Below are positions 1 to 64,000 of a stretch of DNA of 64,000 nt, piece after piece. A program made the position numbers and the translations under genes. Origin of the DNA: Ruegeria lacuscaerulensis ITI-1157. GTDB taxonomy: Bacteria > Pseudomonadota > Alphaproteobacteria > Rhodobacterales > Rhodobacteraceae. The first letter of the stretch is position 1. Each line of letters begins with the position of its first letter. Where the stretch lies: positions 1,697,593-1,761,592 of the forward strand of contig GG704596.1 of assembly GCA_000161775.1 (NCBI GenBank), in the 5' to 3' direction. The notes below the pieces were generated by a model. The model ran no database searches. It had not been told where the DNA came from and was given only the letters and a program-made list of their open reading frames with translations.

Positions 1-60
1 CGGGTTGGATACGAAAGCTCATCGGCACCTCGCTGGGTAATGAAATTGCGATTTCGGTTG

Positions 61-80
61 GCAATTGGGTATTAAATTGC
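61..80. promoter_or_regulatory. Inverted repeat upstream of dgcN
   Basis: GCAATT, an 8-base spacer, then AATTGC form perfect 6-base arms about 240 bases before the D-glutamate operon. It could be an operator. No regulator gene adjoins it inside the window, so its function is inferred only. I see no convincing gene elsewhere in bases 1-315. Confidence 0.3.
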
Positions 81-315
81 GCGACTAGGCGCAAGCCTGA
101 TTGTGCAGTTGCGGCAATGCTGTTGCAGAAACCTGTGCGCAGCCCCCGGACCGCGGCGGTCAAAGTTTCATCATTTCGAAAACTTCGAAGGTTTTTGCGC
201 CATCGGGTCAAATCTTGCAAAATTCTCCGGTCGATGTGCGGGAGGCCGCAGGAAAACGAGAAACGCTCGTTGACGGCCTTCAATAGGTTGAGGCGGAAGA
301 AAAGGAGAGCGCGCG

Positions 316-1317
316 ATGATCGAGACACCGTATCTGCTGTTTTTGGGCGATGCCCCCGACCAACTGGCCGCCAAGGTCGCGATCGGCATACGGGACTGGC
401 GCCCGGAAAACGCCGTGGGTCAGCTGCGGATGGAGGGCTGCAAGGCCGATCTGGGCCTGACCGACATGACCCTGGCCGAAGGCAAGGCCGCCGGCGCCAA
501 GACGCTGGTCATCGGTGTCGCGAACCGCGGTGGCGTTATCAGCCAGGCCTGGAAAGAGGTCCTGATCGCCGCGCTGGAAATGGGCTATGACCTGGCCTCG
601 GGCCTGCACAACCTGCTGCGCGACGAAGGCGATCTGGTGGCCGCGGCCCAGACCCATGGCTGCACGCTGCATGACGTTCGCGTGCCCACGGTGGGCTATC
701 CGATCGCCAACGGGCGCAAGCGTAGTGGCAAGCGCTGTCTGGCGGTGGGGACCGATTGTTCGGTGGGCAAGATGTATACCGCCATGTCGATGGATGCCGA
801 GATGCGCAAGCGCGGCATGAAATCGACCTTCCGCGCCACCGGCCAAACCGGCATTCTGATTACCGGTCAGGGCGTTCCGCTTGACGCCGTGGTGGCCGAT
901 TTCATGGCCGGTTCCGTCGAATACCTGACGCCCGAGAACGATCCCGATCACTGGGATCACATCGAGGGGCAGGGGTCGCTGTTCCATGTCTCGTATTCCG
1001 GCGTGACCATGGCGCTGATCCATGGTGGTCAGCCGGATGCTCTGGTTCTGTGCCACGAGCCGACCCGCACCCATATGCGCGGTCTGCCGGAATACTCCTT
1101 GCCGACGCTGGAACAGCTGCGCGACACGGCCCTGCCATTGGCGCGCGTGGCGAACCCCGCCTGCCAGGTCGCGGGTGTGTCGATCAACACCCAGCATCTG
1201 AGCGAGGAGGACGCGAAAGCCTACATCGCCAAGGTCGAGGCCGAGATGGGCCTGCCGACCACGGATCCGTACCGGTTCGGCGCGGGCAAGCTGGTGGACG
1301 CGCTGGCCGCGATGTGA
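316..1317 (+). CDS. dgcN: DUF1611 family protein, DgcN-type D-glutamate N-acetyltransferase
   Basis: This 333-residue protein belongs to the DUF1611 family, which carries a P-loop-like fold; a GTDCSVGKMYT stretch near residue 152 and RATGQTGILITG near 175 are the nucleotide or CoA-binding type segments. DgcN proteins of marine bacteria acetylate D-glutamate to N-acetyl-D-glutamate, and the partner DgcA then racemises it. The next gene is an enolase-superfamily epimerase, which supports the DgcN reading over a generic DUF1611 protein. The ATG follows AGGAGAGCGCGCG. It is the first gene of a three-gene operon. Confidence 0.85.
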   Translation: MIETPYLLFLGDAPDQLAAKVAIGIRDWRPENAVGQLRMEGCKADLGLTDMTLAEGKAAGAKTLVIGVANRGGVISQAWKEVLIAALEMGYDLASGLHNLLRDEGDLVAAAQTHGCTLHDVRVPTVGYPIANGRKRSGKRCLAVGTDCSVGKMYTAMSMDAEMRKRGMKSTFRATGQTGILITGQGVPLDAVVADFMAGSVEYLTPENDPDHWDHIEGQGSLFHVSYSGVTMALIHGGQPDALVLCHEPTRTHMRGLPEYSLPTLEQLRDTALPLARVANPACQVAGVSINTQHLSEEDAKAYIAKVEAEMGLPTTDPYRFGAGKLVDALAAM

Positions 1318-1389
1318 TCCAACCGGGGCGCCGATGGCGGGGAAACCTGCCTCCGGCGCTGGAAGCTGCAAAGACAAAGGAGTGGGCGC

Positions 1390-2355
1390 GTGCAGATCGA
1401 CGTCTCTCGTGATGTGTTCCGACTGGCGCAGGTGTTCACCATCTCGCGCGGGTCGCGGACCGAGGCCAAGGTGCTGACGGTGCGCCTGACGGACGGGGCG
1501 CATCAGGGCTGGGGCGAATGTGTGCCCTATGCCCGGTATGACGAAACGCTGGACTCGGTCGAGGCCGAGATCCGCGGTTTGCCCAACACGTTCACGCGCC
1601 AGTCGCTGATGGATCTGCTGCCCGCCGGGGCCGCGCGCAATGCGGTGGATTGCGCCCTGTGGGACCTTGAGGCCAAGCGCGCGGGCAAGCGCGCCTGGGA
1701 ACTGGCCGGCCTGCCCGCGCCCAAGCCCGAGATCACCGCCTATACCCTGTCGCTGGACACGCCCGACGCCATGCGGGCGCAGGCGGCGAAGAACGCGCAT
1801 CGTCCGCTGTTGAAGATCAAGCTGGGCACGCCCGACGACATGCCGAGGCTCGAGGCCGTGCGGGCCGGGGCGCCCGATGCCCGGATCATCGTGGATGCCA
1901 ACGAGGGCTGGTCGGCCGAGGTCTATGCTGATCTGGCGCCGCATCTGGTGCGTTTGGGCGTCGCGCTGGTCGAACAGCCGCTGCCCGCCGGCGATGACGA
2001 GGCGCTGATCGGGCTGGAGCGCCCGGTGCCGGTCTGCGCCGACGAGAGCTGCCACGATCGTGCCAGCCTGCCCGGGTTGAAGGGCAAATATGACGTGGTC
2101 AACATCAAGCTGGACAAGACCGGCGGCCTGACCGAGGCGCTGGAACTGCGCCGCGCGGCGCAGGCCGAGGGCTATGGCATCATGGTGGGCTGCATGGTCG
2201 GCAGCTCTTTGGCGATGGCGCCTGCGACACTGGTGGCGCAGGGTGCGCTGGTGACGGACCTTGACGGCCCGCTTCTGTTGGCCGAAGACCGCGACACCCC
2301 GCTGGTTTTCGACGAGGCCGGCGTACACCCGCCGCAGGCGACGCTCTGGGGGTGA
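1390..2355 (+). CDS. dgcA: Enolase-superfamily racemase, DgcA-type N-acetyl-D-glutamate racemase
   Basis: This 321-residue protein of the muconate-lactonizing/dipeptide-epimerase group has the family landmarks: LLKIKLG (KxK base) near residue 140, DANEGW (first metal Asp) near 168, VEQPLP near 195, CADES near 216 and NIKLDKTGG near 237. In the known pathway DgcA interconverts N-acetyl-D- and N-acetyl-L-glutamate, which feeds L-glutamate metabolism. The GTG start has a strong AAAGGAG site. Annotated alone it might be called an L-Ala-D/L-Glu epimerase; the dgcN neighbour favours the N-acetylglutamate role. Confidence 0.87.
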   Translation: MQIDVSRDVFRLAQVFTISRGSRTEAKVLTVRLTDGAHQGWGECVPYARYDETLDSVEAEIRGLPNTFTRQSLMDLLPAGAARNAVDCALWDLEAKRAGKRAWELAGLPAPKPEITAYTLSLDTPDAMRAQAAKNAHRPLLKIKLGTPDDMPRLEAVRAGAPDARIIVDANEGWSAEVYADLAPHLVRLGVALVEQPLPAGDDEALIGLERPVPVCADESCHDRASLPGLKGKYDVVNIKLDKTGGLTEALELRRAAQAEGYGIMVGCMVGSSLAMAPATLVAQGALVTDLDGPLLLAEDRDTPLVFDEAGVHPPQATLWG

Positions 2356-2404
2356 CGCGCTGTGGCGAGGAACGGGCGCAGCCCAAGGACGAGAAGGATA
2401 TGAC

Positions 2405-3265
2405 ATGACCCGCACCGTTTACGTGAACGGCGAATACCTGCCCGAGACCGAAGCCAAGGTCTCGATCTTCGACCGAGGCTTTCTGATGGCGGATGCCGTC
2501 TATGAGGTGACCAGCGTGCTGGACGGCAAGCTGATCGATTTCGAGGGTCACGCGGTGCGCCTGAAGCGGTCGCTGGACGAATTGCAGATGGCCGAACCCT
2601 GCAGCAAGGACGAGCTGCTCGAAATCCACCGCAAGCTGGTCGAGCTGAACGGCATCACCGAGGGGCTGGTCTATCTGCAGGTCACCCGCGGCAGCGACGG
2701 CGACCGCGATTTCGTCTTCCCCTCGGCCGACACCAAGCCGACGCTGGTTCTGTTCACCCAGAACAAGCCCGGTCTGGCTGACAATCCGGCGGCGAAGAAA
2801 GGGGCCAAGATCATCTCGATCGAGGATATCCGCTGGGGCCGCCGCGACATCAAGACGGTGCAACTGTTGTACCCGTCCATGGGCAAGATGATGGCCAAGG
2901 CCGCTGGGTGTGACGATGCCTGGATGATCGAAGACGGGTATGTCACCGAAGGCACCAGCAACAACGCCTATATCGTCAAGAACGGCAAGATCGTCACCCG
3001 CCCGCTGTCGAACGACATCCTGCACGGGATTACCCGCAAGGCGGTGTTGCGCATGGCGGCCGAGGCGCAGATGGAAGTCGAGGAGCGCCTGTTCACCATC
3101 GACGAAGCAAAAGAGGCCGACGAGGCTTTTACCACTTCGGCCAGCGCTTTCGTAATGCCTGTGGTCGAGATCGACGGCGTTGCGCTGGGCGACGGCACGC
3201 CGGGCCCGATCGCCAGGCGGCTGCGCGAGATCTATCTGGACGAAAGCCGCAAGGCGGCGATCTGA
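2405..3265 (+). CDS. D-amino acid aminotransferase (class IV PLP enzyme)
   Basis: This 286-residue class IV aminotransferase transfers the amino group of a D-amino acid to a 2-oxo acid with PLP. The start VYVNGEYLPETEAKVSIFDRG and the DIKTVQLL segment, with the Schiff-base lysine near residue 145, match bacterial D-alanine aminotransferases. EGTSNNAY, LSNDILHGITR and TTSASAF are the phosphate- and carboxylate-binding segments. It begins 49 bases after dgcA with AGAAGGA before the ATG. It probably makes or consumes D-glutamate next to the DgcN-DgcA route. Branched-chain aminotransferases are related, but this length and motif set fit the D-enzyme better. Confidence 0.85.
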   Translation: MTRTVYVNGEYLPETEAKVSIFDRGFLMADAVYEVTSVLDGKLIDFEGHAVRLKRSLDELQMAEPCSKDELLEIHRKLVELNGITEGLVYLQVTRGSDGDRDFVFPSADTKPTLVLFTQNKPGLADNPAAKKGAKIISIEDIRWGRRDIKTVQLLYPSMGKMMAKAAGCDDAWMIEDGYVTEGTSNNAYIVKNGKIVTRPLSNDILHGITRKAVLRMAAEAQMEVEERLFTIDEAKEADEAFTTSASAFVMPVVEIDGVALGDGTPGPIARRLREIYLDESRKAAI

Positions 3266-3271
3266 TTGCAG

Positions 3272-3302
3272 AGGCCCGCCGATCTGGCGGGCCTTTTCGT
3301 TA
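3272..3302 (+). terminator. Intrinsic terminator of the D-glutamate operon
   Basis: AGGCCCGCC and GGCGGGCCT form a perfect 9-base stem with a 5-base loop, followed by TTTTCGTT. It starts 7 bases after the aminotransferase stop and lies just before the converging DUF1244 gene. Confidence 0.85.
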
Positions 3303-3307
3303 AGGCG

Positions 3308-3622
3308 TCAGTCTGTTTTGCCCACGTTCTCTTCGAACGCGACCTTGAAGGCGGCCTGTTTTTCGGGGCTGGCCTCGGTCTGGTATTTCGATTTCCACTC
3401 ATCCATGGTCATACCATAGAAAATCTCGCGGGCTTCGTCCTTGCCCATTTCGATGCCTTTTTCGTTGGCCGCCTCCTGATACCACCGCGCCAGGCAGTTT
3501 CGGCAGAACCCGGCCAGATTCATCATGTCGATGTTCTGAACGTCGGTGCGGTCCTGCATCAGGTGTTTTTGCAGGCGGCGGAAAGCGGCGGCCTGAAGTT
3601 CGATCTCGGTCTGGGGGTCCAT
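3308..3622 (-). CDS. DUF1244 family protein
   Basis: This 104-residue soluble protein belongs to DUF1244, a short alphaproteobacterial and gammaproteobacterial family of unknown function. The core is LAGFCRNCLARWYQEAA, with a CxxC pair, then MGKDEAREIFYGM. The chosen start gives MDPQTEIE; an upstream in-frame start would add 20 residues unlike the family. The gene converges on the D-glutamate operon. No function is proposed. Confidence 0.85.
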   Translation of the reverse strand: MDPQTEIELQAAAFRRLQKHLMQDRTDVQNIDMMNLAGFCRNCLARWYQEAANEKGIEMGKDEAREIFYGMTMDEWKSKYQTEASPEKQAAFKVAFEENVGKTD

Positions 3623-3693
3623 GGTCGGGCTCCGGTTCGTGGGATTTGATCCAGACCTAGCAAGCCCGAAGCCATTGCACAACGCGCGCCGGT

Positions 3694-3933
3694 TCAGACC
3701 AGCTTGAGGGCAATCCAGGGCATCAGGCAGAAGATCAGGGTCAGGATCTTGTAGTTCGCAAGATACTTGAAATAGGCCTTTCTGACCTCGGCCTTTTCCA
3801 TCTGGAACATGCGGCCGTGAATGGCGGCGATGCGGTCCTGCAGGGCCACCACCATCAGGGTCGACAGCAGCAGGACCGCAAAGTTCAGAACGGTCATCCA
3901 GCCGAAAAAGGCTGTCAGGGTTTCAGGTGTCAT
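3694..3933 (-). CDS. Small two-helix membrane protein (DUF6868-like)
   Basis: This 79-residue protein has two hydrophobic segments, about residues 10-30 and 62-78, with a charged stretch between them (QMEKAEVRKAYFKYLANYK). It resembles a small conserved membrane family of unknown role that is common in marine proteobacteria. AAGGAGGC lies directly before the ATG, so it is well translated. It sits 71 bases upstream of the DUF1244 gene on the same strand. Confidence 0.75.
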   Translation of the reverse strand: MTPETLTAFFGWMTVLNFAVLLLSTLMVVALQDRIAAIHGRMFQMEKAEVRKAYFKYLANYKILTLIFCLMPWIALKLV

Positions 3934-4020
3934 GACGGCCTCCTTTCACGCCAAGAAATGGGGACCGGCCGCGCGCCGCGCAAGAGCACGGGCGTCGTTT
4001 GGTCGCGGATTTTTCCAGCG

Positions 4021-4758
4021 TTACAGGCCGCTTGCGGCAAGCGCATCCTGCAGGATCGGCGCCAGCCGCTCGGCCCAGGCGCGTTGCCCGGCATGATCGG
4101 CGATCAGGTCGTTGCGCAGCTCGATCAGTGCGTTGGGGCGGCCAAAGGCGGTGGCGTGCCGGTCGATCGCATCCCCCGGCAGTACGCCGGTATAGGGTTC
4201 GTTGACGCCGACGCACAGATCCCCCTCGGCCCGCAGCCGGTCGATCAGCGGGGCCGAGAACCGCTCGTCTGCGGTGTGCAGGATGCCGACATGCCAGGGG
4301 CGCGGCGGGCGGCCCCGCAACTGGCGCGTGAAGGAATGCATCGAAACGATAACAGCGTGGGGCAGCGCGGCCATCTTGGCCAGCGCCTCGTGATAGGGGC
4401 GATAGCACAGGTTCAGGCGCCGTTCGCGTTCGGCGGCGTCGGCGTGACGGTTGGCTGGAATGATCGACCCGTCATACAGCTTCATCAACAGGGTCGGGTC
4501 GTCCTCGCCCCGGTTCGGGTCGATCACCAGCCGCGAGAAATTGGCCGCAATCACCGGCGCGTTCAGGATCTCGCCCAGATGTTTCGATACCTCGTAGGCG
4601 CCCACGTCATAGGCGATGTGGCGTTCCATGTCCTCACGCGGGAGGCCCAGGTCGCCGCCGTTGATCTGCGGCGGTACGATGTTGGTGGCATGGTCGCACG
4701 TGATCAGCCAGCGGGACGGGCGATCCGCCCCGTGCACGTAAAACGGAGTGTATGTCAT
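4021..4758 (-). CDS. N-formylglutamate amidohydrolase family protein
   Basis: This 245-residue protein is of the N-formylglutamate amidohydrolase family (HutG type). These are zinc hydrolases that release formate from N-formyl-L-glutamate or act on related N-acyl amino acids. The N-terminal TCDHATN (metal-binding His/Asp) near residue 21, HIAYDVGA near 46, VSMHSFTR near 137 and the late NALIELRNDLI (Glu) are family motifs. No hut genes are nearby, so the substrate is open. The gene is divergent from pyruvate kinase. A role with the upstream D-glutamate/N-acetylglutamate operon is possible but only inferred. Confidence 0.85.
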   Translation of the reverse strand: MTYTPFYVHGADRPSRWLITCDHATNIVPPQINGGDLGLPREDMERHIAYDVGAYEVSKHLGEILNAPVIAANFSRLVIDPNRGEDDPTLLMKLYDGSIIPANRHADAAERERRLNLCYRPYHEALAKMAALPHAVIVSMHSFTRQLRGRPPRPWHVGILHTADERFSAPLIDRLRAEGDLCVGVNEPYTGVLPGDAIDRHATAFGRPNALIELRNDLIADHAGQRAWAERLAPILQDALAASGL

Positions 4759-4875
4759 GAGCCTGTCATCTTGTTTGCCGCAGGTGTAGGACAGTTGCCT
4801 CGGAAAGGGAATTGCGCAATAAGCGACCCAAGCACTGTTTGCGGTAACATTCGGCCATTGAGGAGAACAAGAGCG

Positions 4876-6321
4876 ATGCGACGCCTGAGAAATGTGAAAA
4901 TCGTGGCGACGCTGGGTCCGGCGTCCAACGACTATGATACGATCCGTGCACTGCACGAGGCCGGCGCCGATGTTTTCCGCCTGAACATGAGTCATGGCAG
5001 CCATGACGAGATTCGCGAGCGCCACCGGATCATCCGGCAGATCGAAAAGGATCTGGATCGCCCGATCGCCATCCTGGCAGACCTGCAGGGACCCAAGCTG
5101 CGCGTGGGCGTCTTTGCCAATGATGCCGAGGAACTGGTCGAAGGTGCGCCGTTCCGCCTTGATCTGGATGATGCGCCGGGGGACGCCACCCGTGTCTGCC
5201 TGCCGCATCCCGAGATCTTTCAGGCGCTCGAGCCCGGCGCGCATCTGCTGGTCAATGACGGCAAGATTCGCCTGATCGTCGAGAAATGCGGCGCCGATTT
5301 TGCCGACTGCAAGGTCGAGATTGGCGGCACGATCTCGAACCGCAAGGGCGTGAACGTGCCCGACGTGGTGCTGCCGCTGGCGGCTCTGTCGGAAAAGGAC
5401 CGCGACGATCTGGAATTCGTTTGCCAACTGGGGGTCGACTGGCTGGCGCTCAGCTTCGTGCAGCGCGCCAAGGACGTGTTCGAGGCCCGCACCCTGGCCG
5501 ATGGGCGGGCCGCCATCCTGTCCAAGATCGAAAAGCCCGCCGCGGTCGAGGCCTTCGAGGAAATCCTGGGTGCCTCGGACGGGATCATGGTTGCCCGTGG
5601 CGATCTGGGGGTCGAATTGCCGGTCTCGGCCGTGCCGCCGATCCAGAAGCGCCTGGTGCGCCGCTGCCGTGCGGCGGCCAAGCCGGTGATCGTGGCGACG
5701 CAGATGCTGGAAAGCATGATCGAAAGCCCGATGCCCACCCGCGCCGAAGTCTCGGACGTGGCGACCGCGATCTACGAGGGCGCCGACGCCATCATGCTCA
5801 GCGCCGAATCCGCCGCGGGTGCCTATCCGATCGAGGCGGTGCAAACCATGAATCAGGTCGCCATCGAGGTCGAGGCCGACCCCACCTATGCCGAGATCAT
5901 CGCCGCCTCGCGCACCACCAAGGGCACGACCGTGGCCGACGGCATCGTCGCTGCCGCGCGCGAGATCGCCGAGAAAACCGACATCAAGGCGATCTGCTGC
6001 TTTACCCAAAGCGGCACCACCGCCCTGCTGACCGCCCGCGAACGGCCGCATGTGCCGATCATCGCCATGACCTCGCTGCGGGGCACGGCGCGGCGGTTGT
6101 GCCTGTCCTGGGGGTGCCATTGCGTGATGACGCCGGAACTGGAACGCTTCAAGGGGGCGGTGGTCAATGCCGCCCGCGCGGCGCGCGCCAGCGGGTTTGC
6201 CGGCCAGTCCGACCAGATCGTCGTGACCGCCGGCGTGCCGTTCAACGTGCCCGGCTCGACCAACATTCTGCGCGTCGCACCCTGCGACGAACGCCTGATC
6301 TACGCCACCGATCCGGAATGA
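4876..6321 (+). CDS. pyk: Pyruvate kinase
   Basis: This 481-residue glycolytic enzyme transfers phosphate from phosphoenolpyruvate to ADP, giving pyruvate and ATP. It has the N-terminal KIVATLGPAS and FRLNMSHGSHD segments, ILADLQGPKLRVG, the signature ILSKIEKP with the catalytic lysine, MVARGDLGVELP, and the C-terminal domain with CCFTQSGTTA. The start was chosen because AGGAGAAC precedes this ATG and the protein aligns from MRRLRNVKIV; the open frame upstream of it has no family similarity. The length is normal. Its stop is 7 bases from the converging Lrp gene. Confidence 0.95.
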   Translation: MRRLRNVKIVATLGPASNDYDTIRALHEAGADVFRLNMSHGSHDEIRERHRIIRQIEKDLDRPIAILADLQGPKLRVGVFANDAEELVEGAPFRLDLDDAPGDATRVCLPHPEIFQALEPGAHLLVNDGKIRLIVEKCGADFADCKVEIGGTISNRKGVNVPDVVLPLAALSEKDRDDLEFVCQLGVDWLALSFVQRAKDVFEARTLADGRAAILSKIEKPAAVEAFEEILGASDGIMVARGDLGVELPVSAVPPIQKRLVRRCRAAAKPVIVATQMLESMIESPMPTRAEVSDVATAIYEGADAIMLSAESAAGAYPIEAVQTMNQVAIEVEADPTYAEIIAASRTTKGTTVADGIVAAAREIAEKTDIKAICCFTQSGTTALLTARERPHVPIIAMTSLRGTARRLCLSWGCHCVMTPELERFKGAVVNAARAARASGFAGQSDQIVVTAGVPFNVPGSTNILRVAPCDERLIYATDPE

Positions 6322-6328
6322 CGCGCCT

Positions 6329-6802
6329 TCAGGCGGAAGGTGTTCTTGCTCCAACAGGTTCCTTCACGGTCTCCATGACCGTGAAGGAGCTCGTCTGGTG
6401 AACTCCCGGTAGCTTGTTGATCTTGTCGCCCAGAACTGTTCGGAAATGCGCGATGTCGCGTGTGCGCACCGTCAGCAGATAGTCGAACGACCCGGCCACC
6501 ATCAGGCAGGTCTCGATCTCGGGCACCCGGCGCACGGCATCGTTGAACCGGTCCAGCGAGTGATCGGCCGTTGCGGCCAGCGAAACCTGCACCACCGTCA
6601 GATGCGCCAACCCCAGTCTCTCCTTGTTGATCACCGCGCTGTAGCCGGTGATATAGCCGCTTTTCTCAAGCCGTTTGACGCGCTCGGAGCAGGGTGTATT
6701 GGTCAGGTTTACACGCGCCGCCAGTTCGACTATTGGCAGGCGGCCATTGGCTTCCAGCTCGGCCAGGATACGTTGATCGATCTTGTCCAAATCCCTGTCC
6801 AT
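6329..6802 (-). CDS. Lrp/AsnC family transcriptional regulator
   Basis: This 157-residue regulator has an N-terminal helix-turn-helix (LDKIDQRILAELEANG, then AARVNLTNTPCSERVKRLEKSGYI) and a C-terminal RAM/AsnC ligand domain (YLLTVRTRDIAHF). The start at MDRDLDK fits family length; the frame stays open further upstream without homology. It is divergent from the stress protein/alanine-glycine symporter pair, so control of that transporter by an amino acid is likely. The last 27 coding bases include a perfect 11-base stem-loop (6361-6387). Confidence 0.9.
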   Translation of the reverse strand: MDRDLDKIDQRILAELEANGRLPIVELAARVNLTNTPCSERVKRLEKSGYITGYSAVINKERLGLAHLTVVQVSLAATADHSLDRFNDAVRRVPEIETCLMVAGSFDYLLTVRTRDIAHFRTVLGDKINKLPGVHQTSSFTVMETVKEPVGARTPSA

Positions 6803-6990
6803 CAGGCAATATCCCTGCGATTTTGAGGCCTGGCGGCATAATTTCCTGAAAATAGCCCGAAATAATCTCCTATTCCTAGTGATTTTTCCTGATACTTGAC
6901 CGAAGGGCGGTCTCGAAAACGAGTTCCAGGTTCCGGCTGCCCTGCCGGGGGCACGGGCCCCGGCTAAATCAACAAAAACGGAGGAACGAA

Positions 6991-7428
6991 ATGACAACGA
7001 AAATTGTCATAGGACTGGACGGGACAGAGACGGGTGAGCGCGCTCTCGAATTTGCCAAGAATCTGGCGAAGCTGATCGGCGGCTGCGAACTGATTGTCGC
7101 CTATGTCATCGAATGGTCGCCTTACACATTCCAGACCCCTGAGGAAAACGCCCAGCGGCACAAACGGCGCGAGGAGGAGATCGCTCTGGCAAAATCCCGC
7201 GTGGTCGAGCCGGCCGTCGCAGCACTCAAGGCCGAGGGCTTCAACGCGCGCGGCGTCGTTCGGCATGGTGACGTGGCCGAGACACTGAACGCAATCACCG
7301 TCGAGAACGGCGCATCGCAGATCGTCGTCGGACGAGCATCCGCCGACGGGTTCAAGAAACGCATCTTCGGCAGCTCGACCCAGAACCTGGTCATGCATGC
7401 CGATGTTCCGGTCACGGTTGTGAACTGA
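6991..7428 (+). CDS. Universal stress protein (UspA family)
   Basis: This 145-residue single-domain Usp has [14 protein letters not shown] at the N-terminus and the C-terminal ATP-loop form [21 protein letters not shown], in the G-2x-G-9x-G-S/T arrangement. ATP-binding Usp proteins of this kind often sit beside transporters and tune them, as TeaD does for the ectoine TRAP system. Here the next gene, 14 bases on, is a sodium:alanine/glycine symporter. GGAGGAACGAA precedes the ATG. Confidence 0.9.
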
Positions 7429-7442
7429 TGGGAGGAGCAGAC

Positions 7443-8996
7443 ATGAAATCGATCAAATCCCTGGGCCTGGCCGGTGCGGTCGCGGCCCTTTTGGCCAACC
7501 CCGCCCTCGCGCAGGAGGCCCCCGGTCTGGACGAAAAGATCAACCAGACCTTCGCAGAACTGACGGGCCCCTTCGTCAGCTTCATCTTCGCGCCGCTTCC
7601 GGGCACCAGTTTTCCCTGGATCGTGATGTGGCTGGTCGTGGCCGCATCGGTGTTCACGCTGTATTTCGCCTTTGTGCAGATGCGGTTCTTTGGCCATGCG
7701 ATCAGCCTGGTCAAAGGTGACTATTCCGACCCCAACGATGCGGGTGAGGTCAGTCACTTCCAAGCGCTGGCAACGGCGCTGTCGGGTACGGTCGGACTGG
7801 GTAACATCGCGGGTGTCGCGGTGGCGATCGGCATCGGCGGACCCGGAGCGACCTTCTGGATGATCCTTGCCGGCCTTCTGGGTATGGCGTCGAAATTCAC
7901 CGAATGTACGCTGGGCGTGAAGTACCGCAACGAGTACGAAGACGGCACCGTTTCGGGTGGCCCGATGTACTACATGTCCAAGGGCTTTGCCGAGCTGGGT
8001 CTGCCCGGCGGCAAGATCCTGGCGGTCCTGTTCTCGATCTTCTGCATCCTTGGCGCGCTGGGCGGGGGCAACATGTTCCAGGCCAACCAGGCGCACCAGC
8101 AGATCGCGGGTATCGTCGGCGACTATCCCGGCTGGATCACCGGTCTGGTCTTCGCGACCGTGGTGTTCATGGTCATCGTGGGCGGCCTGAAGTCGATTGC
8201 CCGCGTGACCGAGAAGGTCGTGCCGTTCATGGGCATCCTGTACGTCGCTGCGGCGCTGGTCATCATCATCATGAACGCTGACATGATCGGCTGGGCTTTC
8301 GGTCAGATCTTCGCCGGTGCCTTCACCGGCCTGGGCGTGGCCGGCGGCATGGTCGGTGCTCTGATCCAGGGCTTCAAACGCGCCGCCTTCTCGAACGAGG
8401 CAGGCGTGGGTTCGGCGGCCATCGCACACTCGGCCGTCCGCACCAAGGAACCGATCACCGAAGGCTTCGTTTCGCTGCTCGAGCCGTTCATCGATACGGT
8501 GGTGATCTGCACCATGACCGCGCTGGTGATCATCATCACCCAGCAGTTGGTGATCGACCCGGCAACCGGCCTTTACATGCTGAACGAAGAGGGCACCGCG
8601 ATCGCAACCGTGGATGGCAACTCGGGCGTCAGCCTGACTTCGGCCGCCTTCGGCAGCGCCTTCAGCTGGTTCCCCTACATCCTGGCCATCGCGGTGATCC
8701 TGTTCGCCTTCTCGACCATGATCAGCTGGTCCTATTACGGCCTCAAGGCCTGGACCTATCTGTTCGGCGAGGGCCACACCAAGGAACTGGTGTTCAAGAT
8801 CATCTTCTGCGTCTTCGTGGTGATCGGGGCTGCGGCCAACCTGGGTCCGGTCATCGACTTCTCGGACGCGGCGATCTTTGCCATGGCCGTGGTCAACGTC
8901 TTTGCGCTCTACTTCCTGATGAAAGTGGTGCGTCAGGAGCTGGCCTCGTACAGCGCGCGACTGAAAAGCGGCGAAATCCGCAAGTTTGCCGACTGA
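7443..8996 (+). CDS. Alanine/glycine:cation symporter (AGCS family)
   Basis: This 517-residue inner-membrane protein of the AGCS family couples alanine or glycine uptake to Na+ (or H+). About ten hydrophobic segments are visible, with family motifs [35 protein letters not shown] and [17 protein letters not shown]. An N-terminal signal-like stretch ending in NPALAQE precedes the transporter core, as in many proteobacterial members. The ATG after GGGAGGAGCAG was chosen over an earlier start that overlaps the usp stop codon. It is probably cotranscribed with usp and controlled by the divergent Lrp protein. Confidence 0.93.
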
Positions 8997-9003
8997 TGAC
9001 ACC

Positions 9004-9030
9004 AACCGGGGCGGCCCTGCTGCCCCGGTT
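9004..9030 (+). terminator. Stem-loop after the symporter gene
   Basis: AACCGGGGC pairs with GCCCCGGTT around a 9-base loop, 7 bases after the stop codon. There is no T-tract, so it may protect the 3' end or support Rho-dependent termination rather than act as a classical terminator. Confidence 0.45.
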
Positions 9031-9177
9031 CCCGGCCCTGGTGCGAAAAGCACCCAAACGGGTCAAAAACCCCTTGCCAGCATGACCGAACTTGCGTAAA
9101 CGGCGCACCTGATCGCGCGACCGGCCTATGTGGCATGCCGAGTCGCGTTTCGGACCGAACCCTGAAAGGAGACGGAA

Positions 9178-9378
9178 ATGCCCAAGATGAAGACCAAATC
9201 GAGCGCCAAGAAGCGCTTCAAGGTGACTGCGACCGGCAAGGTCATGGCCGGTCAGGCCGGCAAACGGCACGGCATGATCAAGCGGACCAAGAAGTTCATC
9301 CGCGACGCCCGTGGCACCACCACCCTGTCCGCCCCCGACGCCAAGATCGTCAAGGGCTACATGCCCTACGACCGCTAA
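9178..9378 (+). CDS. rpmI: 50S ribosomal protein L35
   Basis: This 66-residue, strongly basic ribosomal protein starts [21 protein letters not shown] and has the family segment [20 protein letters not shown]. It is a late-assembling component of the large subunit. GAAAGGAGACGGAA precedes the ATG. It lies 14 bases before rplT, the usual bacterial pairing. No infC is attached in this window. Confidence 0.97.
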
Positions 9379-9392
9379 GAGGAGATTCCGAT

Positions 9393-9758
9393 ATGTCCCG
9401 CGTTAAAGGTGGAACCGTAACTCACGCCCGTCACAAGAAGGTCGTCAAGGCCGCCAAAGGTTACTATGGCCGCCGCAAGAACACCTTCAAGGTTGCCCGT
9501 CAGGCCGTCGACAAGGCCAATCAGTACGCAACCCGCGACCGCAAGAACCGCAAGCGCAACTTCCGCGCCCTGTGGATTCAGCGCATCAACGCCGCCGTCC
9601 GTTCGCATGACGAAGCCCTGACCTATTCCCGCTTCATCAACGGCCTGAACCTGGCCGGCATCGAAGTGGACCGCAAAGTCCTGGCTGATCTGGCCGTGCA
9701 CGAACCGGAAGCGTTCGGCGCGATCGTCGCCAAGGCACAGGCCGCCTTGGCTGCCTGA
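9393..9758 (+). CDS. rplT: 50S ribosomal protein L20
   Basis: This 121-residue protein binds 23S rRNA early in large-subunit assembly and in many bacteria represses its own operon. The family start [27 protein letters not shown]-type region and the [20 protein letters not shown] segment are intact. The ATG follows AAGAGGAGATT. The gene ends 29 bases before a strong terminator. Confidence 0.97.
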
Positions 9759-9787
9759 TCTTTTCTACGAGAGACAGTGAAAACAAC

Positions 9788-9819
9788 GGCCGTCCCGAGT
9801 GGGGCGGCCTTTTTCTTTT
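9788..9819 (+). terminator. Intrinsic terminator of rpmI-rplT
   Basis: GGCCGTCCC pairs with GGGGCGGCC (one G-T wobble) around the loop GAGT, followed by TTTTTCTTTT. Confidence 0.9.
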
Positions 9820-10075
9820 CGGTGATCGGTCCGCCTATGTTCAGTCGGCTTTTTTAGTTCCGAAAAAACAGAAACAGTCATTCGATAAAGCCGCACTCAT
9901 GACCGCCGCAAACAGTTGCGCTTGAAAGACTTCCAACCCGGGTGTTTCATTTTTCATACATGGCCACCCGCGTGGTCGTGCTCAAAAACAACCGAGTCGC
10001 TGGCACGTTCGCAGCTGCCCTGACCGGGCCGAGGCGAAAGATCAGCACCGACATTGACCAACACGGAGAATTGTC

Positions 10076-11026
10076 ATGAACAAACTGACCATGCTGCTTG
10101 GAGGCGCATCGATGGCGCTTGCCGCGCCGGCCTTGGCTGCCGATGTGGTGATCGGCGTACCGAACTGGCCTTCGGTGAACGCAACGGCGCACATCCTCAA
10201 GGTCGCAATCGAGCAGAATCTCGGGCTCGAGGTTGAACTGCAGAACGGCACCAACCCGATCGTCTTCGAGGCAATGGATTCAGGCGCCATGCATGTGCAC
10301 CCCGAAGTCTGGCTGCCCAATCAGCAGAACCTGCACGACACCTACGTCAAGGAGAAGGGAACCGTGGCCTTGAACCCCAACGGGGTCGAGGCCTTCCAGG
10401 GCATGTGCGTCGACAAGGCCACCGCTGACGCCAACGGGATCACCTCGATCGACGATCTGACCAATCCCGACATCGCGGCGCTGTTTGACAGTGATGGCGA
10501 TGGCCAGGGCGAGCTGTGGATCGGTGCGCCGGGCTGGGCCTCGACCAATGTCGAAAAGATCCGCGCCAAGTCCTACGGCTATGACCAGGTGTTCGAACTG
10601 ACCGAGATCGACGAGACCGTGGCCTATGCCAATCTGGACAATGCGATCAAGGCCGGGAAGCCCTGGGTCGGGTTCTGCTATACGCCGCATTATGTTTTCC
10701 AGTTGCACGATCTGCAGGTTCTGGAAGAACCGCCCTATGACGCGGCCAAGTGGAAGGTCATCCAGCCGACCGACGACCCCGATTGGCTTGAAAAGTCCGA
10801 GGCCGGCGTGGCCTGGGACAAGGCCTATCTGCATCTGCACTATGCGAAGTCGCTGGAAAACGACTTTCCCGAAGTGGCCCGCATGCTGGCCAACATGAAG
10901 CTGACCACCGATCAGGTGTCCGAGATGACCTATGCGCTGGTGATCGATGAAAAGGACCCGCAGGCTTATGCCGAGGAGTGGGTTGCCGCGAATGAAGACG
11001 CGGTCCTGGGCTGGATGTCCGAGTGA
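10076..11026 (+). CDS. Glycine betaine/quaternary amine ABC transporter substrate-binding protein
   Basis: This 316-residue periplasmic protein of the OpuAC/ProX family starts with a Sec signal peptide (cleavage near APALAAD, residue 22). Its mature part begins VVIGVPNWPSVNATAHILK. Tryptophans at 31, 79, 154 and 197 are spaced as in betaine-type binding proteins, where an aromatic cage holds a quaternary ammonium group. The substrate could be glycine betaine, choline, TMAO or another betaine. ATPase and permease genes follow. Downstream methylamine-type catabolic genes suggest the ligand is degraded rather than only stored as an osmolyte. GGAGAATTGTC precedes the ATG. Confidence 0.88.
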   Translation: MNKLTMLLGGASMALAAPALAADVVIGVPNWPSVNATAHILKVAIEQNLGLEVELQNGTNPIVFEAMDSGAMHVHPEVWLPNQQNLHDTYVKEKGTVALNPNGVEAFQGMCVDKATADANGITSIDDLTNPDIAALFDSDGDGQGELWIGAPGWASTNVEKIRAKSYGYDQVFELTEIDETVAYANLDNAIKAGKPWVGFCYTPHYVFQLHDLQVLEEPPYDAAKWKVIQPTDDPDWLEKSEAGVAWDKAYLHLHYAKSLENDFPEVARMLANMKLTTDQVSEMTYALVIDEKDPQAYAEEWVAANEDAVLGWMSE

Positions 11027-11050
11027 TCCGAGCACACGGAAGTTGAAACC

Positions 11051-11087
11051 AGAACAGGCCGCCGGACAGCTACTGGCGGCCTGTTCT
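11051..11087 (+). other. Intercistronic stem-loop after the binding-protein gene
   Basis: AGAACAGGCCGCC and GGCGGCCTGTTCT make a perfect 13-base stem with an 11-base loop between the binding-protein and ATPase genes. Such structures commonly stabilise the upstream message or attenuate read-through, so binding protein is made in excess of the membrane parts. That role is inferred here. Confidence 0.75.
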
Positions 11088-11104
11088 GCATCAAAGGGAC
11101 AGGT

Positions 11105-12142
11105 ATGACGGAAACAGTCGTTAAACTGACGGATGTGTGGAAAATCTTCGGTGCCCGCGCCGATGAGGCCATGGAAGCCGTCCGCACCGAGGGCATCGGC
11201 AAGCCCGAGGTTCTTGAAAGATTCAATTGCGTGGTCGGCGTGCAGGGCGCCACGTTCGAGGTGCCCCGGGGAGAAATCTTCTGCATCATGGGCCTGTCGG
11301 GGTCGGGCAAGTCCACGTTGGTGCGTCATGTCAACCGGCTGATCGAACCGACCGCGGGCAAGATCGAGATTCTGGGCCATGATGTCTCGAAGATCTCCGA
11401 GTCCGAGCTGCGTCGGATCCGCGCCCAGCAGATCGGGATGGTGTTCCAGCACATGGCGCTGATGCCGCACCGCTCGGTGCGCGACAACGTGGCTTATCCG
11501 CTTGAGATCCGCAAAGTCTCGAAATCCAAGCGCTGGGCAGTGTCCGATCACGCGCTGGGCCTGGTGGATCTGACCGGCTATGAGGACCGGCTGCCCAAGG
11601 AACTGTCGGGCGGGATGCAGCAGCGTGTGGGCATCGCGCGCGCACTGGCCTCGGACCCGGAAATCCTGTTGATGGACGAACCGTTCTCGGCGCTGGACCC
11701 GCTGATCCGGCTGCAATTGCAGGACCAGTTCAAGGCTCTGGTTGCGCAGCTGAAAAAGACCACGCTCTTCATCACCCATGACCTGGACGAGGCCATTCGC
11801 ATCGGCCACCGCATCGCCATCATGAAGGACGGTGTGATCGTCCAGATTGGCACGCCTGAGGACATCGTGATGAACCCGGCCGACGACTATGTGCGCGAGT
11901 TCGTGCAGGGCATATCCAAGCTGAAACTGGTCAAGGCGCATTCGATCATGGAGCCGTTGGAGAGCTACTCCGGCCCGCTGGACGACGCGCCGCGCGCCGA
12001 TGAGGGCGCAGACCTCGACCAGTTGATCGATCTGGCCGTGAACACCGAGCTTCCGGTGGTGATCACCGACGGCGGTCAGGATGTGGGCATCGTGACCAAA
12101 CCACGCCTGCTGCGCGGAATTCAGGGGGGCAAAAATGACTGA
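11105..12142 (+). CDS. Quaternary amine ABC transporter ATP-binding protein (ProV/OpuAA type)
   Basis: This 345-residue ATPase energises the betaine-type importer. It shows Walker A (GLSGSGKSTLV, about residue 64), the signature LSGGMQQRVGIARAL near 165, Walker B ILLMDEPFSALD near 187 and the switch histidine in LFITHDLDEA. The unusual N-terminal lead (VWKIFGARADEAMEAV) is typical of the ProV group. After the ABC domain only about 70 residues remain, ending in a CBS-like half (TELPVVITDGGQDVGIVTK), shorter than the tandem CBS of E. coli ProV. It overlaps the permease gene by 8 bases. Confidence 0.92.
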   Translation: MTETVVKLTDVWKIFGARADEAMEAVRTEGIGKPEVLERFNCVVGVQGATFEVPRGEIFCIMGLSGSGKSTLVRHVNRLIEPTAGKIEILGHDVSKISESELRRIRAQQIGMVFQHMALMPHRSVRDNVAYPLEIRKVSKSKRWAVSDHALGLVDLTGYEDRLPKELSGGMQQRVGIARALASDPEILLMDEPFSALDPLIRLQLQDQFKALVAQLKKTTLFITHDLDEAIRIGHRIAIMKDGVIVQIGTPEDIVMNPADDYVREFVQGISKLKLVKAHSIMEPLESYSGPLDDAPRADEGADLDQLIDLAVNTELPVVITDGGQDVGIVTKPRLLRGIQGGKND

Positions 12143-13724
12143 TGCAACCACGGAATTGAAAGTCACGGCCGCCTCCGACATCGAGGTGGACCGCGAGGCG
12201 CTGGATCGGTCGATCCACGAATTCGCAGGCCCCAATGGTGACTACTATGTCAACGCCTTTCACAAGATCCATGATGCGACCAGTCCGATCCCGAACACGT
12301 TCAACCTGTGGGCGGCGGTGCTGGGTCCGTTCTGGTCCGCCTCGCGGGCGATCTGGGGGATGTTCTGGACCTTCCTGATCCTTGAGATCATCGCCTGGGT
12401 GCAGATCGGGCGCGGGGCCTGGGGCAACCCGGGGGCCGATCTGGCCGAACGCGCGGCCCGTCAGCAGGAACGCGCAAACGAGTTGCTGGCCCGCGCGGCG
12501 GATGCAACCGAGAAGGCGGATATCGACCGGTTCACCAAGTTGGCCGCAAACATCCAGAAGGCGGCGGATGCCAGCATGGAAAAGGCGCAGGCCGCGCAGT
12601 CCGAGGCGCTGGGGATCATGATCACCGGCCTTCTGATGCTGTTGGTCTTCAAGCTGGTTCAGGGGCTATATGCCGACCGGGTCTATGAAAAGCAGTATTC
12701 GAACTGGCGCATCGACCCGGACGGGACCGAAAGCGGACGCTCGACACGCAACACCGTTCTGGGCGCGGTTCTGGTGGCAGCGATCGGCCCACTGATCGTG
12801 TACAAGTTCACAGTCAACGCCTCTCTTCCGCTGCTGGATGCGTTCCCTGAAAAGGAAACCTCGGCAATGATCCTGGGCGAGGGCAACGGTACGCTTTTTT
12901 CGGCCCTGGCCAACTGGATGGAGGCGCGGATCGACGCAGCCGCGGCCGCGGGAGGCGATGTCTTCGATGGAATTGTCGCCGGTGTCCGCTCGGTTCTGGA
13001 CGGGCTAACCGTGGCCCTGATCGGGTCGCCCTGGCCGGTGGTCATGCTGGTGATCTGCGTGACCGCGTGGCGCGCGGCGGGTCCGCGCGTGGCGATCTTC
13101 ACCGCCGCTTCGTTGGCCTATATCGCGTTGCTGGGCTATTGGGACGTGGCGATGGAGACGGTGGCACTGGTGGGCGCGGCCGTGCTGCTGTGCGTCACCT
13201 TCGGCATTCCGCTGGGCATCTGGTTCGGCAAATCGAAACGCGCCTATCGCGCGGCCGAACCGGTGTTGGATTTGATGCAGACCCTACCGGCCTTCGTCTA
13301 CCTGATCCCGATCATCGCCTTCTTCGGCACCGGCAACCCGCCGGGCATCCTGGCCACGATCATCTTTGGTATGCCGCCGGTGATCCGCCTGACGGCGCTG
13401 GGCATGCGCGGGGTGCCGGAAAGCATCAAAGAGGCCGCCGTGGCCTTTGGCGCCTCGAAATGGCAGTTGCTGAAGGACGTGGAAATCCCGCTGGCGCTGC
13501 CGTCGATCATGACCGGCGTGAACCAGACCATCCTGATGTGCCTGTCGATGGTCGTGATCATCTCGCTGATCGGCGGCGGGGGTCTGGGCAAGGAAATCCT
13601 TGAGGCGCTGCAATACGCGGCCAAGGGGCCGGGCTTGCTGGGTGGCTTTGCGATCCTGTTCCTGGCCATGGTCATGGACCGCATCGTGCAGGGCGCCTTC
13701 CGACGCGAAGACGAAAAGATCTGA
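12135..13724 (+). CDS. Quaternary amine ABC transporter permease with N-terminal extension
   Basis: This 529-residue protein is about 200 residues longer than standard ProW-type permeases. The C-terminal half (from about residue 290) is the permease domain with the EAA loop ESIKEAAVAFGASKWQLLKD. The N-terminal part has a hydrophobic segment at about 58-90, a charged Ala/Glu/Lys-rich helix at about 100-157 that looks coiled-coil, and another membrane segment at about 158-176. This extension may sense or regulate; nothing in the sequence proves it. The start codon lies inside the 3' end of the ATPase gene, which implies translational coupling. Confidence 0.9.
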   Translation: MTDATTELKVTAASDIEVDREALDRSIHEFAGPNGDYYVNAFHKIHDATSPIPNTFNLWAAVLGPFWSASRAIWGMFWTFLILEIIAWVQIGRGAWGNPGADLAERAARQQERANELLARAADATEKADIDRFTKLAANIQKAADASMEKAQAAQSEALGIMITGLLMLLVFKLVQGLYADRVYEKQYSNWRIDPDGTESGRSTRNTVLGAVLVAAIGPLIVYKFTVNASLPLLDAFPEKETSAMILGEGNGTLFSALANWMEARIDAAAAAGGDVFDGIVAGVRSVLDGLTVALIGSPWPVVMLVICVTAWRAAGPRVAIFTAASLAYIALLGYWDVAMETVALVGAAVLLCVTFGIPLGIWFGKSKRAYRAAEPVLDLMQTLPAFVYLIPIIAFFGTGNPPGILATIIFGMPPVIRLTALGMRGVPESIKEAAVAFGASKWQLLKDVEIPLALPSIMTGVNQTILMCLSMVVIISLIGGGGLGKEILEALQYAAKGPGLLGGFAILFLAMVMDRIVQGAFRREDEKI

Positions 13725-13732
13725 CGCGACAG

Positions 13733-13770
13733 CCGCCCCCCCCGGGTCACCCGTGGGGGCGGTTTCATTT
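13733..13770 (+). terminator. Intrinsic terminator after the transporter operon
   Basis: CCGCCCCC pairs with GGGGGCGG, enclosing a smaller GGGT/ACCC stem, followed by TTTCATTT. It lies between the permease stop and the ureohydrolase start, so the latter may depend on read-through or its own promoter. Confidence 0.75.
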
Positions 13771-13787
13771 CATGGCGGGGAGACACG

Positions 13788-14768
13788 ATGGCGGACCGCT
13801 ACGAACAATCCATGATGGACAACCTGTACTGGTGGGGCGTGCCCACCCTGTTCCGGTGCCCCCATGTGGGGCCGCAGGACCAGGATATCGCCCTTGTGGG
13901 CGTGCCGCACTCTGCCGGCAACGGCACCACCGAGCGCGACCAGCATCTGGGCCCGCGTGCGCTGCGTCATGTCTCGGCCGTGCAGCGCCGGGTGCATTCG
14001 CTGTTCCAGATCGATCCGTGGTCCAGCGCGCGCATCGCCGATGTGGGCGACGTGCCGTTCCCGCGCGCCAACGACAACGAAGACTGCATCGAGCGTATCA
14101 CCGCCTTCTACCGTGACATCGACGCCGCCGGGGCGCGGCCCGTGTCGGTGGGCGGCGATCACTCGATCACGGGCGGGATCGTGCAGGCGCTGGGCCGCGG
14201 CGAACTGGCGGGCGGGCAACCGGTCAGCTTTCTGCATCTGGATGCGCATACGGATGTGTTCACCAAGGTCGATCATTTCCTGGGGGCCAAGAAGTCCGCC
14301 GCGCATTGGGGGGCTTACCTGGCCGATCAGGGGCAGGTGGACCCGACCCGGTCGATGCAGATCGGGTTGCGGGGGCATCCGCGCAGCCTGGACTGGCTGC
14401 AGCCTTCATATGACTATGGCTACAACATCGTCACCATGCGCGAGTTCCGCCAGCGTGGCTTGGCCGACGTGGTGGCCCAAACGCGCGAGGTTCTGGGCGA
14501 CCGGCCGGTCTACATCACCTTCGATCTCGACTGTCTTGATCCGACCATCGCGCCGGGCGTGTCGAACCTGGAACCCGGCGAAAAGGGTTTTGACATCGAC
14601 GAGGCCGTGGGAATTCTGCATGCCGCGCGGGGGCTGAACATCGTCGGCGGCGATGTGGTCTGCATGATGCCGACCAAGGACAGCCCGAACAACATCACCG
14701 CGCTGACGGCGGCGGCGGTCATGTTCGAGATGATCTCGATGATCGCCGAAAATGTCGAGCGGGCCTAG
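13788..14768 (+). CDS. Ureohydrolase (agmatinase/guanidino-acid hydrolase family), copy 1
   Basis: This 326-residue arginase-superfamily enzyme splits a guanidino group to urea and an amine with two Mn ions. The ligand motifs are intact: GGDHSITGG near residue 122, LHLDAHTD near 152, and FDLDCLDPTIAPG near 246. General annotation would be agmatinase, but no polyamine genes are nearby; the setting is quaternary-amine uptake and demethylation. Guanidinobutyrase or another guanidino-acid hydrolase is equally possible. Its stop codon overlaps that of the opposed second ureohydrolase in a shared CTAG. The ATG follows GGCGGGGAGACACG. Confidence 0.85.
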   Translation: MADRYEQSMMDNLYWWGVPTLFRCPHVGPQDQDIALVGVPHSAGNGTTERDQHLGPRALRHVSAVQRRVHSLFQIDPWSSARIADVGDVPFPRANDNEDCIERITAFYRDIDAAGARPVSVGGDHSITGGIVQALGRGELAGGQPVSFLHLDAHTDVFTKVDHFLGAKKSAAHWGAYLADQGQVDPTRSMQIGLRGHPRSLDWLQPSYDYGYNIVTMREFRQRGLADVVAQTREVLGDRPVYITFDLDCLDPTIAPGVSNLEPGEKGFDIDEAVGILHAARGLNIVGGDVVCMMPTKDSPNNITALTAAAVMFEMISMIAENVERA

Positions 14769-15733
14769 CGCCGCGCGTCGATCGCCTGGGCCAGCACGCA
14801 CAGCAGTTCGAACATCAGCGAAATGCCCAGCCATGCGGTACCGCCCGCCGGGTCGAAGGGCGGCGAGACCTCGACCAGATCCGCGCCGACAAGGTTCAAT
14901 CCTTCCAGCTTGCGGATGACCTGCTGGGCCTGAAAGCTGTTGGGGCCGCCGATCTCGGGCGTGCCGGTGCCGGGGGCATGGGTCGGGTCCACGAAATCGA
15001 TGTCATAGGTGCAATAGCAGGGCGCGTCGCCGACGATGGAGCGGACCTCGGCCATGACATCGTCGATGCCGCGGTCGAACAGCTCTTCGATGCGGATGAT
15101 GCGGATGCCCTGCGCCTCGCCCCATTCGATATCCTCGGTGTTGTAGGCGGTGCCGCGAATGCCCACCTGCACGAACCGTTCGGGATCGACCAATCCTTCC
15201 TCGACCGCGCGGCGGAATGGGGTGCCATGGGTATATTTGTGCCCGCCGAAATAGCTGTCGAACAGGTCGGTATGGCTGTCGAACTGGATCAGCCCCAGCG
15301 GGCCGTCGCTGGCCAGCGCCCGCAGGACGGGCAGGGTGGTCAGGTGATCGCCGCCCGCCGTCAGGGGAACGATGCTGCGCAGCATCAGGTCGGTGTAGAA
15401 GCGGGTGACGCGATCCAGCGTATCCGCGATATCCACCGGGTTGGGCGGCACGTCACCCAGGTCGGCACAGTTGACCAGTTCGAACGGGGCAACCCCGGTC
15501 ACCGGGTTCATGGCGCGGATCATGGTGGACTGGTCGCGCAACTGCCGCGGCCCGTGCCGCGCGCCGGGCCGGTTGGTGGTGCCCCCGTCCCAGGGGATGC
15601 CGACCAGCCCAAGCTCGACCAGATCCATCCGATCGTCGTCCGCGGTCAGGGCCGGCAGACGCATGAAGGTGGGGACACCGGCAAAGCGCGCCAGCTGCAT
15701 CGCCGAGACGGGTTGAAAGAACGCATTTGCCAT
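14765..15733 (-). CDS. Ureohydrolase (agmatinase/guanidino-acid hydrolase family), copy 2
   Basis: This 322-residue arginase-superfamily enzyme has the ligand motifs TAGGDHLTTL, QFDSHTDLFDS (Ser in place of the common Ala in DAHTD) and YDIDFVDPTHAPG. It is clearly diverged from copy 1 and faces it, so this is not a recent tandem duplication; different substrates are likely. The N-terminus VSAMQLARFAGVPTFMRLP is typical of guanidino-acid hydrolases of proteobacteria. It lies downstream of the MttB-family gene on the same strand, 83 bases away, and may be cotranscribed with it. Confidence 0.83.
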   Translation of the reverse strand: MANAFFQPVSAMQLARFAGVPTFMRLPALTADDDRMDLVELGLVGIPWDGGTTNRPGARHGPRQLRDQSTMIRAMNPVTGVAPFELVNCADLGDVPPNPVDIADTLDRVTRFYTDLMLRSIVPLTAGGDHLTTLPVLRALASDGPLGLIQFDSHTDLFDSYFGGHKYTHGTPFRRAVEEGLVDPERFVQVGIRGTAYNTEDIEWGEAQGIRIIRIEELFDRGIDDVMAEVRSIVGDAPCYCTYDIDFVDPTHAPGTGTPEIGGPNSFQAQQVIRKLEGLNLVGADLVEVSPPFDPAGGTAWLGISLMFELLCVLAQAIDARR

Positions 15734-15816
15734 GAGGCCCCCTGTGTCGTCGTTTGCCCGAGCCTAGCGCCAAGCCCGCGTCAAAAACACCCGGTCCGCG
15801 ACACAACGGCGTCGGA

Positions 15817-17334
15817 TCAGGACAGAATCCGGAAATTGGCGCGGATCTCGGCCTCTTGTTCGGGGCTGAGGTATTGCGGGTGATGCGTGCGCAGGATCTC
15901 TCGCGCGCGGTCGCGGGCGGTGGACCAGGCATCGCGCGCGCCGCTGTCCTGCCAGCTGCGCGGCTCGGCCCGGTCGGCAAGGGCGGGGTAGAAATAGTCG
16001 CGCTCCATCGCTGCATGGGTGTGGGCGCTGCCCAGGAAATGGCCCTCGCCCAGAACCGACTGGCAGATCGCGTCAAAGCCTAGGTTTTCTTCGGTCACCT
16101 CGATCCCGCGCAGGGCGCGGTAGGTGTGCGAATGCATCTCGTCATCCAGAACGAACCCCTCGAAACTGACCCCCAACAGCGAGGCCGTCATGCCCGAGCT
16201 TTCGTAGATCAGGTTGCCCCCGGCCAGCGCGGCGGCCAGCGAGGTGATGCCTTTTTCAGCGCCGTATTGCGCGTCGATGGCCTTGGCATCGGTCATCGAA
16301 CAGGCCACGCCCGAGGGCAGCCCCAGCCAGTTGGTGATCTGGGCCGAGGCCGCGTTCAGCACGGCAGTTTCGCCGCTGCCGCCCGAAAAGGCACCGGTGC
16401 GCAGATCGATGATGAAGGGCCAGTTGGAAAACACCATGGGAAAGCCCGGCCGGATCGCGTTGACCATGACCAGGCTGGCCAGAGTTTCGGCCAGCGACTG
16501 GGTCAGAAACCCGGCCATGGTGGCGGGCGCGGTCGCCCCGGCCTGGGCTGCGGTGATGCAGGACATGGGGATGTTGTGCGCGATGCATTCATAGACCACG
16601 TCCACCGCATCTTCGCCGTATCGCAGGGGCGAGATCACCGGGCTGATATGCGCCTTCAGGAACGGGCGTTCCGCAAAGGTGCCCCGGCCTCCGGCGGCGA
16701 TGTCCAGCATCCGCACGATGGGCGCGACATGTTCGGCCAACGTGAACGAGGTCGCCACCGGTTTGGTGGTGTTCCGGATCAGCGCATAGGCGGTGTTCAC
16801 GTCCAGATCGAAATTGTCCGGCACGTCGGTGGCGACGCAGCATCGGGTGAACCAGCTGACATTGGCCAGCGTGTCCTGAAGGCGGGTGAAATCATGCAGA
16901 TCGGCCAGCGTCGACGGGCGATAGAGCCCGCTGTCCAGGTCCAGCGTCTGCACCGCTGCGCCGCCAGTGCCGAAATACACGCGGTCGCCGCCCACCTCGA
17001 TCGACCGGGCCGGGTCGCGCCCGTGCAAGGTGAACCGTTTGGCGGCCTGCCGGACCGCGCCTTCGACCATCGCTCGAGGAAATACCAGCCGCCCCGGCGG
17101 ACCGGGCCGCGCGCCAGCGGCGATCAGGTCCTGTGCCAGGCGGTCGGGCACTTCGCCCATGCCCAGCGTTTCCAGCAGGCGCAGGGCGGTGTCGTGGATC
17201 GCCGCGATCTCGGGCGGGGTCAGGGGTTTGTACTGCCCACCGATCTGGCCGGGCGGGCAGGGGTCAAAGGCCGGTTTGGCCGCCCGTTGCGCCAGCCTGG
17301 CGCGCCGCCCGCCGCGTTTGCCCCGTTCTGGCAT
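15817..17334 (-). CDS. MttB-superfamily (trimethylamine/betaine) methyltransferase, non-pyrrolysine type
   Basis: This 505-residue protein is of the trimethylamine methyltransferase (MttB) superfamily. Members move a methyl group from a quaternary or tertiary amine to a corrinoid protein. Family landmarks include PRAMVEGAVRQAAKRFTLHGRD, YFGTGGAAVQTLD, RCCVATDVPD, AFSGGSGETAVLNAA and the C-terminal GEGHFLGSAHTHAAMERDYFYP. No in-frame TAG occurs, so it is a non-pyrrolysine member, as in glycine-betaine methyltransferase MtgB. No corrinoid protein or second methyltransferase lies in the window. The true methyl donor is unknown; the neighbouring betaine-type importer and DMGDH-like gene suggest a betaine. 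Confidence 0.85.
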   Translation of the reverse strand: MPERGKRGGRRARLAQRAAKPAFDPCPPGQIGGQYKPLTPPEIAAIHDTALRLLETLGMGEVPDRLAQDLIAAGARPGPPGRLVFPRAMVEGAVRQAAKRFTLHGRDPARSIEVGGDRVYFGTGGAAVQTLDLDSGLYRPSTLADLHDFTRLQDTLANVSWFTRCCVATDVPDNFDLDVNTAYALIRNTTKPVATSFTLAEHVAPIVRMLDIAAGGRGTFAERPFLKAHISPVISPLRYGEDAVDVVYECIAHNIPMSCITAAQAGATAPATMAGFLTQSLAETLASLVMVNAIRPGFPMVFSNWPFIIDLRTGAFSGGSGETAVLNAASAQITNWLGLPSGVACSMTDAKAIDAQYGAEKGITSLAAALAGGNLIYESSGMTASLLGVSFEGFVLDDEMHSHTYRALRGIEVTEENLGFDAICQSVLGEGHFLGSAHTHAAMERDYFYPALADRAEPRSWQDSGARDAWSTARDRAREILRTHHPQYLSPEQEAEIRANFRILS

Positions 17335-17411
17335 CTCCGAAGGCTCCTGATCCGATCCTGCCCTGCAGGGTACGCGGCAACGCGGGGTGCGGCCAAAGCG
17401 GAAATGCCGTT

Positions 17412-17425
17412 TTGAGAAATCTCAA
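17412..17425. promoter_or_regulatory. Palindrome between divergent methyltransferase and flavoprotein genes
   Basis: TTGAGA-AA-TCTCAA has perfect 6-base arms and sits in the 185-base divergent promoter region. A TTTCGAT half-site follows at 17432-17438 and matches an arm of the repeat before the LysR gene. It is a plausible operator. Confidence 0.45.
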
Positions 17426-17519
17426 TCCCCGTTTCGATTTTTCGGGACCGGCCACTGCGCCATTGCCCGCCCGGTGCGCCGTTCGGCAGGGTTCGGGCGA
17501 CGTCAGAAGGAGCACACCC

Positions 17520-19955
17520 ATGAAATCGCGCACCAAGGTCGTGGTGATCGGCGGCGGAATCGCCGGCTGTTCAACCCTGTATCACCTGACGCAGGAAGGC
17601 TGGAGCGACGTGGTTCTGGTAGAGCGCAACGAGCTGACATCCGGCACCACATGGCATTCGGCCGCGCAGGTGACGAATTTCGGAATGAACCAGACGATGG
17701 TGGGGCTCAAGTCGCATTCGATCCGCCTGTACAAGGAACTGGCCGAGGACCCGGACTATCCGATCAACTACCATCATGGCGACGGTGGCATCCGGTTGGC
17801 CAATACCGAAGCGCAGATGCAGGGCTATCGCCATTTCGCGTCGATGGCGCGAGGGATGGACGTGCATTTCGAGGTGATCGACGCACAGGAATGCGCACGT
17901 CGCCACCCGCTGATCTCCACCGACAATCTGCTGGGCGGGTTGTGGGATCCGCTGGACGGAGACATTGATCCCGCCCAGCTGTGTCAGGCGCTGGCGCGGC
18001 GGGCGCGCAAGGCCGGGGCCGAGGTTTATCGCAACACGCCGGTCACGGCCCTGACCCAGCACAAGGACGACACCTGGACCGTTCATACCGAGCACGGCGA
18101 CATCGACTGTGACATCGTGGTGAATGCCTGTGGCTACCGCGTGAACGAGGTTGGCGCGATGATGGGCGTGCACCATCCCGTGGCCTCGATGGAGCACCAG
18201 TATTTCCTGACCGAGGAAATCCCCGCGATCCGCGATGCCGGCCACCGCATGCCGCTGCTGCGCTGCCCGATCAGCGATTACTACTGCCGGCAGGAAAAGA
18301 ACGGGCTGCTGTTGGGCTTCTACGAACAGGACTGCAAGACCTGGGGCATGGACGGGATCGACCCGAACTTCGTCAATGCGCTGTGTCCGGACGATCTGGA
18401 TAGGGTGACCGATGTGCTGGAAGGCGCGTTTGCCCGCATGCCCGCGCTGATGGAGGCCGGGATCCACACGGTCGTCAACGGCCCGATCACCTATACGATC
18501 GACGGCGCGCCTCTGGTCGGGCCAATCCCCGGCAAGCGCAACGCATTCTGCATCATCGGGCTGCGGGCCGGGCTGGGCGAGGGGGGCGGCCACGGCTGGC
18601 TGCTGGCCCAGCAGATCGTGCATGGCGAGGCCTGTTATGACACCTGGTGCCTCGACCCGCGACGGTTCGCCAGGCATGCCAATGTCGAGCTGACCGCGCT
18701 GAAGGCGATCGAGGATTACCAGAACGAGTTCCGCTTTCACTTTCCGCACGAACACCGCCCCGCCGGGCGGCCCGCCAAAACCACGCCTCTGACCCCGGTT
18801 CTGGCCGCCGAAGGCGCGGAATTTACCGTGGTGAATGGGTGGGAACGGGTCGAGTACATAAAGCCCGCGCCCGATTTCACACCGACGCTCAGTTTCGATT
18901 TTGACGAAACCTTCGACGTGATCGCCGCCGAGGTTGCCAATGTGCAGCAGAATGTCGGGCTGGCCGAAGTCAACGGGTTCAACCGGATCGAGATCACCGG
19001 TGCCGACCGGCATGCATTCCTCGACCGGATGATCTGCGGCGCGCTGCCTCGTCGCCCGGGTCGGGTGGGGTTGGCCTATCTGCTGAACCTTCAGGGTATG
19101 GTCAAGGCCGAGGCGACCATCGCAAATCTGCCCGCCAGTGACCGGGGGCCGGATCGGGTTTGGTACGGCTCGGCCGCAGCGGCCGAACTGCATGACATGG
19201 ATTGGTTGTCCCGGCACATCGCCCCCGACGAGGACGTGCAGTTGCGTAGCCTGACCAACGACCAGACCATCCTGGTTCTGGCCGGGCCACGGGCGCGTGA
19301 CGTGCTGTCGGCCTGTTCGCGCGGGGATTGGTCGCGGGACGCCTTCCCGTGGCTCAGCGTGCGCGAGTGCTGTGTCGGGATCGCGCCTGCCACCGTGATG
19401 GGCGTCAGTTTCTCGGGCGAGCTGGCCTATGAGATCCATGTACCTAATGCCTCGCTCTATGCGGCCTACCTTGCGCTGCGACAGGCTGGACAGGCCTTTG
19501 GCCTGCAACTGTTCGGCGCGCGGGCGGTCGAGTCGATGCGGATGGAGAAGACTTTCCTGCATTGGAAGGCCGACCTGATCACCGAGTTCGACCCATTCGA
19601 AACCGGGCTGCACCGCTTTGTTCGGCTGGACAAACCGCAGTTCATCGGGCGCGCGGCGCTGATCGAACGGCAGGCCAAAGGGCCGTCGCGCAAGCTGGTT
19701 GCCCTGCAAGTGCAGGCCACGCACGCGCCCGCGCATCCGGGTGCGTCGTTGATGGCCGAGGATCGGGTGGTGGGAACGGTGACTTCTGGCGACTGGGGGC
19801 ATCGCACCGGGCTGAACTTGGCGCATGCCTTTGTCGAGCCGCACCTTTCAGCCGAGGGCAGCGAGATGATGCTGGACCTGTGCGGCGACAGGGTTCCAGC
19901 GCGGGTGATCCCTGCTTGCCCCTACGATTTCGACTTCACCCGCATGCGCAGCTAA
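17520..19955 (+). CDS. FAD-dependent demethylating dehydrogenase, DMGDH/sarcosine dehydrogenase-like
   Basis: This 811-residue protein pairs an N-terminal FAD-binding DAO domain (VVVIGGGIAGCSTLYHLT, residues about 6-23) with a C-terminal folate-binding GcvT domain from about residue 440. SGTTWHSAAQV near residue 45 matches the segment holding the covalent-FAD histidine in dimethylglycine dehydrogenase. Such enzymes oxidise N-methyl groups of dimethylglycine or sarcosine and can pass the carbon to tetrahydrofolate. The ATG follows AGAAGGAGCACACCC; the open frame upstream lacks homology. It is divergent from the MttB-family gene and fits a stepwise N-demethylation route. The exact substrate is not evident. 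Confidence 0.87.
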   Translation: MKSRTKVVVIGGGIAGCSTLYHLTQEGWSDVVLVERNELTSGTTWHSAAQVTNFGMNQTMVGLKSHSIRLYKELAEDPDYPINYHHGDGGIRLANTEAQMQGYRHFASMARGMDVHFEVIDAQECARRHPLISTDNLLGGLWDPLDGDIDPAQLCQALARRARKAGAEVYRNTPVTALTQHKDDTWTVHTEHGDIDCDIVVNACGYRVNEVGAMMGVHHPVASMEHQYFLTEEIPAIRDAGHRMPLLRCPISDYYCRQEKNGLLLGFYEQDCKTWGMDGIDPNFVNALCPDDLDRVTDVLEGAFARMPALMEAGIHTVVNGPITYTIDGAPLVGPIPGKRNAFCIIGLRAGLGEGGGHGWLLAQQIVHGEACYDTWCLDPRRFARHANVELTALKAIEDYQNEFRFHFPHEHRPAGRPAKTTPLTPVLAAEGAEFTVVNGWERVEYIKPAPDFTPTLSFDFDETFDVIAAEVANVQQNVGLAEVNGFNRIEITGADRHAFLDRMICGALPRRPGRVGLAYLLNLQGMVKAEATIANLPASDRGPDRVWYGSAAAAELHDMDWLSRHIAPDEDVQLRSLTNDQTILVLAGPRARDVLSACSRGDWSRDAFPWLSVRECCVGIAPATVMGVSFSGELAYEIHVPNASLYAAYLALRQAGQAFGLQLFGARAVESMRMEKTFLHWKADLITEFDPFETGLHRFVRLDKPQFIGRAALIERQAKGPSRKLVALQVQATHAPAHPGASLMAEDRVVGTVTSGDWGHRTGLNLAHAFVEPHLSAEGSEMMLDLCGDRVPARVIPACPYDFDFTRMRS

Positions 19956-20008
19956 TGGGTGTGGCCAACATTCACCATTGCCCGAAAGCCAAAACTCTGT
20001 TTCGCTAG

Positions 20009-20025
20009 TTTCGATGAAATCGAAA
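20009..20025. promoter_or_regulatory. Inverted repeat before the LysR gene
   Basis: TTTCGAT-GAA-ATCGAAA has perfect 7-base arms 21 bases before the GTG start. The position suits autoregulation. One arm sequence, TTTCGAT, recurs at 17432-17438 before the flavoprotein gene. Confidence 0.5.
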
Positions 20026-20045
20026 TTGCGGGAGGGTTTTGCCCC

Positions 20046-21017
20046 GTGTCCAAAACACTGAGCCTGCGCTGGTTGGAAGTGTTTCGCCTGATCGCCAAGT
20101 CCGGTTCGATCCAGCAGGTGGCCTCGGAAACGGGTTTGTCGATCAGCACTGTTTCCAACCATCTTCGCAGCCTGGAAGACGCCCTTGGCATCGCATTGGT
20201 GGATCACGGTCGTCGTCCGATGAGCCTGACACCGGCTGGCGAGGTATTTTCGCGTTATGTACGGGATGGCCTGACCGTGTTGAAGCGGGGCGAGGCCGAG
20301 ATCCGGTCCGGCAACTGGCGCCACGCCACCGATCTGCGGCTGGCCCTGGTGGATGATTTCGACAACCAGATCGCGCCTGAACTGATCCGGTTCCTTGCCC
20401 ATGCGCTGCCGCGCTGCAATTTCCGACATTTCACACGGCCCAGCCACGAAATCATCGAGAAGTTGCAGGAGCACAAGCTGGACGCAGGTGTGGCGACCCG
20501 ACCGCCGGGCGGCACACAGGGGCTGATCGAGTATCCGCTTCTGCGTGATCCGTTCATCGTGATCGTTCCCGAGAAGTTCAAGGGAGACATTCAGGACCTG
20601 TTCTCGCCCCATTCCGACTTGCCGCTTCTGCGGTATTCGCGTGACTACACGATCGGCAAGCAGATCGAGATCCAGCTCACGCGCAACAAGTACAACCTGC
20701 CCAACCGGTTCGAGCTGGAATGCAACCAGTCGATCATGGGTCTTGTCGCCGAAGGCAGCGGGTGGGCGATCACGACGGCCGGGTGCTTCCACCGGGCGCA
20801 TCGCTATCATGACTCGGTCCGGGCCACGCCTTTTCCGGGTCGGAACTTCGTGCGGACCGTTTCCCTGTTCACGACCGAGGTCTATCCGGACACCACCTCA
20901 AAGCTGATCCACAAGGCCCTCAGCAGCTTGATCCGTCAGTATTTCACCGAGCCGATGTGCAAACGGCATTTGTGGCTGAAAGGTGATTTCCGCACGATGG
21001 AGGAGCAGGCGGCCTGA
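20046..21017 (+). CDS. LysR family transcriptional regulator
   Basis: This regulator of about 323 residues has an N-terminal winged helix (LSLRWLEVFRLIAKSGSIQQVASETGLSISTVSNHLRSLEDALG) and a C-terminal effector domain. A GTG start is chosen because GGGAGG lies 9 bases upstream; an earlier in-frame start would run through the palindrome. It follows the DMGDH-like gene on the same strand by 90 bases and probably regulates the methylamine/betaine genes and itself. It ends 9 bases from the converging LacI gene. Confidence 0.85.
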   Translation: MSKTLSLRWLEVFRLIAKSGSIQQVASETGLSISTVSNHLRSLEDALGIALVDHGRRPMSLTPAGEVFSRYVRDGLTVLKRGEAEIRSGNWRHATDLRLALVDDFDNQIAPELIRFLAHALPRCNFRHFTRPSHEIIEKLQEHKLDAGVATRPPGGTQGLIEYPLLRDPFIVIVPEKFKGDIQDLFSPHSDLPLLRYSRDYTIGKQIEIQLTRNKYNLPNRFELECNQSIMGLVAEGSGWAITTAGCFHRAHRYHDSVRATPFPGRNFVRTVSLFTTEVYPDTTSKLIHKALSSLIRQYFTEPMCKRHLWLKGDFRTMEEQAA

Positions 21018-21026
21018 CTGCTCCGC

Positions 21027-22046
21027 TCAGGGGGCTGGGCTCAGCGACTGCCGCTCGACAATATGCGTGTGCAGGCGTTCGCCGGTTCCGGGGGTGCTGT
21101 GTTCTACCATTTCGATCAGCGCCCTCGCGGCCTTTCCACCCATCTCGCGATGCGGCACATGCACGGTGGTCAGGCCCGGGCGGAGAAGCCGCGCCAGTTC
21201 GATGTCATCGAACCCGGTTATCGAGACATCCTGCGGCACCTTCAGCCCCATGTCCTGCGCCCTGAGCAGCGCTCCGGCGGCCAGAACGTCGTTGCCGCAC
21301 ATCACTGCGGTTGGTGGCGTGTCCTGCGACATCAGGCCTGAAAACGCCTCGGCCCCGTTTTCGATTTCGTACGGAGTTTCGACCACCTGCAGCGCGGCGG
21401 GGTCCAGTCCGTGATGCCGGATCGCGTCTCGTGCCCCCTCAAGCCGCAGCCGGGCCCGGTCGTTTCCGCGGGTGATGCCGGAAATCATTGCCAGCCGCCG
21501 ATGCCCCAGGCCGATCACTTTGCAGGCCAGGTCGAACATGGCCTGCCGGTTGTCGAACCCGATCGAGGGCAGCTTGCCCTCGGCGGCAAAGGACCAGGCC
21601 ACAAGGGCCGGAATCTGGCGCTGTTCCAGAAAGTCGTAGATATGCGGCGCGCGGTCATGCCCGATCAGCAACAGCCCGTCGGCACCGCGCGCGACCAATG
21701 TGCGGATCTGTTCCTCTTCGGTCTCGGGTTTGTAGGCCGAACTGGACACCAGCAGGGTATAGCCGTGTTTGCGCAGTTCTTCCTGAAACGCCTGCAGGCC
21801 GCGGGCAAAGATGGCGTTGTCCATCGTCGGGATGATCGCCCCGATGGTGAAGGTGCGCTTGGCCGCCATGACGCGGGCCGCGAAATTCGGTGTATAGCCT
21901 AGGGCCTCGATCGCCGATTGCACACGTTTGCGGGTCGCTTCGACCACTCGGTCCGGCGTGTTGATGCAACGCGAAACCGTCGCCGTGGACACGCCCGCCT
22001 GTTTGGCGACGTCGTCCAGTGTCGGGGCGGGCTTCAGCTTCGACAT
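21027..22046 (-). CDS. LacI family transcriptional regulator of the sulfonate operon
   Basis: This 339-residue LacI/GalR repressor has the N-terminal HTH and hinge (TLDDVAKQAGVSTATVSRCINTPDRV, then IEALGYTPN) and a periplasmic-binding-protein-like effector domain (FTIGAIIPTMDNAIFARG). It is divergent from the sulfonate operon, and two matching LacI-type operators lie between them. DHPS or a pathway intermediate as inducer is inferred from position. A GTG two codons upstream is an alternative start. Confidence 0.9.
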   Translation of the reverse strand: MSKLKPAPTLDDVAKQAGVSTATVSRCINTPDRVVEATRKRVQSAIEALGYTPNFAARVMAAKRTFTIGAIIPTMDNAIFARGLQAFQEELRKHGYTLLVSSSAYKPETEEEQIRTLVARGADGLLLIGHDRAPHIYDFLEQRQIPALVAWSFAAEGKLPSIGFDNRQAMFDLACKVIGLGHRRLAMISGITRGNDRARLRLEGARDAIRHHGLDPAALQVVETPYEIENGAEAFSGLMSQDTPPTAVMCGNDVLAAGALLRAQDMGLKVPQDVSITGFDDIELARLLRPGLTTVHVPHREMGGKAARALIEMVEHSTPGTGERLHTHIVERQSLSPAP

Positions 22047-22108
22047 TTCCACACCTGATCTTTGTTTTCTTCAATTCTAACCGGATCGGATTGGCAATGA
22101 AAGTTGAA

Positions 22109-22124
22109 ATGTAAGCGCTTGCAT
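22109..22124. promoter_or_regulatory. LacI-type operator 1
   Basis: ATGTAAGC-GCTTGCAT is palindromic with one mismatch and has the central AAGCGCTT core typical of LacI/GalR operators. It lies 63 bases from the lacI-type start and 21 bases centre to centre from operator 2. Confidence 0.8.
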
Positions 22125-22130
22125 TTTCCA

Positions 22131-22144
22131 TGTAAGCGCTTACA
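22131..22144. promoter_or_regulatory. LacI-type operator 2
   Basis: TGTAAGCGCTTACA is a perfect 14-base palindrome just before the first gene of the sulfonate operon. The 21-base spacing from operator 1 puts both sites on the same helix face. Confidence 0.85.
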
Positions 22145-22181
22145 AATGGCATCAGTGCCGATTCTACCCGGAGTCCCGAAC

Positions 22182-22364
22182 ATGTTTCTTGCCGCATCCG
22201 CCATCGTCTTCGTCGTCTATTTCGCGAACGTGGCGCTGGGTGCGTTTGCAGGCCGCGCGTTTCTTGGGGATGTGGGCGAGATGCTGGTTCTGTTCGCGGC
22301 GTCGATCCTGTTCGTTGTCGCAATTCTGAAAAAAGAGGCCGCGCGCGAGGAGAACGGCGGCTGA
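22182..22364 (+). CDS. 60-residue membrane protein heading the sulfonate operon
   Basis: This short protein starts MFLAASAIVFVVYFANVALG and has a second hydrophobic segment EMLVLFAASILFVVAIL, with a charged tail KKEAAREENGG. Two membrane helices with the tail in the cytoplasm are predicted by eye. CCCGGAG precedes the ATG by 8 bases; earlier in-frame starts would overlap the operator. It is 24 bases upstream of the TRAP binding-protein gene, so cotranscription is likely. Its function is unknown; an accessory subunit of the TRAP system is one possibility. Confidence 0.7.
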   Translation: MFLAASAIVFVVYFANVALGAFAGRAFLGDVGEMLVLFAASILFVVAILKKEAAREENGG

Positions 22365-22388
22365 ATTTTTCCAATGGGAGGGCAATCA

Positions 22389-23534
22389 ATGAACAAAGAT
22401 CAAATGGAGCTGGCGTCCGCTGAACGCCGCAATTTCCTGAAACTCAGTGCCAGTGGCGCGTTTACGGCCGCACTGGTGGCGGGCGCAAGCGGCGTGTTGT
22501 GGTCATCCGAGGCCGCGGCGCAGACCGCGAAGGAGGAAAAGGAGCGCGAGCAAGCTGCCGAGCATGTGATGACGGTGGCCACGGCCTATGTGCTGGGCGC
22601 CTCGCGCAGCTATCCGATCATGCAGCTGGACCTGAAAGAGAACATCCAGAACGCAACCAACGGCAAGGTCTATGTCAAGCTGGCCCCGGGCGGGCAGCTG
22701 GGCGCGGGCGGCGCGTTGGTGCAGAAGGTGCAGGGCGGAACCATCCAGGCCGCGCAACATTCGCTGTCGAACTTCGCACCCTTCGCTTCGACCGTGGACC
22801 TGATCAACATGCCGTATCTCTGCGGCTCGAACCAGCGGTTCACCAACCTGGTGCATTCCGACACCTGGAAGAACGAAGTACACCCCAAGGTCGAGGCCGC
22901 AGGCTTCAAGGCGCTGTTCTATGTCGTGATCGACCCGCGCGTCGTGGCCGTGCGCCAAGGCGGAAATGCCGTCATCACCCCCTCGGACATGAGCGGGATC
23001 AAATTCCGCGTGCCCGGGTCCAAGATGCTGCAGCAATATTATCGCATGGTCGGTGCCAACCCGACGCCCGTTGCGTGGGGTGAGACCCCCTCGGCCATCA
23101 AGCAGGGCGTGGCGGATGCGCTCGACCCGTCGGTCGGCGCGCTCTATGTGTTTGGCTTCAAGGACATTCTGTCTCACGTCACCTTCACCCAGGCGGTGCC
23201 GGACAGCCAGGTCTATTCCTGCAACCTGGAATGGTTCAACTCGATGCCGGCCGACGTGCAGGAGGGCATCATGTGGGGATCGGAGATGACCGGACACCAG
23301 AACCTTGCCAAGGTCCCATCCGCCCGCGCCTATGCCATGGCCGAGCTGAACAAGGCCGGGGTTCAGTTCCACTCGCTGACCGACGACCAACTGGCCGAGT
23401 GGCAGGAGGCTGGCGGTTACCAGCGCCCGGAATGGGACCCCTTCAAGACCGAGCTGGCCGGGTCGATGGACGCCTTCGAAAAGCTGGTCGAGGCGGCCGG
23501 CACCCAAGGCAAATACTACGTCCACGACGCCTGA
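22389..23534 (+). CDS. hpsK: TRAP transporter substrate-binding protein, DHPS-type
   Basis: This 381-residue DctP-family periplasmic binding protein captures a small anion for TRAP uptake. Its leader has ERRNFLKLSASG at about residues 12-23, a twin-arginine (Tat) signal, followed by a hydrophobic stretch ending ASGVLWSSEAAAQ. Family parts include GGTIQAAQHSLSNFAPF and SDMSGIKFRVPGS. The next genes are DctQ- and DctM-type, and HpsN follows, so the ligand is very probably 2,3-dihydroxypropane-1-sulfonate. The name follows the hpsKLM usage for DHPS importers. GGGAGGG precedes the ATG. Confidence 0.82.
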   Translation: MNKDQMELASAERRNFLKLSASGAFTAALVAGASGVLWSSEAAAQTAKEEKEREQAAEHVMTVATAYVLGASRSYPIMQLDLKENIQNATNGKVYVKLAPGGQLGAGGALVQKVQGGTIQAAQHSLSNFAPFASTVDLINMPYLCGSNQRFTNLVHSDTWKNEVHPKVEAAGFKALFYVVIDPRVVAVRQGGNAVITPSDMSGIKFRVPGSKMLQQYYRMVGANPTPVAWGETPSAIKQGVADALDPSVGALYVFGFKDILSHVTFTQAVPDSQVYSCNLEWFNSMPADVQEGIMWGSEMTGHQNLAKVPSARAYAMAELNKAGVQFHSLTDDQLAEWQEAGGYQRPEWDPFKTELAGSMDAFEKLVEAAGTQGKYYVHDA

Positions 23535-23630
23535 TGCGGACCGGGCGGGCGCCGGACGCGTGCCCGCCTTTTCCAGACCTGCACGGCCTGATCATTCAGG
23601 CCCATCCCCCCAGCCTTGCCGAGGGAAGCG

Positions 23631-24143
23631 ATGTCCTTACTCAGAACCATAGACCGCAACGCCGAACGCTGGCTGCTGCTGGTGTTCTACGTGATGCTGG
23701 TCATCACGATGGCGATCGAGGTGCTGCGGCGCGAGATCTTCGCCTATTCCTCGATCTGGGGTGAGGAGATCGTTCGCTATTCCTTCATCTATCTGGCCTG
23801 GATCGGCGCGGCGGCGGCGGTCAGGGAACGCGCCCATATCCGGATCGACGTGATCATGCACTACCTCGGCCCGCGGCCCAAGGCGGTGCTGTATATCTTC
23901 GGTGATCTGGTGATGTTCGCGGTGGCGGTCATCGCGCTCTACTGGTCCTACGAGGCGGTGCATGTCTCGGCCAAGTTCGGCTCGGTCACCGACGGGCTGC
24001 GGATATCGAAGGTGTGGTTTCTGATGGCGGTGCCTACGGGCTTTGCCCTGATGATATGGCGACTGATCCAATCTTTGTTGAATGACATCAAAAGCCTGCG
24101 CGACGGCACGCCCGTCTTCGAAGGCGACAAGCTGTTTGACTGA
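23631..24143 (+). CDS. hpsL: TRAP transporter small permease (DctQ family)
   Basis: This 170-residue protein has four hydrophobic segments and the family motif WGEEIVRYSFIYLAWIGAAAAVRERAHIRID near residues 43-73. It is the small membrane subunit that pairs with the DctM protein encoded 11 bases downstream. The start was set at MSLLRTIDRN because GAGGGAAG lies just upstream. No rare features. Confidence 0.85.
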   Translation: MSLLRTIDRNAERWLLLVFYVMLVITMAIEVLRREIFAYSSIWGEEIVRYSFIYLAWIGAAAAVRERAHIRIDVIMHYLGPRPKAVLYIFGDLVMFAVAVIALYWSYEAVHVSAKFGSVTDGLRISKVWFLMAVPTGFALMIWRLIQSLLNDIKSLRDGTPVFEGDKLFD

Positions 24144-24154
24144 GGAGCGACCGG

Positions 24155-25483
24155 ATGCTGTGGAGTACCCTCAATCAAACGGTCGAACTGGGCTGGGATT
24201 TCTACCTGCCCGTGATCCTGTTCGTCGGCCTGATCGCGCTGGCGGTTCCGGTCTGGGCCGCGATCGGCTCGGCCGCGATCGTGATGCTGGTCATGTCGGG
24301 CGATCTGCCGCTGAGCCTTGTGGGCGAAAGCCTGTTCACCGGCATCGACGCCTTTGCCCTGACAGCGGTGCCGCTGTTCATCCTGACCGGTGACGTGCTG
24401 GTGCGCACCGGGCTGTCGCGCAAGTTTCTGGACGTGGCCGAGGCGCTGACCTGTTTTGCCAAGGGCGGGTTCGGCTCGGCCACGGTTCTGGTTTGCGGCA
24501 TGTTCGCGGCCATCTCGGGGTCTGACGCGGCGGGGGCGGCGGCGGTGGGTCGGATGACGATCGCCCGACTGGTCGAAAGCGGCTATCCGCGCCCCTATGC
24601 CTGTGCGCTGGTGGCGGCGGGGGCCTGTACCGGCATCCTGATCCCGCCTTCGATCGCCTATATCATCATCGGGCTCGTGCTGGGTATTTCGGCCTCGACC
24701 CTGTTTCTGGCCGCTCTGATCCCGGGGCTGGCGATCCTGATCTCGATCCTCGTGACCAACATCATCATGAACCGCCTCTATGCCTATGAGGGCGGCGGCA
24801 TGATGACCATGGGCGAGTGGGCCGCCAACCTTGGCAAGGCGCTGAAATCGGGCTGGTATGCGTTCATCGTGCCGGGCATCATCTTCTATGGCATCTTTTC
24901 GGGTCGCCTGACCCCGACCGAGGCGGGCGCGACCGCCGTTGTCGTCACCATCATCATGGGGTTCATCCTGCGCACGCTGACCCTGGCGGACTTCCCGTCG
25001 ATGCTGGTCAGCTCGGCCAAGGTGAACGGGGTGATCCTGCCGATCATCGCCTTCTCGGCCCCGCTGGCCGAGGCGCTGGCGATCATGGGCGTGCCGCAGG
25101 GCTTCGTGGCCTCGGTGACCTCGCTGACCGAGGATCCGTTCCTGCTCATCCTGCTGATGATCGGCATTCTGATCGCGGCCGGCTGCGTCATGGAGACGAC
25201 ACCGAATATCGTCATCCTGGCCCCGATCCTGAAACCGCTGGCGGACAATATCGGCATGAACGAGATCCAGTTCTGCATCATGATGATCACCGCGCTGGGC
25301 GTTGGCTTCATCACGCCGCCACTGGGGCTGAACCTGTTCGTGGTGTCGGGGATCACGGGTGAATCCATCCTCAAGATCGCAGCCCGCGCCGTGCCCTTCG
25401 TGCTGACCATGCTGATCGTCGTCATCCTGATCGCCTACGTTCCGGCGCTGTCGACCACCTTGCTTCCTGAAATCTACCAATAG
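24155..25483 (+). CDS. hpsM: TRAP transporter large permease (DctM family)
   Basis: This 442-residue, strongly hydrophobic protein is the Na+-coupled transport subunit. Family motifs include ISGSDAAGAAAVGRMTI, ACTGILIPPSIAYIIIG, IFSGRLTPTEAGATAV and FITPPLGLNLFVVSGI. With the small subunit and binding protein it forms the importer feeding the dehydrogenases downstream. GAGGAGCGACCGG precedes the ATG. Confidence 0.88.
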   Translation: MLWSTLNQTVELGWDFYLPVILFVGLIALAVPVWAAIGSAAIVMLVMSGDLPLSLVGESLFTGIDAFALTAVPLFILTGDVLVRTGLSRKFLDVAEALTCFAKGGFGSATVLVCGMFAAISGSDAAGAAAVGRMTIARLVESGYPRPYACALVAAGACTGILIPPSIAYIIIGLVLGISASTLFLAALIPGLAILISILVTNIIMNRLYAYEGGGMMTMGEWAANLGKALKSGWYAFIVPGIIFYGIFSGRLTPTEAGATAVVVTIIMGFILRTLTLADFPSMLVSSAKVNGVILPIIAFSAPLAEALAIMGVPQGFVASVTSLTEDPFLLILLMIGILIAAGCVMETTPNIVILAPILKPLADNIGMNEIQFCIMMITALGVGFITPPLGLNLFVVSGITGESILKIAARAVPFVLTMLIVVILIAYVPALSTTLLPEIYQ

Positions 25484-25495
25484 GATCTGCTGAAC

Positions 25496-26803
25496 ATGTC
25501 GCGTGAATACCTGAAGAAGGCCACCCTGACCGCACAATCCCACGCGTCCGAGGTGCATGACACGGTCAAGACCATCTTGGCCGACATCGAGGCCGGCGGC
25601 GACGCCAAGGCGTTGGAATACGCGGCCAAGTTCGACAAGTTCGACGGCAACGTGCTGATGACGCCCGAGGAAATCGAGGCTGCCTGCGCCCGGGTGCCGG
25701 AAAAGCTCAAGGCCGACATCCGCTTTGCCCAGGACAACGTCCGCCGATTTGCCGAGGCGCAGAAGGCCACCGTGTCGGATGTGCAGCTGGAAATCGTGCC
25801 GGGCTTCATCGCGGGGCAGAAGGCCATCCCGGTCGATGCGGCGGGCTGCTATGTGCCCGGCGGACGGTACAGCCATGTCGCCAGCGCCATCATGACCGTG
25901 ACCACCGCCAAAGTGGCGGGGTGCCGTCACATCACCGCCTGTTCGCCGCCCCGCCCGGGCGAGGGCGTCGCCCCCGCGATCGTCTACGCCGCCCATATCA
26001 GTGGCGCTGACAGCATCCTGGCCATGGGGGGCGTGCAAGGCGTGGCCGCCATGACCTATGGCCTGTTCGGGCTGCCGCGCGCCAACATCCTTGTGGGGCC
26101 GGGCAACCAGTTCGTGGCCGAGGCCAAGCGCATTCTGTACGGCAAGGTCGGCATCGACATGATCGCCGGCCCGACCGACAGCCTGATCCTGGCGGATGCC
26201 ACGGCCGACCCCTTCGTCGTGGCCACCGATCTGGTCAGCCAAGCCGAGCATGGCTACAACTCGCCCGTCTGGCTGGTGACCGATGACCGCGATCTGGCGA
26301 ACCGGGTGATGGAGCTGGTCCCGACCCTGATCGCCGATCTGCCCGAGCTGAACCGCGACAACGCCGCCGCCGCCTGGCGCGACTATGCCGAGGTGATCCT
26401 GTGCGCGGACCGTGAAGAGATGGCCGCGTGTTCCGACGACTACGCCCCCGAGCATCTGACCGTGCAGGCCGCGGATCTGGATTGGTGGCTGGATCGGCTG
26501 ACCTGCTATGGCTCGTTGTTCCTGGGCGAAGAAACGACCGTGTCCTATGGCGACAAGGCCACCGGCACGAACCACGTCCTGCCCACCTCGGGCGCGGCCA
26601 GCTATACCGGCGGGCTGAGCGTGCACAAATACATGAAGATCGTCACCTGGCAGCGGGCCACGCGCGAGGGTTCGAAACCCATCGCCGAGGCGACCGCGCG
26701 GATTTCGCGGCTGGAAGGGATGGAGGGCCATGCCCGAGCCGCCGATGTGCGTCTGGCGAAGTATTTCCCGGACGAAAAATTCGACCTGACCGCAGATGGA
26801 TGA
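25496..26803 (+). CDS. hpsN: (R)-DHPS 3-dehydrogenase HpsN (sulfolactate-forming)
   Basis: This 435-residue histidinol-dehydrogenase homolog is HpsN-like. HpsN oxidises the primary alcohol of (R)-dihydroxypropanesulfonate with NAD+ in two steps to (R)-sulfolactate. DAAGCYVPGGRYSHVAS, LVGPGNQFVAEAKR, the metal/catalytic segment SQAEHGYNSP and TGGLSVHKYMK are present. No histidine biosynthesis genes adjoin; a TRAP importer, two further alcohol dehydrogenases and sulfopyruvate decarboxylase do. That context favours HpsN over HisD. The gene overlaps hpsO by 8 bases. Confidence 0.88.
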   Translation: MSREYLKKATLTAQSHASEVHDTVKTILADIEAGGDAKALEYAAKFDKFDGNVLMTPEEIEAACARVPEKLKADIRFAQDNVRRFAEAQKATVSDVQLEIVPGFIAGQKAIPVDAAGCYVPGGRYSHVASAIMTVTTAKVAGCRHITACSPPRPGEGVAPAIVYAAHISGADSILAMGGVQGVAAMTYGLFGLPRANILVGPGNQFVAEAKRILYGKVGIDMIAGPTDSLILADATADPFVVATDLVSQAEHGYNSPVWLVTDDRDLANRVMELVPTLIADLPELNRDNAAAAWRDYAEVILCADREEMAACSDDYAPEHLTVQAADLDWWLDRLTCYGSLFLGEETTVSYGDKATGTNHVLPTSGAASYTGGLSVHKYMKIVTWQRATREGSKPIAEATARISRLEGMEGHARAADVRLAKYFPDEKFDLTADG

Positions 26804-27557
26804 CCCCCGCGACCTGTTCGATCTGACCGGCCGGGTGGCCTGCGTCACGGGCGCCAGTTCGGGTCTGGGCCGGCGCGTTGCGCAGGTGCTGGCGGCTGCG
26901 GGCGCGCGGGTGGTGGGCGTTGCCCGCCGGGCCGAGGCACTGGCCGAGTTGCAGGCCGAGATCGGTTCAAGCGCTGCAGTGGTCGCAGGTGACGTGGCCG
27001 ACCGAAGTGGCTTGCCATCGCTGGTCGAACAAATCTCGGCCCCGTTCGGCGCGCCGGATATCGTGGTTCATGCCGCCGGGGTGAACACGCGACAGGCCGC
27101 CGATGACGTCACGCCCGAAGGCTGGGACGCGACGCTGGGCCTGAACCTCGGCGCGCCGTTCTTCCTCAGCCAGGCCATGGTGCCGGCGATGAAGGCGCGG
27201 GGTTGGGGCCGGATCGTGAATTTCGCCTCGCTGCAGACGACGCGGGCCTTTCCCGGCGGGATCGCCTACGGGGCCAGCAAGGGCGGGATCGCACAGCTGA
27301 CCCGCGCCATGGCCGAGGCCTGGTCACCGCACGGGATCACCGCCAACGCCATCGGGCCGGGCTTCTTTCCGACCGAGCTGACGCAGGCGGTGTTCGATGA
27401 CCCCGCCCGCGCGGCCCGCAACGCGGCGCAGACCTGCATCGGTCGCAATGGCCGCATGGAGGATATCGACGGGCCGATCCTTTTCCTGTGCTCGCAGGCA
27501 TCCGACTATGTCACCGGGCAGATCCTGATGGTTGACGGGGGGTTCACGGCGAAATGA
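26796..27557 (+). CDS. hpsO: SDR-family DHPS 2-dehydrogenase HpsO
   Basis: This 253-residue classical short-chain dehydrogenase has the NAD(P) loop VTGASSGLGRRVAQVL near residue 17, the catalytic Ser in NFASLQT and YGASKGG (Tyr/Lys) near 156. In the DHPS pathway HpsO and HpsP act on C2 and together convert the S enantiomer to the R form used by HpsN. Its ATG overlaps the hpsN stop region, and its own end overlaps hpsP as ATGA, so translation is coupled. Gluconate-5-dehydrogenase-like naming is the alternative from sequence alone. Confidence 0.83.
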   Translation: MDDPRDLFDLTGRVACVTGASSGLGRRVAQVLAAAGARVVGVARRAEALAELQAEIGSSAAVVAGDVADRSGLPSLVEQISAPFGAPDIVVHAAGVNTRQAADDVTPEGWDATLGLNLGAPFFLSQAMVPAMKARGWGRIVNFASLQTTRAFPGGIAYGASKGGIAQLTRAMAEAWSPHGITANAIGPGFFPTELTQAVFDDPARAARNAAQTCIGRNGRMEDIDGPILFLCSQASDYVTGQILMVDGGFTAK

Positions 27558-28534
27558 AAGCTCTGGTTTACGAAGGTGTCGAACACTTGGTCTACCGCGA
27601 CGTGCCGGACGCCGCGCCGCGGCCCGGCGAGCACCTGATCCGGGTCGAGGCCGCTGGGATCTGCGGGTCCGACATGCATGCCTATCTGGGCCATGATGCA
27701 CGCCGCCCGGCGCCCTTGATCCTGGGTCACGAGGCGGCGGGAACAGTGATCGGCGGCCCCAAGGACGGAACGCGGGTCACGATCAATCCTCTGGTGACAT
27801 GCGGGCAGTGTCCGGCCTGCAAGGCAGAGCGCGAAAACCTGTGCCCCGACCGTCAGATCATCTCGATGCCCCCGCGCGAAGGCGCCTTTGCCCAATATGT
27901 TTCGATGCCCTGGGACAATCTGGTCGAGGTGCCGGACCATGTACCCTTCGCCAAGGCCGCCCTGGCCGAGCCGCTGGCCGTCAGCTGGCATGCCGCGCGC
28001 CTTGCGCTCGAGGCGCTGCACCCGGCGATGGAGCGCCGTGCGCTGGTGATCGGGGGTGGGGCGATCGGCCTTGCGGCGGCGCTGGCGCTGCGGGCGATGG
28101 ATGTCGTGGATGTGACCATCGTCGAACCCAACGACCTGCGGCGGACGTTCCTGCAAGGGCTGGATTGCGCCAAGGTCGTATCCGAAGCGCAAGGCGACTT
28201 CCCGATCGTGGTCGATGCCGTGGGCTTTGCCGCCACCCGTGCTGTGGCCTCGGAACGGGCCCGGCCGGGCGGGGTCATCGCGCATGTGGGCCTGGGCGAG
28301 GACACCGGCAGGCTGGACGTGCGGCGCATGACTTTGCAAGAGATCACCTTCATCGGAACCTACACCTATACCGCGCAGGATTTCCGCCAGACCGCGCAGG
28401 CCATCTTTGACGGCGCGCTGGGCCCTCTGGACTGGATCGAAGAACGCGATCTGGCCGATGGCGCTCGGGCCTTTGCCCAGCTACGCTCGGGCGAGGTCGC
28501 GGTTCCGAAAATCGTGCTGTCCCCTTGGGCCTGA
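27554..28534 (+). CDS. hpsP: Zinc alcohol dehydrogenase, DHPS 2-dehydrogenase HpsP
   Basis: This 326-residue medium-chain dehydrogenase has the catalytic-zinc segment GICGSDMHAY and GHEAAG, a structural-zinc loop CGQCPACKAERENLC, and the coenzyme motif VIGGGAIGLAAALAL near residue 162. It is the second C2 dehydrogenase of the DHPS racemising pair. Its location directly after hpsO with a 4-base overlap is the main reason for the specific call; otherwise it would be a sorbitol- or galactitol-dehydrogenase-like enzyme. Confidence 0.83.
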   Translation: MKALVYEGVEHLVYRDVPDAAPRPGEHLIRVEAAGICGSDMHAYLGHDARRPAPLILGHEAAGTVIGGPKDGTRVTINPLVTCGQCPACKAERENLCPDRQIISMPPREGAFAQYVSMPWDNLVEVPDHVPFAKAALAEPLAVSWHAARLALEALHPAMERRALVIGGGAIGLAAALALRAMDVVDVTIVEPNDLRRTFLQGLDCAKVVSEAQGDFPIVVDAVGFAATRAVASERARPGGVIAHVGLGEDTGRLDVRRMTLQEITFIGTYTYTAQDFRQTAQAIFDGALGPLDWIEERDLADGARAFAQLRSGEVAVPKIVLSPWA

Positions 28535-28556
28535 CTACCCAGAACTGGAGGTAACC

Positions 28557-28967
28557 ATGTATAAGAAAATTCTTGTTCCCATGGCGCTTGATCATGGCAT
28601 TTCGCCGCAAACGCTCGAGATCGCCCGCGCCTTGGGCGGCGGATCCGCCGAGATCGTGGCGCTGCATGTCTATGAGATGCCGCATGGCTCGGTCAGCGTC
28701 TATCTGGACAAGGACGTCGTGGCCGAAGGCTTTGCCCGGGCCCGCGAAGTCCTGATGGAAAAGCTGAAAGGCCTGCCGGATGTAAAGCCCGAACTGGTCA
28801 AGGGCCACACCGCGCGCACCATCATCGACTATGCCAACGACCACGGATTCGATTGCGTCGTCATCGGCTCGCACCGGCCCGGACTGACCGATTATTTCCT
28901 TGGCTCCACCGCGTCGCGCGTGGTGCGGCATGCAAAATGTGCCGTCCACGTCCACCGCAGGGCCTGA
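28557..28967 (+). CDS. Universal stress protein in the sulfonate operon
   Basis: This 136-residue UspA-type protein runs from YKKILVPMALDHG to VVIGSHRPGLTDYFLGSTASRVVRHAKC, which keeps the ATP-binding G-2x-G-9x-G-S pattern. TGGAGGT lies before the ATG, 22 bases after hpsP. As with TRAP-linked Usp proteins of the TeaD type, it may modulate HpsKLM uptake, but this is inferred from position only. Confidence 0.88.
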   Translation: MYKKILVPMALDHGISPQTLEIARALGGGSAEIVALHVYEMPHGSVSVYLDKDVVAEGFARAREVLMEKLKGLPDVKPELVKGHTARTIIDYANDHGFDCVVIGSHRPGLTDYFLGSTASRVVRHAKCAVHVHRRA

Positions 28968-29016
28968 CCCGTCCATCGCGCCCTCGGCGCCCCAACCCAG
29001 GAACAGAAGTTTCGAC

Positions 29017-29523
29017 ATGAACATAGACAAGAAGATCACCGAAGATCTGGTGGCCAACGACATCTCGTTCGTCACCACGGTGCCGTGCAAGCAACTGGCC
29101 GGCGTCATCGCCGAGATCGACGCCCACGACGCCATCTTTCACATCCCCTCGAACAAAGAGCACGAAGGCATGGGCCTGTGCGCCGGGGCCTTTATGGGCG
29201 GCAAACGCCCCGCGATCATCATGCAGAACACCGCGATCGGGGTCACGATCAACACGCTGGCGACGCTGATCCAGTATTACCGGATGCCGCTGCCGATGCT
29301 GATCTCGTACCGGGGCGAGCTGCGCGAGCCCATCGCCTGCCAGGTCGAGATGGCCGTTCACACAAAGGCCCTGCTGGCGCAGATGCACATCCCGACCTAC
29401 CATTTCCACCATCAACAGGACGTGGCCGAACTGGACGCGATCCTGAAATACACCTTCATGTGCAACAAGCCCGTCGCGATCCTGACCGACGCAAATTTCT
29501 GGGGAGGCTACGGCGACCAATGA
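29017..29523 (+). CDS. comD: Sulfopyruvate decarboxylase subunit alpha
   Basis: This 168-residue protein is the N-terminal (Pyr) half of a split thiamine-diphosphate decarboxylase. With ComE it converts sulfopyruvate to sulfoacetaldehyde and CO2. PSNKEHEGMGLCAGAFMGGK near residue 44 holds the conserved Glu that contacts the cofactor. The length matches the methanogen and roseobacter ComD. It overlaps comE by 4 bases (ATGA). The setting after the DHPS dehydrogenases supports the catabolic rather than coenzyme M role. Phosphonopyruvate decarboxylase is the nearest alternative. Confidence 0.87.
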   Translation: MNIDKKITEDLVANDISFVTTVPCKQLAGVIAEIDAHDAIFHIPSNKEHEGMGLCAGAFMGGKRPAIIMQNTAIGVTINTLATLIQYYRMPLPMLISYRGELREPIACQVEMAVHTKALLAQMHIPTYHFHHQQDVAELDAILKYTFMCNKPVAILTDANFWGGYGDQ

Positions 29524-30074
29524 TCCGTTCTGAAATCCTGAAGGAAATCGCCCCGATCCTGCGTGACCAACTGGTCGTGTGCAATATCGGCATCCCCAGC
29601 CAGGAACTGCATGCCATCGACGATCAGCCCACCAATTTCTACATGCTGGGCACGATGGGGCTGGCCTCGAGCATCGGTCTGGGGCTGGCGCTGGCCCAGC
29701 CGAAACCGGTGATCGTCATTGACGGCGACGGCTCGATCCTGACCAATCTGGGGACGCTGCCGACCATCGCCAACAACGTGGCCGACAACTATATCCTGCT
29801 GATCATCGACAACGGCTCGTATGGCTCGACCGGCGATCAGCCGACCTATGCGGGGCAGAAGACCTCGCTGGCCAAGATGGCCGAGGCGGCGGGCTGCGAG
29901 CGCGTGATCGAATGCCAGGCCGAAGAGACCGGCCGCGTGCTGCAAGAGGCGCTGGACGCCCGCCAGATGACCATCATCGTCAGCAAATGTGAAAGCGGAA
30001 ACGCCAAGATGCCGCCGATCACGATGGACCCGGTCGTCATCCGCGACCGCTTCATGAAGGCCGTTCAGGCCTGA
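29520..30074 (+). CDS. comE: Sulfopyruvate decarboxylase subunit beta
   Basis: This 184-residue protein is the cofactor-binding half of the enzyme. The thiamine-diphosphate/Mg motif appears as DGDGSILTNLGTLPTIANN, and IDNGSYGSTGDQPTY is the typical following strand. The ATG overlaps the comD stop; the open frame further upstream belongs to another reading phase of comD. The product, sulfoacetaldehyde, would need Xsc, which is not encoded in this window. Confidence 0.88.
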   Translation: MIRSEILKEIAPILRDQLVVCNIGIPSQELHAIDDQPTNFYMLGTMGLASSIGLGLALAQPKPVIVIDGDGSILTNLGTLPTIANNVADNYILLIIDNGSYGSTGDQPTYAGQKTSLAKMAEAAGCERVIECQAEETGRVLQEALDARQMTIIVSKCESGNAKMPPITMDPVVIRDRFMKAVQA

Positions 30075-31186
30075 TGGGCGCAAGCGCTATCCACAGCGCC
30101 GAAGATGCCCGCCGGCTGGCCCGGCGGCGTCTGCCGTGGATGGTGTTTGACTATATCGACGGGGCCGCCGGGTCCGAGGCCGGAGCCCGGCGCACCCGCG
30201 CGGCGCTGGACGCGATGACCCTGCGGCCCCGGATCCTGCGCGATGTCAGCAGCCGGTCACTGGCAGCCCGCGTGTTCGGGCAACCGGCCGACAGGCCCTT
30301 CGGCATCGCGCCCATGGGCATGTGCAACCTGTCCGCACCGGGCGCCGACCTGATGCTGGCGCGGCTGGCGGCGCAATACGGGGTGCCGCTGGGCGTTTCC
30401 ACGGTGGCCTCGACACCGATGGAGGCGCTGATCGAAGAGGCCCGGGGCCATGCCTGGTTTCAGCTGTATTTCAGCGGCGATGGCAGCGGCACGTTCAAGC
30501 TGGTCGATCGGGCAAAGGCTGCGGGCTACAAGACCCTGATCCTGACGGTTGACGTGCCCGAAGTCGGCCGCCGCCCGCGCGAACTGCGCCACGGCTTCCG
30601 CATGCCGTTCCGGATCGGGCCGCGGCAGTTTCTGGATTTTGCGCTGCATCCGCGCTGGTCGATCTCGACCCTGCTGCAGGGCAAGCCGCAGATGGCGAAT
30701 TTCCTGATGGAGGGGTTCGCGTTCGACCGCACCGAAAGCCGTGCAAAGGCCGATTGGGATACGCTGGCGCGGTTGCGCGACCGGTGGCCGGGCAAGCTGG
30801 TGGTCAAGGGCGTGCTGGATGTCGAGGACGCGGTTGCGCTGCAGGCGGCCGGAGTCGACGCCATCCAGGTCTCGAGCCACGGCGCCCGCCAGTTGGAAAG
30901 CGCACCCGCGCCGATCTCGGTCCTGCCGCAGATCCGCGCGGCGGTCGGCGACGACTATCCGCTGTTTTATGACAGCGGCCTGCGGTCCGGCGAAGATGCG
31001 CTCAAGGCGCTGATGGCAGGTGCTGATTTCCTGTTCTTCGGGCGTGTCCTGCAATTCGCCATCGCGGCGGGCGGCGAGGCCGGTTTGCACAGGTTGTGGG
31101 AAGTGCTGTCCGAAGAGATGGACATCGCCATGGCCCAGATCGGCGTCACCTCGCTGCGCGGTGTACGAGGTGGCCGGGGCGAGTGA
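30074..31186 (+). CDS. FMN-dependent alpha-hydroxy acid dehydrogenase, candidate sulfolactate dehydrogenase
   Basis: This 370-residue protein belongs to the lactate/glycolate oxidase family. It has MVFDYIDGAAGSE, FGIAPMGMCNL, YFSGDGSG, the base-bearing segment VSSHGARQLESAP (family SNHGGRQLD) and the FMN loop YDSGLRSGEDALKALMAGADFLFFGR. It is the last gene of the sulfonate operon and overlaps comE by 1 base. HpsN makes sulfolactate and ComDE needs sulfopyruvate, so this enzyme best fills the missing oxidation, the role named SlcD in Roseovarius work. That assignment rests on gene order, not on a diagnostic motif. Confidence 0.8.
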   Translation: MGASAIHSAEDARRLARRRLPWMVFDYIDGAAGSEAGARRTRAALDAMTLRPRILRDVSSRSLAARVFGQPADRPFGIAPMGMCNLSAPGADLMLARLAAQYGVPLGVSTVASTPMEALIEEARGHAWFQLYFSGDGSGTFKLVDRAKAAGYKTLILTVDVPEVGRRPRELRHGFRMPFRIGPRQFLDFALHPRWSISTLLQGKPQMANFLMEGFAFDRTESRAKADWDTLARLRDRWPGKLVVKGVLDVEDAVALQAAGVDAIQVSSHGARQLESAPAPISVLPQIRAAVGDDYPLFYDSGLRSGEDALKALMAGADFLFFGRVLQFAIAAGGEAGLHRLWEVLSEEMDIAMAQIGVTSLRGVRGGRGE

Positions 31187-31188
31187 AA

Positions 31189-31213
31189 GACCGGCGCGCC
31201 GAACGCGCCGGTC
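31189..31213. terminator. Stem-loop between the sulfonate operon and tpa
   Basis: GACCGGCGCG pairs with CGCGCCGGTC around CCGAA, a perfect 10-base stem between converging stops. No T-tract follows on the plus strand; on the minus strand a short CTTTC follows. It may act on both transcripts. Confidence 0.6.
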
Positions 31214-31228
31214 GGTCGTCAGACGCCG

Positions 31229-32620
31229 TCAGCCGAACACGCGACCCAACGCGCCATCGACCGCGTCGGTGATCTGGTCGATATCGTCGGCCGTCGCGAT
31301 CAGCGCGGGCGAGAAGCACAGCGTGTTGTTCTTGCCCGGAACCGAGCGGTTTGTGACGCCGATGATCACGCCCTGCGCCATGCAGTCGGCCACGACCGCC
31401 TGAGCCAGTTTCTCGTTCACCGGTTCCTTGGTCGCACGATCCGCCACCAGTTCGGCCCCCAGGAACAGGCCCTTGCCGCGCACGTCGCCGATGACTTTGT
31501 GCTTGTCCATCAGCGCCCGCAGGTTGCCCATCATGCGATCCCCCATCGCGGCGCAGTTGGCCAGCAGGTTTTCATCCTCAATGATGCGCATGTTCTCGAT
31601 CGCCGCCGCCGGGCCTGCCGTGCAGCCGCCAAAGGTCGAGATGTCGCGGAAATAGTTCATCGGGTCGTCGGCATTGTCCTTGAACATGTCAAAGACTTCC
31701 TCGGTGGTCACCATGCAGGCAATCGCCGCATAGCCCGAGGCCACGCCCTTGGCCATGGTCACGAAATCGGGCTTCACGCCGTATTGCTGGTACCCGAACC
31801 ATGTGCCGGTGCGACCCACGCCGCAGACGACCTCGTCGATATGCAGCAGGATGTCGTATTTCTTGCAGATCTCCTGCACGCGCTGCCAATAGCCCTCGGG
31901 CGCTTCGATCACGCCGCCGCCGGCGGTTACCGGTTCAAGGCACAGCGCGCCTACGGTGTCGGGGCCTTCGCGCAGGATCACGGCTTCGATTTGATCGGCC
32001 GCCCATTCGCCGAAATTCTCCTCGGGTGCGCCGTCCAGTTCGTGCTTGCGGTATTCCATGCAGTGCGGAACGCGCACGAAATCCGGCGCAAAGGGGCCAT
32101 ACTGCGCGTTGCGCTCGTCCTGACCGCCCGCCGACATCGCCGCCAGGGTCGAGCCGTGATAATCGCGGTCGCGATACAGGATCTTGGTCTTCTTGCCGCC
32201 GTATTTCTTGTGGGCGATTTGGCGGACCATTTTGAACGCCTTCTCGTTCGCCTCGCTGCCCGAGTTGGTGTAGTAGACCCGGCTCATGCCCGGCATCTTT
32301 TCGATCAGCTTTTCGGCAAAGATCGCGCCGGGGATCGAGCCCGCAGACTGCGCGAAGTAGCACAGCTTCATCAACTGGTCGTAGACGGCCTTGCAGATGG
32401 ATTCGCGGCCATAGCCCACGTTCACCGTCCATACGCCGCCCGAGACGGCATCCAGGTGTTCCTTGCCCTTCTGGTCCCAGACGCGCATGCCCTTGCCTTC
32501 GACGATGATGCGCGGATCGTTCGTCTCGAACGGCTTGTGCTGGATCAGGTGGTGCCAGATATGGGCGCGGTCGGCCTCGACCACGCGGGAAAGATCGTTT
32601 TCGTTGAACGTGCCGTCCAT
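31229..32620 (-). CDS. tpa: Taurine:pyruvate aminotransferase
   Basis: This 463-residue class III PLP aminotransferase starts MDGTFNENDLSRVVEADRAH, a pattern I associate with roseobacter Tpa. It moves the amino group of taurine to pyruvate, giving sulfoacetaldehyde and alanine. YYTNSGSEANEKAFKMVR, HIDEVVCGVGRTGTWF and TMAKGVASGYAAIACMV (Schiff-base Lys) are intact. AAAGGACATGTC precedes the ATG. Sulfoacetaldehyde is also the product of ComDE, so the two operons converge on one metabolite. No tauABC, tauR or xsc is present here. Confidence 0.82.
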   Translation of the reverse strand: MDGTFNENDLSRVVEADRAHIWHHLIQHKPFETNDPRIIVEGKGMRVWDQKGKEHLDAVSGGVWTVNVGYGRESICKAVYDQLMKLCYFAQSAGSIPGAIFAEKLIEKMPGMSRVYYTNSGSEANEKAFKMVRQIAHKKYGGKKTKILYRDRDYHGSTLAAMSAGGQDERNAQYGPFAPDFVRVPHCMEYRKHELDGAPEENFGEWAADQIEAVILREGPDTVGALCLEPVTAGGGVIEAPEGYWQRVQEICKKYDILLHIDEVVCGVGRTGTWFGYQQYGVKPDFVTMAKGVASGYAAIACMVTTEEVFDMFKDNADDPMNYFRDISTFGGCTAGPAAAIENMRIIEDENLLANCAAMGDRMMGNLRALMDKHKVIGDVRGKGLFLGAELVADRATKEPVNEKLAQAVVADCMAQGVIIGVTNRSVPGKNNTLCFSPALIATADDIDQITDAVDGALGRVFG

Positions 32621-32842
32621 GACATGTCCTTTCAGTAAGACGCGACGCGCGGGAATCACGATGCCCGGCGGGCGCGGATGAACCAGATACCGCAGATCAG
32701 CCCGAAAGCCCGGTACGCAGTAGGGCCAGATTACCCGATCGCGTAGCTCCAGTATATTCGCCGCACGTAGTTTTACGGGTTTGTTTTGCGGCAACCTTTG
32801 TGCTCAATACGAAAAATCCGACGATTTGGGGAGGAGAGGCGG

Positions 32843-34471
32843 ATGGCGACCCACAACATCTATCAGCGCGATCTGGACAAATGCCCGGCCAATTTCACGG
32901 CCCTGTCCCCGCTCAGCTATATCGAGCGGACGGCGGCCGTTTACCCGGACTATCCGGCCGTGGTCTATGGCGACCGGCGCTATAGCTGGGCGCAGACCTA
33001 TGCGCGCTGCCGCCGGTTGGCCAGTGCGCTGGCCGCGCGTGGGGTGGGCACGGGCGATACGGTGTCGATCATCGCCGCCAACATCCCCGAAATGTACGAG
33101 GCGCATTTCGGCGTACCCATGGCAGGCGCGGTGCTGAACGCCATCAACACAAGGCTGGACGCGCCGATCATCGCCTTCATCCTGAACCACGCCGAATCCA
33201 AGGTGCTGCTGGTCGATCCCGAATTCTCGGGCGTGGTGAAACAGGCGCTGGAGCAGGTGGATCACGACATTCTGGTGATCGACATCGAGGATCCCAGTTT
33301 CGACGGCGGTGAGAAACTGGGCGCGCTGACCTATGACGACCTGCTGGCCGAGGGCGACCCGGAATTCGACTGGTCTCTGCCCGCCGATGAATGGGACGCG
33401 ATCACGCTGAACTATACCTCGGGCACCACCGGCAACCCCAAGGGGGTGGTCTATCATCACCGTGGCGCGGCGCTGAACGCCACCTCGAACATCCTGACCT
33501 GGGGCATGCCGCAGCATTCGGTCTATCTGTGGACGCTGCCGATGTTCCACTGCAACGGCTGGTGTTTTCCGTGGACCATGGCCGCGAACGCGGGCACGTC
33601 CGTCTGCCTGCGCGCGGTGCGGGACGCGCCGATCTACCGCGCCTTCCGGGACGAGAAGGTCACCCATTTCTGCGGCGCGCCCATCGTTCTGAACATGCTG
33701 GCCAACGCGCCCGATCACCTCAAGGATTTCGGCCATGAAATCAAGGTGATGACCGCAGGCGCCCCGCCGCCTGCCGCGGTGATCGCCGCGATGGAGGGAA
33801 TGGGCATCGAGGTCACCCATGTCTATGGCCTGACCGAGACCTACGGCCCGTCGGTCGTGTGCGCGTGGAAGGACGAATGGAACGACAAACCCGCCGAGGA
33901 ACGCGCCGCGCTCAAGGTGCGGCAGGGGGTGAAATACGTTGCCCTGTCGGGGCTGATGGTGGCTGATCCGGAAACGCTCGAACCGGTGCCGGCCGATGGC
34001 GAGACCATGGGCGAGATCTTCATGCAGGGCAACATCGTGATGAAAGGGTATCTCAAGAACCCCGAGGCCACGCGGAAAGCCTTCCGCGGCGGCTGGTTTG
34101 CCTCGGGCGATCTGGGGGTGATGCATCCCGACGGCTATATCGCGCTTAAGGACCGGTCCAAGGATATCATCATCTCGGGGGGCGAGAACATCTCGTCGGT
34201 TGAGGTCGAGGATATCCTCTACAAGCACCCCGCCGTGATGGAGGCCGCCGTGGTCGCCAAACCGGACGAGAAATGGGGCGAGACGCCTTGCGCCTTTGTC
34301 GAGCTGAAGCCGGGCGCCGAGGCGACCGAGGCCGATCTGATTGCGTTCTGCCGCGACCACATGGCCCATTTCAAGGCACCCAAGACGGTGGTGTTCGGCC
34401 CGCTGCCTAAGACATCGACGGGCAAGATCCAGAAATTCAAGCTCAGGGAACAGGCGCGGGCGTTGGGCTAG
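32843..34471 (+). CDS. dmdB: AMP-dependent acyl-CoA ligase, DmdB-type 3-methylmercaptopropionyl-CoA ligase
   Basis: This 542-residue ANL-superfamily ligase activates a short acid to its CoA ester. It has the AMP motif YTSGTTGNPKGVVYHH near residue 191, VYGLTETYG, WFASGDLGV, the hinge KDRSKDIIISGGENIS and the C-terminal lysine in TSTGKIQKFKL. Length and sequence style match DmdB of Ruegeria, which starts demethylated DMSP (methylmercaptopropionate) breakdown. Medium/short-chain acyl-CoA synthetase is the safe alternative. GGGGAGGAG precedes the ATG. It is divergent from tpa across 222 bases. Confidence 0.82.
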   Translation: MATHNIYQRDLDKCPANFTALSPLSYIERTAAVYPDYPAVVYGDRRYSWAQTYARCRRLASALAARGVGTGDTVSIIAANIPEMYEAHFGVPMAGAVLNAINTRLDAPIIAFILNHAESKVLLVDPEFSGVVKQALEQVDHDILVIDIEDPSFDGGEKLGALTYDDLLAEGDPEFDWSLPADEWDAITLNYTSGTTGNPKGVVYHHRGAALNATSNILTWGMPQHSVYLWTLPMFHCNGWCFPWTMAANAGTSVCLRAVRDAPIYRAFRDEKVTHFCGAPIVLNMLANAPDHLKDFGHEIKVMTAGAPPPAAVIAAMEGMGIEVTHVYGLTETYGPSVVCAWKDEWNDKPAEERAALKVRQGVKYVALSGLMVADPETLEPVPADGETMGEIFMQGNIVMKGYLKNPEATRKAFRGGWFASGDLGVMHPDGYIALKDRSKDIIISGGENISSVEVEDILYKHPAVMEAAVVAKPDEKWGETPCAFVELKPGAEATEADLIAFCRDHMAHFKAPKTVVFGPLPKTSTGKIQKFKLREQARALG

Positions 34472-34809
34472 GCGCCCAGCCGGTCAAAGATCGACAGGTC
34501 CAGGTCCAGCATCTCGCCCATCCAGATCGCCCGATCGCGGTGGTCGGGCAGGTGCTCGCCGGTTTCGGGGTGGGTGAACACGGTCAGTCCCTGCCGGTTC
34601 AGCATCAGCCACGGGATCACCTTGTCGAAGGCATCGGCGGCAAAGCTCAGCTGGCAGCTCCAGCGCGGGTGGGGGCCGACATTGCGGCTGTGCATGTGGC
34701 CCATCCGGACGGGGAGCAGGCGGGCAGCCTCTTCGCAGACATGGTGGGCGGTGTCCTGCGTTTCGGCGTCGAAATAGACATGGGCGTGATAGCCGGTGAT
34801 CTGTGGCAT
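34468..34809 (-). CDS. DOPA 4,5-dioxygenase family protein
   Basis: This 113-residue protein of the DOPA 4,5-dioxygenase-like family has the conserved YHAHVYFD near residue 7, MGHMHSRNVGPHPRWSCQLSF near 36 and FTHPETGEHLPDHRDRAIWMG near 78. The His residues would bind iron in an extradiol ring-cleaving enzyme. It opens the aromatic-degradation block, so catechol-type ring cleavage is plausible, but the substrate is not evident. Its stop shares CTAG with that of dmdB. Confidence 0.85.
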   Translation of the reverse strand: MPQITGYHAHVYFDAETQDTAHHVCEEAARLLPVRMGHMHSRNVGPHPRWSCQLSFAADAFDKVIPWLMLNRQGLTVFTHPETGEHLPDHRDRAIWMGEMLDLDLSIFDRLGA

Positions 34810-34899
34810 CGGGGGCCTCGTGCGGTGGTTGCTGGCGCGAGGCTAGGCCCGATCGGCGCCGGTGCACAGACGCACCGGCAAACAGACCCTGTGCGCGGC

Positions 34900-35538
34900 T
34901 CAGCCCGGCGCGTGGGCGTCCGGGTGGGCCGCTGCAAAGGCAGGGTGGTCGGTGCAGACGGCTTCGACCGCCAGAATGCGCGGCATGTCCGACAGATCCA
35001 CCCGCCAGCGCCGGGCGTTGTACATCTGCGGGATCAGGCACAGATCGGCCAGCCCGGGCGTTGACCCGGTGCAATAGGGGGCTTGTTCGAACTCGGCCAG
35101 CATTGTCTCGAAGGCCAGCAGACCGGGGCGGATGAAATGGCGCATCCAGTCGCCGGGCATGTCGCCCCGTCCGCCGCTCAACTGCGTGGCGTGGCGGGCG
35201 ACCTTCAGGTTGCAGACCGGGTGCAGATCCACCGCGATGGCATGGGCCAGCGCCTGCGCCTTGGCCCGCGCAACCGGTTCGTCCGGCAGCAGGTTCAGGT
35301 GACGCGTCCGGTCGAGATAGTCCAGAATGGCCAGCGATTGGGTCAGTTGCACGCCGTCGATCTCGAGCACGGGCACAAAGCCCTGCGGGTTGCGCGCCAG
35401 ATGCGGGGGCGCGGTCTGCTCGCCCTTGACCAGATCGACGGTCTGCGCCCGATAGTCTATCCCGGCCAGGTTCAGCGCGATGCGCACCCGGTAGCTGGCC
35501 GAGGATCGCCAGTAGTCATACAGGACGACGTCGCTCAT
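34900..35538 (-). CDS. maiA: Maleylacetoacetate isomerase (zeta-class GST)
   Basis: This 212-residue zeta-class glutathione transferase isomerises maleylacetoacetate to fumarylacetoacetate. The glutathione-site motif WRSSASYRVRIALNLAGI at residues 10-27 is diagnostic. TQSLAILDYLDRT and the C-terminal helical domain follow. In this cluster it works between HmgA and FahA. It overlaps the DUF2783 gene by 4 bases. Confidence 0.9.
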   Translation of the reverse strand: MSDVVLYDYWRSSASYRVRIALNLAGIDYRAQTVDLVKGEQTAPPHLARNPQGFVPVLEIDGVQLTQSLAILDYLDRTRHLNLLPDEPVARAKAQALAHAIAVDLHPVCNLKVARHATQLSGGRGDMPGDWMRHFIRPGLLAFETMLAEFEQAPYCTGSTPGLADLCLIPQMYNARRWRVDLSDMPRILAVEAVCTDHPAFAAAHPDAHAPG

Positions 35539-35726
35539 CGGGCTTTGGCCGCGTCGATCGCCTGTTTCAGGATGGCCCGGTCGCCGATATGGTTGGCCAG
35601 CACCAGCACCAGCCGCGCATTCAGCGCATCGCTTTCGGCCTTGTCCAGACCGTCATGCGCGGCCAGCAGATCGGCATAGAAATCATCCGCGCCGTCGATA
35701 TTCGGGGTGAGGATCAGTTCATCCAT
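35535..35726 (-). CDS. DUF2783 small protein
   Basis: This 63-residue acidic protein runs MDELILTPNIDGADDFYADL to AILKQAIDAAKAR and fits DUF2783. The family is usually found next to FAD-dependent aromatic monooxygenases, as here (5 bases after the monooxygenase gene). A partner or stability role for that enzyme is inferred only. Confidence 0.8.
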   Translation of the reverse strand: MDELILTPNIDGADDFYADLLAAHDGLDKAESDALNARLVLVLANHIGDRAILKQAIDAAKAR

Positions 35727-35731
35727 TGTGC

Positions 35732-37342
35732 CTACTCCTTGCCGATGGCCCGGCGGATCGCATGCCGGAACGCGTTGTCTTCATAGCTGTCGCGCCGCGC
35801 CGCCACATGCTGATCGGGCCGGATCAGATAGACCGCACCTTCCGCGTCGCCCAGATACCGCCGCTTCAGCGCCAGCGTGCGGTCATCTTTGACCGACAGC
35901 GCCAGCCGCTCGACCGTCACGCCCTCTTCCTCGATCGTTTCCGGGGCGTCGGCATCGATGGTCAGCAGGGTGAATTTGCCCGCCAGCTTGGGCAGCAGGA
36001 ATTCATCCCCCAGCGGCGCATCGGGGCAGGGCGAGCCGGGGCGCGTTTCGGACGGGCCATCCAGCGCATCGGCCGAGTTCAGCGGCGAGCCGTCATAGGT
36101 GCAGGGCACGCTCAGCCGCCCGGAATTCACCAGCGGGCGGGCGAAGTCGTAATGTTCGCTCAGGTCCAGAACCGCGTCGCGTAGGATGCGTGACATTTCC
36201 GATTTCGGCGTGATGAAATCGGTCGAGCGGGTCGAGTTCAGGATGTTCTCGTCCGCGCCATGGATGCGCTCGACATCATAGCTGTCCAGCAGGCTGTCGG
36301 GCGCGGTGCCGTCGATGACCATCTTCAGCTTCCAGCACAGGTTGTCGGTGTCCTGCAGGCCCGAATTGGCCCCGCGCGCGCCGAAGGGGCTGACCTGATG
36401 GGCGCTGTCACCGGCAAACAGGACGCGGCCGTGGCGGAATTTCTCCATCCGGCGGCACTGGAAGGTATAGATGCTGACCCATTCCAGCTCGAACTGGACA
36501 TCCTCGCCCAGCATCGCCTTGAGGCGCGGGATCACGTTTTCGGGGCGCTTTTCCCGCTCCTTGTCGATGTCCCAGCCCAGTTGCAGGTCGATACGCCAGA
36601 CATTGTCAGGCTGTTTGTGCAGCAGCGCCGACTGGCCGCGGTTGAAGGGCGGGTCGAACCAGAACCAGCGCTCGGACGGGAAGTCGGCCTCCATGATCAC
36701 GTCGGCGATCAAAAAGTTGTCTTCGAACACGCGGCCCACGAAATCCAGCCCCAGCATCCGGCGGGTGGGCGAGTTGGCCCCGTCGCAGGCGATCAGCCAG
36801 TCGGCCTCGACGGTGTACGACCCCTCGGGCGTTTCCACCTCGAGCTTGACGTGGTCGTCATGGGTGCCGATCGCCTCGACCTTGTTGCGGCCACGGATCT
36901 CGATCGGCGCGCCCTGGGCCTGCAACGCGCGGACCCGTTCGACCATGAACTGCTCAAAGTAATATTGCTGCAGGTTGATGAAGGCCGGATGGGCATAGCC
37001 CTCATCGGGCTGAAGGTTGAATTCATAGACCTTGCGGTCGTCGAAGAACACCTTGCCCGTGTTCCACTGCACGCCCTTGTCCACCATCGGCCGGGCGCAC
37101 CCCAGCCGGTCGGCGATTTCCAGCGTGCGCTGGGCGAAACAGATGGCGCGGCTACCGAAACTGACCTTGTCGTTGTCGTCCAGCACCACCACCTCGACGC
37201 CCTGCTGGGCCAGGTCGATGGCGGCGGCCAGCCCGACCGGCCCTGCGCCAATCACGATCACCTGATGCCGCACCGGGGTGGGGGCATCCTGATCGGGGCT
37301 GCGGGCATAGGCATAGAGCGGCTGTTCAAAAATCTTGTTCAT
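35732..37342 (-). CDS. FAD-dependent aromatic monooxygenase
   Basis: This 536-residue class A flavin monooxygenase resembles MhpA and PheA types. It has the FAD loop VIVIGAGPVGLAAAIDLAQQG near residue 28, the DG motif WLIACDGANSPTR near 190 and the GD motif GRVLFAGDSAHQVSPFGARG near 315. The C-terminal thioredoxin-like domain (from about 440) is present. In this cluster it could hydroxylate a phenylacetate-type acid to homogentisate, but 3-hydroxyphenylpropionate or other phenols are possible. The start MNKIFEQPLY is preceded by GGGAGAGAGCCC. Confidence 0.85.
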   Translation of the reverse strand: MNKIFEQPLYAYARSPDQDAPTPVRHQVIVIGAGPVGLAAAIDLAQQGVEVVVLDDNDKVSFGSRAICFAQRTLEIADRLGCARPMVDKGVQWNTGKVFFDDRKVYEFNLQPDEGYAHPAFINLQQYYFEQFMVERVRALQAQGAPIEIRGRNKVEAIGTHDDHVKLEVETPEGSYTVEADWLIACDGANSPTRRMLGLDFVGRVFEDNFLIADVIMEADFPSERWFWFDPPFNRGQSALLHKQPDNVWRIDLQLGWDIDKEREKRPENVIPRLKAMLGEDVQFELEWVSIYTFQCRRMEKFRHGRVLFAGDSAHQVSPFGARGANSGLQDTDNLCWKLKMVIDGTAPDSLLDSYDVERIHGADENILNSTRSTDFITPKSEMSRILRDAVLDLSEHYDFARPLVNSGRLSVPCTYDGSPLNSADALDGPSETRPGSPCPDAPLGDEFLLPKLAGKFTLLTIDADAPETIEEEGVTVERLALSVKDDRTLALKRRYLGDAEGAVYLIRPDQHVAARRDSYEDNAFRHAIRRAIGKE

Positions 37343-37476
37343 GGGCTCTCTCCCCAAGTTCTGTGCGCCGGGCGCACATCCTCCTCCCACCGGCGCGGGG
37401 CGCCGATGGCTCTCCTCCATGGTCGCATCGTTTTCAGGCCGGCAACACGATCTGGATCAAGTCGCCGGGCCGTTTC

Positions 37477-38427
37477 TCAGCCCTGCAGGGCCTCCCACAT
37501 CTCCAGATCGCGCTGGGCGGTCCAGATGCGCGGAGTGTCGATGCCGCGCGCCTCGTCATAGGCCCGGGCCACGTTGAAGGGCAGGCAGTGTTCATAGATG
37601 GCATAGTCCGAGAATTTCGGATCGCATTCCGCGCGCACTGCGTCCCAGGCCTCTTTCAGGCTGCCGCCGCGTGCCGCCACCTTGGCCGCCGGGCGATAGG
37701 TGCTTTCGACGAAATCGCGGGTGTTCTCGATGGCTGCGTTCACCATTTCCTTGCCGACCAGCGCATCGCCGCGCCCCGGCGCGATGGCGTCCACGTCGAA
37801 CCACTGGATCTGGTCCAGCGTATCTCCCCAGTCGCTGAAATGCCCGTCACCGCAATAGCAGGCCGAGTGATATTCGACGATGTCGCCGGTGAACATCACG
37901 TTCTGGTCGGGCACGTGGATCACGATGTCGCCAGCCGTATGCGCCCGGCCCAAATGCATCAGATCGACCCGGCGGTTGCCCAGATAGACCGTCATCGTGT
38001 CGTTGAAGGTGGTGGTGGGCCAGGTCAGGCCGGGGATGCTCTCATGCCCTTCGAACAGGCGCGGAAAGCGCTGGAACTCGCTGTCCCAGTCCTCTTTCCC
38101 GCGTTCGACGACCATGGCGCGGGCCATGTCCGACATGATGATCTGCTGCGCGCCGAAGGCGCTGGCGCCCAGCACGCGGACCGCGTGGTAATGGGTCAGC
38201 GCCACATGGGTGATCGGTTTGTCGGTCACCGACCGGATGCAGTCGATCACCTTCTGCGCCAGGCGCGGCGTGGCCTGGGCCTCGACCACCATCACGCTGT
38301 CATCGCCGATGATCACGCCCGAGTTCGGGTCACCCTCGGCGGTGAAGGCATAGAGCCCTTCGCCCACTTCGGTGAAAGAGATCTTCTTTTCTGTCATGTC
38401 CCCTTGGGACGCGAATGCCTTGGCCAT
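37477..38427 (-). CDS. MBL-fold protein with degenerate metal site
   Basis: This 316-residue metallo-beta-lactamase-fold protein lies between the monooxygenase and fahA. The usual HxHxDH motif reads THYHAVRVLGAS, so Asp and the fourth His are replaced by Val and Arg. GRAHTAGDIVIHV and FTGDIVEY are kept, but the last ligand region is APGRGDAL where PGH is common. A normal binuclear zinc site is therefore unlikely. SoxH or quinoprotein-relay-type relatives exist in this family. A hydrolase acting on an aromatic-pathway thioester or lactone is one guess. The start may be the downstream methionine MTEKKISF. Confidence 0.83.
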   Translation of the reverse strand: MAKAFASQGDMTEKKISFTEVGEGLYAFTAEGDPNSGVIIGDDSVMVVEAQATPRLAQKVIDCIRSVTDKPITHVALTHYHAVRVLGASAFGAQQIIMSDMARAMVVERGKEDWDSEFQRFPRLFEGHESIPGLTWPTTTFNDTMTVYLGNRRVDLMHLGRAHTAGDIVIHVPDQNVMFTGDIVEYHSACYCGDGHFSDWGDTLDQIQWFDVDAIAPGRGDALVGKEMVNAAIENTRDFVESTYRPAAKVAARGGSLKEAWDAVRAECDPKFSDYAIYEHCLPFNVARAYDEARGIDTPRIWTAQRDLEMWEALQG

Positions 38428-38437
38428 GTGGCGCTCC

Positions 38438-39694
38438 TTATCGTGCGTATGGGTCTTCGAGGGCAGGCAGCACCGTGCCGGTGCAGTCGCCGAAACCGAT
38501 CGTGTAGCCGTCGCCCCGGGCTGCGCCCTTCAGGGTCACCGTGTCGCCGTCCTCGATGAAGCTGCGCGTTTCGCCGGTCTCCAGCGTGATCGGTTCCTTG
38601 CCGCCCCAGCTGAGTTCCAGAAGCGAGCCGCGGCTGTCCTTCGTCGGCCCCGAGATCGTGCCCGAGCCCAGCAGGTCGCCCACGTTCATCGGGCAGCCCG
38701 AGGTGGTGTGATGCGCCAGTTGCTGCGCCGAGGAGTAATACATTTCCTTGTAATTGGTGCGGGCGATGGTGGACGCCGGTTTGCCCTCGGGCGCCATCGT
38801 CACCTCAAGCTCGATGTCATAGAGCATCGGGCCGCAGTCCTTGAGGTGGTCCAGCAACTCGACCTCGCGCGGGGGCGTGTCGCAGCGGAACGGGTCCAGC
38901 GCGGCCTTGGTCACGATCCAGGGCGAAATCGAGGTGGCGGTGGCCTTTGCCTGAAACGGGCCCAGCGGTTGGTATTCCCACGCCTGGATGTCGCGCGCCG
39001 ACCAGTCGTTCAGCAGGACATAGCCAAAGATATGGTCGTCGGCTTCCTGCACGGTGATCGGGCCGTCGGACGGGGTGCCGACGATAGCGCCCATCTCCAG
39101 CTCGATGTCGAAACGGCGGCTGGGCAGGAAGGCCGGGCGGTCGTGGTCGGGTGATTTCAACTGCCCCCAAGGGCGGCGGATATCGGTGCCCGAAACCACC
39201 ACCGACGAAGCGCGGCCGTTGTAGCCGATGGGGATGTGCAGCCAGTTGGGCGGCAGCGCGTTTTCCGGGCCGCGGAACATGGTGCCCACATTGGTGGCAT
39301 GGTGCTTGCCGGCGTAGAAATCGGTGTACTCGCTGACGGCAAAGGGCATGTGCAGTTGGGCCTCGGCCTGCGGAACCAGCAGCGGTTCGACCTTGTCCTG
39401 TTCTTTCGACCCTTTCGCCAGCAGGGCGGTCAGCCGCTCGCGCAGCGCGGCCCAGACGGCCGGTCCCTGTTCCATCAGCGGGTTCCAAAAGGGCAGATCG
39501 AACAGCGGCTCGTCGCCCAGCGTGATCAGCCCTTCGGCCTCGGCGGTGGACACGTCAAGGATCATGTCCCCGATCGCCACGCCGCAGCGCGGCTCGGTGC
39601 CTTCGGTCGAAAAGACGCCATAAGGCAGGTTGTTCAGCGGAAACGGGTGGTTCGCGTCATTGGCCGAGGCCACCCAGGATTTCATCAAAGGCAT
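38438..39694 (-). CDS. fahA: Fumarylacetoacetase
   Basis: This 418-residue enzyme hydrolyses fumarylacetoacetate to fumarate and acetoacetate, the last step of homogentisate degradation. YTDFYAGKHHATNVGTMFRG near residue 121 (metal and base residues), HIPIGYNGRASSVVVSG, DIELEMGAIVG and LNDWSARDIQAWEYQPLGPF are conserved. It lies 42 bases after hmgA and 10 before the MBL gene, so one transcript is likely. Confidence 0.95.
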   Translation of the reverse strand: MPLMKSWVASANDANHPFPLNNLPYGVFSTEGTEPRCGVAIGDMILDVSTAEAEGLITLGDEPLFDLPFWNPLMEQGPAVWAALRERLTALLAKGSKEQDKVEPLLVPQAEAQLHMPFAVSEYTDFYAGKHHATNVGTMFRGPENALPPNWLHIPIGYNGRASSVVVSGTDIRRPWGQLKSPDHDRPAFLPSRRFDIELEMGAIVGTPSDGPITVQEADDHIFGYVLLNDWSARDIQAWEYQPLGPFQAKATATSISPWIVTKAALDPFRCDTPPREVELLDHLKDCGPMLYDIELEVTMAPEGKPASTIARTNYKEMYYSSAQQLAHHTTSGCPMNVGDLLGSGTISGPTKDSRGSLLELSWGGKEPITLETGETRSFIEDGDTVTLKGAARGDGYTIGFGDCTGTVLPALEDPYAR

Positions 39695-39736
39695 TGCGTT
39701 TCCTTGTGCGGTGCGGTGGCCGTGGGGCCACCGGTG

Positions 39737-41092
39737 TCATTTCTTGCCGGGCGTGCCGTCGAATTTCTTCTCCAGATCCGTCCAGCAATCGATGTAGTCA
39801 TCCTGCAGCGGCGCCTCGTTCGCGGCAAAGGCGGTCAGGTGCTGCGGAAAGCGGGTCTCGAACATGAAGGACATGGTGTTGTCCAGCTTGTCCGGCCCCA
39901 GATTGGCGTTGGATGCCTTTTCAAAGGCTTCCTTGTCGGGGCCATGCGGGATCATCATGTTGTGCAGGCTCATGCCGCCCGGCACGAAGCCCTGCGGCTT
40001 GGCGTCATACTGGCCGTAGATATTGCCCATCAGCTCGGACATGATGTTCTTGTGGTACCACGGCGGGCGGAACGTGTCCTCCATCACCATCCAGCGTTCG
40101 CGGAACAGGACGAAGTCGATATTGGCCGTGCCCGGCACGCCCGAGGGCGCGGTCAGCACGGTAAAGATCGACGGATCCGGGTGGTCGAACAGGATCGCCC
40201 CGACCGGGCAGTAATTGCGCAGGTCGTATTTGTAGGGCGCATAGTTGCCGTGCCAGGCCACCACGTCCAGCGGGCTGTGGCCGATCTTGGTGGTGTGGAA
40301 CTGGCCGCACCACTTGATCGTCACGGTCGAGGGTACCTCGCGATCTTCGAACGCGGCCACGGGCGCCTTGAAGTCGCGCGGGTTGGCCATGCAGTTGGCG
40401 CCGATCGGGCCGCGGCCCGGCAGCTCGAATTTCTGGCCGTAATTCTCGCAGACGAAGCCGCGGCAGGGGCCTTCCAGAACCTCGACCCGGTACACCAGCC
40501 CGCGCGGGATGATGGCGATCTCCTTGGGTTCGAGGTCGATGATGCCCAGCTCGGTCGCAAAGCGCAGGCGGCCTTCCTGCGGCACCACCAGCAGCTCGGA
40601 ATCGGCCGAGAAGAAATAGTCATCCACCATCGATTCGGTGACCAGATAGATGTGGCTGGCCATGCCGACCTGGGTGTTCACGTCCCCGGCGGTGGTCATG
40701 GTGCGCATGCCGGTCAGCCAGGTCAGCGGCTGGTCGGAATGGGGCATCGCGTCCCAGCGGTACTGGCCCAGGCTGATCACGTCCGGATCGACATTCGGGG
40801 CGCTTTTCCAATAGGGCAGGTCGATCTTTTCATAGCGGTGCGAATGCTTGACCGACGGCCGGATGCGATAGCACCAGGTGCGCTCGGGCGGGTTGGCGGT
40901 GAAGGCGGTGCCGCTGAGCTGTTCGCCATAAAGGCCATAGTTGCATTTCTGCGGGCTGTTCATGCCCTGCGGCAGCGCGCCGGGCAGCGCCTCGGTTTCA
41001 AAGTCATTGCCAAAGCCGGGCATATAGCCTGCGTGGGTGCCAACGGGCGTGCTGGCTTGGGTCAGAGCGTGCGGGTCAGTCGGACGATTCAT
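39737..41092 (-). CDS. hmgA: Homogentisate 1,2-dioxygenase
   Basis: This 451-residue iron enzyme opens the homogentisate ring to maleylacetoacetate. [19 protein letters not shown] opens the protein; the iron-ligand segments [15 protein letters not shown] (His, Glu) and [11 protein letters not shown] (His) are present. The start was set at [10 protein letters not shown] with GGAGGAACCCC upstream; the open frame continues 21 codons further without homology. It is the first gene of the operon and divergent from a MarR gene. Confidence 0.95.
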
Positions 41093-41124
41093 CGGGGTTC
41101 CTCCGTTTGCTGCTTGTCGGATAA

Positions 41125-41142
41125 TAGTTGATTTTGTAACTA
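41125..41142. promoter_or_regulatory. MarR-type operator between hmgA and its regulator
   Basis: TAGTT-GATTTTGT-AACTA is an inverted repeat in the 56-base divergent region, 7 bases before the MarR start. The AT-rich TAGTTN8AACTA layout is typical of MarR-family sites. Confidence 0.6.
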
Positions 41143-41148
41143 ACAACC

Positions 41149-41601
41149 ATGACACAGCCAGATTCCGCCGAAAAAGATGACTTCGACCTGCGAAATTTCC
41201 TACCCTTCCTGCTCAACCAGGCGGCCGAGGAAAGCTCGTTGGATTTTCAGAAGGTCTACAAGAACCGCTATGGGATGCTGCGCACCGAATGGCGCGTTCT
41301 GTTCCACCTTGGCAATTACGGAGAGATGACCGCCAAGCAGATCGGGGAACGTGCCAAGATGCACAAGACCAAGATCAGCCGCGCGGTGCACAAGCTGGAA
41401 CAGCGCCGATACCTGCGGCGCACCCGCGATGAAAACGACCGCCGGATGGAGCGGCTGACCCTGACCCCAGCCGGTCTGACGGTGTATCGCGAATTGCGCG
41501 ACATCGCCCGCGACTATGACGCCCGGCTGGCGGGCATGTTCACCACGGGCGAGGCGGCGCTGTTGCGGATGATGCTGCGGCGGCTGGTCGGGATGGACTG
41601 A
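41149..41601 (+). CDS. MarR family transcriptional regulator, likely repressor of the hmg operon
   Basis: This 150-residue MarR/HpaR-type protein has a winged helix ([40 protein letters not shown]). Divergence from hmgA across 56 bases with a palindrome between them suggests that it represses the homogentisate genes and itself. The effector, perhaps homogentisate or an upstream acid, is not shown by the sequence. Confidence 0.88.
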
Positions 41602-41660
41602 CCTCTGGTAATCTGGCCTCGCAGCCCCCAAGTGGGGTGCAGACCAGACGGAGCCCCAAG

Positions 41661-42893
41661 ATGCCATCCACCGACCCCAAAGCCCGTGCCGATGACCTGA
41701 TTGGATGGTTGCTGGACCGGGGGCTGGAGGGGGCCGAACAGTCGGAAATACTCGAAGGCTATTGCCTGCGGCTTGTGGATGCGGGCGTTCCTCTGATGCG
41801 GTTTCACGCCGCCCAGAGCGCCTATCACCCCACTTACGGCGGTACCGGCTTCAACTGGTACCGGGACGAAGGGGGCAGCGTCGAGAATTACGAGCACCGC
41901 GAGGAATTGCCTGATCAGTGGGTTTCGAGCCCGCTCTACGCGATGCTGCAGTCCGGCGCGAAAGAACTGCGTGAAAGGTTGAAAGACCAGAACGAACCCA
42001 GCCGGTTCCCGTTTTTGAACGAGCTGCACCAGAAAGGTGCCACCGACTACTTTGCATCCGGTCTGGTTCTGCAGAAGGTCGAGCCCGAAAACCGGATCGC
42101 CTTGGACCAGATGCCCGAGGGGGTGCTGATGTCGTGGACGACGGACCATGCCGAAGGGTTCGACGACATTCACCTGGATCTGATCCGATATGCTCTGCCG
42201 CATCTGGGGCTGGCCTTGAAATCGGCCTCGAACCGGAAAATGGCGCAGGATCTGCTGCGCGTCTATCTGGGGCGGGATGCGGGCCGGCGCGTGCTGTCGG
42301 GGGAAATCCGGCGCGGATCGTTGCAGCAGATCGACGCCGTGATCTGGAATTTCGACCTCGAGGGCTTTACGGGCCTGGCCGAACGCCTTCCCGGGTCGGA
42401 CATCATCGCGATGCTGAACGACTATCTGGCCGTGGCGGTCGAGGTCGTGCAGGGTTGCGGCGGCAATATCCTCAAATTCATGGGCGACGGTCTGATGGCC
42501 ATGTTCGACGTGGGCGAGATCGACGAGGATGCCCGCGCCGCGCTGGCCGCCGTCGGTGTTCTGCAGACGCGTATGGCCGAGCTCAACGCGGAACGGGCCG
42601 CTGCCGGCCTGCCGGTCGCCAATTTCACCCTTGCTCTGCATTCGGGCGAAATCCTGTATGGCAATATCGGTGCTGAAAGCCGGCTGGATTTCACCGTGAT
42701 CGGGCCGGCGGTGAACCAGGCCGCGCGCATCGCAGGCATGCACCGGTCGCTGGACCGGCGTATCTTGATCTCGGATGACGTGGCCCGCGCCGCTCAGCCC
42801 TGCGAACAGGACCTGATTTCGGTCGGGCGCTACATGCTGCGCGGCGTGTCCGAGCCCAAAGAGCTTTTCACGATCTACGCGCCGACGACCTAG
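41661..42893 (+). CDS. Adenylate/guanylate cyclase with N-terminal regulatory region
   Basis: This 410-residue protein has a C-terminal class III cyclase domain from about residue 220. NFDLEGFTGLAERLPG and LKFMGDGLMAMFD carry the two metal Asp residues, and LDFTVIGPAVNQAARI carries the substrate and transition-state residues. The first 200 residues are soluble and lack a recognised sensor; they resemble the N-terminal part common to many rhizobial/roseobacter cyclases. The ATG follows GACGGAGCC. Its stop shares CTAG with mipZ. The signal it responds to is unknown. Confidence 0.87.
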   Translation: MPSTDPKARADDLIGWLLDRGLEGAEQSEILEGYCLRLVDAGVPLMRFHAAQSAYHPTYGGTGFNWYRDEGGSVENYEHREELPDQWVSSPLYAMLQSGAKELRERLKDQNEPSRFPFLNELHQKGATDYFASGLVLQKVEPENRIALDQMPEGVLMSWTTDHAEGFDDIHLDLIRYALPHLGLALKSASNRKMAQDLLRVYLGRDAGRRVLSGEIRRGSLQQIDAVIWNFDLEGFTGLAERLPGSDIIAMLNDYLAVAVEVVQGCGGNILKFMGDGLMAMFDVGEIDEDARAALAAVGVLQTRMAELNAERAAAGLPVANFTLALHSGEILYGNIGAESRLDFTVIGPAVNQAARIAGMHRSLDRRILISDDVARAAQPCEQDLISVGRYMLRGVSEPKELFTIYAPTT

Positions 42894-43699
42894 AAGTCGA
42901 TCTCGACCCCGGGCAGGTTCAGTTCACGCATCATGTCGCGCAACTCCTGACGGGCCGCGATGTTCGAGATATTGAGCTGTTTCACTCCAACATCCTTGAG
43001 GTCCAGCAGGGTCAGCCCGCGCGGGAACAGCTCGCGAAAGATCACGCGCTCGGAAAAGCCCGAGGCGACGCGGAAGCCGATCCGTTTCGACAGCATCTCG
43101 ATGGCGCGCTGCATCTTTTCCTTGTTGACCATGCGCTGGGTGCCCACGCGGTTGCGCACCACGACCCAGTCGATGGGTTTCAGCCCGGCCTGCGCCCGCA
43201 ATTGCCGCGCGTTCCAGACCATCTCGGAATAAACCGAGGGACCGAGGATCTTTTCGCCCTTCGAGTCGATCCGGGCCAGCAGGTCGAAATCGATGAAACT
43301 GTCGTTCAGCGGCGTGATCAGCGTATCGGCCAGCGAATGAGCCACTTGGCTGAGCCGCGTGTGCGAGCCGGGGCAGTCGATCAGGATGAAATCGCTGTCG
43401 CTCTCCAACTCGGCCACGGCGGCGGACAGGCGGTGGTCATAGATGTTCTCGCCGGGTTTGAGCTTGCTTGGGTCGATCTCGGGCAGGTCATGGTGGCGTG
43501 GGCTGGGCAGGTCCAACTGTTCGTTGGCCATAAAATTGCGCCGGTTCTCGAAATACCTGCCCAGGCTGCGCTGCCGCAGATCCAGATCCAGCGTGCTGAC
43601 CTTGTGTCCCAGCCGCGCCAGCGCGGTGGCGACATGCATGGAAACGGTCGATTTGCCTGCGCCGCCCTTTTCGTTCCCCACCACGATGATATGTGCCAT
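42890..43699 (-). CDS. mipZ: Division-plane positioning ATPase MipZ
   Basis: This 269-residue ParA-like ATPase forms a gradient from the ParB-bound pole and inhibits FtsZ so that division occurs at mid-cell in alphaproteobacteria. The deviant Walker A NEKGGAGKSTVSMH at residues 8-21, DLDLRQRSLGRYFENR and LIDCPGS (Walker B) are characteristic of MipZ rather than ParA. It stands alone between a cyclase and a Dabb gene. Confidence 0.93.
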   Translation of the reverse strand: MAHIIVVGNEKGGAGKSTVSMHVATALARLGHKVSTLDLDLRQRSLGRYFENRRNFMANEQLDLPSPRHHDLPEIDPSKLKPGENIYDHRLSAAVAELESDSDFILIDCPGSHTRLSQVAHSLADTLITPLNDSFIDFDLLARIDSKGEKILGPSVYSEMVWNARQLRAQAGLKPIDWVVVRNRVGTQRMVNKEKMQRAIEMLSKRIGFRVASGFSERVIFRELFPRGLTLLDLKDVGVKQLNISNIAARQELRDMMRELNLPGVEIDF

Positions 43700-43904
43700 G
43701 CCAGTGTTCCCCGGTTCCGTCGTGTTTGACTACACGTTGTTTGCCGCCACTATATGTTGTGTGTGCACCAAAGGAAAGCGGTCGAATCGGCTTCTTGCGC
43801 CTCGATCTGGCTCTGACTCGGGGGTATTGGCCCGCCCAGAGCGCCGCGCCACGAACCAGCCGGACCCGCGCATGGCCGGCACCCACGGAAAGAAAGGTAT
43901 CCGC

Positions 43905-44222
43905 ATGATCCTGCACTGCGTTTTCTTCACCTTCCGCGCAGACGCTCCGCAGCAGGCCCGGCGGGATGTTTTGCAAGGCCTTTCGGACCTGTGCGCCGGG
44001 TTGGCTGGAGCGATTGGGTTCGACTATGGCCCCAACCGCGATTTCGAGGGAAAGTCGCAGGCCTGGCGCGATGGCTTCGTGATCCGGTTCGCCGATGCCG
44101 AGGCGCTGCGCAGCTATGCAGAACATCCGGTGCATCGGCAATTGGGCGGCCAACTGTGCGCATTGTGCGAAAACGGGGCCGAGGGGATCATCGTGTTCGA
44201 TCTGGACGTGCCCGACGATTGA
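43905..44222 (+). CDS. Dabb-domain (stress-responsive A/B barrel) protein
   Basis: This 105-residue protein has the dimeric alpha/beta-barrel pattern: MILHCVFFTFRAD, a helix, FDYGPNRDFEG, FVIRFADAEALRSYAEHPVHRQL. Members include stress proteins and olivetolic-acid-cyclase-like enzymes; no catalytic role can be assigned. The start was set at the ATG before ILHCV because this matches the domain boundary. Confidence 0.8.
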   Translation: MILHCVFFTFRADAPQQARRDVLQGLSDLCAGLAGAIGFDYGPNRDFEGKSQAWRDGFVIRFADAEALRSYAEHPVHRQLGGQLCALCENGAEGIIVFDLDVPDD

Positions 44223-44230
44223 GCCGCATA

Positions 44231-44260
44231 AACGAAAAAGGCCGCCCCGACGGGACGGCC
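44231..44260 (-). terminator. Intrinsic terminator of rplS-rpmE
   Basis: Read on the minus strand, GGCCGTCCC-GTC-GGGGCGGCC is followed by TTTTTCGTTT. It lies 22 bases after the rpmE stop. Confidence 0.9.
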
Positions 44261-44282
44261 TTGAAACGCGATCGGCGTGGGA

Positions 44283-44504
44283 TCAGAAACCCAGACCTTC
44301 GTATTTCTTCTTGAACTTCGACACACGGCCGCCCGCGTCCATCAGGCGCGACGAACCGCCGGTCCAAGCCGGGTGCGAGGACGGGTCGATTTCCAGAGCC
44401 AGCTGGTCGCCCTCGGCGCCCCAGGTGGATTTCATCTGGATGACGGTGCCGTCGGTCAGCTTGACGTCGATCAGGTGGTAATCGGGGTGGATGTCTTTTT
44501 TCAT
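44283..44504 (-). CDS. rpmE: 50S ribosomal protein L31
   Basis: This 73-residue protein starts [19 protein letters not shown] and ends [10 protein letters not shown]. It contains no cysteine, so it is the zinc-free (C-) form of L31, as in many alphaproteobacteria. It follows rplS by 11 bases and ends at a terminator. Confidence 0.96.
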
Positions 44505-44515
44505 GGGTCCGCTCC

Positions 44516-44905
44516 TTACGCTTCGGCCTCGGCGCCAGCCTTGGGCTTGTAGTTGGTGACCTCTGCGATCCGGGCCGATTTGCCGCGGCGCGAGCGCAGG
44601 TAGTACAGTTTGGCGCGGCGGACGCGGCCGCGGCGGACAACGGTGATGCTGTCGATGTTGGTCGAATACAGCGGGAACACACGTTCCACGCCTTCGCCGA
44701 ACGAAATCTTGCGGACGGTGAACGAACCGGCAATGCCATTGCCGTTCTTGCGCGCGATGCAGACGCCTTCGTAGTTCTGCACGCGGGTGCGCGAGCCTTC
44801 GGTCACCTTGTAGCCGACACGGATGGTGTCACCGGCTTTGAAATCGGGGATCTCTTTCCCCAGGGCGGCAATCTGTTCCGCCTCAAGCTGTGCGATCAGG
44901 TCCAT
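44516..44905 (-). CDS. rplS: 50S ribosomal protein L19
   Basis: This 129-residue protein at the 30S-50S interface has [41 protein letters not shown] and [23 protein letters not shown]. The start follows AGGAGTACCAGCG. It normally follows trmD directly; here an opposed lysozyme gene separates the two, so rplS needs its own promoter. Confidence 0.96.
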
Positions 44906-45275
44906 CGCTGGTACTCCTATCTGCTCGTGGTTGGTCCACGAAGTTGGCACGGCCCGAGAGCTCTTGGTCTTCCCCGGGTCCCGCTTGCGCAGCCCGCCAG
45001 AGATCAGGTCGACTGTTCCTTCCGTGCGGTTTCGTGTCCAGCTTCCCCGATCCGAAGAAAGCCGGGTGCGATCCTGCGACACAAACCAAAACACCGGAGT
45101 CGCCGCGGGGCGCCACCGGATTGCGCCCGTTTAGGCAAATCGCGGGGGTAGATCAAGCCCAATTCACGCGCGCCGCGGTGAAAATCCGCCGCCGCGGAAC
45201 GCAAATGTTGCGATATCCGGGCACTCAGGCATGCTGGTGGTGATCGGGCAACGATATCTGAGGCAGGACGACAGG
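44906..45275 (-). other. Intergenic region holding the rplS promoter and leader
   Basis: About 370 bases without a convincing gene lie between the divergent rplS and lysozyme genes. A small CGTGG/CCACG hairpin is near the rplS start. The region is long enough for a leader RNA and two promoters, but I cannot place their elements with confidence. Confidence 0.4.
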
Positions 45276-46079
45276 ATGCGCAAAGTCATTCTCGGTGTGG
45301 CCATCGGCCTGTTGCTGCTGTCTTGCGGGCGCCGCGCGCCCGAGGCACAGATCATCGACCCGCCCGCGGCGGTCGACCGCTCGGCGCCGCAGGCCCTGTA
45401 TCCAGCCTTTGCCGATGCCGACCCGCATGATTGGGACCGCCGCCGACCAGAACATTATCCCGTTCACGGGCTGGACGTGTCGCGCTGGCAGGGTCAGATC
45501 GACTGGCGCCGGGCCAGGGCCGCGGGCATCAGCTTTGTCTTCATCAAGGCGACCGAGGGCGGCGACGTGGCCGACCCGATGTTCGAAAACCACAGCCGCG
45601 GCGCAGCGGCGGCGGGTGTGCCCTGGGGCGCCTATCACTATTACTATTTCTGCCGTCCGGCGGCCGAGCAGGCCCGGTGGTTCATCCGCAACGTGCCGCG
45701 CGGCGCCGACCTGCCGCATGTGCTCGACATGGAGTGGACGCCGCATTCGAAAACCTGCACCCTGCGTCCCGATCCCAAAACCGTCCGGGCCGAGGCGCAG
45801 CGGTTCCTCGATATCCTCGAACGTCACTACGGCCGCCGGCCGATCGTCTACACCACGGTCGATTTCTACGCGGACACCGGCATCGGCCGGCTGCCCAAGA
45901 CCGAGTTCTGGCTGCGCTCGGTCGCAGGGCATCCGCGCAATGTCTATCCCCGGGCGGTCTGGCGGTTCTGGCAGTACACGGGCACCGGGCTGGTGCCTGG
46001 CGTGCAGGGGCGGGTGGACGTCAACGCCTTCAACGGCTCGCCCGATCTGTGGGCGCGGTGGAAGGCCGGTGCGCCCTAG
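45276..46079 (+). CDS. GH25-family lysozyme-like lipoprotein
   Basis: This 267-residue protein has a lipoprotein leader ending LLLLSC (residues 13-18) and a GH25 muramidase domain: GLDVSRWQGQIDW (catalytic Asp), FIKATEGGDVADPMF, AYHYYYF and VLDMEW (Asp/Glu pair). It would be anchored in a membrane facing the periplasm and cut peptidoglycan glycan chains. The start at MRKVIL follows AGGCAGGACGACAGG. Its stop shares CTAG with trmD on the other strand. It interrupts the translation cluster in opposite orientation. Confidence 0.88.
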   Translation: MRKVILGVAIGLLLLSCGRRAPEAQIIDPPAAVDRSAPQALYPAFADADPHDWDRRRPEHYPVHGLDVSRWQGQIDWRRARAAGISFVFIKATEGGDVADPMFENHSRGAAAAGVPWGAYHYYYFCRPAAEQARWFIRNVPRGADLPHVLDMEWTPHSKTCTLRPDPKTVRAEAQRFLDILERHYGRRPIVYTTVDFYADTGIGRLPKTEFWLRSVAGHPRNVYPRAVWRFWQYTGTGLVPGVQGRVDVNAFNGSPDLWARWKAGAP

Positions 46080-46879
46080 TCCTCGCCCCGCGCCTTGCGA
46101 TAGGCGGCCCACAGATCGGGGCGGCGTTCGCGGGTGATCTGTTCGGACATCTGCTGCCGCCATTCCGCGATGCGGCCGTGATGGCCCGACATCAGAACCT
46201 CGGGGATCGGGCGGCCTTTCCATTCGGCCGGGCGGGTATATTGCGGGTGCTCCAGCAAGCCGGACGAAAAGCTCTCCTCCTCGGCCGAGGCCTGGTTGCC
46301 CAGAACGCCTGGCAGTAGCCGCACGGTGGCGTCGATCAGCGCCTGCGCGGCGATCTCGCCCCCGGTCATCACGAAATCGCCCAGCGAGACCTCCTGGATG
46401 CCGTAATGCTCCAACACCCGCTCATCCACGCCTTCGAACCGGCCGCACAGCAGAGTCAGGCCGTCGCAGCGGGCGAAAGTCTGCATCATGCGCTGGTCCA
46501 TCCGGCGGCCGCGCGGGCTGAGATAGATCAAGGGCCAGTTGCCCTGCACGCCCTCCATCGTGTGTTCGATCGCCGCGCCCAGCACGTCGGCACGCAGCAC
46601 CATGCCCGCACCGCCGCCTGCGGGCGTGTCGTCGACATTGCGATGCTTGCCGATGCCGAACTGCCGCAGATCGACGGTTTCAAGCTGCCATAGCCCGTCC
46701 TGCAGGGCCTTGCCGGTCAGGCTTTCGCCCAGAACGCCGGGAAAGGCCGAGGGGAACAGCGTGATCACCTTGGCTTTCCAAACGCCGTGCAGGTCCGGCG
46801 TGGGCGTCAACAGCTCGCGCGGTTTCAGGGTGGGGCGGATGGCCTTGCGGCCGTGGGATTTGGCGGGTTTGTCCGTCAT
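46076..46879 (-). CDS. trmD: tRNA (guanine-N1-)-methyltransferase TrmD
   Basis: This 267-residue SPOUT enzyme methylates G37 of tRNAs with S-adenosylmethionine. KVITLFPSAFPGVLGESLTGKAL opens the core; GGGAGMVLRADVL, YLSPRGRRMDQ, LLCGRFEGVDERVLE and SLGDFVMTGGEIAA form the knotted site. The first 32 residues (to LHGVW) extend beyond the E. coli protein, which begins at the VITLFP-equivalent segment; a GTG at that point is an alternative start. The gene overlaps the sulfotransferase-like gene by 4 bases (ATGA). Confidence 0.94.
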   Translation of the reverse strand: MTDKPAKSHGRKAIRPTLKPRELLTPTPDLHGVWKAKVITLFPSAFPGVLGESLTGKALQDGLWQLETVDLRQFGIGKHRNVDDTPAGGGAGMVLRADVLGAAIEHTMEGVQGNWPLIYLSPRGRRMDQRMMQTFARCDGLTLLCGRFEGVDERVLEHYGIQEVSLGDFVMTGGEIAAQALIDATVRLLPGVLGNQASAEEESFSSGLLEHPQYTRPAEWKGRPIPEVLMSGHHGRIAEWRQQMSEQITRERRPDLWAAYRKARGED

Positions 46880-47691
46880 GGCTGTGGGGTCAGGCTGTTT
46901 TGGGCGTCTTCGACGATGCGGGCCTTCTGCCGGACCAGCGCCGCCTCGTCCAGCCAGGATCGGTTCAGATCCAGCATCGCCTGCAGCGTGGCCTCGGGCA
47001 GGGCGGGGTTGGACAGGGTCGGCGCGACCAGTTGCGCGGCCTTTTCGCGAGGCAGGTTCAGGAATTCGGCGAAGGGTGTTCCGGGGCCGAACGGGCGCTC
47101 GCGCAGTTCTTCCAGCCACTCCGTCTGCACGCGGACCGAGGGCAGCCGGTCGCGGATCGCCTCGGCCGTCTGCTGGGGCGAGGGCAGGTCGGCCAGCTTG
47201 TCGCGGAAGGCGTCGAAATCCAGAACCAGCCGCGTGCGTTGCAGGTCGTGCGCCCAAAGGCTGCGCAGCCAGCTGCCGCGCTGGCGCAGCGACAGATAGA
47301 CGGTGATGTCCAGCGGATCCCCTGCCAGCCGATTGCGCACCATGTCCACGATGCAGGCCGCCAGTTCGGGTGCCGCGTCATAGCCCACCGCCGGATTGCG
47401 GCTGGGCCGCAGCCCGGCGAAATTCTCCTCGCTCAGCACCAGCCCGCGCTTTTCGCCGAAGTCCAGCGAGTCGAGCAGGGCATGAAACTGCGAACCGAAC
47501 TCGGCCAGCGTGCCCACCGTGCCATAGAGCGAATGGCGGGTGGCGGCGTCGGACAGCCCGCGCTTGCGGGTGACATAGGGCAGCACCAGCGCGTGATGCG
47601 GCCAGATGAGTTGGCGGTTTTCGAACAGAAACGACTGGGCCGCCGTGGTGCCCGTCTTGTGCAGACCCAGATGCAGCAGGATGCGCCGCAT
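46876..47691 (-). CDS. Sulfotransferase-like P-loop protein
   Basis: This 271-residue protein begins [26 protein letters not shown] is the PAPS 5'-phosphosulfate loop of sulfotransferase-like proteins. LVLSEENFAG near residue 88 and VYLSLRQRGSWLRSLWAHDLQ near 131 resemble the 3'-phosphate region (R..S). A true PAPS-dependent acceptor is unknown; such proteins may modify surface glycans. The gene sits between rimM and trmD with 1-base and 4-base overlaps, so it is translated as part of the operon. Confidence 0.75.
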   Translation of the reverse strand: MRRILLHLGLHKTGTTAAQSFLFENRQLIWPHHALVLPYVTRKRGLSDAATRHSLYGTVGTLAEFGSQFHALLDSLDFGEKRGLVLSEENFAGLRPSRNPAVGYDAAPELAACIVDMVRNRLAGDPLDITVYLSLRQRGSWLRSLWAHDLQRTRLVLDFDAFRDKLADLPSPQQTAEAIRDRLPSVRVQTEWLEELRERPFGPGTPFAEFLNLPREKAAQLVAPTLSNPALPEATLQAMLDLNRSWLDEAALVRQKARIVEDAQNSLTPQP

Positions 47692-48194
47692 TACAGCAGC
47701 CCGTCGGGCGGGTCGGCGACGATGCGTCCGGCCTCAAGGTCAACCGTGGGGACCGCCGCCTTGGTGAAAGGCAGCAGCACGGTGGTTTTCAGACCCGGCC
47801 CATGGAGTTCCAGCAGGTCGTCGGCGCCGTGGTTCTGCACCGATTTGACCTTGCCCAGCAGGGTGCCGCCGGTGTCATAAACCTCGAGCCCGATCAGGTC
47901 GGCGTGATAGAATTCGTCATCCGGCAGCGAGGGCAACTGCGCGCGCCGGGCGTAAAGGCGCAGCCCTTTCAGCGCATCGGCCTGCTCCTTGGTCTCGACC
48001 CCGCCCAGACGCGCGGCAAAGCCGTTCTTGATCGCGCGGGTAATAATCAGCGGATAGCGCTCGGTGCCGCTCTCGTCGGTCAGGGGAGAGTAGGTCTCGA
48101 TATCCTCGGGTACCGCGCAATAGCTTTTCAGCCGGACCTCGCCGCGTACGCCGTAGGACCCGGCCACGCTGCCGACACAGATCAGATCACTCAT
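47691..48194 (-). CDS. rimM: 16S rRNA processing protein RimM
   Basis: This 167-residue 30S maturation factor binds S19 and helps 16S rRNA processing. [21 protein letters not shown] at the start and the PRC-barrel part ([24 protein letters not shown], then [24 protein letters not shown]) are typical. Its start lies inside the 3' end of a 49-residue gene, an 8-base overlap. Confidence 0.95.
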
Positions 48195-48336
48195 TGGGCA
48201 TTTCCGTCGTCACACAAGTTCCGTTCATCCACCGGCCGATTTCGGCGCAGGCTTCGCGCTGGTTGCTGCGTTCAAAGAACACGCCCACAATAAAGGCGAT
48301 CAGCAACAGGATGGGAAGGCGTATCAATCCGAACAT
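48187..48336 (-). CDS. 49-residue single-pass membrane protein upstream of rimM
   Basis: Translation gives [20 protein letters not shown], one hydrophobic helix, then a short soluble tail with two cysteines ([15 protein letters not shown]) ending EMPNE. The end overlaps the rimM start by 8 bases, as coupled genes do, and the start is 6 bases after bluB. It is too short for many gene finders. The two cysteines 11 residues apart could form a disulfide if the tail is periplasmic. I do not recognise a function. Confidence 0.65.
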
Positions 48337-48342
48337 GGCATC

Positions 48343-48978
48343 CTACCGCGTTTCCACCGGCAGGCTGCCGCGGCGACATTCCCAGCCCAGCGTTTCCAGC
48401 TCGGGCGTGTCCGAGCTTTCCTCGGGCCAGCCCACGCAGAAATAGCCGATCAGCCGCCAGCCCTCGGGCACCGACAGGTCGCGGGCCAGCCGGTCGGGAT
48501 CGAGGATCGAGACCCAGCCCAGCCCCAGCCCATGCGCGCGCAGCGCCAGCCAGAACAGAGTGACGGCCGAGACCACCGAATAGCGGCGCATTTCGGGCAT
48601 GGTGCCCGCGCCCAGCCCCTGGCCCTTGTCGGTGGCGTCATCGCAGAACACCGCCAGCTGAACCGGCGCCTCTTGCATGCCCGACAGCTTCAGCCGGCTG
48701 TACAGCTGCGCCCGGTCACCGGAATAACCCGCAAGCGCGGCGTCATTTGCGGCCTTGAAATTCTCCAGCGCCGCGGTCCGGGCCGCGGGGCTTTCGACGC
48801 GGATCACGCGCCACGGTTCGCTAAGCCCCACCGAAGGGGCCAGCTGAAACGCATCGAGGCAGCGCGTCAGCACTGCCTCGTCCACCGCGTCGGTGCGGAA
48901 CCGGCGCACGTCGCGCCGGAGCCGCATCAACAGATCGAACTGCGTGCGGAATTCGTCGGTAAAGGCCTGATCCTGCAC
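48343..48978 (-). CDS. bluB: 5,6-dimethylbenzimidazole synthase BluB
   Basis: This 211-residue nitroreductase-fold enzyme breaks down reduced FMN with O2 to make dimethylbenzimidazole, the lower ligand of cobalamin. LRRDVRRFRTDAV, APSVGLSEPWRVIRV, AGTMPEMRRYSVVSAV and GLGWVSILDPDRL are the known landmarks. It is not near other cobalamin genes here; it lies between rpsP and rimM. It matters locally because MttB-family enzymes use corrinoids. Confidence 0.9.
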   Translation of the reverse strand: MQDQAFTDEFRTQFDLLMRLRRDVRRFRTDAVDEAVLTRCLDAFQLAPSVGLSEPWRVIRVESPAARTAALENFKAANDAALAGYSGDRAQLYSRLKLSGMQEAPVQLAVFCDDATDKGQGLGAGTMPEMRRYSVVSAVTLFWLALRAHGLGLGWVSILDPDRLARDLSVPEGWRLIGYFCVGWPEESSDTPELETLGWECRRGSLPVETR

Positions 48979-48990
48979 GCGCCCGCCTGT

Positions 48991-49368
48991 TTATTCTTCT
49001 GCAGCGGCTTCTTCTGCCGGAGCAGCGGCTTCGGCTGCCTTTGCAGCCTTCTCTTCGGCGCGCTCCTGGGCTTTCTTGCCCGGGGTGCCCTTCTTGGGGT
49101 TGTTGCGCTCGGCTTTTTCCTTGGCGCCAGCGGCTTCCAGCATGCGGGCGATCCGGTCGGTCGGCTGCGCGCCCTGGTCCAGCCAGTACTGGATGCGCTC
49201 CATGTTCATCTTAACGCGCTCTTCGCTGTCTTTCGGCAGCAGCGGGTTGTAGGTGCCCAGCTTCTCGATGAAGCGGCCGTCACGCGGCATGCGGCTGTCC
49301 GCTGCAACGATGCGGTAGAAGGGGCGCTTTTTCGAGCCGCCACGGGCCAGACGAATTTTCATTGCCAT
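48991..49368 (-). CDS. rpsP: 30S ribosomal protein S16
   Basis: This 125-residue protein has the S16 core ([24 protein letters not shown], then [29 protein letters not shown]). A low-complexity Ala/Glu/Lys tail of about 45 residues ([19 protein letters not shown]-like) extends beyond the roughly 80-residue E. coli protein, as in many alphaproteobacteria. AAAGGAGATACCACA precedes the ATG. Confidence 0.96.
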
Positions 49369-49409
49369 TGTGGTATCTCCTTTGGATGGCGTTGGCCGGA
49401 ATGTTCCGG

Positions 49410-49706
49410 CTATTTCTGGTGCTTCTTGTGGTGTCGGATGACTTCCTGAATGATGAAATTCAGGAAAGCCTTGGCAAAATCGGGGTCCAGATCCGCCTCT
49501 TTCGCCAGGTCTTCAAGCCGTGCGATCTGCGCGGCCTCGCGCGAGGGATCGGACGGGGGAAGGTCGTGTTCGGCCTTGAGCTTGCCAACGGCCTGCGTGT
49601 GCTTGAACCGCTCGGCCAGGGTATAGACCAGAATAGCGTCCAGCCGGTCGATGCTTTCGCGGTGGTCTTTCAGCAAGGCCGCGGCCCGCGTCACGGGATT
49701 GTTCAT
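49410..49706 (-). CDS. Chorismate mutase (AroQ type)
   Basis: This 98-residue all-helical enzyme rearranges chorismate to prephenate for Phe/Tyr synthesis. [33 protein letters not shown] carries the active-site Arg and Lys residues of the AroQ fold; the C-terminal helix ([19 protein letters not shown]) completes it. It is a free-standing mutase without a dehydratase or dehydrogenase domain. It overlaps the acetyltransferase gene by 4 bases. Confidence 0.9.
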
Positions 49707-50254
49707 TGGCCGGTCCTTTCGGTGGTCAGATCGGTCGTTGAAATATCAAGCATGGGGTGCCGCCAGATCTGCGCGGACTTGCCCAGCACTTCGCCCTCGC
49801 GCTCGTAGGTCGCGCCGAGACGCTGTGCCAGGGCGCGCGAGCGGTCTTTGGCGTGCGCGATATAGCTGATGACGCCGTTCAACCCCTGATGGCGCGCGGC
49901 ATGGTCACGGGCGGCCTGCGCGGCCTCGAAGCCCAGGCCCTTGCCCTCGGCCTGTTCCATCAGGGTCCAGCCCAGCTCGGGCTCGTCCCAGCCGGGCACA
50001 TAGATCATGCCGGTCCAGCCTACGAAAGCGCCGCTGGCTTTTTCGGTCAGGTGCCACAGGCCATAGCCGCGCAGCGCCCAGTGGCCCAGCCGGTTCGACA
50101 ATGAACTCCAGCACGCGAATTCATCCTTTGGCCCACCCACCATGTGGCTGCGCTCGGTCGCGTAGAAGGCGGTCATGGCCGGCAGGTCGTCCAGATGGGG
50201 CGCCCGCAGGATCAGGCGCTCGGTCTCAAGGGTAGGGATGGCGACGGTCGTCAT
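49703..50254 (-). CDS. GNAT acetyltransferase (RimJ-like), copy A
   Basis: This 183-residue N-acetyltransferase of the RimJ/RimL-like group has TERLILRAPHLDDLPAMTAFY at the N-terminus and the acetyl-CoA segment LMEQAEGKGLGFEAAQAARDHA. It follows a second GNAT gene with a 4-base overlap. The acceptor is unknown; ribosomal-protein or tRNA-related targets are a guess from the neighbourhood. Confidence 0.85.
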   Translation of the reverse strand: MTTVAIPTLETERLILRAPHLDDLPAMTAFYATERSHMVGGPKDEFACWSSLSNRLGHWALRGYGLWHLTEKASGAFVGWTGMIYVPGWDEPELGWTLMEQAEGKGLGFEAAQAARDHAARHQGLNGVISYIAHAKDRSRALAQRLGATYEREGEVLGKSAQIWRHPMLDISTTDLTTERTGQ

Positions 50255-50859
50255 GCGTAGGCCTCCATCCCGCCATCGCCGTCGCCGGGCAGGTGGCGAT
50301 AGACCAGAACCGGCTCGTCGAACCCGGCCTCGGCTTGCAGATCGCGCCGGGCGCCCAGGCGTTCGGCCACGCGGGCCGAGGCTGCGTTGTCGGGATCTAC
50401 ATAGCTGACCAGTGACGGCAGAGCCTGCGGACCCAGCGCAAAGTCGCGGGCGGCTTCGGCTGCCTCGGTTGCGATGCCGCGCCCCTCGGCCGTTTCGGTC
50501 AGCAGATAGCCCAGTTCGTGTTCGCGGTCGCCGAATTCCATGCCGACCGACACGAACCCCAAAACCTGACCGTCTGCGCGGTCCTCGATGGCCCACATTC
50601 CCGCCCCGCGCAGCAGCCATCCCGCGACGTATTGCGAGAAATCCAGCCAGGCCGCCTGCCGGTCAAACGGGCCGTCCATGTGTTTGGCACGGTCCGACAT
50701 CAGGATGTCGGCATAAGTGTCGAAATCCCCGATCCGCGGCGCGCGCAGCACCAGCCGCGCGGTCTCCAACCGCGGCAATTCCGCAGCCAGCCGCGAACAC
50801 AGCGCGGCGGCGGGGCCGGTGGCCGGAGCCTCCCAGGGATATGCGACGGGCGCGGTCAC
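50251..50859 (-). CDS. GNAT acetyltransferase (RimJ-like), copy B
   Basis: This 202-residue GNAT protein has LETARLVLRAPRIGDFDTYADIL and the acetyl-CoA loop LLTETAEGRGIATEAAEAARDFA. It is related to the downstream copy A, so a local duplication followed by divergence is likely. A GTG start directly abuts the ffh stop codon; a downstream start is possible. Confidence 0.83.
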   Translation of the reverse strand: MTAPVAYPWEAPATGPAAALCSRLAAELPRLETARLVLRAPRIGDFDTYADILMSDRAKHMDGPFDRQAAWLDFSQYVAGWLLRGAGMWAIEDRADGQVLGFVSVGMEFGDREHELGYLLTETAEGRGIATEAAEAARDFALGPQALPSLVSYVDPDNAASARVAERLGARRDLQAEAGFDEPVLVYRHLPGDGDGGMEAYA

Positions 50860-52368
50860 TTACTTTTTCTTTCCGAATCCGCTCAGGCCGGGGGGCAGGG
50901 CCATGCCGCCGCCCATGCCGGGCATGCCGCCGGGCATCTTGCCGCCCATCGCCTTGGCCGCGGCTTCCAGCGCCTTGGGGTCCATGCCCGCGGCCATTTC
51001 CTCGGGGCTGGGCGCGCCTTTTCCGAACATGCCTTTCATGGCCTGTTTCAGCATCTTGCCTTTGCCCATCTTGCCCATCTTCTTCATCATGTCCGACATC
51101 TGCCGGTGCATCTTGAGCAGCTTGTTGACGTCGCTGACCTCCATGCCCGAGCCGGCCGCGATGCGTTTCTTGCGGCTGGCCTGCAGCAGCGCGGGGTTGG
51201 CGCGTTCCTTCTTGGTCATCGACTGGATCATGGCGATCTGCTGGCGCAGGATCCGGTCGTCCAGCCCGGCCTGATCCATCTGCTTGGCCATCTTGCCCAT
51301 GCCCGGCATCATGCCCATCAGGCCCTGCATGCCGCCCATCTGGATCATCTGTTCCAGCTGCATCTTCAGGTCGTTCATGTTGAACTGACCCTTCATCATG
51401 CGCTTCATCATGCGCTCGGTCTGCTCGAGCTCCATGGTCTCCTGGGCCTTTTCGACCAGGGCCACGATGTCGCCCATGCCCAGGATCCGACCGGCGATGC
51501 GGTCGGGCTCGAAGGTTTCCAGCGCATCCATCTTCTCGCCCAGACCGACGAAGCGGATGGGCTTGCCGGTGACCGCGCGCATCGACAGGGCCGCGCCGCC
51601 GCGACCGTCGCCATCCATCCGGGTCAGGACCACGCCCGAGATGCCGACCTTGGCGTCGAACTCCTCGGCCACCTCGACGGCGACCTGACCGGTCAGGCCG
51701 TCAACCACCAGCAGGGTCTCGCGCGGGTCGACCACGTTGCGGACCTGCTCGACCTCGTCCATCAGGACCTCGTCGATATGCAGACGGCCCGCGGTATCCA
51801 GCATGTAGACGTCATAGCCGCCCAGCGTGGCCTGCTGTTTGGCGCGCTTGGCGATGTCCACCGGTTTCTGGCCCGGCACGATCGGCAGGGTGTCCACCCC
51901 GATCTGGGTGCCCAGCACCGCCAGCTGGTCCATCGCCGCCGGGCGATAGACGTCCAGCGAGGCCATCAGGACCTTCTTGCCCTCTTTCTCTTTCAGGCGT
52001 TTCGCCAGCTTGCCGGTGGTGGTGGTCTTGCCCGAGCCCTGCAGGCCGACCATCAGGATCGGCGCGGGCGGGTTGTCGATCTTCAGCTTGCCGGGGTCTT
52101 CCTCGCCGCGCAGGGTATCGACCAGCGCGTCATGCACGATCTTGACGACCTGCTGGCCCGGCGTGATCGACTTGGTCACCGCCTGGCCGGTCGCCTGTTC
52201 CTGCACCTTCTTGACGAACGCACGCGCCACCGGCAGCGATACGTCGGCCTCAAGCAGCGCCACGCGGACCTCGCGCAGGGCGGTCTTGACGTCTTCCTCG
52301 GACAGGGCGCCCTGTTTGGTCAGCCGGTCAAAGACGCCAGAGAGGCGTTCGGATAGATTTTCAAACAT
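50860..52368 (-). CDS. ffh: Signal recognition particle protein Ffh
   Basis: This 502-residue SRP GTPase delivers signal-sequence-bearing ribosomes to FtsY. MFENLSERLSGVFDRLTKQG opens the N domain; GLQGSGKTTTTGKLAKRL (G1), DTAGRLHID (G3) and TRMDGDGRGGAALS (G4 region) form the G domain. The methionine-rich M domain runs from about residue 325, with many Met-Gly repeats near the end. The start was chosen by homology; the open frame upstream covers a structured leader. Confidence 0.96.
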   Translation of the reverse strand: MFENLSERLSGVFDRLTKQGALSEEDVKTALREVRVALLEADVSLPVARAFVKKVQEQATGQAVTKSITPGQQVVKIVHDALVDTLRGEEDPGKLKIDNPPAPILMVGLQGSGKTTTTGKLAKRLKEKEGKKVLMASLDVYRPAAMDQLAVLGTQIGVDTLPIVPGQKPVDIAKRAKQQATLGGYDVYMLDTAGRLHIDEVLMDEVEQVRNVVDPRETLLVVDGLTGQVAVEVAEEFDAKVGISGVVLTRMDGDGRGGAALSMRAVTGKPIRFVGLGEKMDALETFEPDRIAGRILGMGDIVALVEKAQETMELEQTERMMKRMMKGQFNMNDLKMQLEQMIQMGGMQGLMGMMPGMGKMAKQMDQAGLDDRILRQQIAMIQSMTKKERANPALLQASRKKRIAAGSGMEVSDVNKLLKMHRQMSDMMKKMGKMGKGKMLKQAMKGMFGKGAPSPEEMAAGMDPKALEAAAKAMGGKMPGGMPGMGGGMALPPGLSGFGKKK

Positions 52369-52626
52369 GCCTTCGGCCTCCTTCGCCGGTTGTCGGTTGG
52401 CGTGTCCTAGATAGGATGCGCCGGCTAAATGCACAAATGCCCCCACGGGCGAAACTCGCTGGTGGGGGGCGATCCCTGAACGACTCAAGGGACCGGAAGA
52501 ACAGACGCTTCCGGATGTTGCCTTGGCGTTTAGGCCCATTGGCTGCCCGAGTCAACCATCCGCGCCTGCCGGGTTGCATCGTCTGGCCCCGTCGGCCATC
52601 ACTGGCGCGATATTCGGGAGAAGACC
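52369..52626 (-). other. Structured leader region of ffh
   Basis: On the minus strand three hairpins follow each other: CCGGAAG/CTTCCGG (52493-52514), a TCCCT/AGGGA stem (52473-52492) and CCCCCAC/GTGGGGG enclosing GCGA/TCGC (52440-52468). Together they span about 75 bases upstream of ffh and suggest a cis-regulatory or small RNA. The divergent prdX promoter must also lie in this region. The sequence lacks the SRP RNA core GGAAGCAGCC. Confidence 0.55.
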
Positions 52627-53157
52627 ATGGACGCCTCATCCGCCTTTCAGGACACATTGCCGCTCAGTTCCGATGCACTGCTGGCGCAGCTGGACGATTG
52701 GGGGCTGCCCTATCGCCTGCACAGCCACGTTCCGCTGCGGACGGTCGAAGAGTCGAAGGCGGTCGAGGATCAGTTCATGGTGCCGGGCGAAAACGCGTTG
52801 CGGCTCAAGAACCTGTATCTGCGCGACAAGAAAAAGCGGAACTACCTGGTGACGCTGGAACAGAGCCGCGAGATCGACCTCAAGGCGCTGGGCGCCGAAC
52901 TGGGGGTGGGCAACCTGTCCTTCGGGTCGGCGGATCGGCTGATGCAGAACCTCGGCATCCGTCCCGGCGCGGTCAGCCCGCTGGCGATGATCAACGGCGT
53001 CGGCAACGATGTGCGGTTCTTCATGGACGACGCGGCGCGGCGCGCGGACGTGATCTATATGCATCCGCTGGTCAATGACCGGACGGTGGCCATGGCGCGC
53101 GACGACCTGATGGCCTTCTTCGAACGGATCGGGTGCGAGGTCACCTGGCTGCCTTGA
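52627..53157 (+). CDS. YbaK/ProX-type aminoacyl-tRNA deacylase
   Basis: This 176-residue protein of the PrdX/YbaK group removes wrongly attached amino acids (for example Ala or Cys) from tRNAPro in trans. HSHVPLRTVEESKAVEDQF near residue 32, KNLYLRDKKKRNYLVTLEQ with the catalytic lysine region, and MINGVGNDVRFFMD are typical of ProX. GGGAGAAGACC precedes the ATG. Its stop abuts that of the opposed racemase. Confidence 0.9.
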   Translation: MDASSAFQDTLPLSSDALLAQLDDWGLPYRLHSHVPLRTVEESKAVEDQFMVPGENALRLKNLYLRDKKKRNYLVTLEQSREIDLKALGAELGVGNLSFGSADRLMQNLGIRPGAVSPLAMINGVGNDVRFFMDDAARRADVIYMHPLVNDRTVAMARDDLMAFFERIGCEVTWLP

Positions 53158-53898
53158 TCATTCGCTCAGCGCCTCTTTCAAGGCGGCGGCTACATGGGCG
53201 GCCGAGGGATTGACGAACAGGTGTCCGTCGGTCTCGAAAACCGGGTCATCAAGATGCTGGGGAAAGGCCAGCGGCAATTCGGTGCAGGCCAGCAGGATCG
53301 CGGTTCCGGGGGCGGCATGTCGGTTGCAGAACGCCAGTAGACGGCCGCGGGCCTTGGCCGATGCACCGCCATAGAACTCGGTGTCGATCATGGCCTGCAT
53401 TTCCGCGATCTGGTCCTCTGGAAGCCGGTCATTGGCTGTGATGCCTTCAGCCGCCAGCCGTTCCGCATAGTGCCGCGCTTGCATCGTGACCGAGGTTCCC
53501 AGCACCAGCGCGCTTTTGGCACCAGTCGTTTTGGTGGCCACGGCGGTTGCATCAAAGATACTCAGGATCGGCATGGTCACGCCCTGCCGGATCGCATGCA
53601 AACGGGCGTGAGGTGTGTTCGAGGCGATGATGCCAAAATCACATCCCGCCTGCTCAAGCGTCAGCAGTGCTTCGCGGAAAACGGCATCGAACGCGGCCCA
53701 GCTTGCTTCGTCGCCGGCGGTTCCGCGCAGCGCGCGGGTTCTGGCCTGGGTGACGGATTCGATGGTCATCGGAGGAACAGGCAGCGGCGATCCATGCCCG
53801 CGTTCTGCAAAATGGCGGCCTGCGCCCTCGGCGATGGCGCGGTAGTAGTCCACCGTCGAGGCCCAGCCGACCCCGCCCAGAATTCCGATCTTCTTCAT
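53158..53898 (-). CDS. Aspartate/glutamate racemase family protein with one catalytic cysteine
   Basis: This 246-residue protein has the racemase fold: KKIGILGGVGWASTVDYYR start, IIASNTPHARL and ILLACTELPLAF. In two-base racemases both segments carry Cys; here the first (CNTxH position) is Ser and only the second Cys (ACTE) remains. A paralog in E. coli with Thr at the first site is known to be stereoselective, so activity may be restricted or different. The substrate is unknown. Confidence 0.85.
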   Translation of the reverse strand: MKKIGILGGVGWASTVDYYRAIAEGAGRHFAERGHGSPLPVPPMTIESVTQARTRALRGTAGDEASWAAFDAVFREALLTLEQAGCDFGIIASNTPHARLHAIRQGVTMPILSIFDATAVATKTTGAKSALVLGTSVTMQARHYAERLAAEGITANDRLPEDQIAEMQAMIDTEFYGGASAKARGRLLAFCNRHAAPGTAILLACTELPLAFPQHLDDPVFETDGHLFVNPSAAHVAAALKEALSE

Positions 53899-53971
53899 GA
53901 CAACCGTCCAATCTGCCGATCTTGTTCGGGTGCAGATTGGACGGTTTGACCGGGGAAGGCCAGTGGCCGGA

Positions 53972-54553
53972 TCAAGCGGCCAGTTCGGCCACGGCTTTCT
54001 GGGCGTTGCTCAGCGCGGCTTCCGGATCCAGCGCCATGCGGTCGGCGGCCACCACATCCACGTCGTGGATGCCGATGAAGCCCAGCACATGGCGGGCGTA
54101 TCCGGTTGCAAAGTCGATCTCGGACCCAACGGCGGTACCGCCCGATGCGATGGCGAGGATGGCGCGCTTGCCCTCCAGCAGACCTTTGGGGCCGCTCTCG
54201 GTATACGAAAACGTCAGGCCCGCGCGGGCGACCAGGTCGATCCAGGCCTTGAAGGCGGCGGGGACCGAGAAATTGTAGATCGGCAGCCCGATCACCACCG
54301 TGTCGGCCTGCTGCAGTTCCTTGACCAACTCGTCCGACAGGGCCAGCAGGTCACGCTGGGTGGCATCGCGTTGATCGGCAGGGGTGAAGTTGGCGGTGAT
54401 CCAGTCCTCGGTCAGCAGGGGCAGGGGCGTGGCCAGGTCGCGGCGGATGATGCGGCCGGCGCCCAGGTGCTGGACGATGCGGGCCGAGAGGTCACGGGTG
54501 GTCGAGCCGGTGCGGCGGGCCGAGGCGTCGATATGCAGGATGGTCTTGGTCAT
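53972..54553 (-). CDS. azoR: FMN-dependent NADH azoreductase / quinone reductase
   Basis: This 193-residue flavodoxin-like reductase of the AcpD/AzoR family reduces quinones and azo dyes with NADH. TKTILHIDASARRTGSTTRDL (FMN-phosphate loop), GLPIYNFSVPAAFKAWIDLVARAGLTF and IASGGTAVGS are typical. AAAAGGAC precedes the ATG. It is divergent from a LysR gene, which probably controls it. Confidence 0.92.
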   Translation of the reverse strand: MTKTILHIDASARRTGSTTRDLSARIVQHLGAGRIIRRDLATPLPLLTEDWITANFTPADQRDATQRDLLALSDELVKELQQADTVVIGLPIYNFSVPAAFKAWIDLVARAGLTFSYTESGPKGLLEGKRAILAIASGGTAVGSEIDFATGYARHVLGFIGIHDVDVVAADRMALDPEAALSNAQKAVAELAA

Positions 54554-54594
54554 GGCTTGGGTCCTTTTCAGGGTTCGGATTTTGCGTCTGAGCC

Positions 54595-54649
54595 CAATAT
54601 GAGTATTGCGTGAGCGAACGAAACTGGGATAAATCAACAGGCATTGTTG
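54595..54649. promoter_or_regulatory. Two inverted repeats between azoR and its LysR gene
   Basis: CAATA-TGAG-TATTG (54595-54608) and CAACA-GGCAT-TGTTG (54635-54649) have perfect 5-base arms in the 121-base divergent region. Both fit LysR-type T-N11-A boxes. Confidence 0.5.
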
Positions 54650-54674
54650 GAAATTGCACAGAATTGGTTTTGTC

Positions 54675-55553
54675 ATGGACAATTGGGACGAGGTCCGCAC
54701 CGCCTATCAGGTTGCGCGCATGGGCACGGTCAGCGGCGCGGCCGAGGTTCTGGGGGTGCACCACGCCACGGTGATCCGCCATATCGACGCGATCGAGGCC
54801 CGGCTGAAGGTCAAGCTGTTCCAGCGCCACGCGCGCGGATATACCCCGACCGAGGCGGGCGAGGATCTGCTGCGTGTGGCCCAGGCCACCGAGGATCAGT
54901 TCAACCAGCTGGTCGGGCGGCTGAAGGGGCGCGGAGACGATGTCTCGGGCGAGCTGGTGGTGACTTCGCTGGCGGCGCTGGCGCCGCTGGTGGTGCCCAC
55001 GCTGACCGCGTTCCAGCAGGACCATCCCGATCTGATCGTGCGCTATCTGACCGGCGACCGCCTGTTCCGCCTGGAATATGGCGAGGCGCATGTGGCCATC
55101 CGTGCCGGTGCGGCCCCAGATCAGCCGGACAACGTGGTGCAGCCCTTCATGACGCAAGAGGTGGGGCTTTATGCCAGTCAGGACTACATCGCGCGGCGCG
55201 GCCTGCCCGAGGGCGTCGAGGATTTCCCCAACCACGCCTTCGTCGGGGCGGATGATGAAAACAGCCGCGCGCCCTTTTCACGCTGGCTGCGTGCCAATGT
55301 CCCGGCCGAGGCGATCACCTTCCGCTGCTCGGACAACTTCAGCGTCGCCGAGGCGGTACTGGCCGGGGCGGGGATCGGCTTCATGGCCCGGTGGGAGGCC
55401 GCCCGCCATCCGCAGTTGCAGGAGGTGATGGAGCCGCTGCCGGAATGGGCTGGCAACCTGTGGCTGGTCACCCATGTGGACCTGCACCGCACGGCCAAAG
55501 TGCAGACCTTTCTGAAATTCCTCAAGGAGCAGGCCAGGGACTGGCTGCCATGA
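54675..55553 (+). CDS. LysR family transcriptional regulator
   Basis: This 292-residue regulator begins MDNWDEVRTAYQVARMGTVS and has the winged helix GAAEVLGVHHATVIRHIDAIEARLKVKLFQRH, then an effector domain. It is divergent from azoR and probably senses quinones or a related electrophile. Its stop overlaps the EamA start as ATGA, so the exporter may share its transcript. Confidence 0.9.
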   Translation: MDNWDEVRTAYQVARMGTVSGAAEVLGVHHATVIRHIDAIEARLKVKLFQRHARGYTPTEAGEDLLRVAQATEDQFNQLVGRLKGRGDDVSGELVVTSLAALAPLVVPTLTAFQQDHPDLIVRYLTGDRLFRLEYGEAHVAIRAGAAPDQPDNVVQPFMTQEVGLYASQDYIARRGLPEGVEDFPNHAFVGADDENSRAPFSRWLRANVPAEAITFRCSDNFSVAEAVLAGAGIGFMARWEAARHPQLQEVMEPLPEWAGNLWLVTHVDLHRTAKVQTFLKFLKEQARDWLP

Positions 55554-56464
55554 GCCCGCAGGCGCGTGGCCATCTGGCCATGCTGGTGTTCTCGGCGCTG
55601 GTGGCGGGCAGTTTCTCGCTGGGCTCGATGATCGCCAACGAGATCGCGCCGGCTGCGCTGAACGCCGCGCGGTTCGCGATTGCGGGTGTGGTGATCGGCA
55701 TCGCGGCGCTTATGACGACCGGCCTGCCGCGCAGCGCGGCGCGCGCGCCGTGGCGCTATCTGGTGCTGGGCGGGCTGTTCTCGGCCTATTTCGTGCTGAT
55801 GTTCTACGGGCTGAAGACCGCGCCGCCGGTCAGCGCGGCGGCGGTGTTCACCCTGACGCCGATCCTGTCGGCGGTGGCGGGGTGGGTGTTGCTGCGCCAG
55901 ATCACCACTCCGCACATGGCCCTTGCATTGAGCGTGGGCGCGGTTGGCGCGCTGTGGGTGGTGTTCCGCGCCGATTGGCTGGCCTTTCGCGCCTTTGAGA
56001 TCGGACAGGGCGAGATCATCTATTTCTGGGGCTGTGTGGCCCATGCGATCTATACGCCCATGGTGCGCAAGCTGAACCGGGGCGAGCCGCCGGTCGTGTT
56101 CACCTTCGGTACGCTGGTCGCCGGCTGCGCGGTGCTGACGGTGTTCGGCTGGTCCGACATCCGCGCGACCGACTGGGTCAACCTGCCGGCGATCGTCTGG
56201 ATCGGCCTGTTCTATGTCGCCATCTGCGCCAGCGCCGCCACCTTCGTTCTGTTGCAATACGCCACGCTGCTGCTGCCGTCGGCCAAGGTCATGGCCTATA
56301 CCTACCTGACGCCCAGCTGGGTGATCATCTGGCAGATCGCGCTGGGCCAGCCGGCGCCGGGCCTGTTGATCCTGGTGGGAATCGGGATGACGATCCTTGC
56401 CCTGGTGCTGTTGCTGAAGGGTGACGACCTGCGCCGCGCCGATCGTCAGCCCGTGCCGCGCTGA
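55550..56464 (+). CDS. EamA/DMT-family membrane transporter
   Basis: This 304-residue protein has about ten hydrophobic segments and two EamA repeats (FSLGSMIANEIAPAALNAARFAIAG in the first; YATLLLPSAKVMAYTYLTPSWVIIW in the second). Members export amino acids, metabolites or drugs. The 4-base overlap with the LysR gene suggests joint expression, so export of an azoR-related compound is a possibility. Substrate unknown. Confidence 0.88.
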   Translation: MSPQARGHLAMLVFSALVAGSFSLGSMIANEIAPAALNAARFAIAGVVIGIAALMTTGLPRSAARAPWRYLVLGGLFSAYFVLMFYGLKTAPPVSAAAVFTLTPILSAVAGWVLLRQITTPHMALALSVGAVGALWVVFRADWLAFRAFEIGQGEIIYFWGCVAHAIYTPMVRKLNRGEPPVVFTFGTLVAGCAVLTVFGWSDIRATDWVNLPAIVWIGLFYVAICASAATFVLLQYATLLLPSAKVMAYTYLTPSWVIIWQIALGQPAPGLLILVGIGMTILALVLLLKGDDLRRADRQPVPR

Positions 56465-56474
56465 CGCCCGCCTG

Positions 56475-56488
56475 TTGAGGCAGATCAA
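56475..56488. promoter_or_regulatory. FNR/FnrL-like box before a stress protein gene
   Basis: TTGAG-GCAG-ATCAA differs by one base from the FNR consensus TTGAT-N4-ATCAA. It lies 53 bases before the usp start, a usual distance for activation. Stress-protein genes are common FNR/FnrL targets. Confidence 0.6.
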
Positions 56489-56540
56489 GGGGCAGACCGC
56501 ACGGCCCGGCTAGGCTGATCCCAGGTCAAGGAGGTGTCCC

Positions 56541-56954
56541 ATGTTCAAGCACATCATGTTTCCCGTCGATCTGCACTTGCCGCCCGAAGTGCGCAAGGCC
56601 GCCGAGGTTGCGGCTCAGGTCGCCCGCTGGCAGGGCGCCCGGATCACCATCGTCAGTGTCACCAGCAACCAGCCTGCAGACCTCACCCAGACCGAAAGCG
56701 CGATCCATGATCGCCTGTCCGATCTGGCTGACGAGCTGTCACAGGCCAGCGGCGCGCCGGTCGATTTCCGCAATATCCATTCGGTAGACGTGGCGGCCGA
56801 GGTCGATGGCGATCTGGCCCGCACCGCCGAAGAGATCGGCGCCGACCTGATCGTCATCGGCACCCATGCGCCGCGGATCACCGATTTCATCCTGTCCAGC
56901 CATGCCGGATACCTGGCCAAACATGCCAGCATGTCGGTCTTCGTGGTGCGCTAG
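56541..56954 (+). CDS. Universal stress protein
   Basis: This 137-residue Usp has KHIMFPVDLHLPPEVRKAAEVAAQVARW at the start and VIGTHAPRITDFILSSHAGYLAKHASMSVFV at the end, keeping the ATP-loop pattern. AGGAGGTGTCCC precedes the ATG. It stands alone under an FNR-like box and probably responds to low oxygen. Its stop shares CTAG with the opposed arsR-type gene. Confidence 0.9.
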   Translation: MFKHIMFPVDLHLPPEVRKAAEVAAQVARWQGARITIVSVTSNQPADLTQTESAIHDRLSDLADELSQASGAPVDFRNIHSVDVAAEVDGDLARTAEEIGADLIVIGTHAPRITDFILSSHAGYLAKHASMSVFVVR

Positions 56955-57286
56955 GCCTCGTCACCCGCCGAAAGCTGGTTTTCCAGGAACCGCTCGAACG
57001 CGTCCAGATTCACGGGTTCGAACTGCCCGAACCCCTGCATCCAGACCGAGGCCGCGCGCAACGCGTCGGGTTCCAGCTTGCACCATTTCACCCGGCCACG
57101 CTTTTCCTGGCTGATCAGGCCCGCGCGGGTCAGGATCGTCAGGTGTTTCGAAATGGCCGCCAGTGACATCTCGAACGGCTCGGCCACGTCGGTGACGGCC
57201 ATGTCATCCTCGAGCAGCATCGCCAGGATCGCGCGCCGCGTGGGGTCGGCCAGGGCCGCAAAGACGGTATCTAGGTCATCGGACAT
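56951..57286 (-). CDS. ArsR/SmtB family transcriptional regulator
   Basis: This 111-residue protein has a winged helix (LADPTRRAILAMLLEDDMAVTDVAEPFEMSLAAISKHLTILTRAGLIS) without cysteine metal sites, as in SdpR-like or SRPBCC-partnered regulators. The start MSDDLDTVF fits the family; an upstream ATG (57325) would fall inside a palindrome that looks like its operator. No target gene adjoins it; the F0 operon lies divergently upstream. Confidence 0.85.
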   Translation of the reverse strand: MSDDLDTVFAALADPTRRAILAMLLEDDMAVTDVAEPFEMSLAAISKHLTILTRAGLISQEKRGRVKWCKLEPDALRAASVWMQGFGQFEPVNLDAFERFLENQLSAGDEA

Positions 57287-57317
57287 GACCCCGCTGAACC
57301 ACAGCGGGAAAGTTTGG

Positions 57318-57333
57318 TCAACCATTTGGTTGA
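57318..57333. promoter_or_regulatory. ArsR-type operator
   Basis: TCAACCA-TT-TGGTTGA has perfect 7-base arms 32 bases before the ArsR start. ArsR-family members of this subgroup often bind AACCA/TGGTT repeats in their own promoters. Confidence 0.6.
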
Positions 57334-57517
57334 ATATGCGGATTCAGGGCTTTTCGGGCCAACGCGGACCCGGCGCCCAGACGGAACGACAGGCCGAGGC
57401 TGAAAAAAACATTAAAAACCAATATCTTGAACTGCGGCAATTGGGGTCATCAAGGCCGTTGACTCTGCGCCGCGCGCCGCTTAGCAACTGCGCCAAGACT
57501 GTGCGAGGAAACCGCCC

Positions 57518-57850
57518 GTGACCGATGACGACCCAAAGCAGCGCCTGACGCAGCTTGAGGCCAAGATCGAAGCGGCGAAAAAGGCCAAGCAACCGCAGGC
57601 CCGCGCAGACGCCGACATATCCGGGGGCGAACTGGCCTGGCGGATGGTCATCGAGATGGTATCCGGTCTGGGGATCGGATTTGGCATCGGGTACGGGCTG
57701 GACAGCCTGTTCGGGACGATCCCGATCTTCCTGGTGCTGTTCACATTGCTGGGTCTCGTCGCCGGGGTGAAGGTCATGCTCCGCAGCGCACAGGAGGCCC
57801 AAGAGAAACAAGCGGCCGCGACAAGGGCCGAGAAGGACGAGAGGGACTGA
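57518..57850 (+). CDS. atpI: ATP synthase accessory protein AtpI
   Basis: This 110-residue protein has a charged N-terminal helix and two membrane helices ([31 protein letters not shown] and [21 protein letters not shown]). AtpI helps assemble the c-ring. The start is GTG after GAGGAAACC. It opens the F0 operon, as in other Rhodobacteraceae. Confidence 0.88.
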
Positions 57851-57852
57851 AC

Positions 57853-58641
57853 GTGGCAAGCGAGACCACCGCAGCACACGGCGCCGCAGGCGCAGAACAC
57901 GCAGCAGAAGGCAGCAGCCTGGTGTTCCATCCCATGGACCAGTTCATCGTCAAGCCGCTGTTTGGCGGCGACACGATCGCCTGGTACACGCCCACCAACG
58001 TGACCCTGTGGCTGTTCTTCGCGGTTCTGGCCATCATCGGGCTGCTGGTGCTGAGCACCTCGAAGCGCGCCATCGTACCGACCCGCATGCAGTCGATCGC
58101 CGAGCTGGCCTACGGTTTCATCTACAAGATGCTGGAAGACATCTGCGGCAAGGAAGGCGTCAAGTACTTCCCCTATGTGATGACCCTGTTCATGTTCATC
58201 GTCACCGCGAACTTCCTGGGCCTGATCCCGACCTCGTTCACCACCACGTCGCATTTCGCGGTCACCATTCCGCTGGCGCTGGCGGTATTCCTGACCGTGA
58301 CCGTGCTGGGCTTCGTCAAGAACGGCGCCGGGTTCCTCAGCCTGTTCTGGGTGTCCAGTGCGCCTCTGGCGCTGCGCCCGATCCTGGCGATCATCGAGCT
58401 GATCTCGTACTTCGTGCGTCCGGTCAGCCACTCCATTCGTCTTGCCGGCAACGTCATGGCAGGCCACGCCGTGATCAAGGTGTTCGCAGGCTTCGCCGCG
58501 GTCGCCGTGATCTCGCCCGTATCGGTTCTGGCGATCACCGCAATGTACGGCCTCGAGGTCCTGGTGGCCTTCATCCAGGCCTACGTATTCACCATTCTGA
58601 CCTGTGTTTATCTGAAGGACGCTTTGCATCCGCATCACTGA
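57853..58641 (+). CDS. atpB: ATP synthase F0 subunit a
   Basis: This 262-residue membrane subunit forms the proton half-channels. [38 protein letters not shown] and the essential arginine segment [19 protein letters not shown] are conserved. The start is GTG, 2 bases after the atpI stop. Confidence 0.96.
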
Positions 58642-58710
58642 TCGGGATCTGATCCCGGCACAGGAACGATAACCCAAAATCGAAACTTCCAATTCGTAAG
58701 GAGATACATC

Positions 58711-58935
58711 ATGGAAGGCGATCTCGCACACATCGGCGCAGGCCTGGCAGCAATCGGTTCCGGCGCAGCCGCAATCGGGGTGGGCAACGTGGCAGGCAAT
58801 TTCCTGGCCGGCGCTCTGCGCAACCCCTCGGCGGCTGCTTCGCAAACCGCAACCCTGTTCATCGGTATCGCATTCGCAGAAGCCCTGGGGATCTTCGCAT
58901 TCCTGGTCTCGCTGCTGCTGATGTTCGCCGTCTGA
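58711..58935 (+). CDS. atpE: ATP synthase F0 subunit c
   Basis: This 74-residue hairpin protein forms the rotor ring. The polar loop LRNPSAA and the proton-carrying Glu57 ([10 protein letters not shown]) are present; the Glu form is usual for alphaproteobacteria. GTAAGGAGATACATC precedes the ATG. Confidence 0.97.
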
Positions 58936-59021
58936 TCTGCGGAACCTGATCCTTACGCGCGGGTGGGCCCAAGCCATAGCGGCCCACCTGTTGTAAAGAC
59001 AACGTTCCGACGGAGGACATC

Positions 59022-59573
59022 ATGGCGACTGAACCCATAAGCGAAGAAGTGGTTGGCTCGTGCGTCGACTCGCATGGCTCTGCCATCGGGATGCCGCAGC
59101 TCTGCTTCGATTGGTTCCCCAACCAGATCTTCTGGCTGGTCATTACGCTGGTCGTCATCTTTCTGGTCCTGTCCCGCGTGGCCCTGCCGCGCATCGCGGC
59201 GATCCTGGCCGAGCGTCAGGGGACCATTACCAACGACCTGGCCGCGGCCGAAGACCTGAAGGCCAAAGCGGTCGAGGCCGAAGAAGCCTATAACAAGGCG
59301 CTGGCCGATGCCCGTGCCGAGGCTCAGCGGATCGCAGCCGAAGCGCGCGCCGAAATCCAGGCTGATCTGGATGACGCGATCGCCAAGGCGGATGCGGAAA
59401 TCGCGGCCAAGGCGGCAGAGTCCGAAAAGGCGATTGCCGAGATCCGGGCCGGAGCGCTGGAAAGCATTCAAGTGGTTGCCAAGGACGTGGCGGCCGAGCT
59501 GGTCACCGCACTGGGCGGCAAGGCGGATGCCGATGCAATCGCAGGTGCCGTCGAAGCACAGCTGAAAGGATAA
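59022..59573 (+). CDS. atpG: ATP synthase F0 subunit b'
   Basis: This 183-residue peripheral-stalk subunit has one N-terminal membrane helix ([27 protein letters not shown], about residues 36-62) and a long Ala/Glu-rich coiled coil. It is the b' type found in photosynthetic and related alphaproteobacteria, paired with subunit b. GGAGGACATC precedes the ATG. Gene symbols vary (atpG, atpF2, atpX). Confidence 0.92.
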
Positions 59574-59578
59574 GTGAC

Positions 59579-60139
59579 ATGCGGAACATCCTTGCCCTTG
59601 TCCTGACCGCAGGCGCCGCCAGCCCGGCCTTTGCCGCAAGCGGCCCGTTCTTCTCGCTGGGCAACACCGATTTCGTGGTGTCGCTGGGCTTCATCGTCTT
59701 CATCGCGGTCCTGTTCTATTTCAAGGTGCCCGGCATGATCGGCGGTGCGCTGGACAATCGCGCTCAGGGCATTCAGGCCGAACTGGACGAGGCCCGCGCC
59801 CTGCACGAAGAAGCGCGCGCCCTGCTGGCTTCGTACGAACGCAAGCAGCGCGAGGTGCAGGCCCAGGCTGACGCCATCGTGGCGGCCGCCAAGGAAGACG
59901 CCGTACTGGCGGCCGAACAAGCCAAGGCCGACTTGGAGAAGTCCATCGCGCGCCGTCTTGCGGCCGCTCAGGACCAGATCGCATCGGCCGAGGCCGCCGC
60001 GGTGAAAGAGGTCCGCGATCAGGCCGTCGCAGCCGCCGTTGCCGCTGCAAAGTCGGTGCTGGCTCAGCAGATGACCGCGGCACAGGCCAACAAGCTGATC
60101 GACGACGCCATCGGAGAAGTGGGCCGAAAGCTGCACTGA
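59579..60139 (+). CDS. atpF: ATP synthase F0 subunit b
   Basis: This 186-residue protein has a signal-like N-terminus ([16 protein letters not shown]), a membrane helix ([23 protein letters not shown]) and a coiled-coil stalk domain. It forms a heterodimer with b'. It lies 5 bases after the b' gene and ends at a strong terminator. The F1 genes are elsewhere, as usual in this group. Confidence 0.92.
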
Positions 60140-60164
60140 GCCGAAGTTTGCATTTTGCATTCAG

Positions 60165-60201
60165 AAAGAAACCCGAAAGTGTGACACTTTCGGGTTTCTT
60201 T
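60165..60201 (+). terminator. Terminator of the F0 operon
   Basis: AAAGAAACCCGAAAGTG and CACTTTCGGGTTTCTTT form a perfect 17-base stem with a 3-base loop. The near-symmetrical A and T ends would let it work in both directions. Confidence 0.92.
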
Positions 60202-60266
60202 GTTGTGAACCAGCATCAAATGCTGCAGATCAAGACGGATTCATCCGGGCGTTCAGGCAAATTCAG

Positions 60267-61214
60267 ATGGCAAATGGTGACTTGAAAATATCAGATCCGG
60301 CTCCTGTATGCGTGTTTGCATTCAACCGGCCCGAGCACACGCGACGCACGTTGAATGCGTTGTCGAAATCGCCGCTGGCAGCAGCAACTTCAGTGACGGT
60401 TTTCATCGATGGTGCGCGCAACGATGCCGAGCAGCCGCTTGTCGACGCGGTTGCGCAGGTCGCCGCCGCCCAACAGGGGTTCGCTCGGGTCGAGGTGGTC
60501 AGGCGCGAAGGAAATGCCGGTCTTGCTGCCGCGATCGAAGATGGTGTTTCCCAGATGATGGCAACACATGGCCGCGCGATCATACTCGAAGATGACATCC
60601 TGACATCTCCGGCTTTTCTACACTACATGAACCTTGCGCTCGAACGTTACCAGGACGAGCCAGCGGTCTGGCACATCGCCGGCTACAACGAGGACGTACC
60701 CGCCTTTCGCGGTGAGCAGGGCGCGTATTTGTGGCGTTTCATGAGCTGTTGGGGATGGGCGACCTGGTCGGATCGTTGGACCCAATACACCCGCGACCCT
60801 GACGCGCTGGTGGATGAGTTTTCAGCCGCGGACATTGACCGCTTCAACCTCGACGGGGCACAGGATTACTGGTCGCAGGTTCTGGCGAACCAGGCTGGCG
60901 AGCTGAAAACATGGGCGGTTTTCTGGTACGCGACCATTTTCCGGAATCGCGGATTGTGCCTGTCGCCATATTTTTCCTATGTCGAGAATATCGGTTTTGA
61001 TGGATCCGGCAGTCATGGCGTTGTGAACAAATCCTACACGCGCGGCCGCCTGAACACAGATGTTGCCCCGAATTTTCCAACGCAGATCACAGAAAACACT
61101 GACGCGGTGGAGCAGGTGAAACTGTACTACCTGACCAAGCCCACCAAATTTGAGAAAATCAGGCGCAAGCTTATCAGGTTGGCCGACAAATTCTTTTCGA
61201 AGAGGGAACCATGA
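60267..61214 (+). CDS. GT-A glycosyltransferase
   Basis: This 315-residue protein starts CVFAFNRPEHTRRTLNAL and has VTVFIDGARND and the metal-binding IILEDDILTSPAF (DxD type) near residue 110, then CWGWATWSDRW. This set matches the bacterial glycosyltransferases resembling GNT-I (GT13 style). It probably builds a surface polysaccharide. The overlap with the next gene is 4 bases. Confidence 0.8.
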   Translation: MANGDLKISDPAPVCVFAFNRPEHTRRTLNALSKSPLAAATSVTVFIDGARNDAEQPLVDAVAQVAAAQQGFARVEVVRREGNAGLAAAIEDGVSQMMATHGRAIILEDDILTSPAFLHYMNLALERYQDEPAVWHIAGYNEDVPAFRGEQGAYLWRFMSCWGWATWSDRWTQYTRDPDALVDEFSAADIDRFNLDGAQDYWSQVLANQAGELKTWAVFWYATIFRNRGLCLSPYFSYVENIGFDGSGSHGVVNKSYTRGRLNTDVAPNFPTQITENTDAVEQVKLYYLTKPTKFEKIRRKLIRLADKFFSKREP

Positions 61215-61654
61215 TGGAGCGCGTAAGAAACTGGCTGCGCGAAAAGCGCTACAAGCGGCACAGGCTGCAATCGGTTCGGGCGAAGGACGGTTTGCGCCTT
61301 GTCACACTCGGGTCCAATTATGGCGGCTGGACCTTCCTTGACGAAGGCAGCCTGCAGGGTTGCGCGGTCGTCAGCGCAGGTCTTGGAGAAGATGCCTCCT
61401 TCGATATTGAGTTTGCGAACCGATACAACGCCAAGGTCGTGATCATTGATCCGACACCTCGGGCCGTCGCACATTTTGACGAGATGAAGAAGCGTTTCGG
61501 CAAAGGGGCTGAAACGGGCTACGTGTCGGGCGGTTCGCAGCCCGTCGAAGCCTACGACTTGACCACCTGCAGCGACGAAAACCTGAAAATGGTCGATCGC
61601 GCCCTGTGGTGCCGCAGACAAGGCACTGAGAGCGGCAGGGTCCGTCTGATCTAG
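61211..61654 (+). pseudogene. Truncated FkbM-family methyltransferase
   Basis: The reading frame gives 147 residues matching only the first half of an FkbM methyltransferase: VVSAGLGEDASFDIEFANRYNAKVVIIDPTPRAVAHF is the SAM-binding start. Similarity ends after DRALW, where FkbM proteins normally continue for about 100 residues to a DIEGAE-type segment. A stop follows in unrelated sequence, and no other frame restores the domain up to 61803. A deletion or recombination seems likely. It could be a misread small protein, so it is called a pseudogene with moderate confidence. Confidence 0.65.
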
Positions 61655-61803
61655 CAGAAACAGCGGTGCCGACTGACTGCTTTTTGTTCGAGCCGCCGGC
61701 AATCCGATTCTGTTCCACAGGCTGTCGCCTTGTCGAATAAGTGGATAGGCTGGGGCGAAATTCCGGAAAAAATCGCCATTGAATTCGGCCTTACGGAGGT
61801 GCC

Positions 61804-63033
61804 GTGCTGAACGTAAACCATATCAGCTACAGTTGCTCGGGCGGGGGGGCCGCAATTGCCGCGCGTCGGTTGCATGACGCCCTTTTGTCCATCGGCGCGG
61901 ACTCGTACATGACGATCGTTGATGGACCCGAAAATGAGCGGATCACAAAATTCACACCAAAAAGGACGCTGACCCGGTTATGCCAACGCGAATTCGCGCG
62001 GCATTTGCGAAGGAAATACGCTAAGAAACAGGTCGAGGGGTTGGCTTCTCTTGGCCTTGCCAAGTCGGGTTTGGGCGCGCATCTGAATCGCCAATCTCGG
62101 CAGATATTGAACTTGCATTGGGTCAATTCTGATATGATTTCGATCGCAGAGATCGGAAAGCTGAAACACCCCGTAGTCTGGACCTTTCACGATATGTGGC
62201 CGTTTTCCGGGGCCGAGCATGTCAGCGAGCTGGACAGATGGCGCAACGGCTATGCATCACCGACGCAAAGCGGATTCGATTTGAATCGATGGGTTTGGAA
62301 GAGAAAAGCCGCAAGTTGGAAGAAAAAGTTTCAAATCGTGTGCCCAAGCAATTGGCTGGCTGAATGCGTGCGGCAAAGTGCGTTGATGCGCGACTGGCCT
62401 GTGACCGTAATTCCGAACCCCATCGACACCGAGCTTTGGGCCACTGTCGGCAAAGCTCGGGCTCGCTCCGAACTATCGCTGCCGCAAGGCACTCCGCTGG
62501 TATTGTTCGGCGCTGTTCAAGCGACCGAAGATCCCAACAAGGGATTTTCCCTTCTCGCGGAAGCAATGCGCCGTGTGCATTCCGTCCTTCCCGACGTAGA
62601 AGCGGTTGTATTTGGGAGCGACAAAATCGACACAGATTTTCCGTATCCGGTGCATTTCATGGGTAGAATAAGCGACGAAAGCCTGCTGAAACGTATCTAT
62701 TCAGCTGCCGATGTTTTTGTATTGCCTTCGCGACGGGAAGTATTGGGATATACCGGAATTGAGGCCATGAGTTGCGGCGTCCCGGTTGTTGCCTTTAATG
62801 TGAGCGGTTTGACGGATTTGGTTCCCAATGAGCGTTTGGGATATTTGGCGCAGCCATTCGAGCCGGACGACCTTGCGAATGGGATAGTTTCGATCCTACA
62901 AAACCGCGAAAGCGATAGTGGTAAGGAAATGTCCAGAGCTGTTAGACAACACGCTGTGAACAGTTTTGGACAAGCGGTAGTCGCACGGCAATATGCTGCC
63001 CTCTACGAGAAGATCAGCCAGACACAGCCATAG
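61804..63033 (+). CDS. Family 4 glycosyltransferase
   Basis: This 409-residue GT-B glycosyltransferase has VNHISYSCSGGGAAIAARRLHDAL at the start, VWTFHDMWPFSGAEH near residue 122 and the donor-binding REVLGYTGIEAMSCGVPVVAF (the E-x7-E element) near 312. It would add a sugar from a nucleotide donor to a lipid-linked or surface glycan. The start is GTG after GGAGGTGCC. It has visibly more A and T than its neighbours, a sign of later acquisition. Confidence 0.87.
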   Translation: MLNVNHISYSCSGGGAAIAARRLHDALLSIGADSYMTIVDGPENERITKFTPKRTLTRLCQREFARHLRRKYAKKQVEGLASLGLAKSGLGAHLNRQSRQILNLHWVNSDMISIAEIGKLKHPVVWTFHDMWPFSGAEHVSELDRWRNGYASPTQSGFDLNRWVWKRKAASWKKKFQIVCPSNWLAECVRQSALMRDWPVTVIPNPIDTELWATVGKARARSELSLPQGTPLVLFGAVQATEDPNKGFSLLAEAMRRVHSVLPDVEAVVFGSDKIDTDFPYPVHFMGRISDESLLKRIYSAADVFVLPSRREVLGYTGIEAMSCGVPVVAFNVSGLTDLVPNERLGYLAQPFEPDDLANGIVSILQNRESDSGKEMSRAVRQHAVNSFGQAVVARQYAALYEKISQTQP

Positions 63034-63051
63034 CCCGGCCTTGCACGTTCG

Positions 63052-63822
63052 TCAGGATCCGCCCGTCTCATGTTCCAGACGCTGGCGCGCGATGCGTTCG
63101 TTGCGCTGCGCTTTCTGCTGGTCCTGCATGCAGCGTTCGACGAAGCTCAGGTGCTGTTCCACCGCCTGCCGGGCGGCCTCGGGGTCGCGGGCCTGAAGCG
63201 CTTCGTTGATTGCCCTGTGCTGGTTCAGGATCGCGTCGCGCGTCGTGCGTTGGTGGAACATGATCTGACGGTTGTAGAACACACCCTGCCGCAACAGATC
63301 GAACATCGACCGCATCATGTGCAGCATCACCACGTTGTGGCTGGCCTCGATGATCGCCATGTGGAACTGCGCGTCCAGATGGGCCTCCTCATCGGCCGCG
63401 TTGCGGGCATGGGCGGCCTCCATCTTGTCGAAAATCGCCTGAATCACCTTCAGGTCGCTGTCCGAGCCCAGCCGCGCGGCGCGTTCGGCCGCCAACCCTT
63501 CCATGTCGCGCCGGAATGACAGGTAATCGAACACGGCCTCGTCATGGCTGCTGAACAGACGGATCAGCGCCGGCGAAAAGGCCGAGCCCAGAACCTCGGC
63601 CACATAGATGCCTGATCCGGCCTTGGCGGTCAGCAGGCCCTGCTCCTGCAGTTGCGAGATCGCCTCGCGCAGCGACGGGCGCGACACGCCCAGCCGGTCG
63701 GCCAGCTCGCGCTCGGACGGCAGGCGTTCACCGGGGCGCAGGATCCCGCGCAGGATCAGCAACTCGATCTGTTTGACCACGGCCAGGGACAGTTTCTCGG
63801 TCTGGACTTTCTGAAAGGGCAT
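63052..63822 (-). CDS. GntR/FadR family transcriptional regulator
   Basis: This 256-residue protein has a GntR winged helix (VKQIELLILRGILRPGERLPSERELADRLGVSRPSLREAISQLQEQGLLTAK) and a C-terminal FCD effector domain (DAQFHMAIIEASHNVVMLHMM with His/Asp metal residues). LldR, PdhR and GlcC type regulators of organic-acid use share this build. The start MPFQKVQTEK follows CTTTCAG-type sequence poorly, but homology begins there. A gene diverges from it at the right window edge. Confidence 0.88.
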   Translation of the reverse strand: MPFQKVQTEKLSLAVVKQIELLILRGILRPGERLPSERELADRLGVSRPSLREAISQLQEQGLLTAKAGSGIYVAEVLGSAFSPALIRLFSSHDEAVFDYLSFRRDMEGLAAERAARLGSDSDLKVIQAIFDKMEAAHARNAADEEAHLDAQFHMAIIEASHNVVMLHMMRSMFDLLRQGVFYNRQIMFHQRTTRDAILNQHRAINEALQARDPEAARQAVEQHLSFVERCMQDQQKAQRNERIARQRLEHETGGS

Positions 63823-63839
63823 CGGATCACGCTGAAAAT

Positions 63840-63858
63840 TGGTCAAATCATATGACCA
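63840..63858. promoter_or_regulatory. FadR-family operator candidate 1
   Basis: TGGTCA, 7 bases, TGACCA: perfect 6-base arms, 18 bases from the regulator start. The TGGTN(n)ACCA pattern suits GntR/FadR proteins. Confidence 0.6.
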
Positions 63859-63910
63859 CACATGCCCGGCCCGCGCAAGAACGGGCCGCAATCACATTGG
63901 CTGAAACACT

Positions 63911-63929
63911 AGGTCAGTATTATTGACTT
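63911..63929. promoter_or_regulatory. FadR-family operator candidate 2
   Basis: AGGTCA, 7 bases, TGACTT repeats the GGTCA-N7-TGAC layout of the first site with imperfect outer bases, in the same divergent region. Confidence 0.5.
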
Positions 63930-63980
63930 TAAGCGCAGAGGTCATAGCGTCAGTCCGACCCAGCGGAGGAGGCTCGGCCC

Positions 63981-64000
63981 ATGCACCAGCTATTTGCAAC
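63981..64000 (+). CDS. Start of a divergent gene, cut by the window edge
   Basis: CGGAGGAGGCTCGGCCC precedes an ATG giving MHQLFA before the window ends. The ribosome site is strong. It is probably the target of the FadR-family regulator, but the product cannot be named. Confidence 0.55.

Follow-up and report, generated by a model that had tools for sequence, protein, structure and literature searches.

Marine animals and algae release guanidino acids and betaines, and the bacterial recycling of their nitrogen is poorly mapped. Described systems that come close to parts of the locus studied here include the ProXVW/TmoX-type importers of betaines and TMAO, the ureohydrolases GpuA and GbuA of Pseudomonas aeruginosa, the DHPS and cysteate clusters (HpsNOP, ComDE, CuyA, CuyB) and the glycine betaine demethylation system MtgB-MtgC-MtgD of Ruegeria pomeroyi. 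To our knowledge, the known DHPS and cysteate routes include no ureohydrolase and no MttB enzyme. In the accessible part of the Mtg study (PMC12478193), the methyltransferases MtgB1 and MtgB2 belong to PF06253, a DMG/sarcosine step follows the demethylation of glycine betaine, the induced transporter is the BCCT-type OpuD, and no ureohydrolase is named.

The window, a stretch of 64,000 nucleotides from Ruegeria lacuscaerulensis ITI-1157, holds counterparts of these (Table 1). The initial annotation had named a betaine importer, two ureohydrolases, an MttB-family methyltransferase and a DMGDH-like oxidase, and profile matches and a PDB match confirm that every one of these gene types is present. 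U1 lies directly 3′ of the XVW transporter genes on the plus strand, while U2 and M form a separate minus-strand unit with an 83-bp gap between them, and M and D diverge across a 185-bp gap. The frame of D is open from 17133, with homology and codon statistics placing the start of the protein at about 17517–17520. Comparison with other genomes suggests that XVW, U1/U2 and M-D act jointly on small guanidino and betaine compounds of the marine environment.

Table 1. Predicted features of the locus and of the cluster that follows it (positions within the window).
Feature	Position	Strand	Support or remark
X, ProX/OpuAC-type substrate-binding protein (SBP) of an ABC importer	10076..11026	+	OpuAC, 189 bits
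V, ProV-type ATPase	11105..12142	+	349 bits vs proV cut-off 326.6
W, ProW/ChoW-type permease with long N-terminal extension	12135..13724	+	permease domain at residues 357-519
U1, divergent ureohydrolase	13788..14768	+	Arginase, 212 bits
U2, ureohydrolase, nearest likeness 3-guanidinopropionase (GpuA)	14765..15733	-	Arginase, 289 bits
M, MttB-superfamily methyltransferase	15817..17334	-	PF06253, 364.8 bits
D, DMGDH/sarcosine-dehydrogenase-like flavin- and folate-domain oxidase	17520..19955	+	DAO, FAO_M and GCV_T domains
R, LysR-type regulator, next after D	20046..21017	+	
LacI-type regulator	21027..22046	-	separates the guanidino/betaine locus from the DHPS-type cluster
TRAP transporter DctP-DctQ-DctM	22389..25483	+	neighbouring cluster
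Histidinol-dehydrogenase-family, SDR and alcohol dehydrogenases	25496..28534	+	neighbouring DHPS-type cluster; presumably HpsN/HpsO/HpsP-like
Sulfopyruvate decarboxylase alpha and beta	29017..30074	+	alpha 147.6 bits vs cut-off 147.95 (just below); beta 238.9 vs 221.5
FMN-dependent 2-hydroxyacid dehydrogenase, LldD-like	30074..31186	+	possibly a sulfolactate dehydrogenase
Class III aminotransferase, omega-aminotransferase-like	31229..32620	-	

The importer shares its families, its fold and two cage tryptophans with the ProXVW/TmoX-type systems, but X is only about 22% identical to solved members. W79 and W154 are invariant in all 22 aligned SBP rows, whereas the third cage position is mostly Tyr or His (Tyr in 14 rows, His in 6, Phe in 1 and Ala in 1); the corresponding cage of ProX we take to be W65, W140 and W188. 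A structure model of the SBP is closest to TmoX and ProX, a likeness of fold that carries no ligand information.

The two ureohydrolases, among seven arginase-family genes in the genome, both have intact predicted metal sites of the ureohydrolase superfamily: H125, D152, H154, D156, D246, D248 and also E262 are invariant in all 39 aligned rows (31 of the U1 family and 8 of the U2 family). The His of the ureohydrolase catalytic loop is a proton shuttle; U1 His173 aligns with the loop His of GpuA in the HMMER alignment, while the MAFFT alignment is shifted there by two places. U1 also has a family-wide Trp174 in the substrate-loop region, and this loop is changed and slightly longer than that of GpuA. 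Because both proteins score below the NCBIfam cut-offs (U1 reaches 122 bits against 174 for agmatinase, and U2 163 bits against 174), no curated family names their substrates. The alignment of U2 with GpuA spans the full length (residues 1–317, 396 bits), and U1 scores 184 bits at about 36% identity; the structure model of U1 is also closest to GpuA (TM 0.87), although this model gives no ligand information. U2 carries Tyr at the place of GpuA Tyr157, a residue that we take to distinguish GpuA from GbuA, and U1 carries Phe. No mention of Tyr157 was found in the accessible part of PMC9772407.

The column equivalent to GbuA R72, U1 Arg67, holds Arg in 38 of the 39 rows and Lys in the other. According to the same part of PMC9772407, R72 caps the anionic end of the substrate in GbuA, and a human homologue requires an anionic tail and hydrolyses taurocyamine. 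U1 and U2 thus share with GpuA and GbuA the fold, the metal ligands and the carboxylate-capping Arg, and differ from them in being two distinct ureohydrolases encoded together with a betaine-type importer. From these comparisons, U2 looks like a hydrolase of a short guanidino acid, and U1 appears to be a divergent guanidino-acid hydrolase that has kept all metal ligands. The metformin hydrolase MetCaCb/MfmAB is likewise encoded by two neighbouring arginase-family genes, one subunit being a metal-free pseudoenzyme (accessible part of PMC11271267); such a pairing is ruled out for U1 and U2, both of which keep the six metal ligands.

M is, as judged from profile scores, a non-pyrrolysine member of the MttB superfamily: its frame runs for 505 codons without a stop, and it scores 332 bits against the pyrrolysine-type model TIGR02369, under the cut-off of 525. 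Among PDB entries it is matched best by a glycine betaine methyltransferase, and the genome encodes a single PF02607 corrinoid protein, as well as a second MttB homologue 43% identical to M. The likeness to the Mtg system (PMC12478193, accessible part) extends to PF06253 and to the corrinoid protein, and M may correspond to MtgB1, to MtgB2 or to neither. D has the domain order of the DMGDH/SDH family (DAO, FAO_M, GCV_T and GCV_T_C), its best PDB match is DMGDH (504 bits), and it resembles the enzyme of the DMG/sarcosine step.

We compared 148 genomes of the order, of which 14 encode U1 and 134 do not, with no scores falling between the threshold of 1e-60 and 1e-183. The co-conservation on which the pathway proposed by the initial annotation depended was found: X orthologues occur in 12 of the 14 genomes with U1 and in 1 of the 134 without, and M orthologues in 13/14 versus 21/134, counts for which ancestry is addressed by a genus-level table only. 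D follows the same direction (14/14 versus 54/134), its absences being less sure because only the best five candidates per genome were scored. The two genomes that have U1 without an X orthologue are G010 and G017.

The observations show which genes are present and in what order, the families they belong to, that the metal sites are intact and that the set is co-conserved. The reading we prefer, to which we give somewhat less than even confidence, is that the locus serves as one module for taking up and degrading methylated amines and small zwitterionic guanidino acids. XVW would import a guanidino acid, alone or together with a quaternary amine acid. U1 and U2 would hydrolyse the guanidino group to urea and a free amine, the substrate of U2 being a short guanidino acid, either 3-guanidinopropionate or its isostere taurocyamine, and that of U1 a related compound suited to a different tail pocket. 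M would pass one methyl group from a trimethylammonium acid to the PF02607 corrinoid protein, like MtgB on glycine betaine, D would strip the remaining methyls oxidatively while its GCV_T domain hands C1 units to folate, and R would regulate M and D. The most likely common carbon product would be a short omega-amino acid of the taurine/beta-alanine or glycine series, rather than ornithine betaine from arginine betaine.

It is also possible, though somewhat doubtful, that the locus is a catabolic island of two independent neighbouring modules, with XVW-U1-U2 serving a guanidino acid and M-D-R serving glycine betaine or a similar compound. M and D need no guanidino substrate, since M occurs in 21/134 genomes without U1, usually beside D, and among 28 M loci away from U1, 24 contain D and 13 a LysR-family R. 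Because many genomes have both M and D without U1, XVW or U2, this pair may act on glycine betaine or another betaine. The converse also occurs, with XVW-U1-U2 present in a genome that has U1 and no M orthologue (G097), and in the window itself another catabolic cluster, the third and of DHPS type, follows directly. Against such independence, M is enriched in genomes with U1 even when unlinked, being found in 7 of the 8 where it does not lie near U1, compared to 21/134 of those without.

The locus variants of other genomes bear on the same question. The sample comprises 80 of the 214 relatives and is therefore weighted toward the closest of them; the 106 U1 loci reduce to 96 distinct ones, 25 of Ruegeria type and 71 others. 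The gene caller mis-called the arginase-pair region of one locus (L199). The gene immediately upstream of U1 is W in all 25 Ruegeria-type loci and in 24 of the 71 others. No X was present in the examined stretch of 42/71 non-Ruegeria loci, where contigs are often short (50/71 are at least 15 kb), and M lies within the stretch in 8/71, in differing gene orders. M, U1 and XVW, with D, are reassembled in other orders in L028/L065, L029, L063, L112–L113 and L185, which also argues against separate modules. The last of these, from a distant relative (U1 62–63% identical), holds LLM, a TPP enzyme, D, CuyA, M, U1, CuyB and XVW within 19 kb.

A second operon form combines a DDAH-like gene, a carbamoylase, X′V′W′, U1 and U2. 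The DDAH-like gene occurs in 11 of the 71 non-Ruegeria loci, 9 of the 11 with X′ and U2 and 7 of the 11 with the carbamoylase; M is not nearby in these DDAH-type loci, a further instance of XVW-U1-U2 without M. The label comes from Pfam; neither an NCBIfam family nor, at 1e-5, a PDB chain matched the protein. Close relatives (at least 85%) are found in 2/14 genomes with U1 versus 1/134 without. Because this operon exists, a guanidino compound is supported as a cargo of the XVW transporter family, and the operon is our best clue to the cargo.

The deiminase and carbamoylase of that operon would yield the same amine through a ureido route, which is compatible with an improbable version of the pathway built on creatine or guanidinoacetate. 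A ureohydrolase would then release urea and sarcosine or glycine, the DMGDH/SDH-like D would oxidize sarcosine, and M-D would also handle glycine betaine. In creatine, however, the nitrogen that would be released bears the methyl group, and M has no role; we know of no ureohydrolase acting on creatine, and U2 is GpuA-like.

A single compound with a guanidino group as well as a trimethylammonium group, arginine betaine or another, would bring U1, M, D and XVW under one explanation, along with the co-occurrence of unlinked U1 and M, and the family-wide Trp of U1 could face a quaternary ammonium. We nevertheless regard it as very improbable, as the DDAH-type loci and G097 lack M. The guanidino-betaine pathway of the initial annotation accordingly stands in part. 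Its gene groups are co-conserved, U1 and M are associated even when unlinked, rearranged loci keep the set and a guanidino cargo is supported, while arginine betaine itself does not hold up: no result singles it out, U2 is of the short guanidino-acid type, and the phrase “arginine betaine” was not found in the literature searched.

Organosulfonate genes lie near the locus, and the initial annotation had left them unused. The DHPS and cysteate clusters adjoin the locus in Ruegeria or share XVW in other genera. Because the locus is bordered by a DHPS/sulfopyruvate decarboxylase cluster and XVW occurs elsewhere with CuyA/CuyB, compounds of the taurine or beta-alanine series (taurocyamine, taurine betaine) are candidates at least as strong as arginine betaine. 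A fully sulfonate version, which we consider unlikely, has XVW import zwitterionic sulfonates, U1/U2 convert taurocyamine, or asterubine as its dimethylated form, to taurine and either urea or a methylated urea, and M-D demethylate taurine betaine; the resulting taurine would enter the Xsc route. Sulfonate-type enzymes are found in 5 of the 25 Ruegeria-type loci (L036, L040, L049 and L053, as well as L057, which has CuyA-CuyB-HpsN-like genes instead), and another 18 show the window-type TRAP genes before the stretch ends, although TRAP genes are not sulfonate-specific. CuyA, CuyB and DegT are present in all four loci where an X orthologue lies away from U1 (L143–L146), SBPs from this CuyA-linked clade are also found within U1 loci, and L185 unites CuyA and CuyB with M, D, XVW and U1; its CuyA and CuyB, like those of L144, score above the NCBIfam cut-offs. 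Taurocyamine, isosteric with 3-guanidinopropionate, is a substrate of the human homologue (accessible part of PMC9772407).

The association is weaker than it first appeared. Outside Ruegeria, sulfonate markers occur in 6/71 U1 loci versus 0/33 control loci, which is not significant (Fisher p 0.17), and none was found in the 28 M control loci. Xsc is encoded in all 14 genomes with U1 but also in 94/134 without. Since X lies with cysteate genes, away from U1, in G053, G082 and G139, the substrate may differ between X orthologues.

In L028, L063 and L065, an operon runs into U1 that comprises ALDH, a luciferase-like oxygenase, AA_synth, a PcaD-like hydrolase, a TPP enzyme and a small protein, presumably CMD-like. 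The TPP enzyme is Xsc-like but falls below the Xsc cut-off, and we therefore do not call it Xsc. This operon is reminiscent of the trigonelline route. A trigonelline or homarine reading was rejected: the luciferase-like gene is enriched in genomes with U1 (5/14 versus 6/134, p 0.001), but it is absent from the Ruegeria genome of the window and from the other U1-encoding Ruegeria searched, and so could not be tied to U1 there. Together with the Xsc counts, this enrichment may mean that genomes with U1 are rich in catabolic genes generally.

The most far-reaching form of the sulfonate version, which we judge distinctly unlikely, is a dedicated marine guanidino-sulfonate and sulfobetaine pathway in which one ABC importer family (for taurocyamine, asterubine and taurine betaine), two urea-releasing hydrolases and a new MttB-family sulfobetaine demethylase end in taurine and Xsc. 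In the literature searched on such compounds, including the accessible part of PMC9772407, no bacterial route for guanidino-sulfonates or sulfobetaines was found.

The conserved importer and the two hydrolases define a short, testable list of substrates. This could assign functions to roseobacter proteins to which family models give the names glycine betaine transporter, agmatinase and trimethylamine methyltransferase, and it would connect the release of urea with methyl-group, and possibly sulfonate, metabolism.

As the initial annotation observed, a ProX-type substrate-binding protein (X), a ProV-type ATPase (V), a ProW/ChoW-type permease (W), two ureohydrolases (U1 and U2), an MttB-family methyltransferase (M) and a DMGDH-like oxidase (D) are encoded together in one region. 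X, V, W and U1 are tightly packed, with gaps of 78, -8 and 63 bp, while M and U2 share a strand at a spacing of 83 bp and the tails of U1 and U2 overlap by 4 bp. The oxidase is present, but its earlier start at 17133 is that of the open frame, and translation likely starts at about 17520. The genome has seven arginase-family genes in all, and a second adjacent pair lies at G000:C1:2479794-2481622 (loci L001, L002 and L199).

Genes and gene blocks of the window (positions 1697593-1761592 of contig C1, 3.5-Mb genome)
Feature	Position	Strand	Remark
DUF1611, mandelate-racemase-family and class IV aminotransferase genes	316-3265		in series; may form a unit for dipeptides or D-amino acids
X	10076-11026	+	
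V	11105-12142	+	
W	12135-13724	+	
U1	13788-14768	+	
U2	14765-15733	-	
M	15817-17334	-	
D	about 17520-19955	+	leads away from M
R (LysR gene)	20046-21017	+	leads away from M
TRAP transporter, dehydrogenase and sulfopyruvate decarboxylase subunit genes	22389-31186 (22.4 to 31.2 kb)		DHPS-type cluster

We compared 106 U1 loci, of which 96 were distinct (25 Ruegeria-type and 71 others, 21 of the latter on stretches shorter than 15 kb). The sample is weighted towards close relatives, having been drawn from the best 80 of 214 matches, among which the closest was Ruegeria arenilitoris HKCCA0515 (99% identity). Of the 25 Ruegeria-type loci, 25 hold X, 25 U2, 23 M, 24 D and 25 R, compared to X in 29, U2 in 12, M in 8 and D in 8 of the 71 others; W is directly upstream of U1 in 25/25 and 24/71, respectively. 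U1, XVW, M and D are combined in differing orders: XVW-U1/U2-M/D-R in Ruegeria, U1-U2/D/M-R in L063, D/M/R-XVW-U1 in L029, L112 and L113, U1/M/D preceded by a long catabolic operon in L028 and L065, and ALDH-LLM-PcaD-TPP-D-CuyA-M-U1-DegT-CuyB-XVW in the distant relative L185 (U1 identity 62-63%; LLM, luciferase-like gene). The operons running into U1 (L028 2994-10499, L065 3482-10990) or into U1 plus U2 (L063 3449-11972) encode a flavin reductase, ALDH, a luciferase-like oxygenase, AA_synth, a PcaD-like hydrolase, an Xsc-like TPP enzyme and a small protein that we take to be CMD-like. At 28 M loci away from U1 in genomes of the order Rhodobacterales (L115-L142), D is beside M in 24 and a LysR gene is found in 13.

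Searches with U1, U2, M, X and D all covered one set of 148 genomes of the order, and matches above clear identity gaps were counted as orthologues. U1 is present in 14 genomes, and no genome falls in the interval from the 1e-60 threshold to 1e-183; the wider class holds relatives at 40-65% identity. In co-occurrence tests not fully corrected for ancestry, X was found in 12/14 genomes with U1 versus 1/134 without it, M in 13/14 versus 21/134, D in 14/14 versus 54/134 (scoring only the best five candidates per genome) and a close U2 (78% or more) in 5/14 versus 1/134, the last being G034, whose copy reads through TGA. M is near U1 in six of the 14 genomes, and is still present in seven of the other eight; by genera counted by hand, M occurs in 7/8 with U1 and 9/64 others. 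General catabolic richness may contribute, because Xsc (14/14 versus 94/134) and the luciferase-like gene (5/14 versus 6/134) are also commoner in genomes with U1. The gene set is co-conserved, and the finding therefore exceeds positional coincidence.

A second operon form bears on the transporter's cargo. A DDAH-like gene is near U1 in 11 of the 71 non-Ruegeria loci, of which nine also hold X' (the counterpart of X) and U2, and seven a carbamoylase gene. The order is LysR, DDAH-like, carbamoylase, X'V'W', U1, U2, and it forms a compact operon in Leisingera, Roseobacter and relatives (L033/L105, L074, L078, L085, L098, L103, L106); L090 and L104 have the operon with no carbamoylase detected. 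The one carbamoylase scanned scores above the cut-offs of the models for the allantoate amidohydrolase subfamily and for hydantoinase/carbamoylase. Pfam ADI and DDAH_eukar matches underlie the DDAH label; the gene matched no NCBIfam family and no PDB chain at 1e-5. If these labels hold, guanidino or ureido groups are the targets of all the operon's enzymes; this is the strongest argument for a guanidino compound as the cargo of an XVW-type transporter. DDAH-type loci have no M in the vicinity, and G097, a genome with such a locus, has no M orthologue. A serious rival reading is that the window carries two pathways which are adjacent but independent.

Neither U1 nor U2 reaches a curated NCBIfam cut-off. 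The six metal ligands and catalytic Glu are kept in the aligned rows of both, and 38 of the 39 rows have an Arg equivalent to R72 of the Pseudomonas aeruginosa guanidinobutyrase GbuA, the remaining row having Lys. PMC9772407 places this Arg over the substrate's anionic end, and reports on a human homologue that requires such an end for efficient catalysis and hydrolyses taurocyamine and guanidinobutyrate. U2 aligns end to end with the P. aeruginosa 3-guanidinopropionase GpuA, which is also closest to the U1 structure model (TM 0.87). U1 diverges in the loop that follows the second metal motif, where the position of the loop His in the alignment is uncertain, and all 31 U1-family rows have Trp where all eight U2-family rows have Pro. 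M belongs to PF06253 and D is of the DMGDH type; the genome encodes one PF02607 corrinoid protein and a second MttB homologue, 43% identical to M. The structures nearest to the X model are TmoX and ProX, and two Trp of its cage are invariant in 22 rows.

The neighbouring block may point to a sulfonate link. Its dehydrogenases are presumably HpsN/O/P-like, and one, exceeding the histidinol dehydrogenase model TIGR00069, is probably HpsN-like; the sulfopyruvate decarboxylase beta subunit is over its cut-off and the alpha subunit just short. DHPS-type enzymes occur in five of the 25 Ruegeria-type loci, and 18 more have only TRAP genes, the stretch ending there; in L057, CuyA-, CuyB- and HpsN-like genes replace the block. 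Where X orthologues are not linked to U1 (the four loci L143-L146, of which three belong to Marivita genomes that have U1 at another site and one to G057, which lacks U1), they are accompanied by CuyA, CuyB and DegT, and they share one clade (100/100) with binding proteins from inside U1 loci, including L035. Compared to the window, L035 (from 6284) has V, W, U1, U2, M and D 96-99% identical and a binding protein only 68% identical, indicating a swapped binding-protein gene; the L035 protein belongs to the clade with the CuyA/CuyB-linked Marivita proteins. The link is tempered because sulfonate markers were found in 6/71 non-Ruegeria U1 loci versus 0/33 controls (28 M and five U2-like loci; P = 0.17) and because Xsc is so frequent in genomes without U1.

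The initial annotation had joined all these genes in one pathway, for example for arginine betaine; as the specific substrate, this compound finds no support. Literature searches on guanidino, betaine and taurine-derivative use in marine bacteria turned up no description of this locus. The most defensible reading is that the locus imports and hydrolyses a small guanidino acid, with taurine- or beta-alanine-series compounds as leading substrate candidates, and that a betaine-demethylation cassette (M and D), also found on its own, has been joined to it in Ruegeria and several other lineages.
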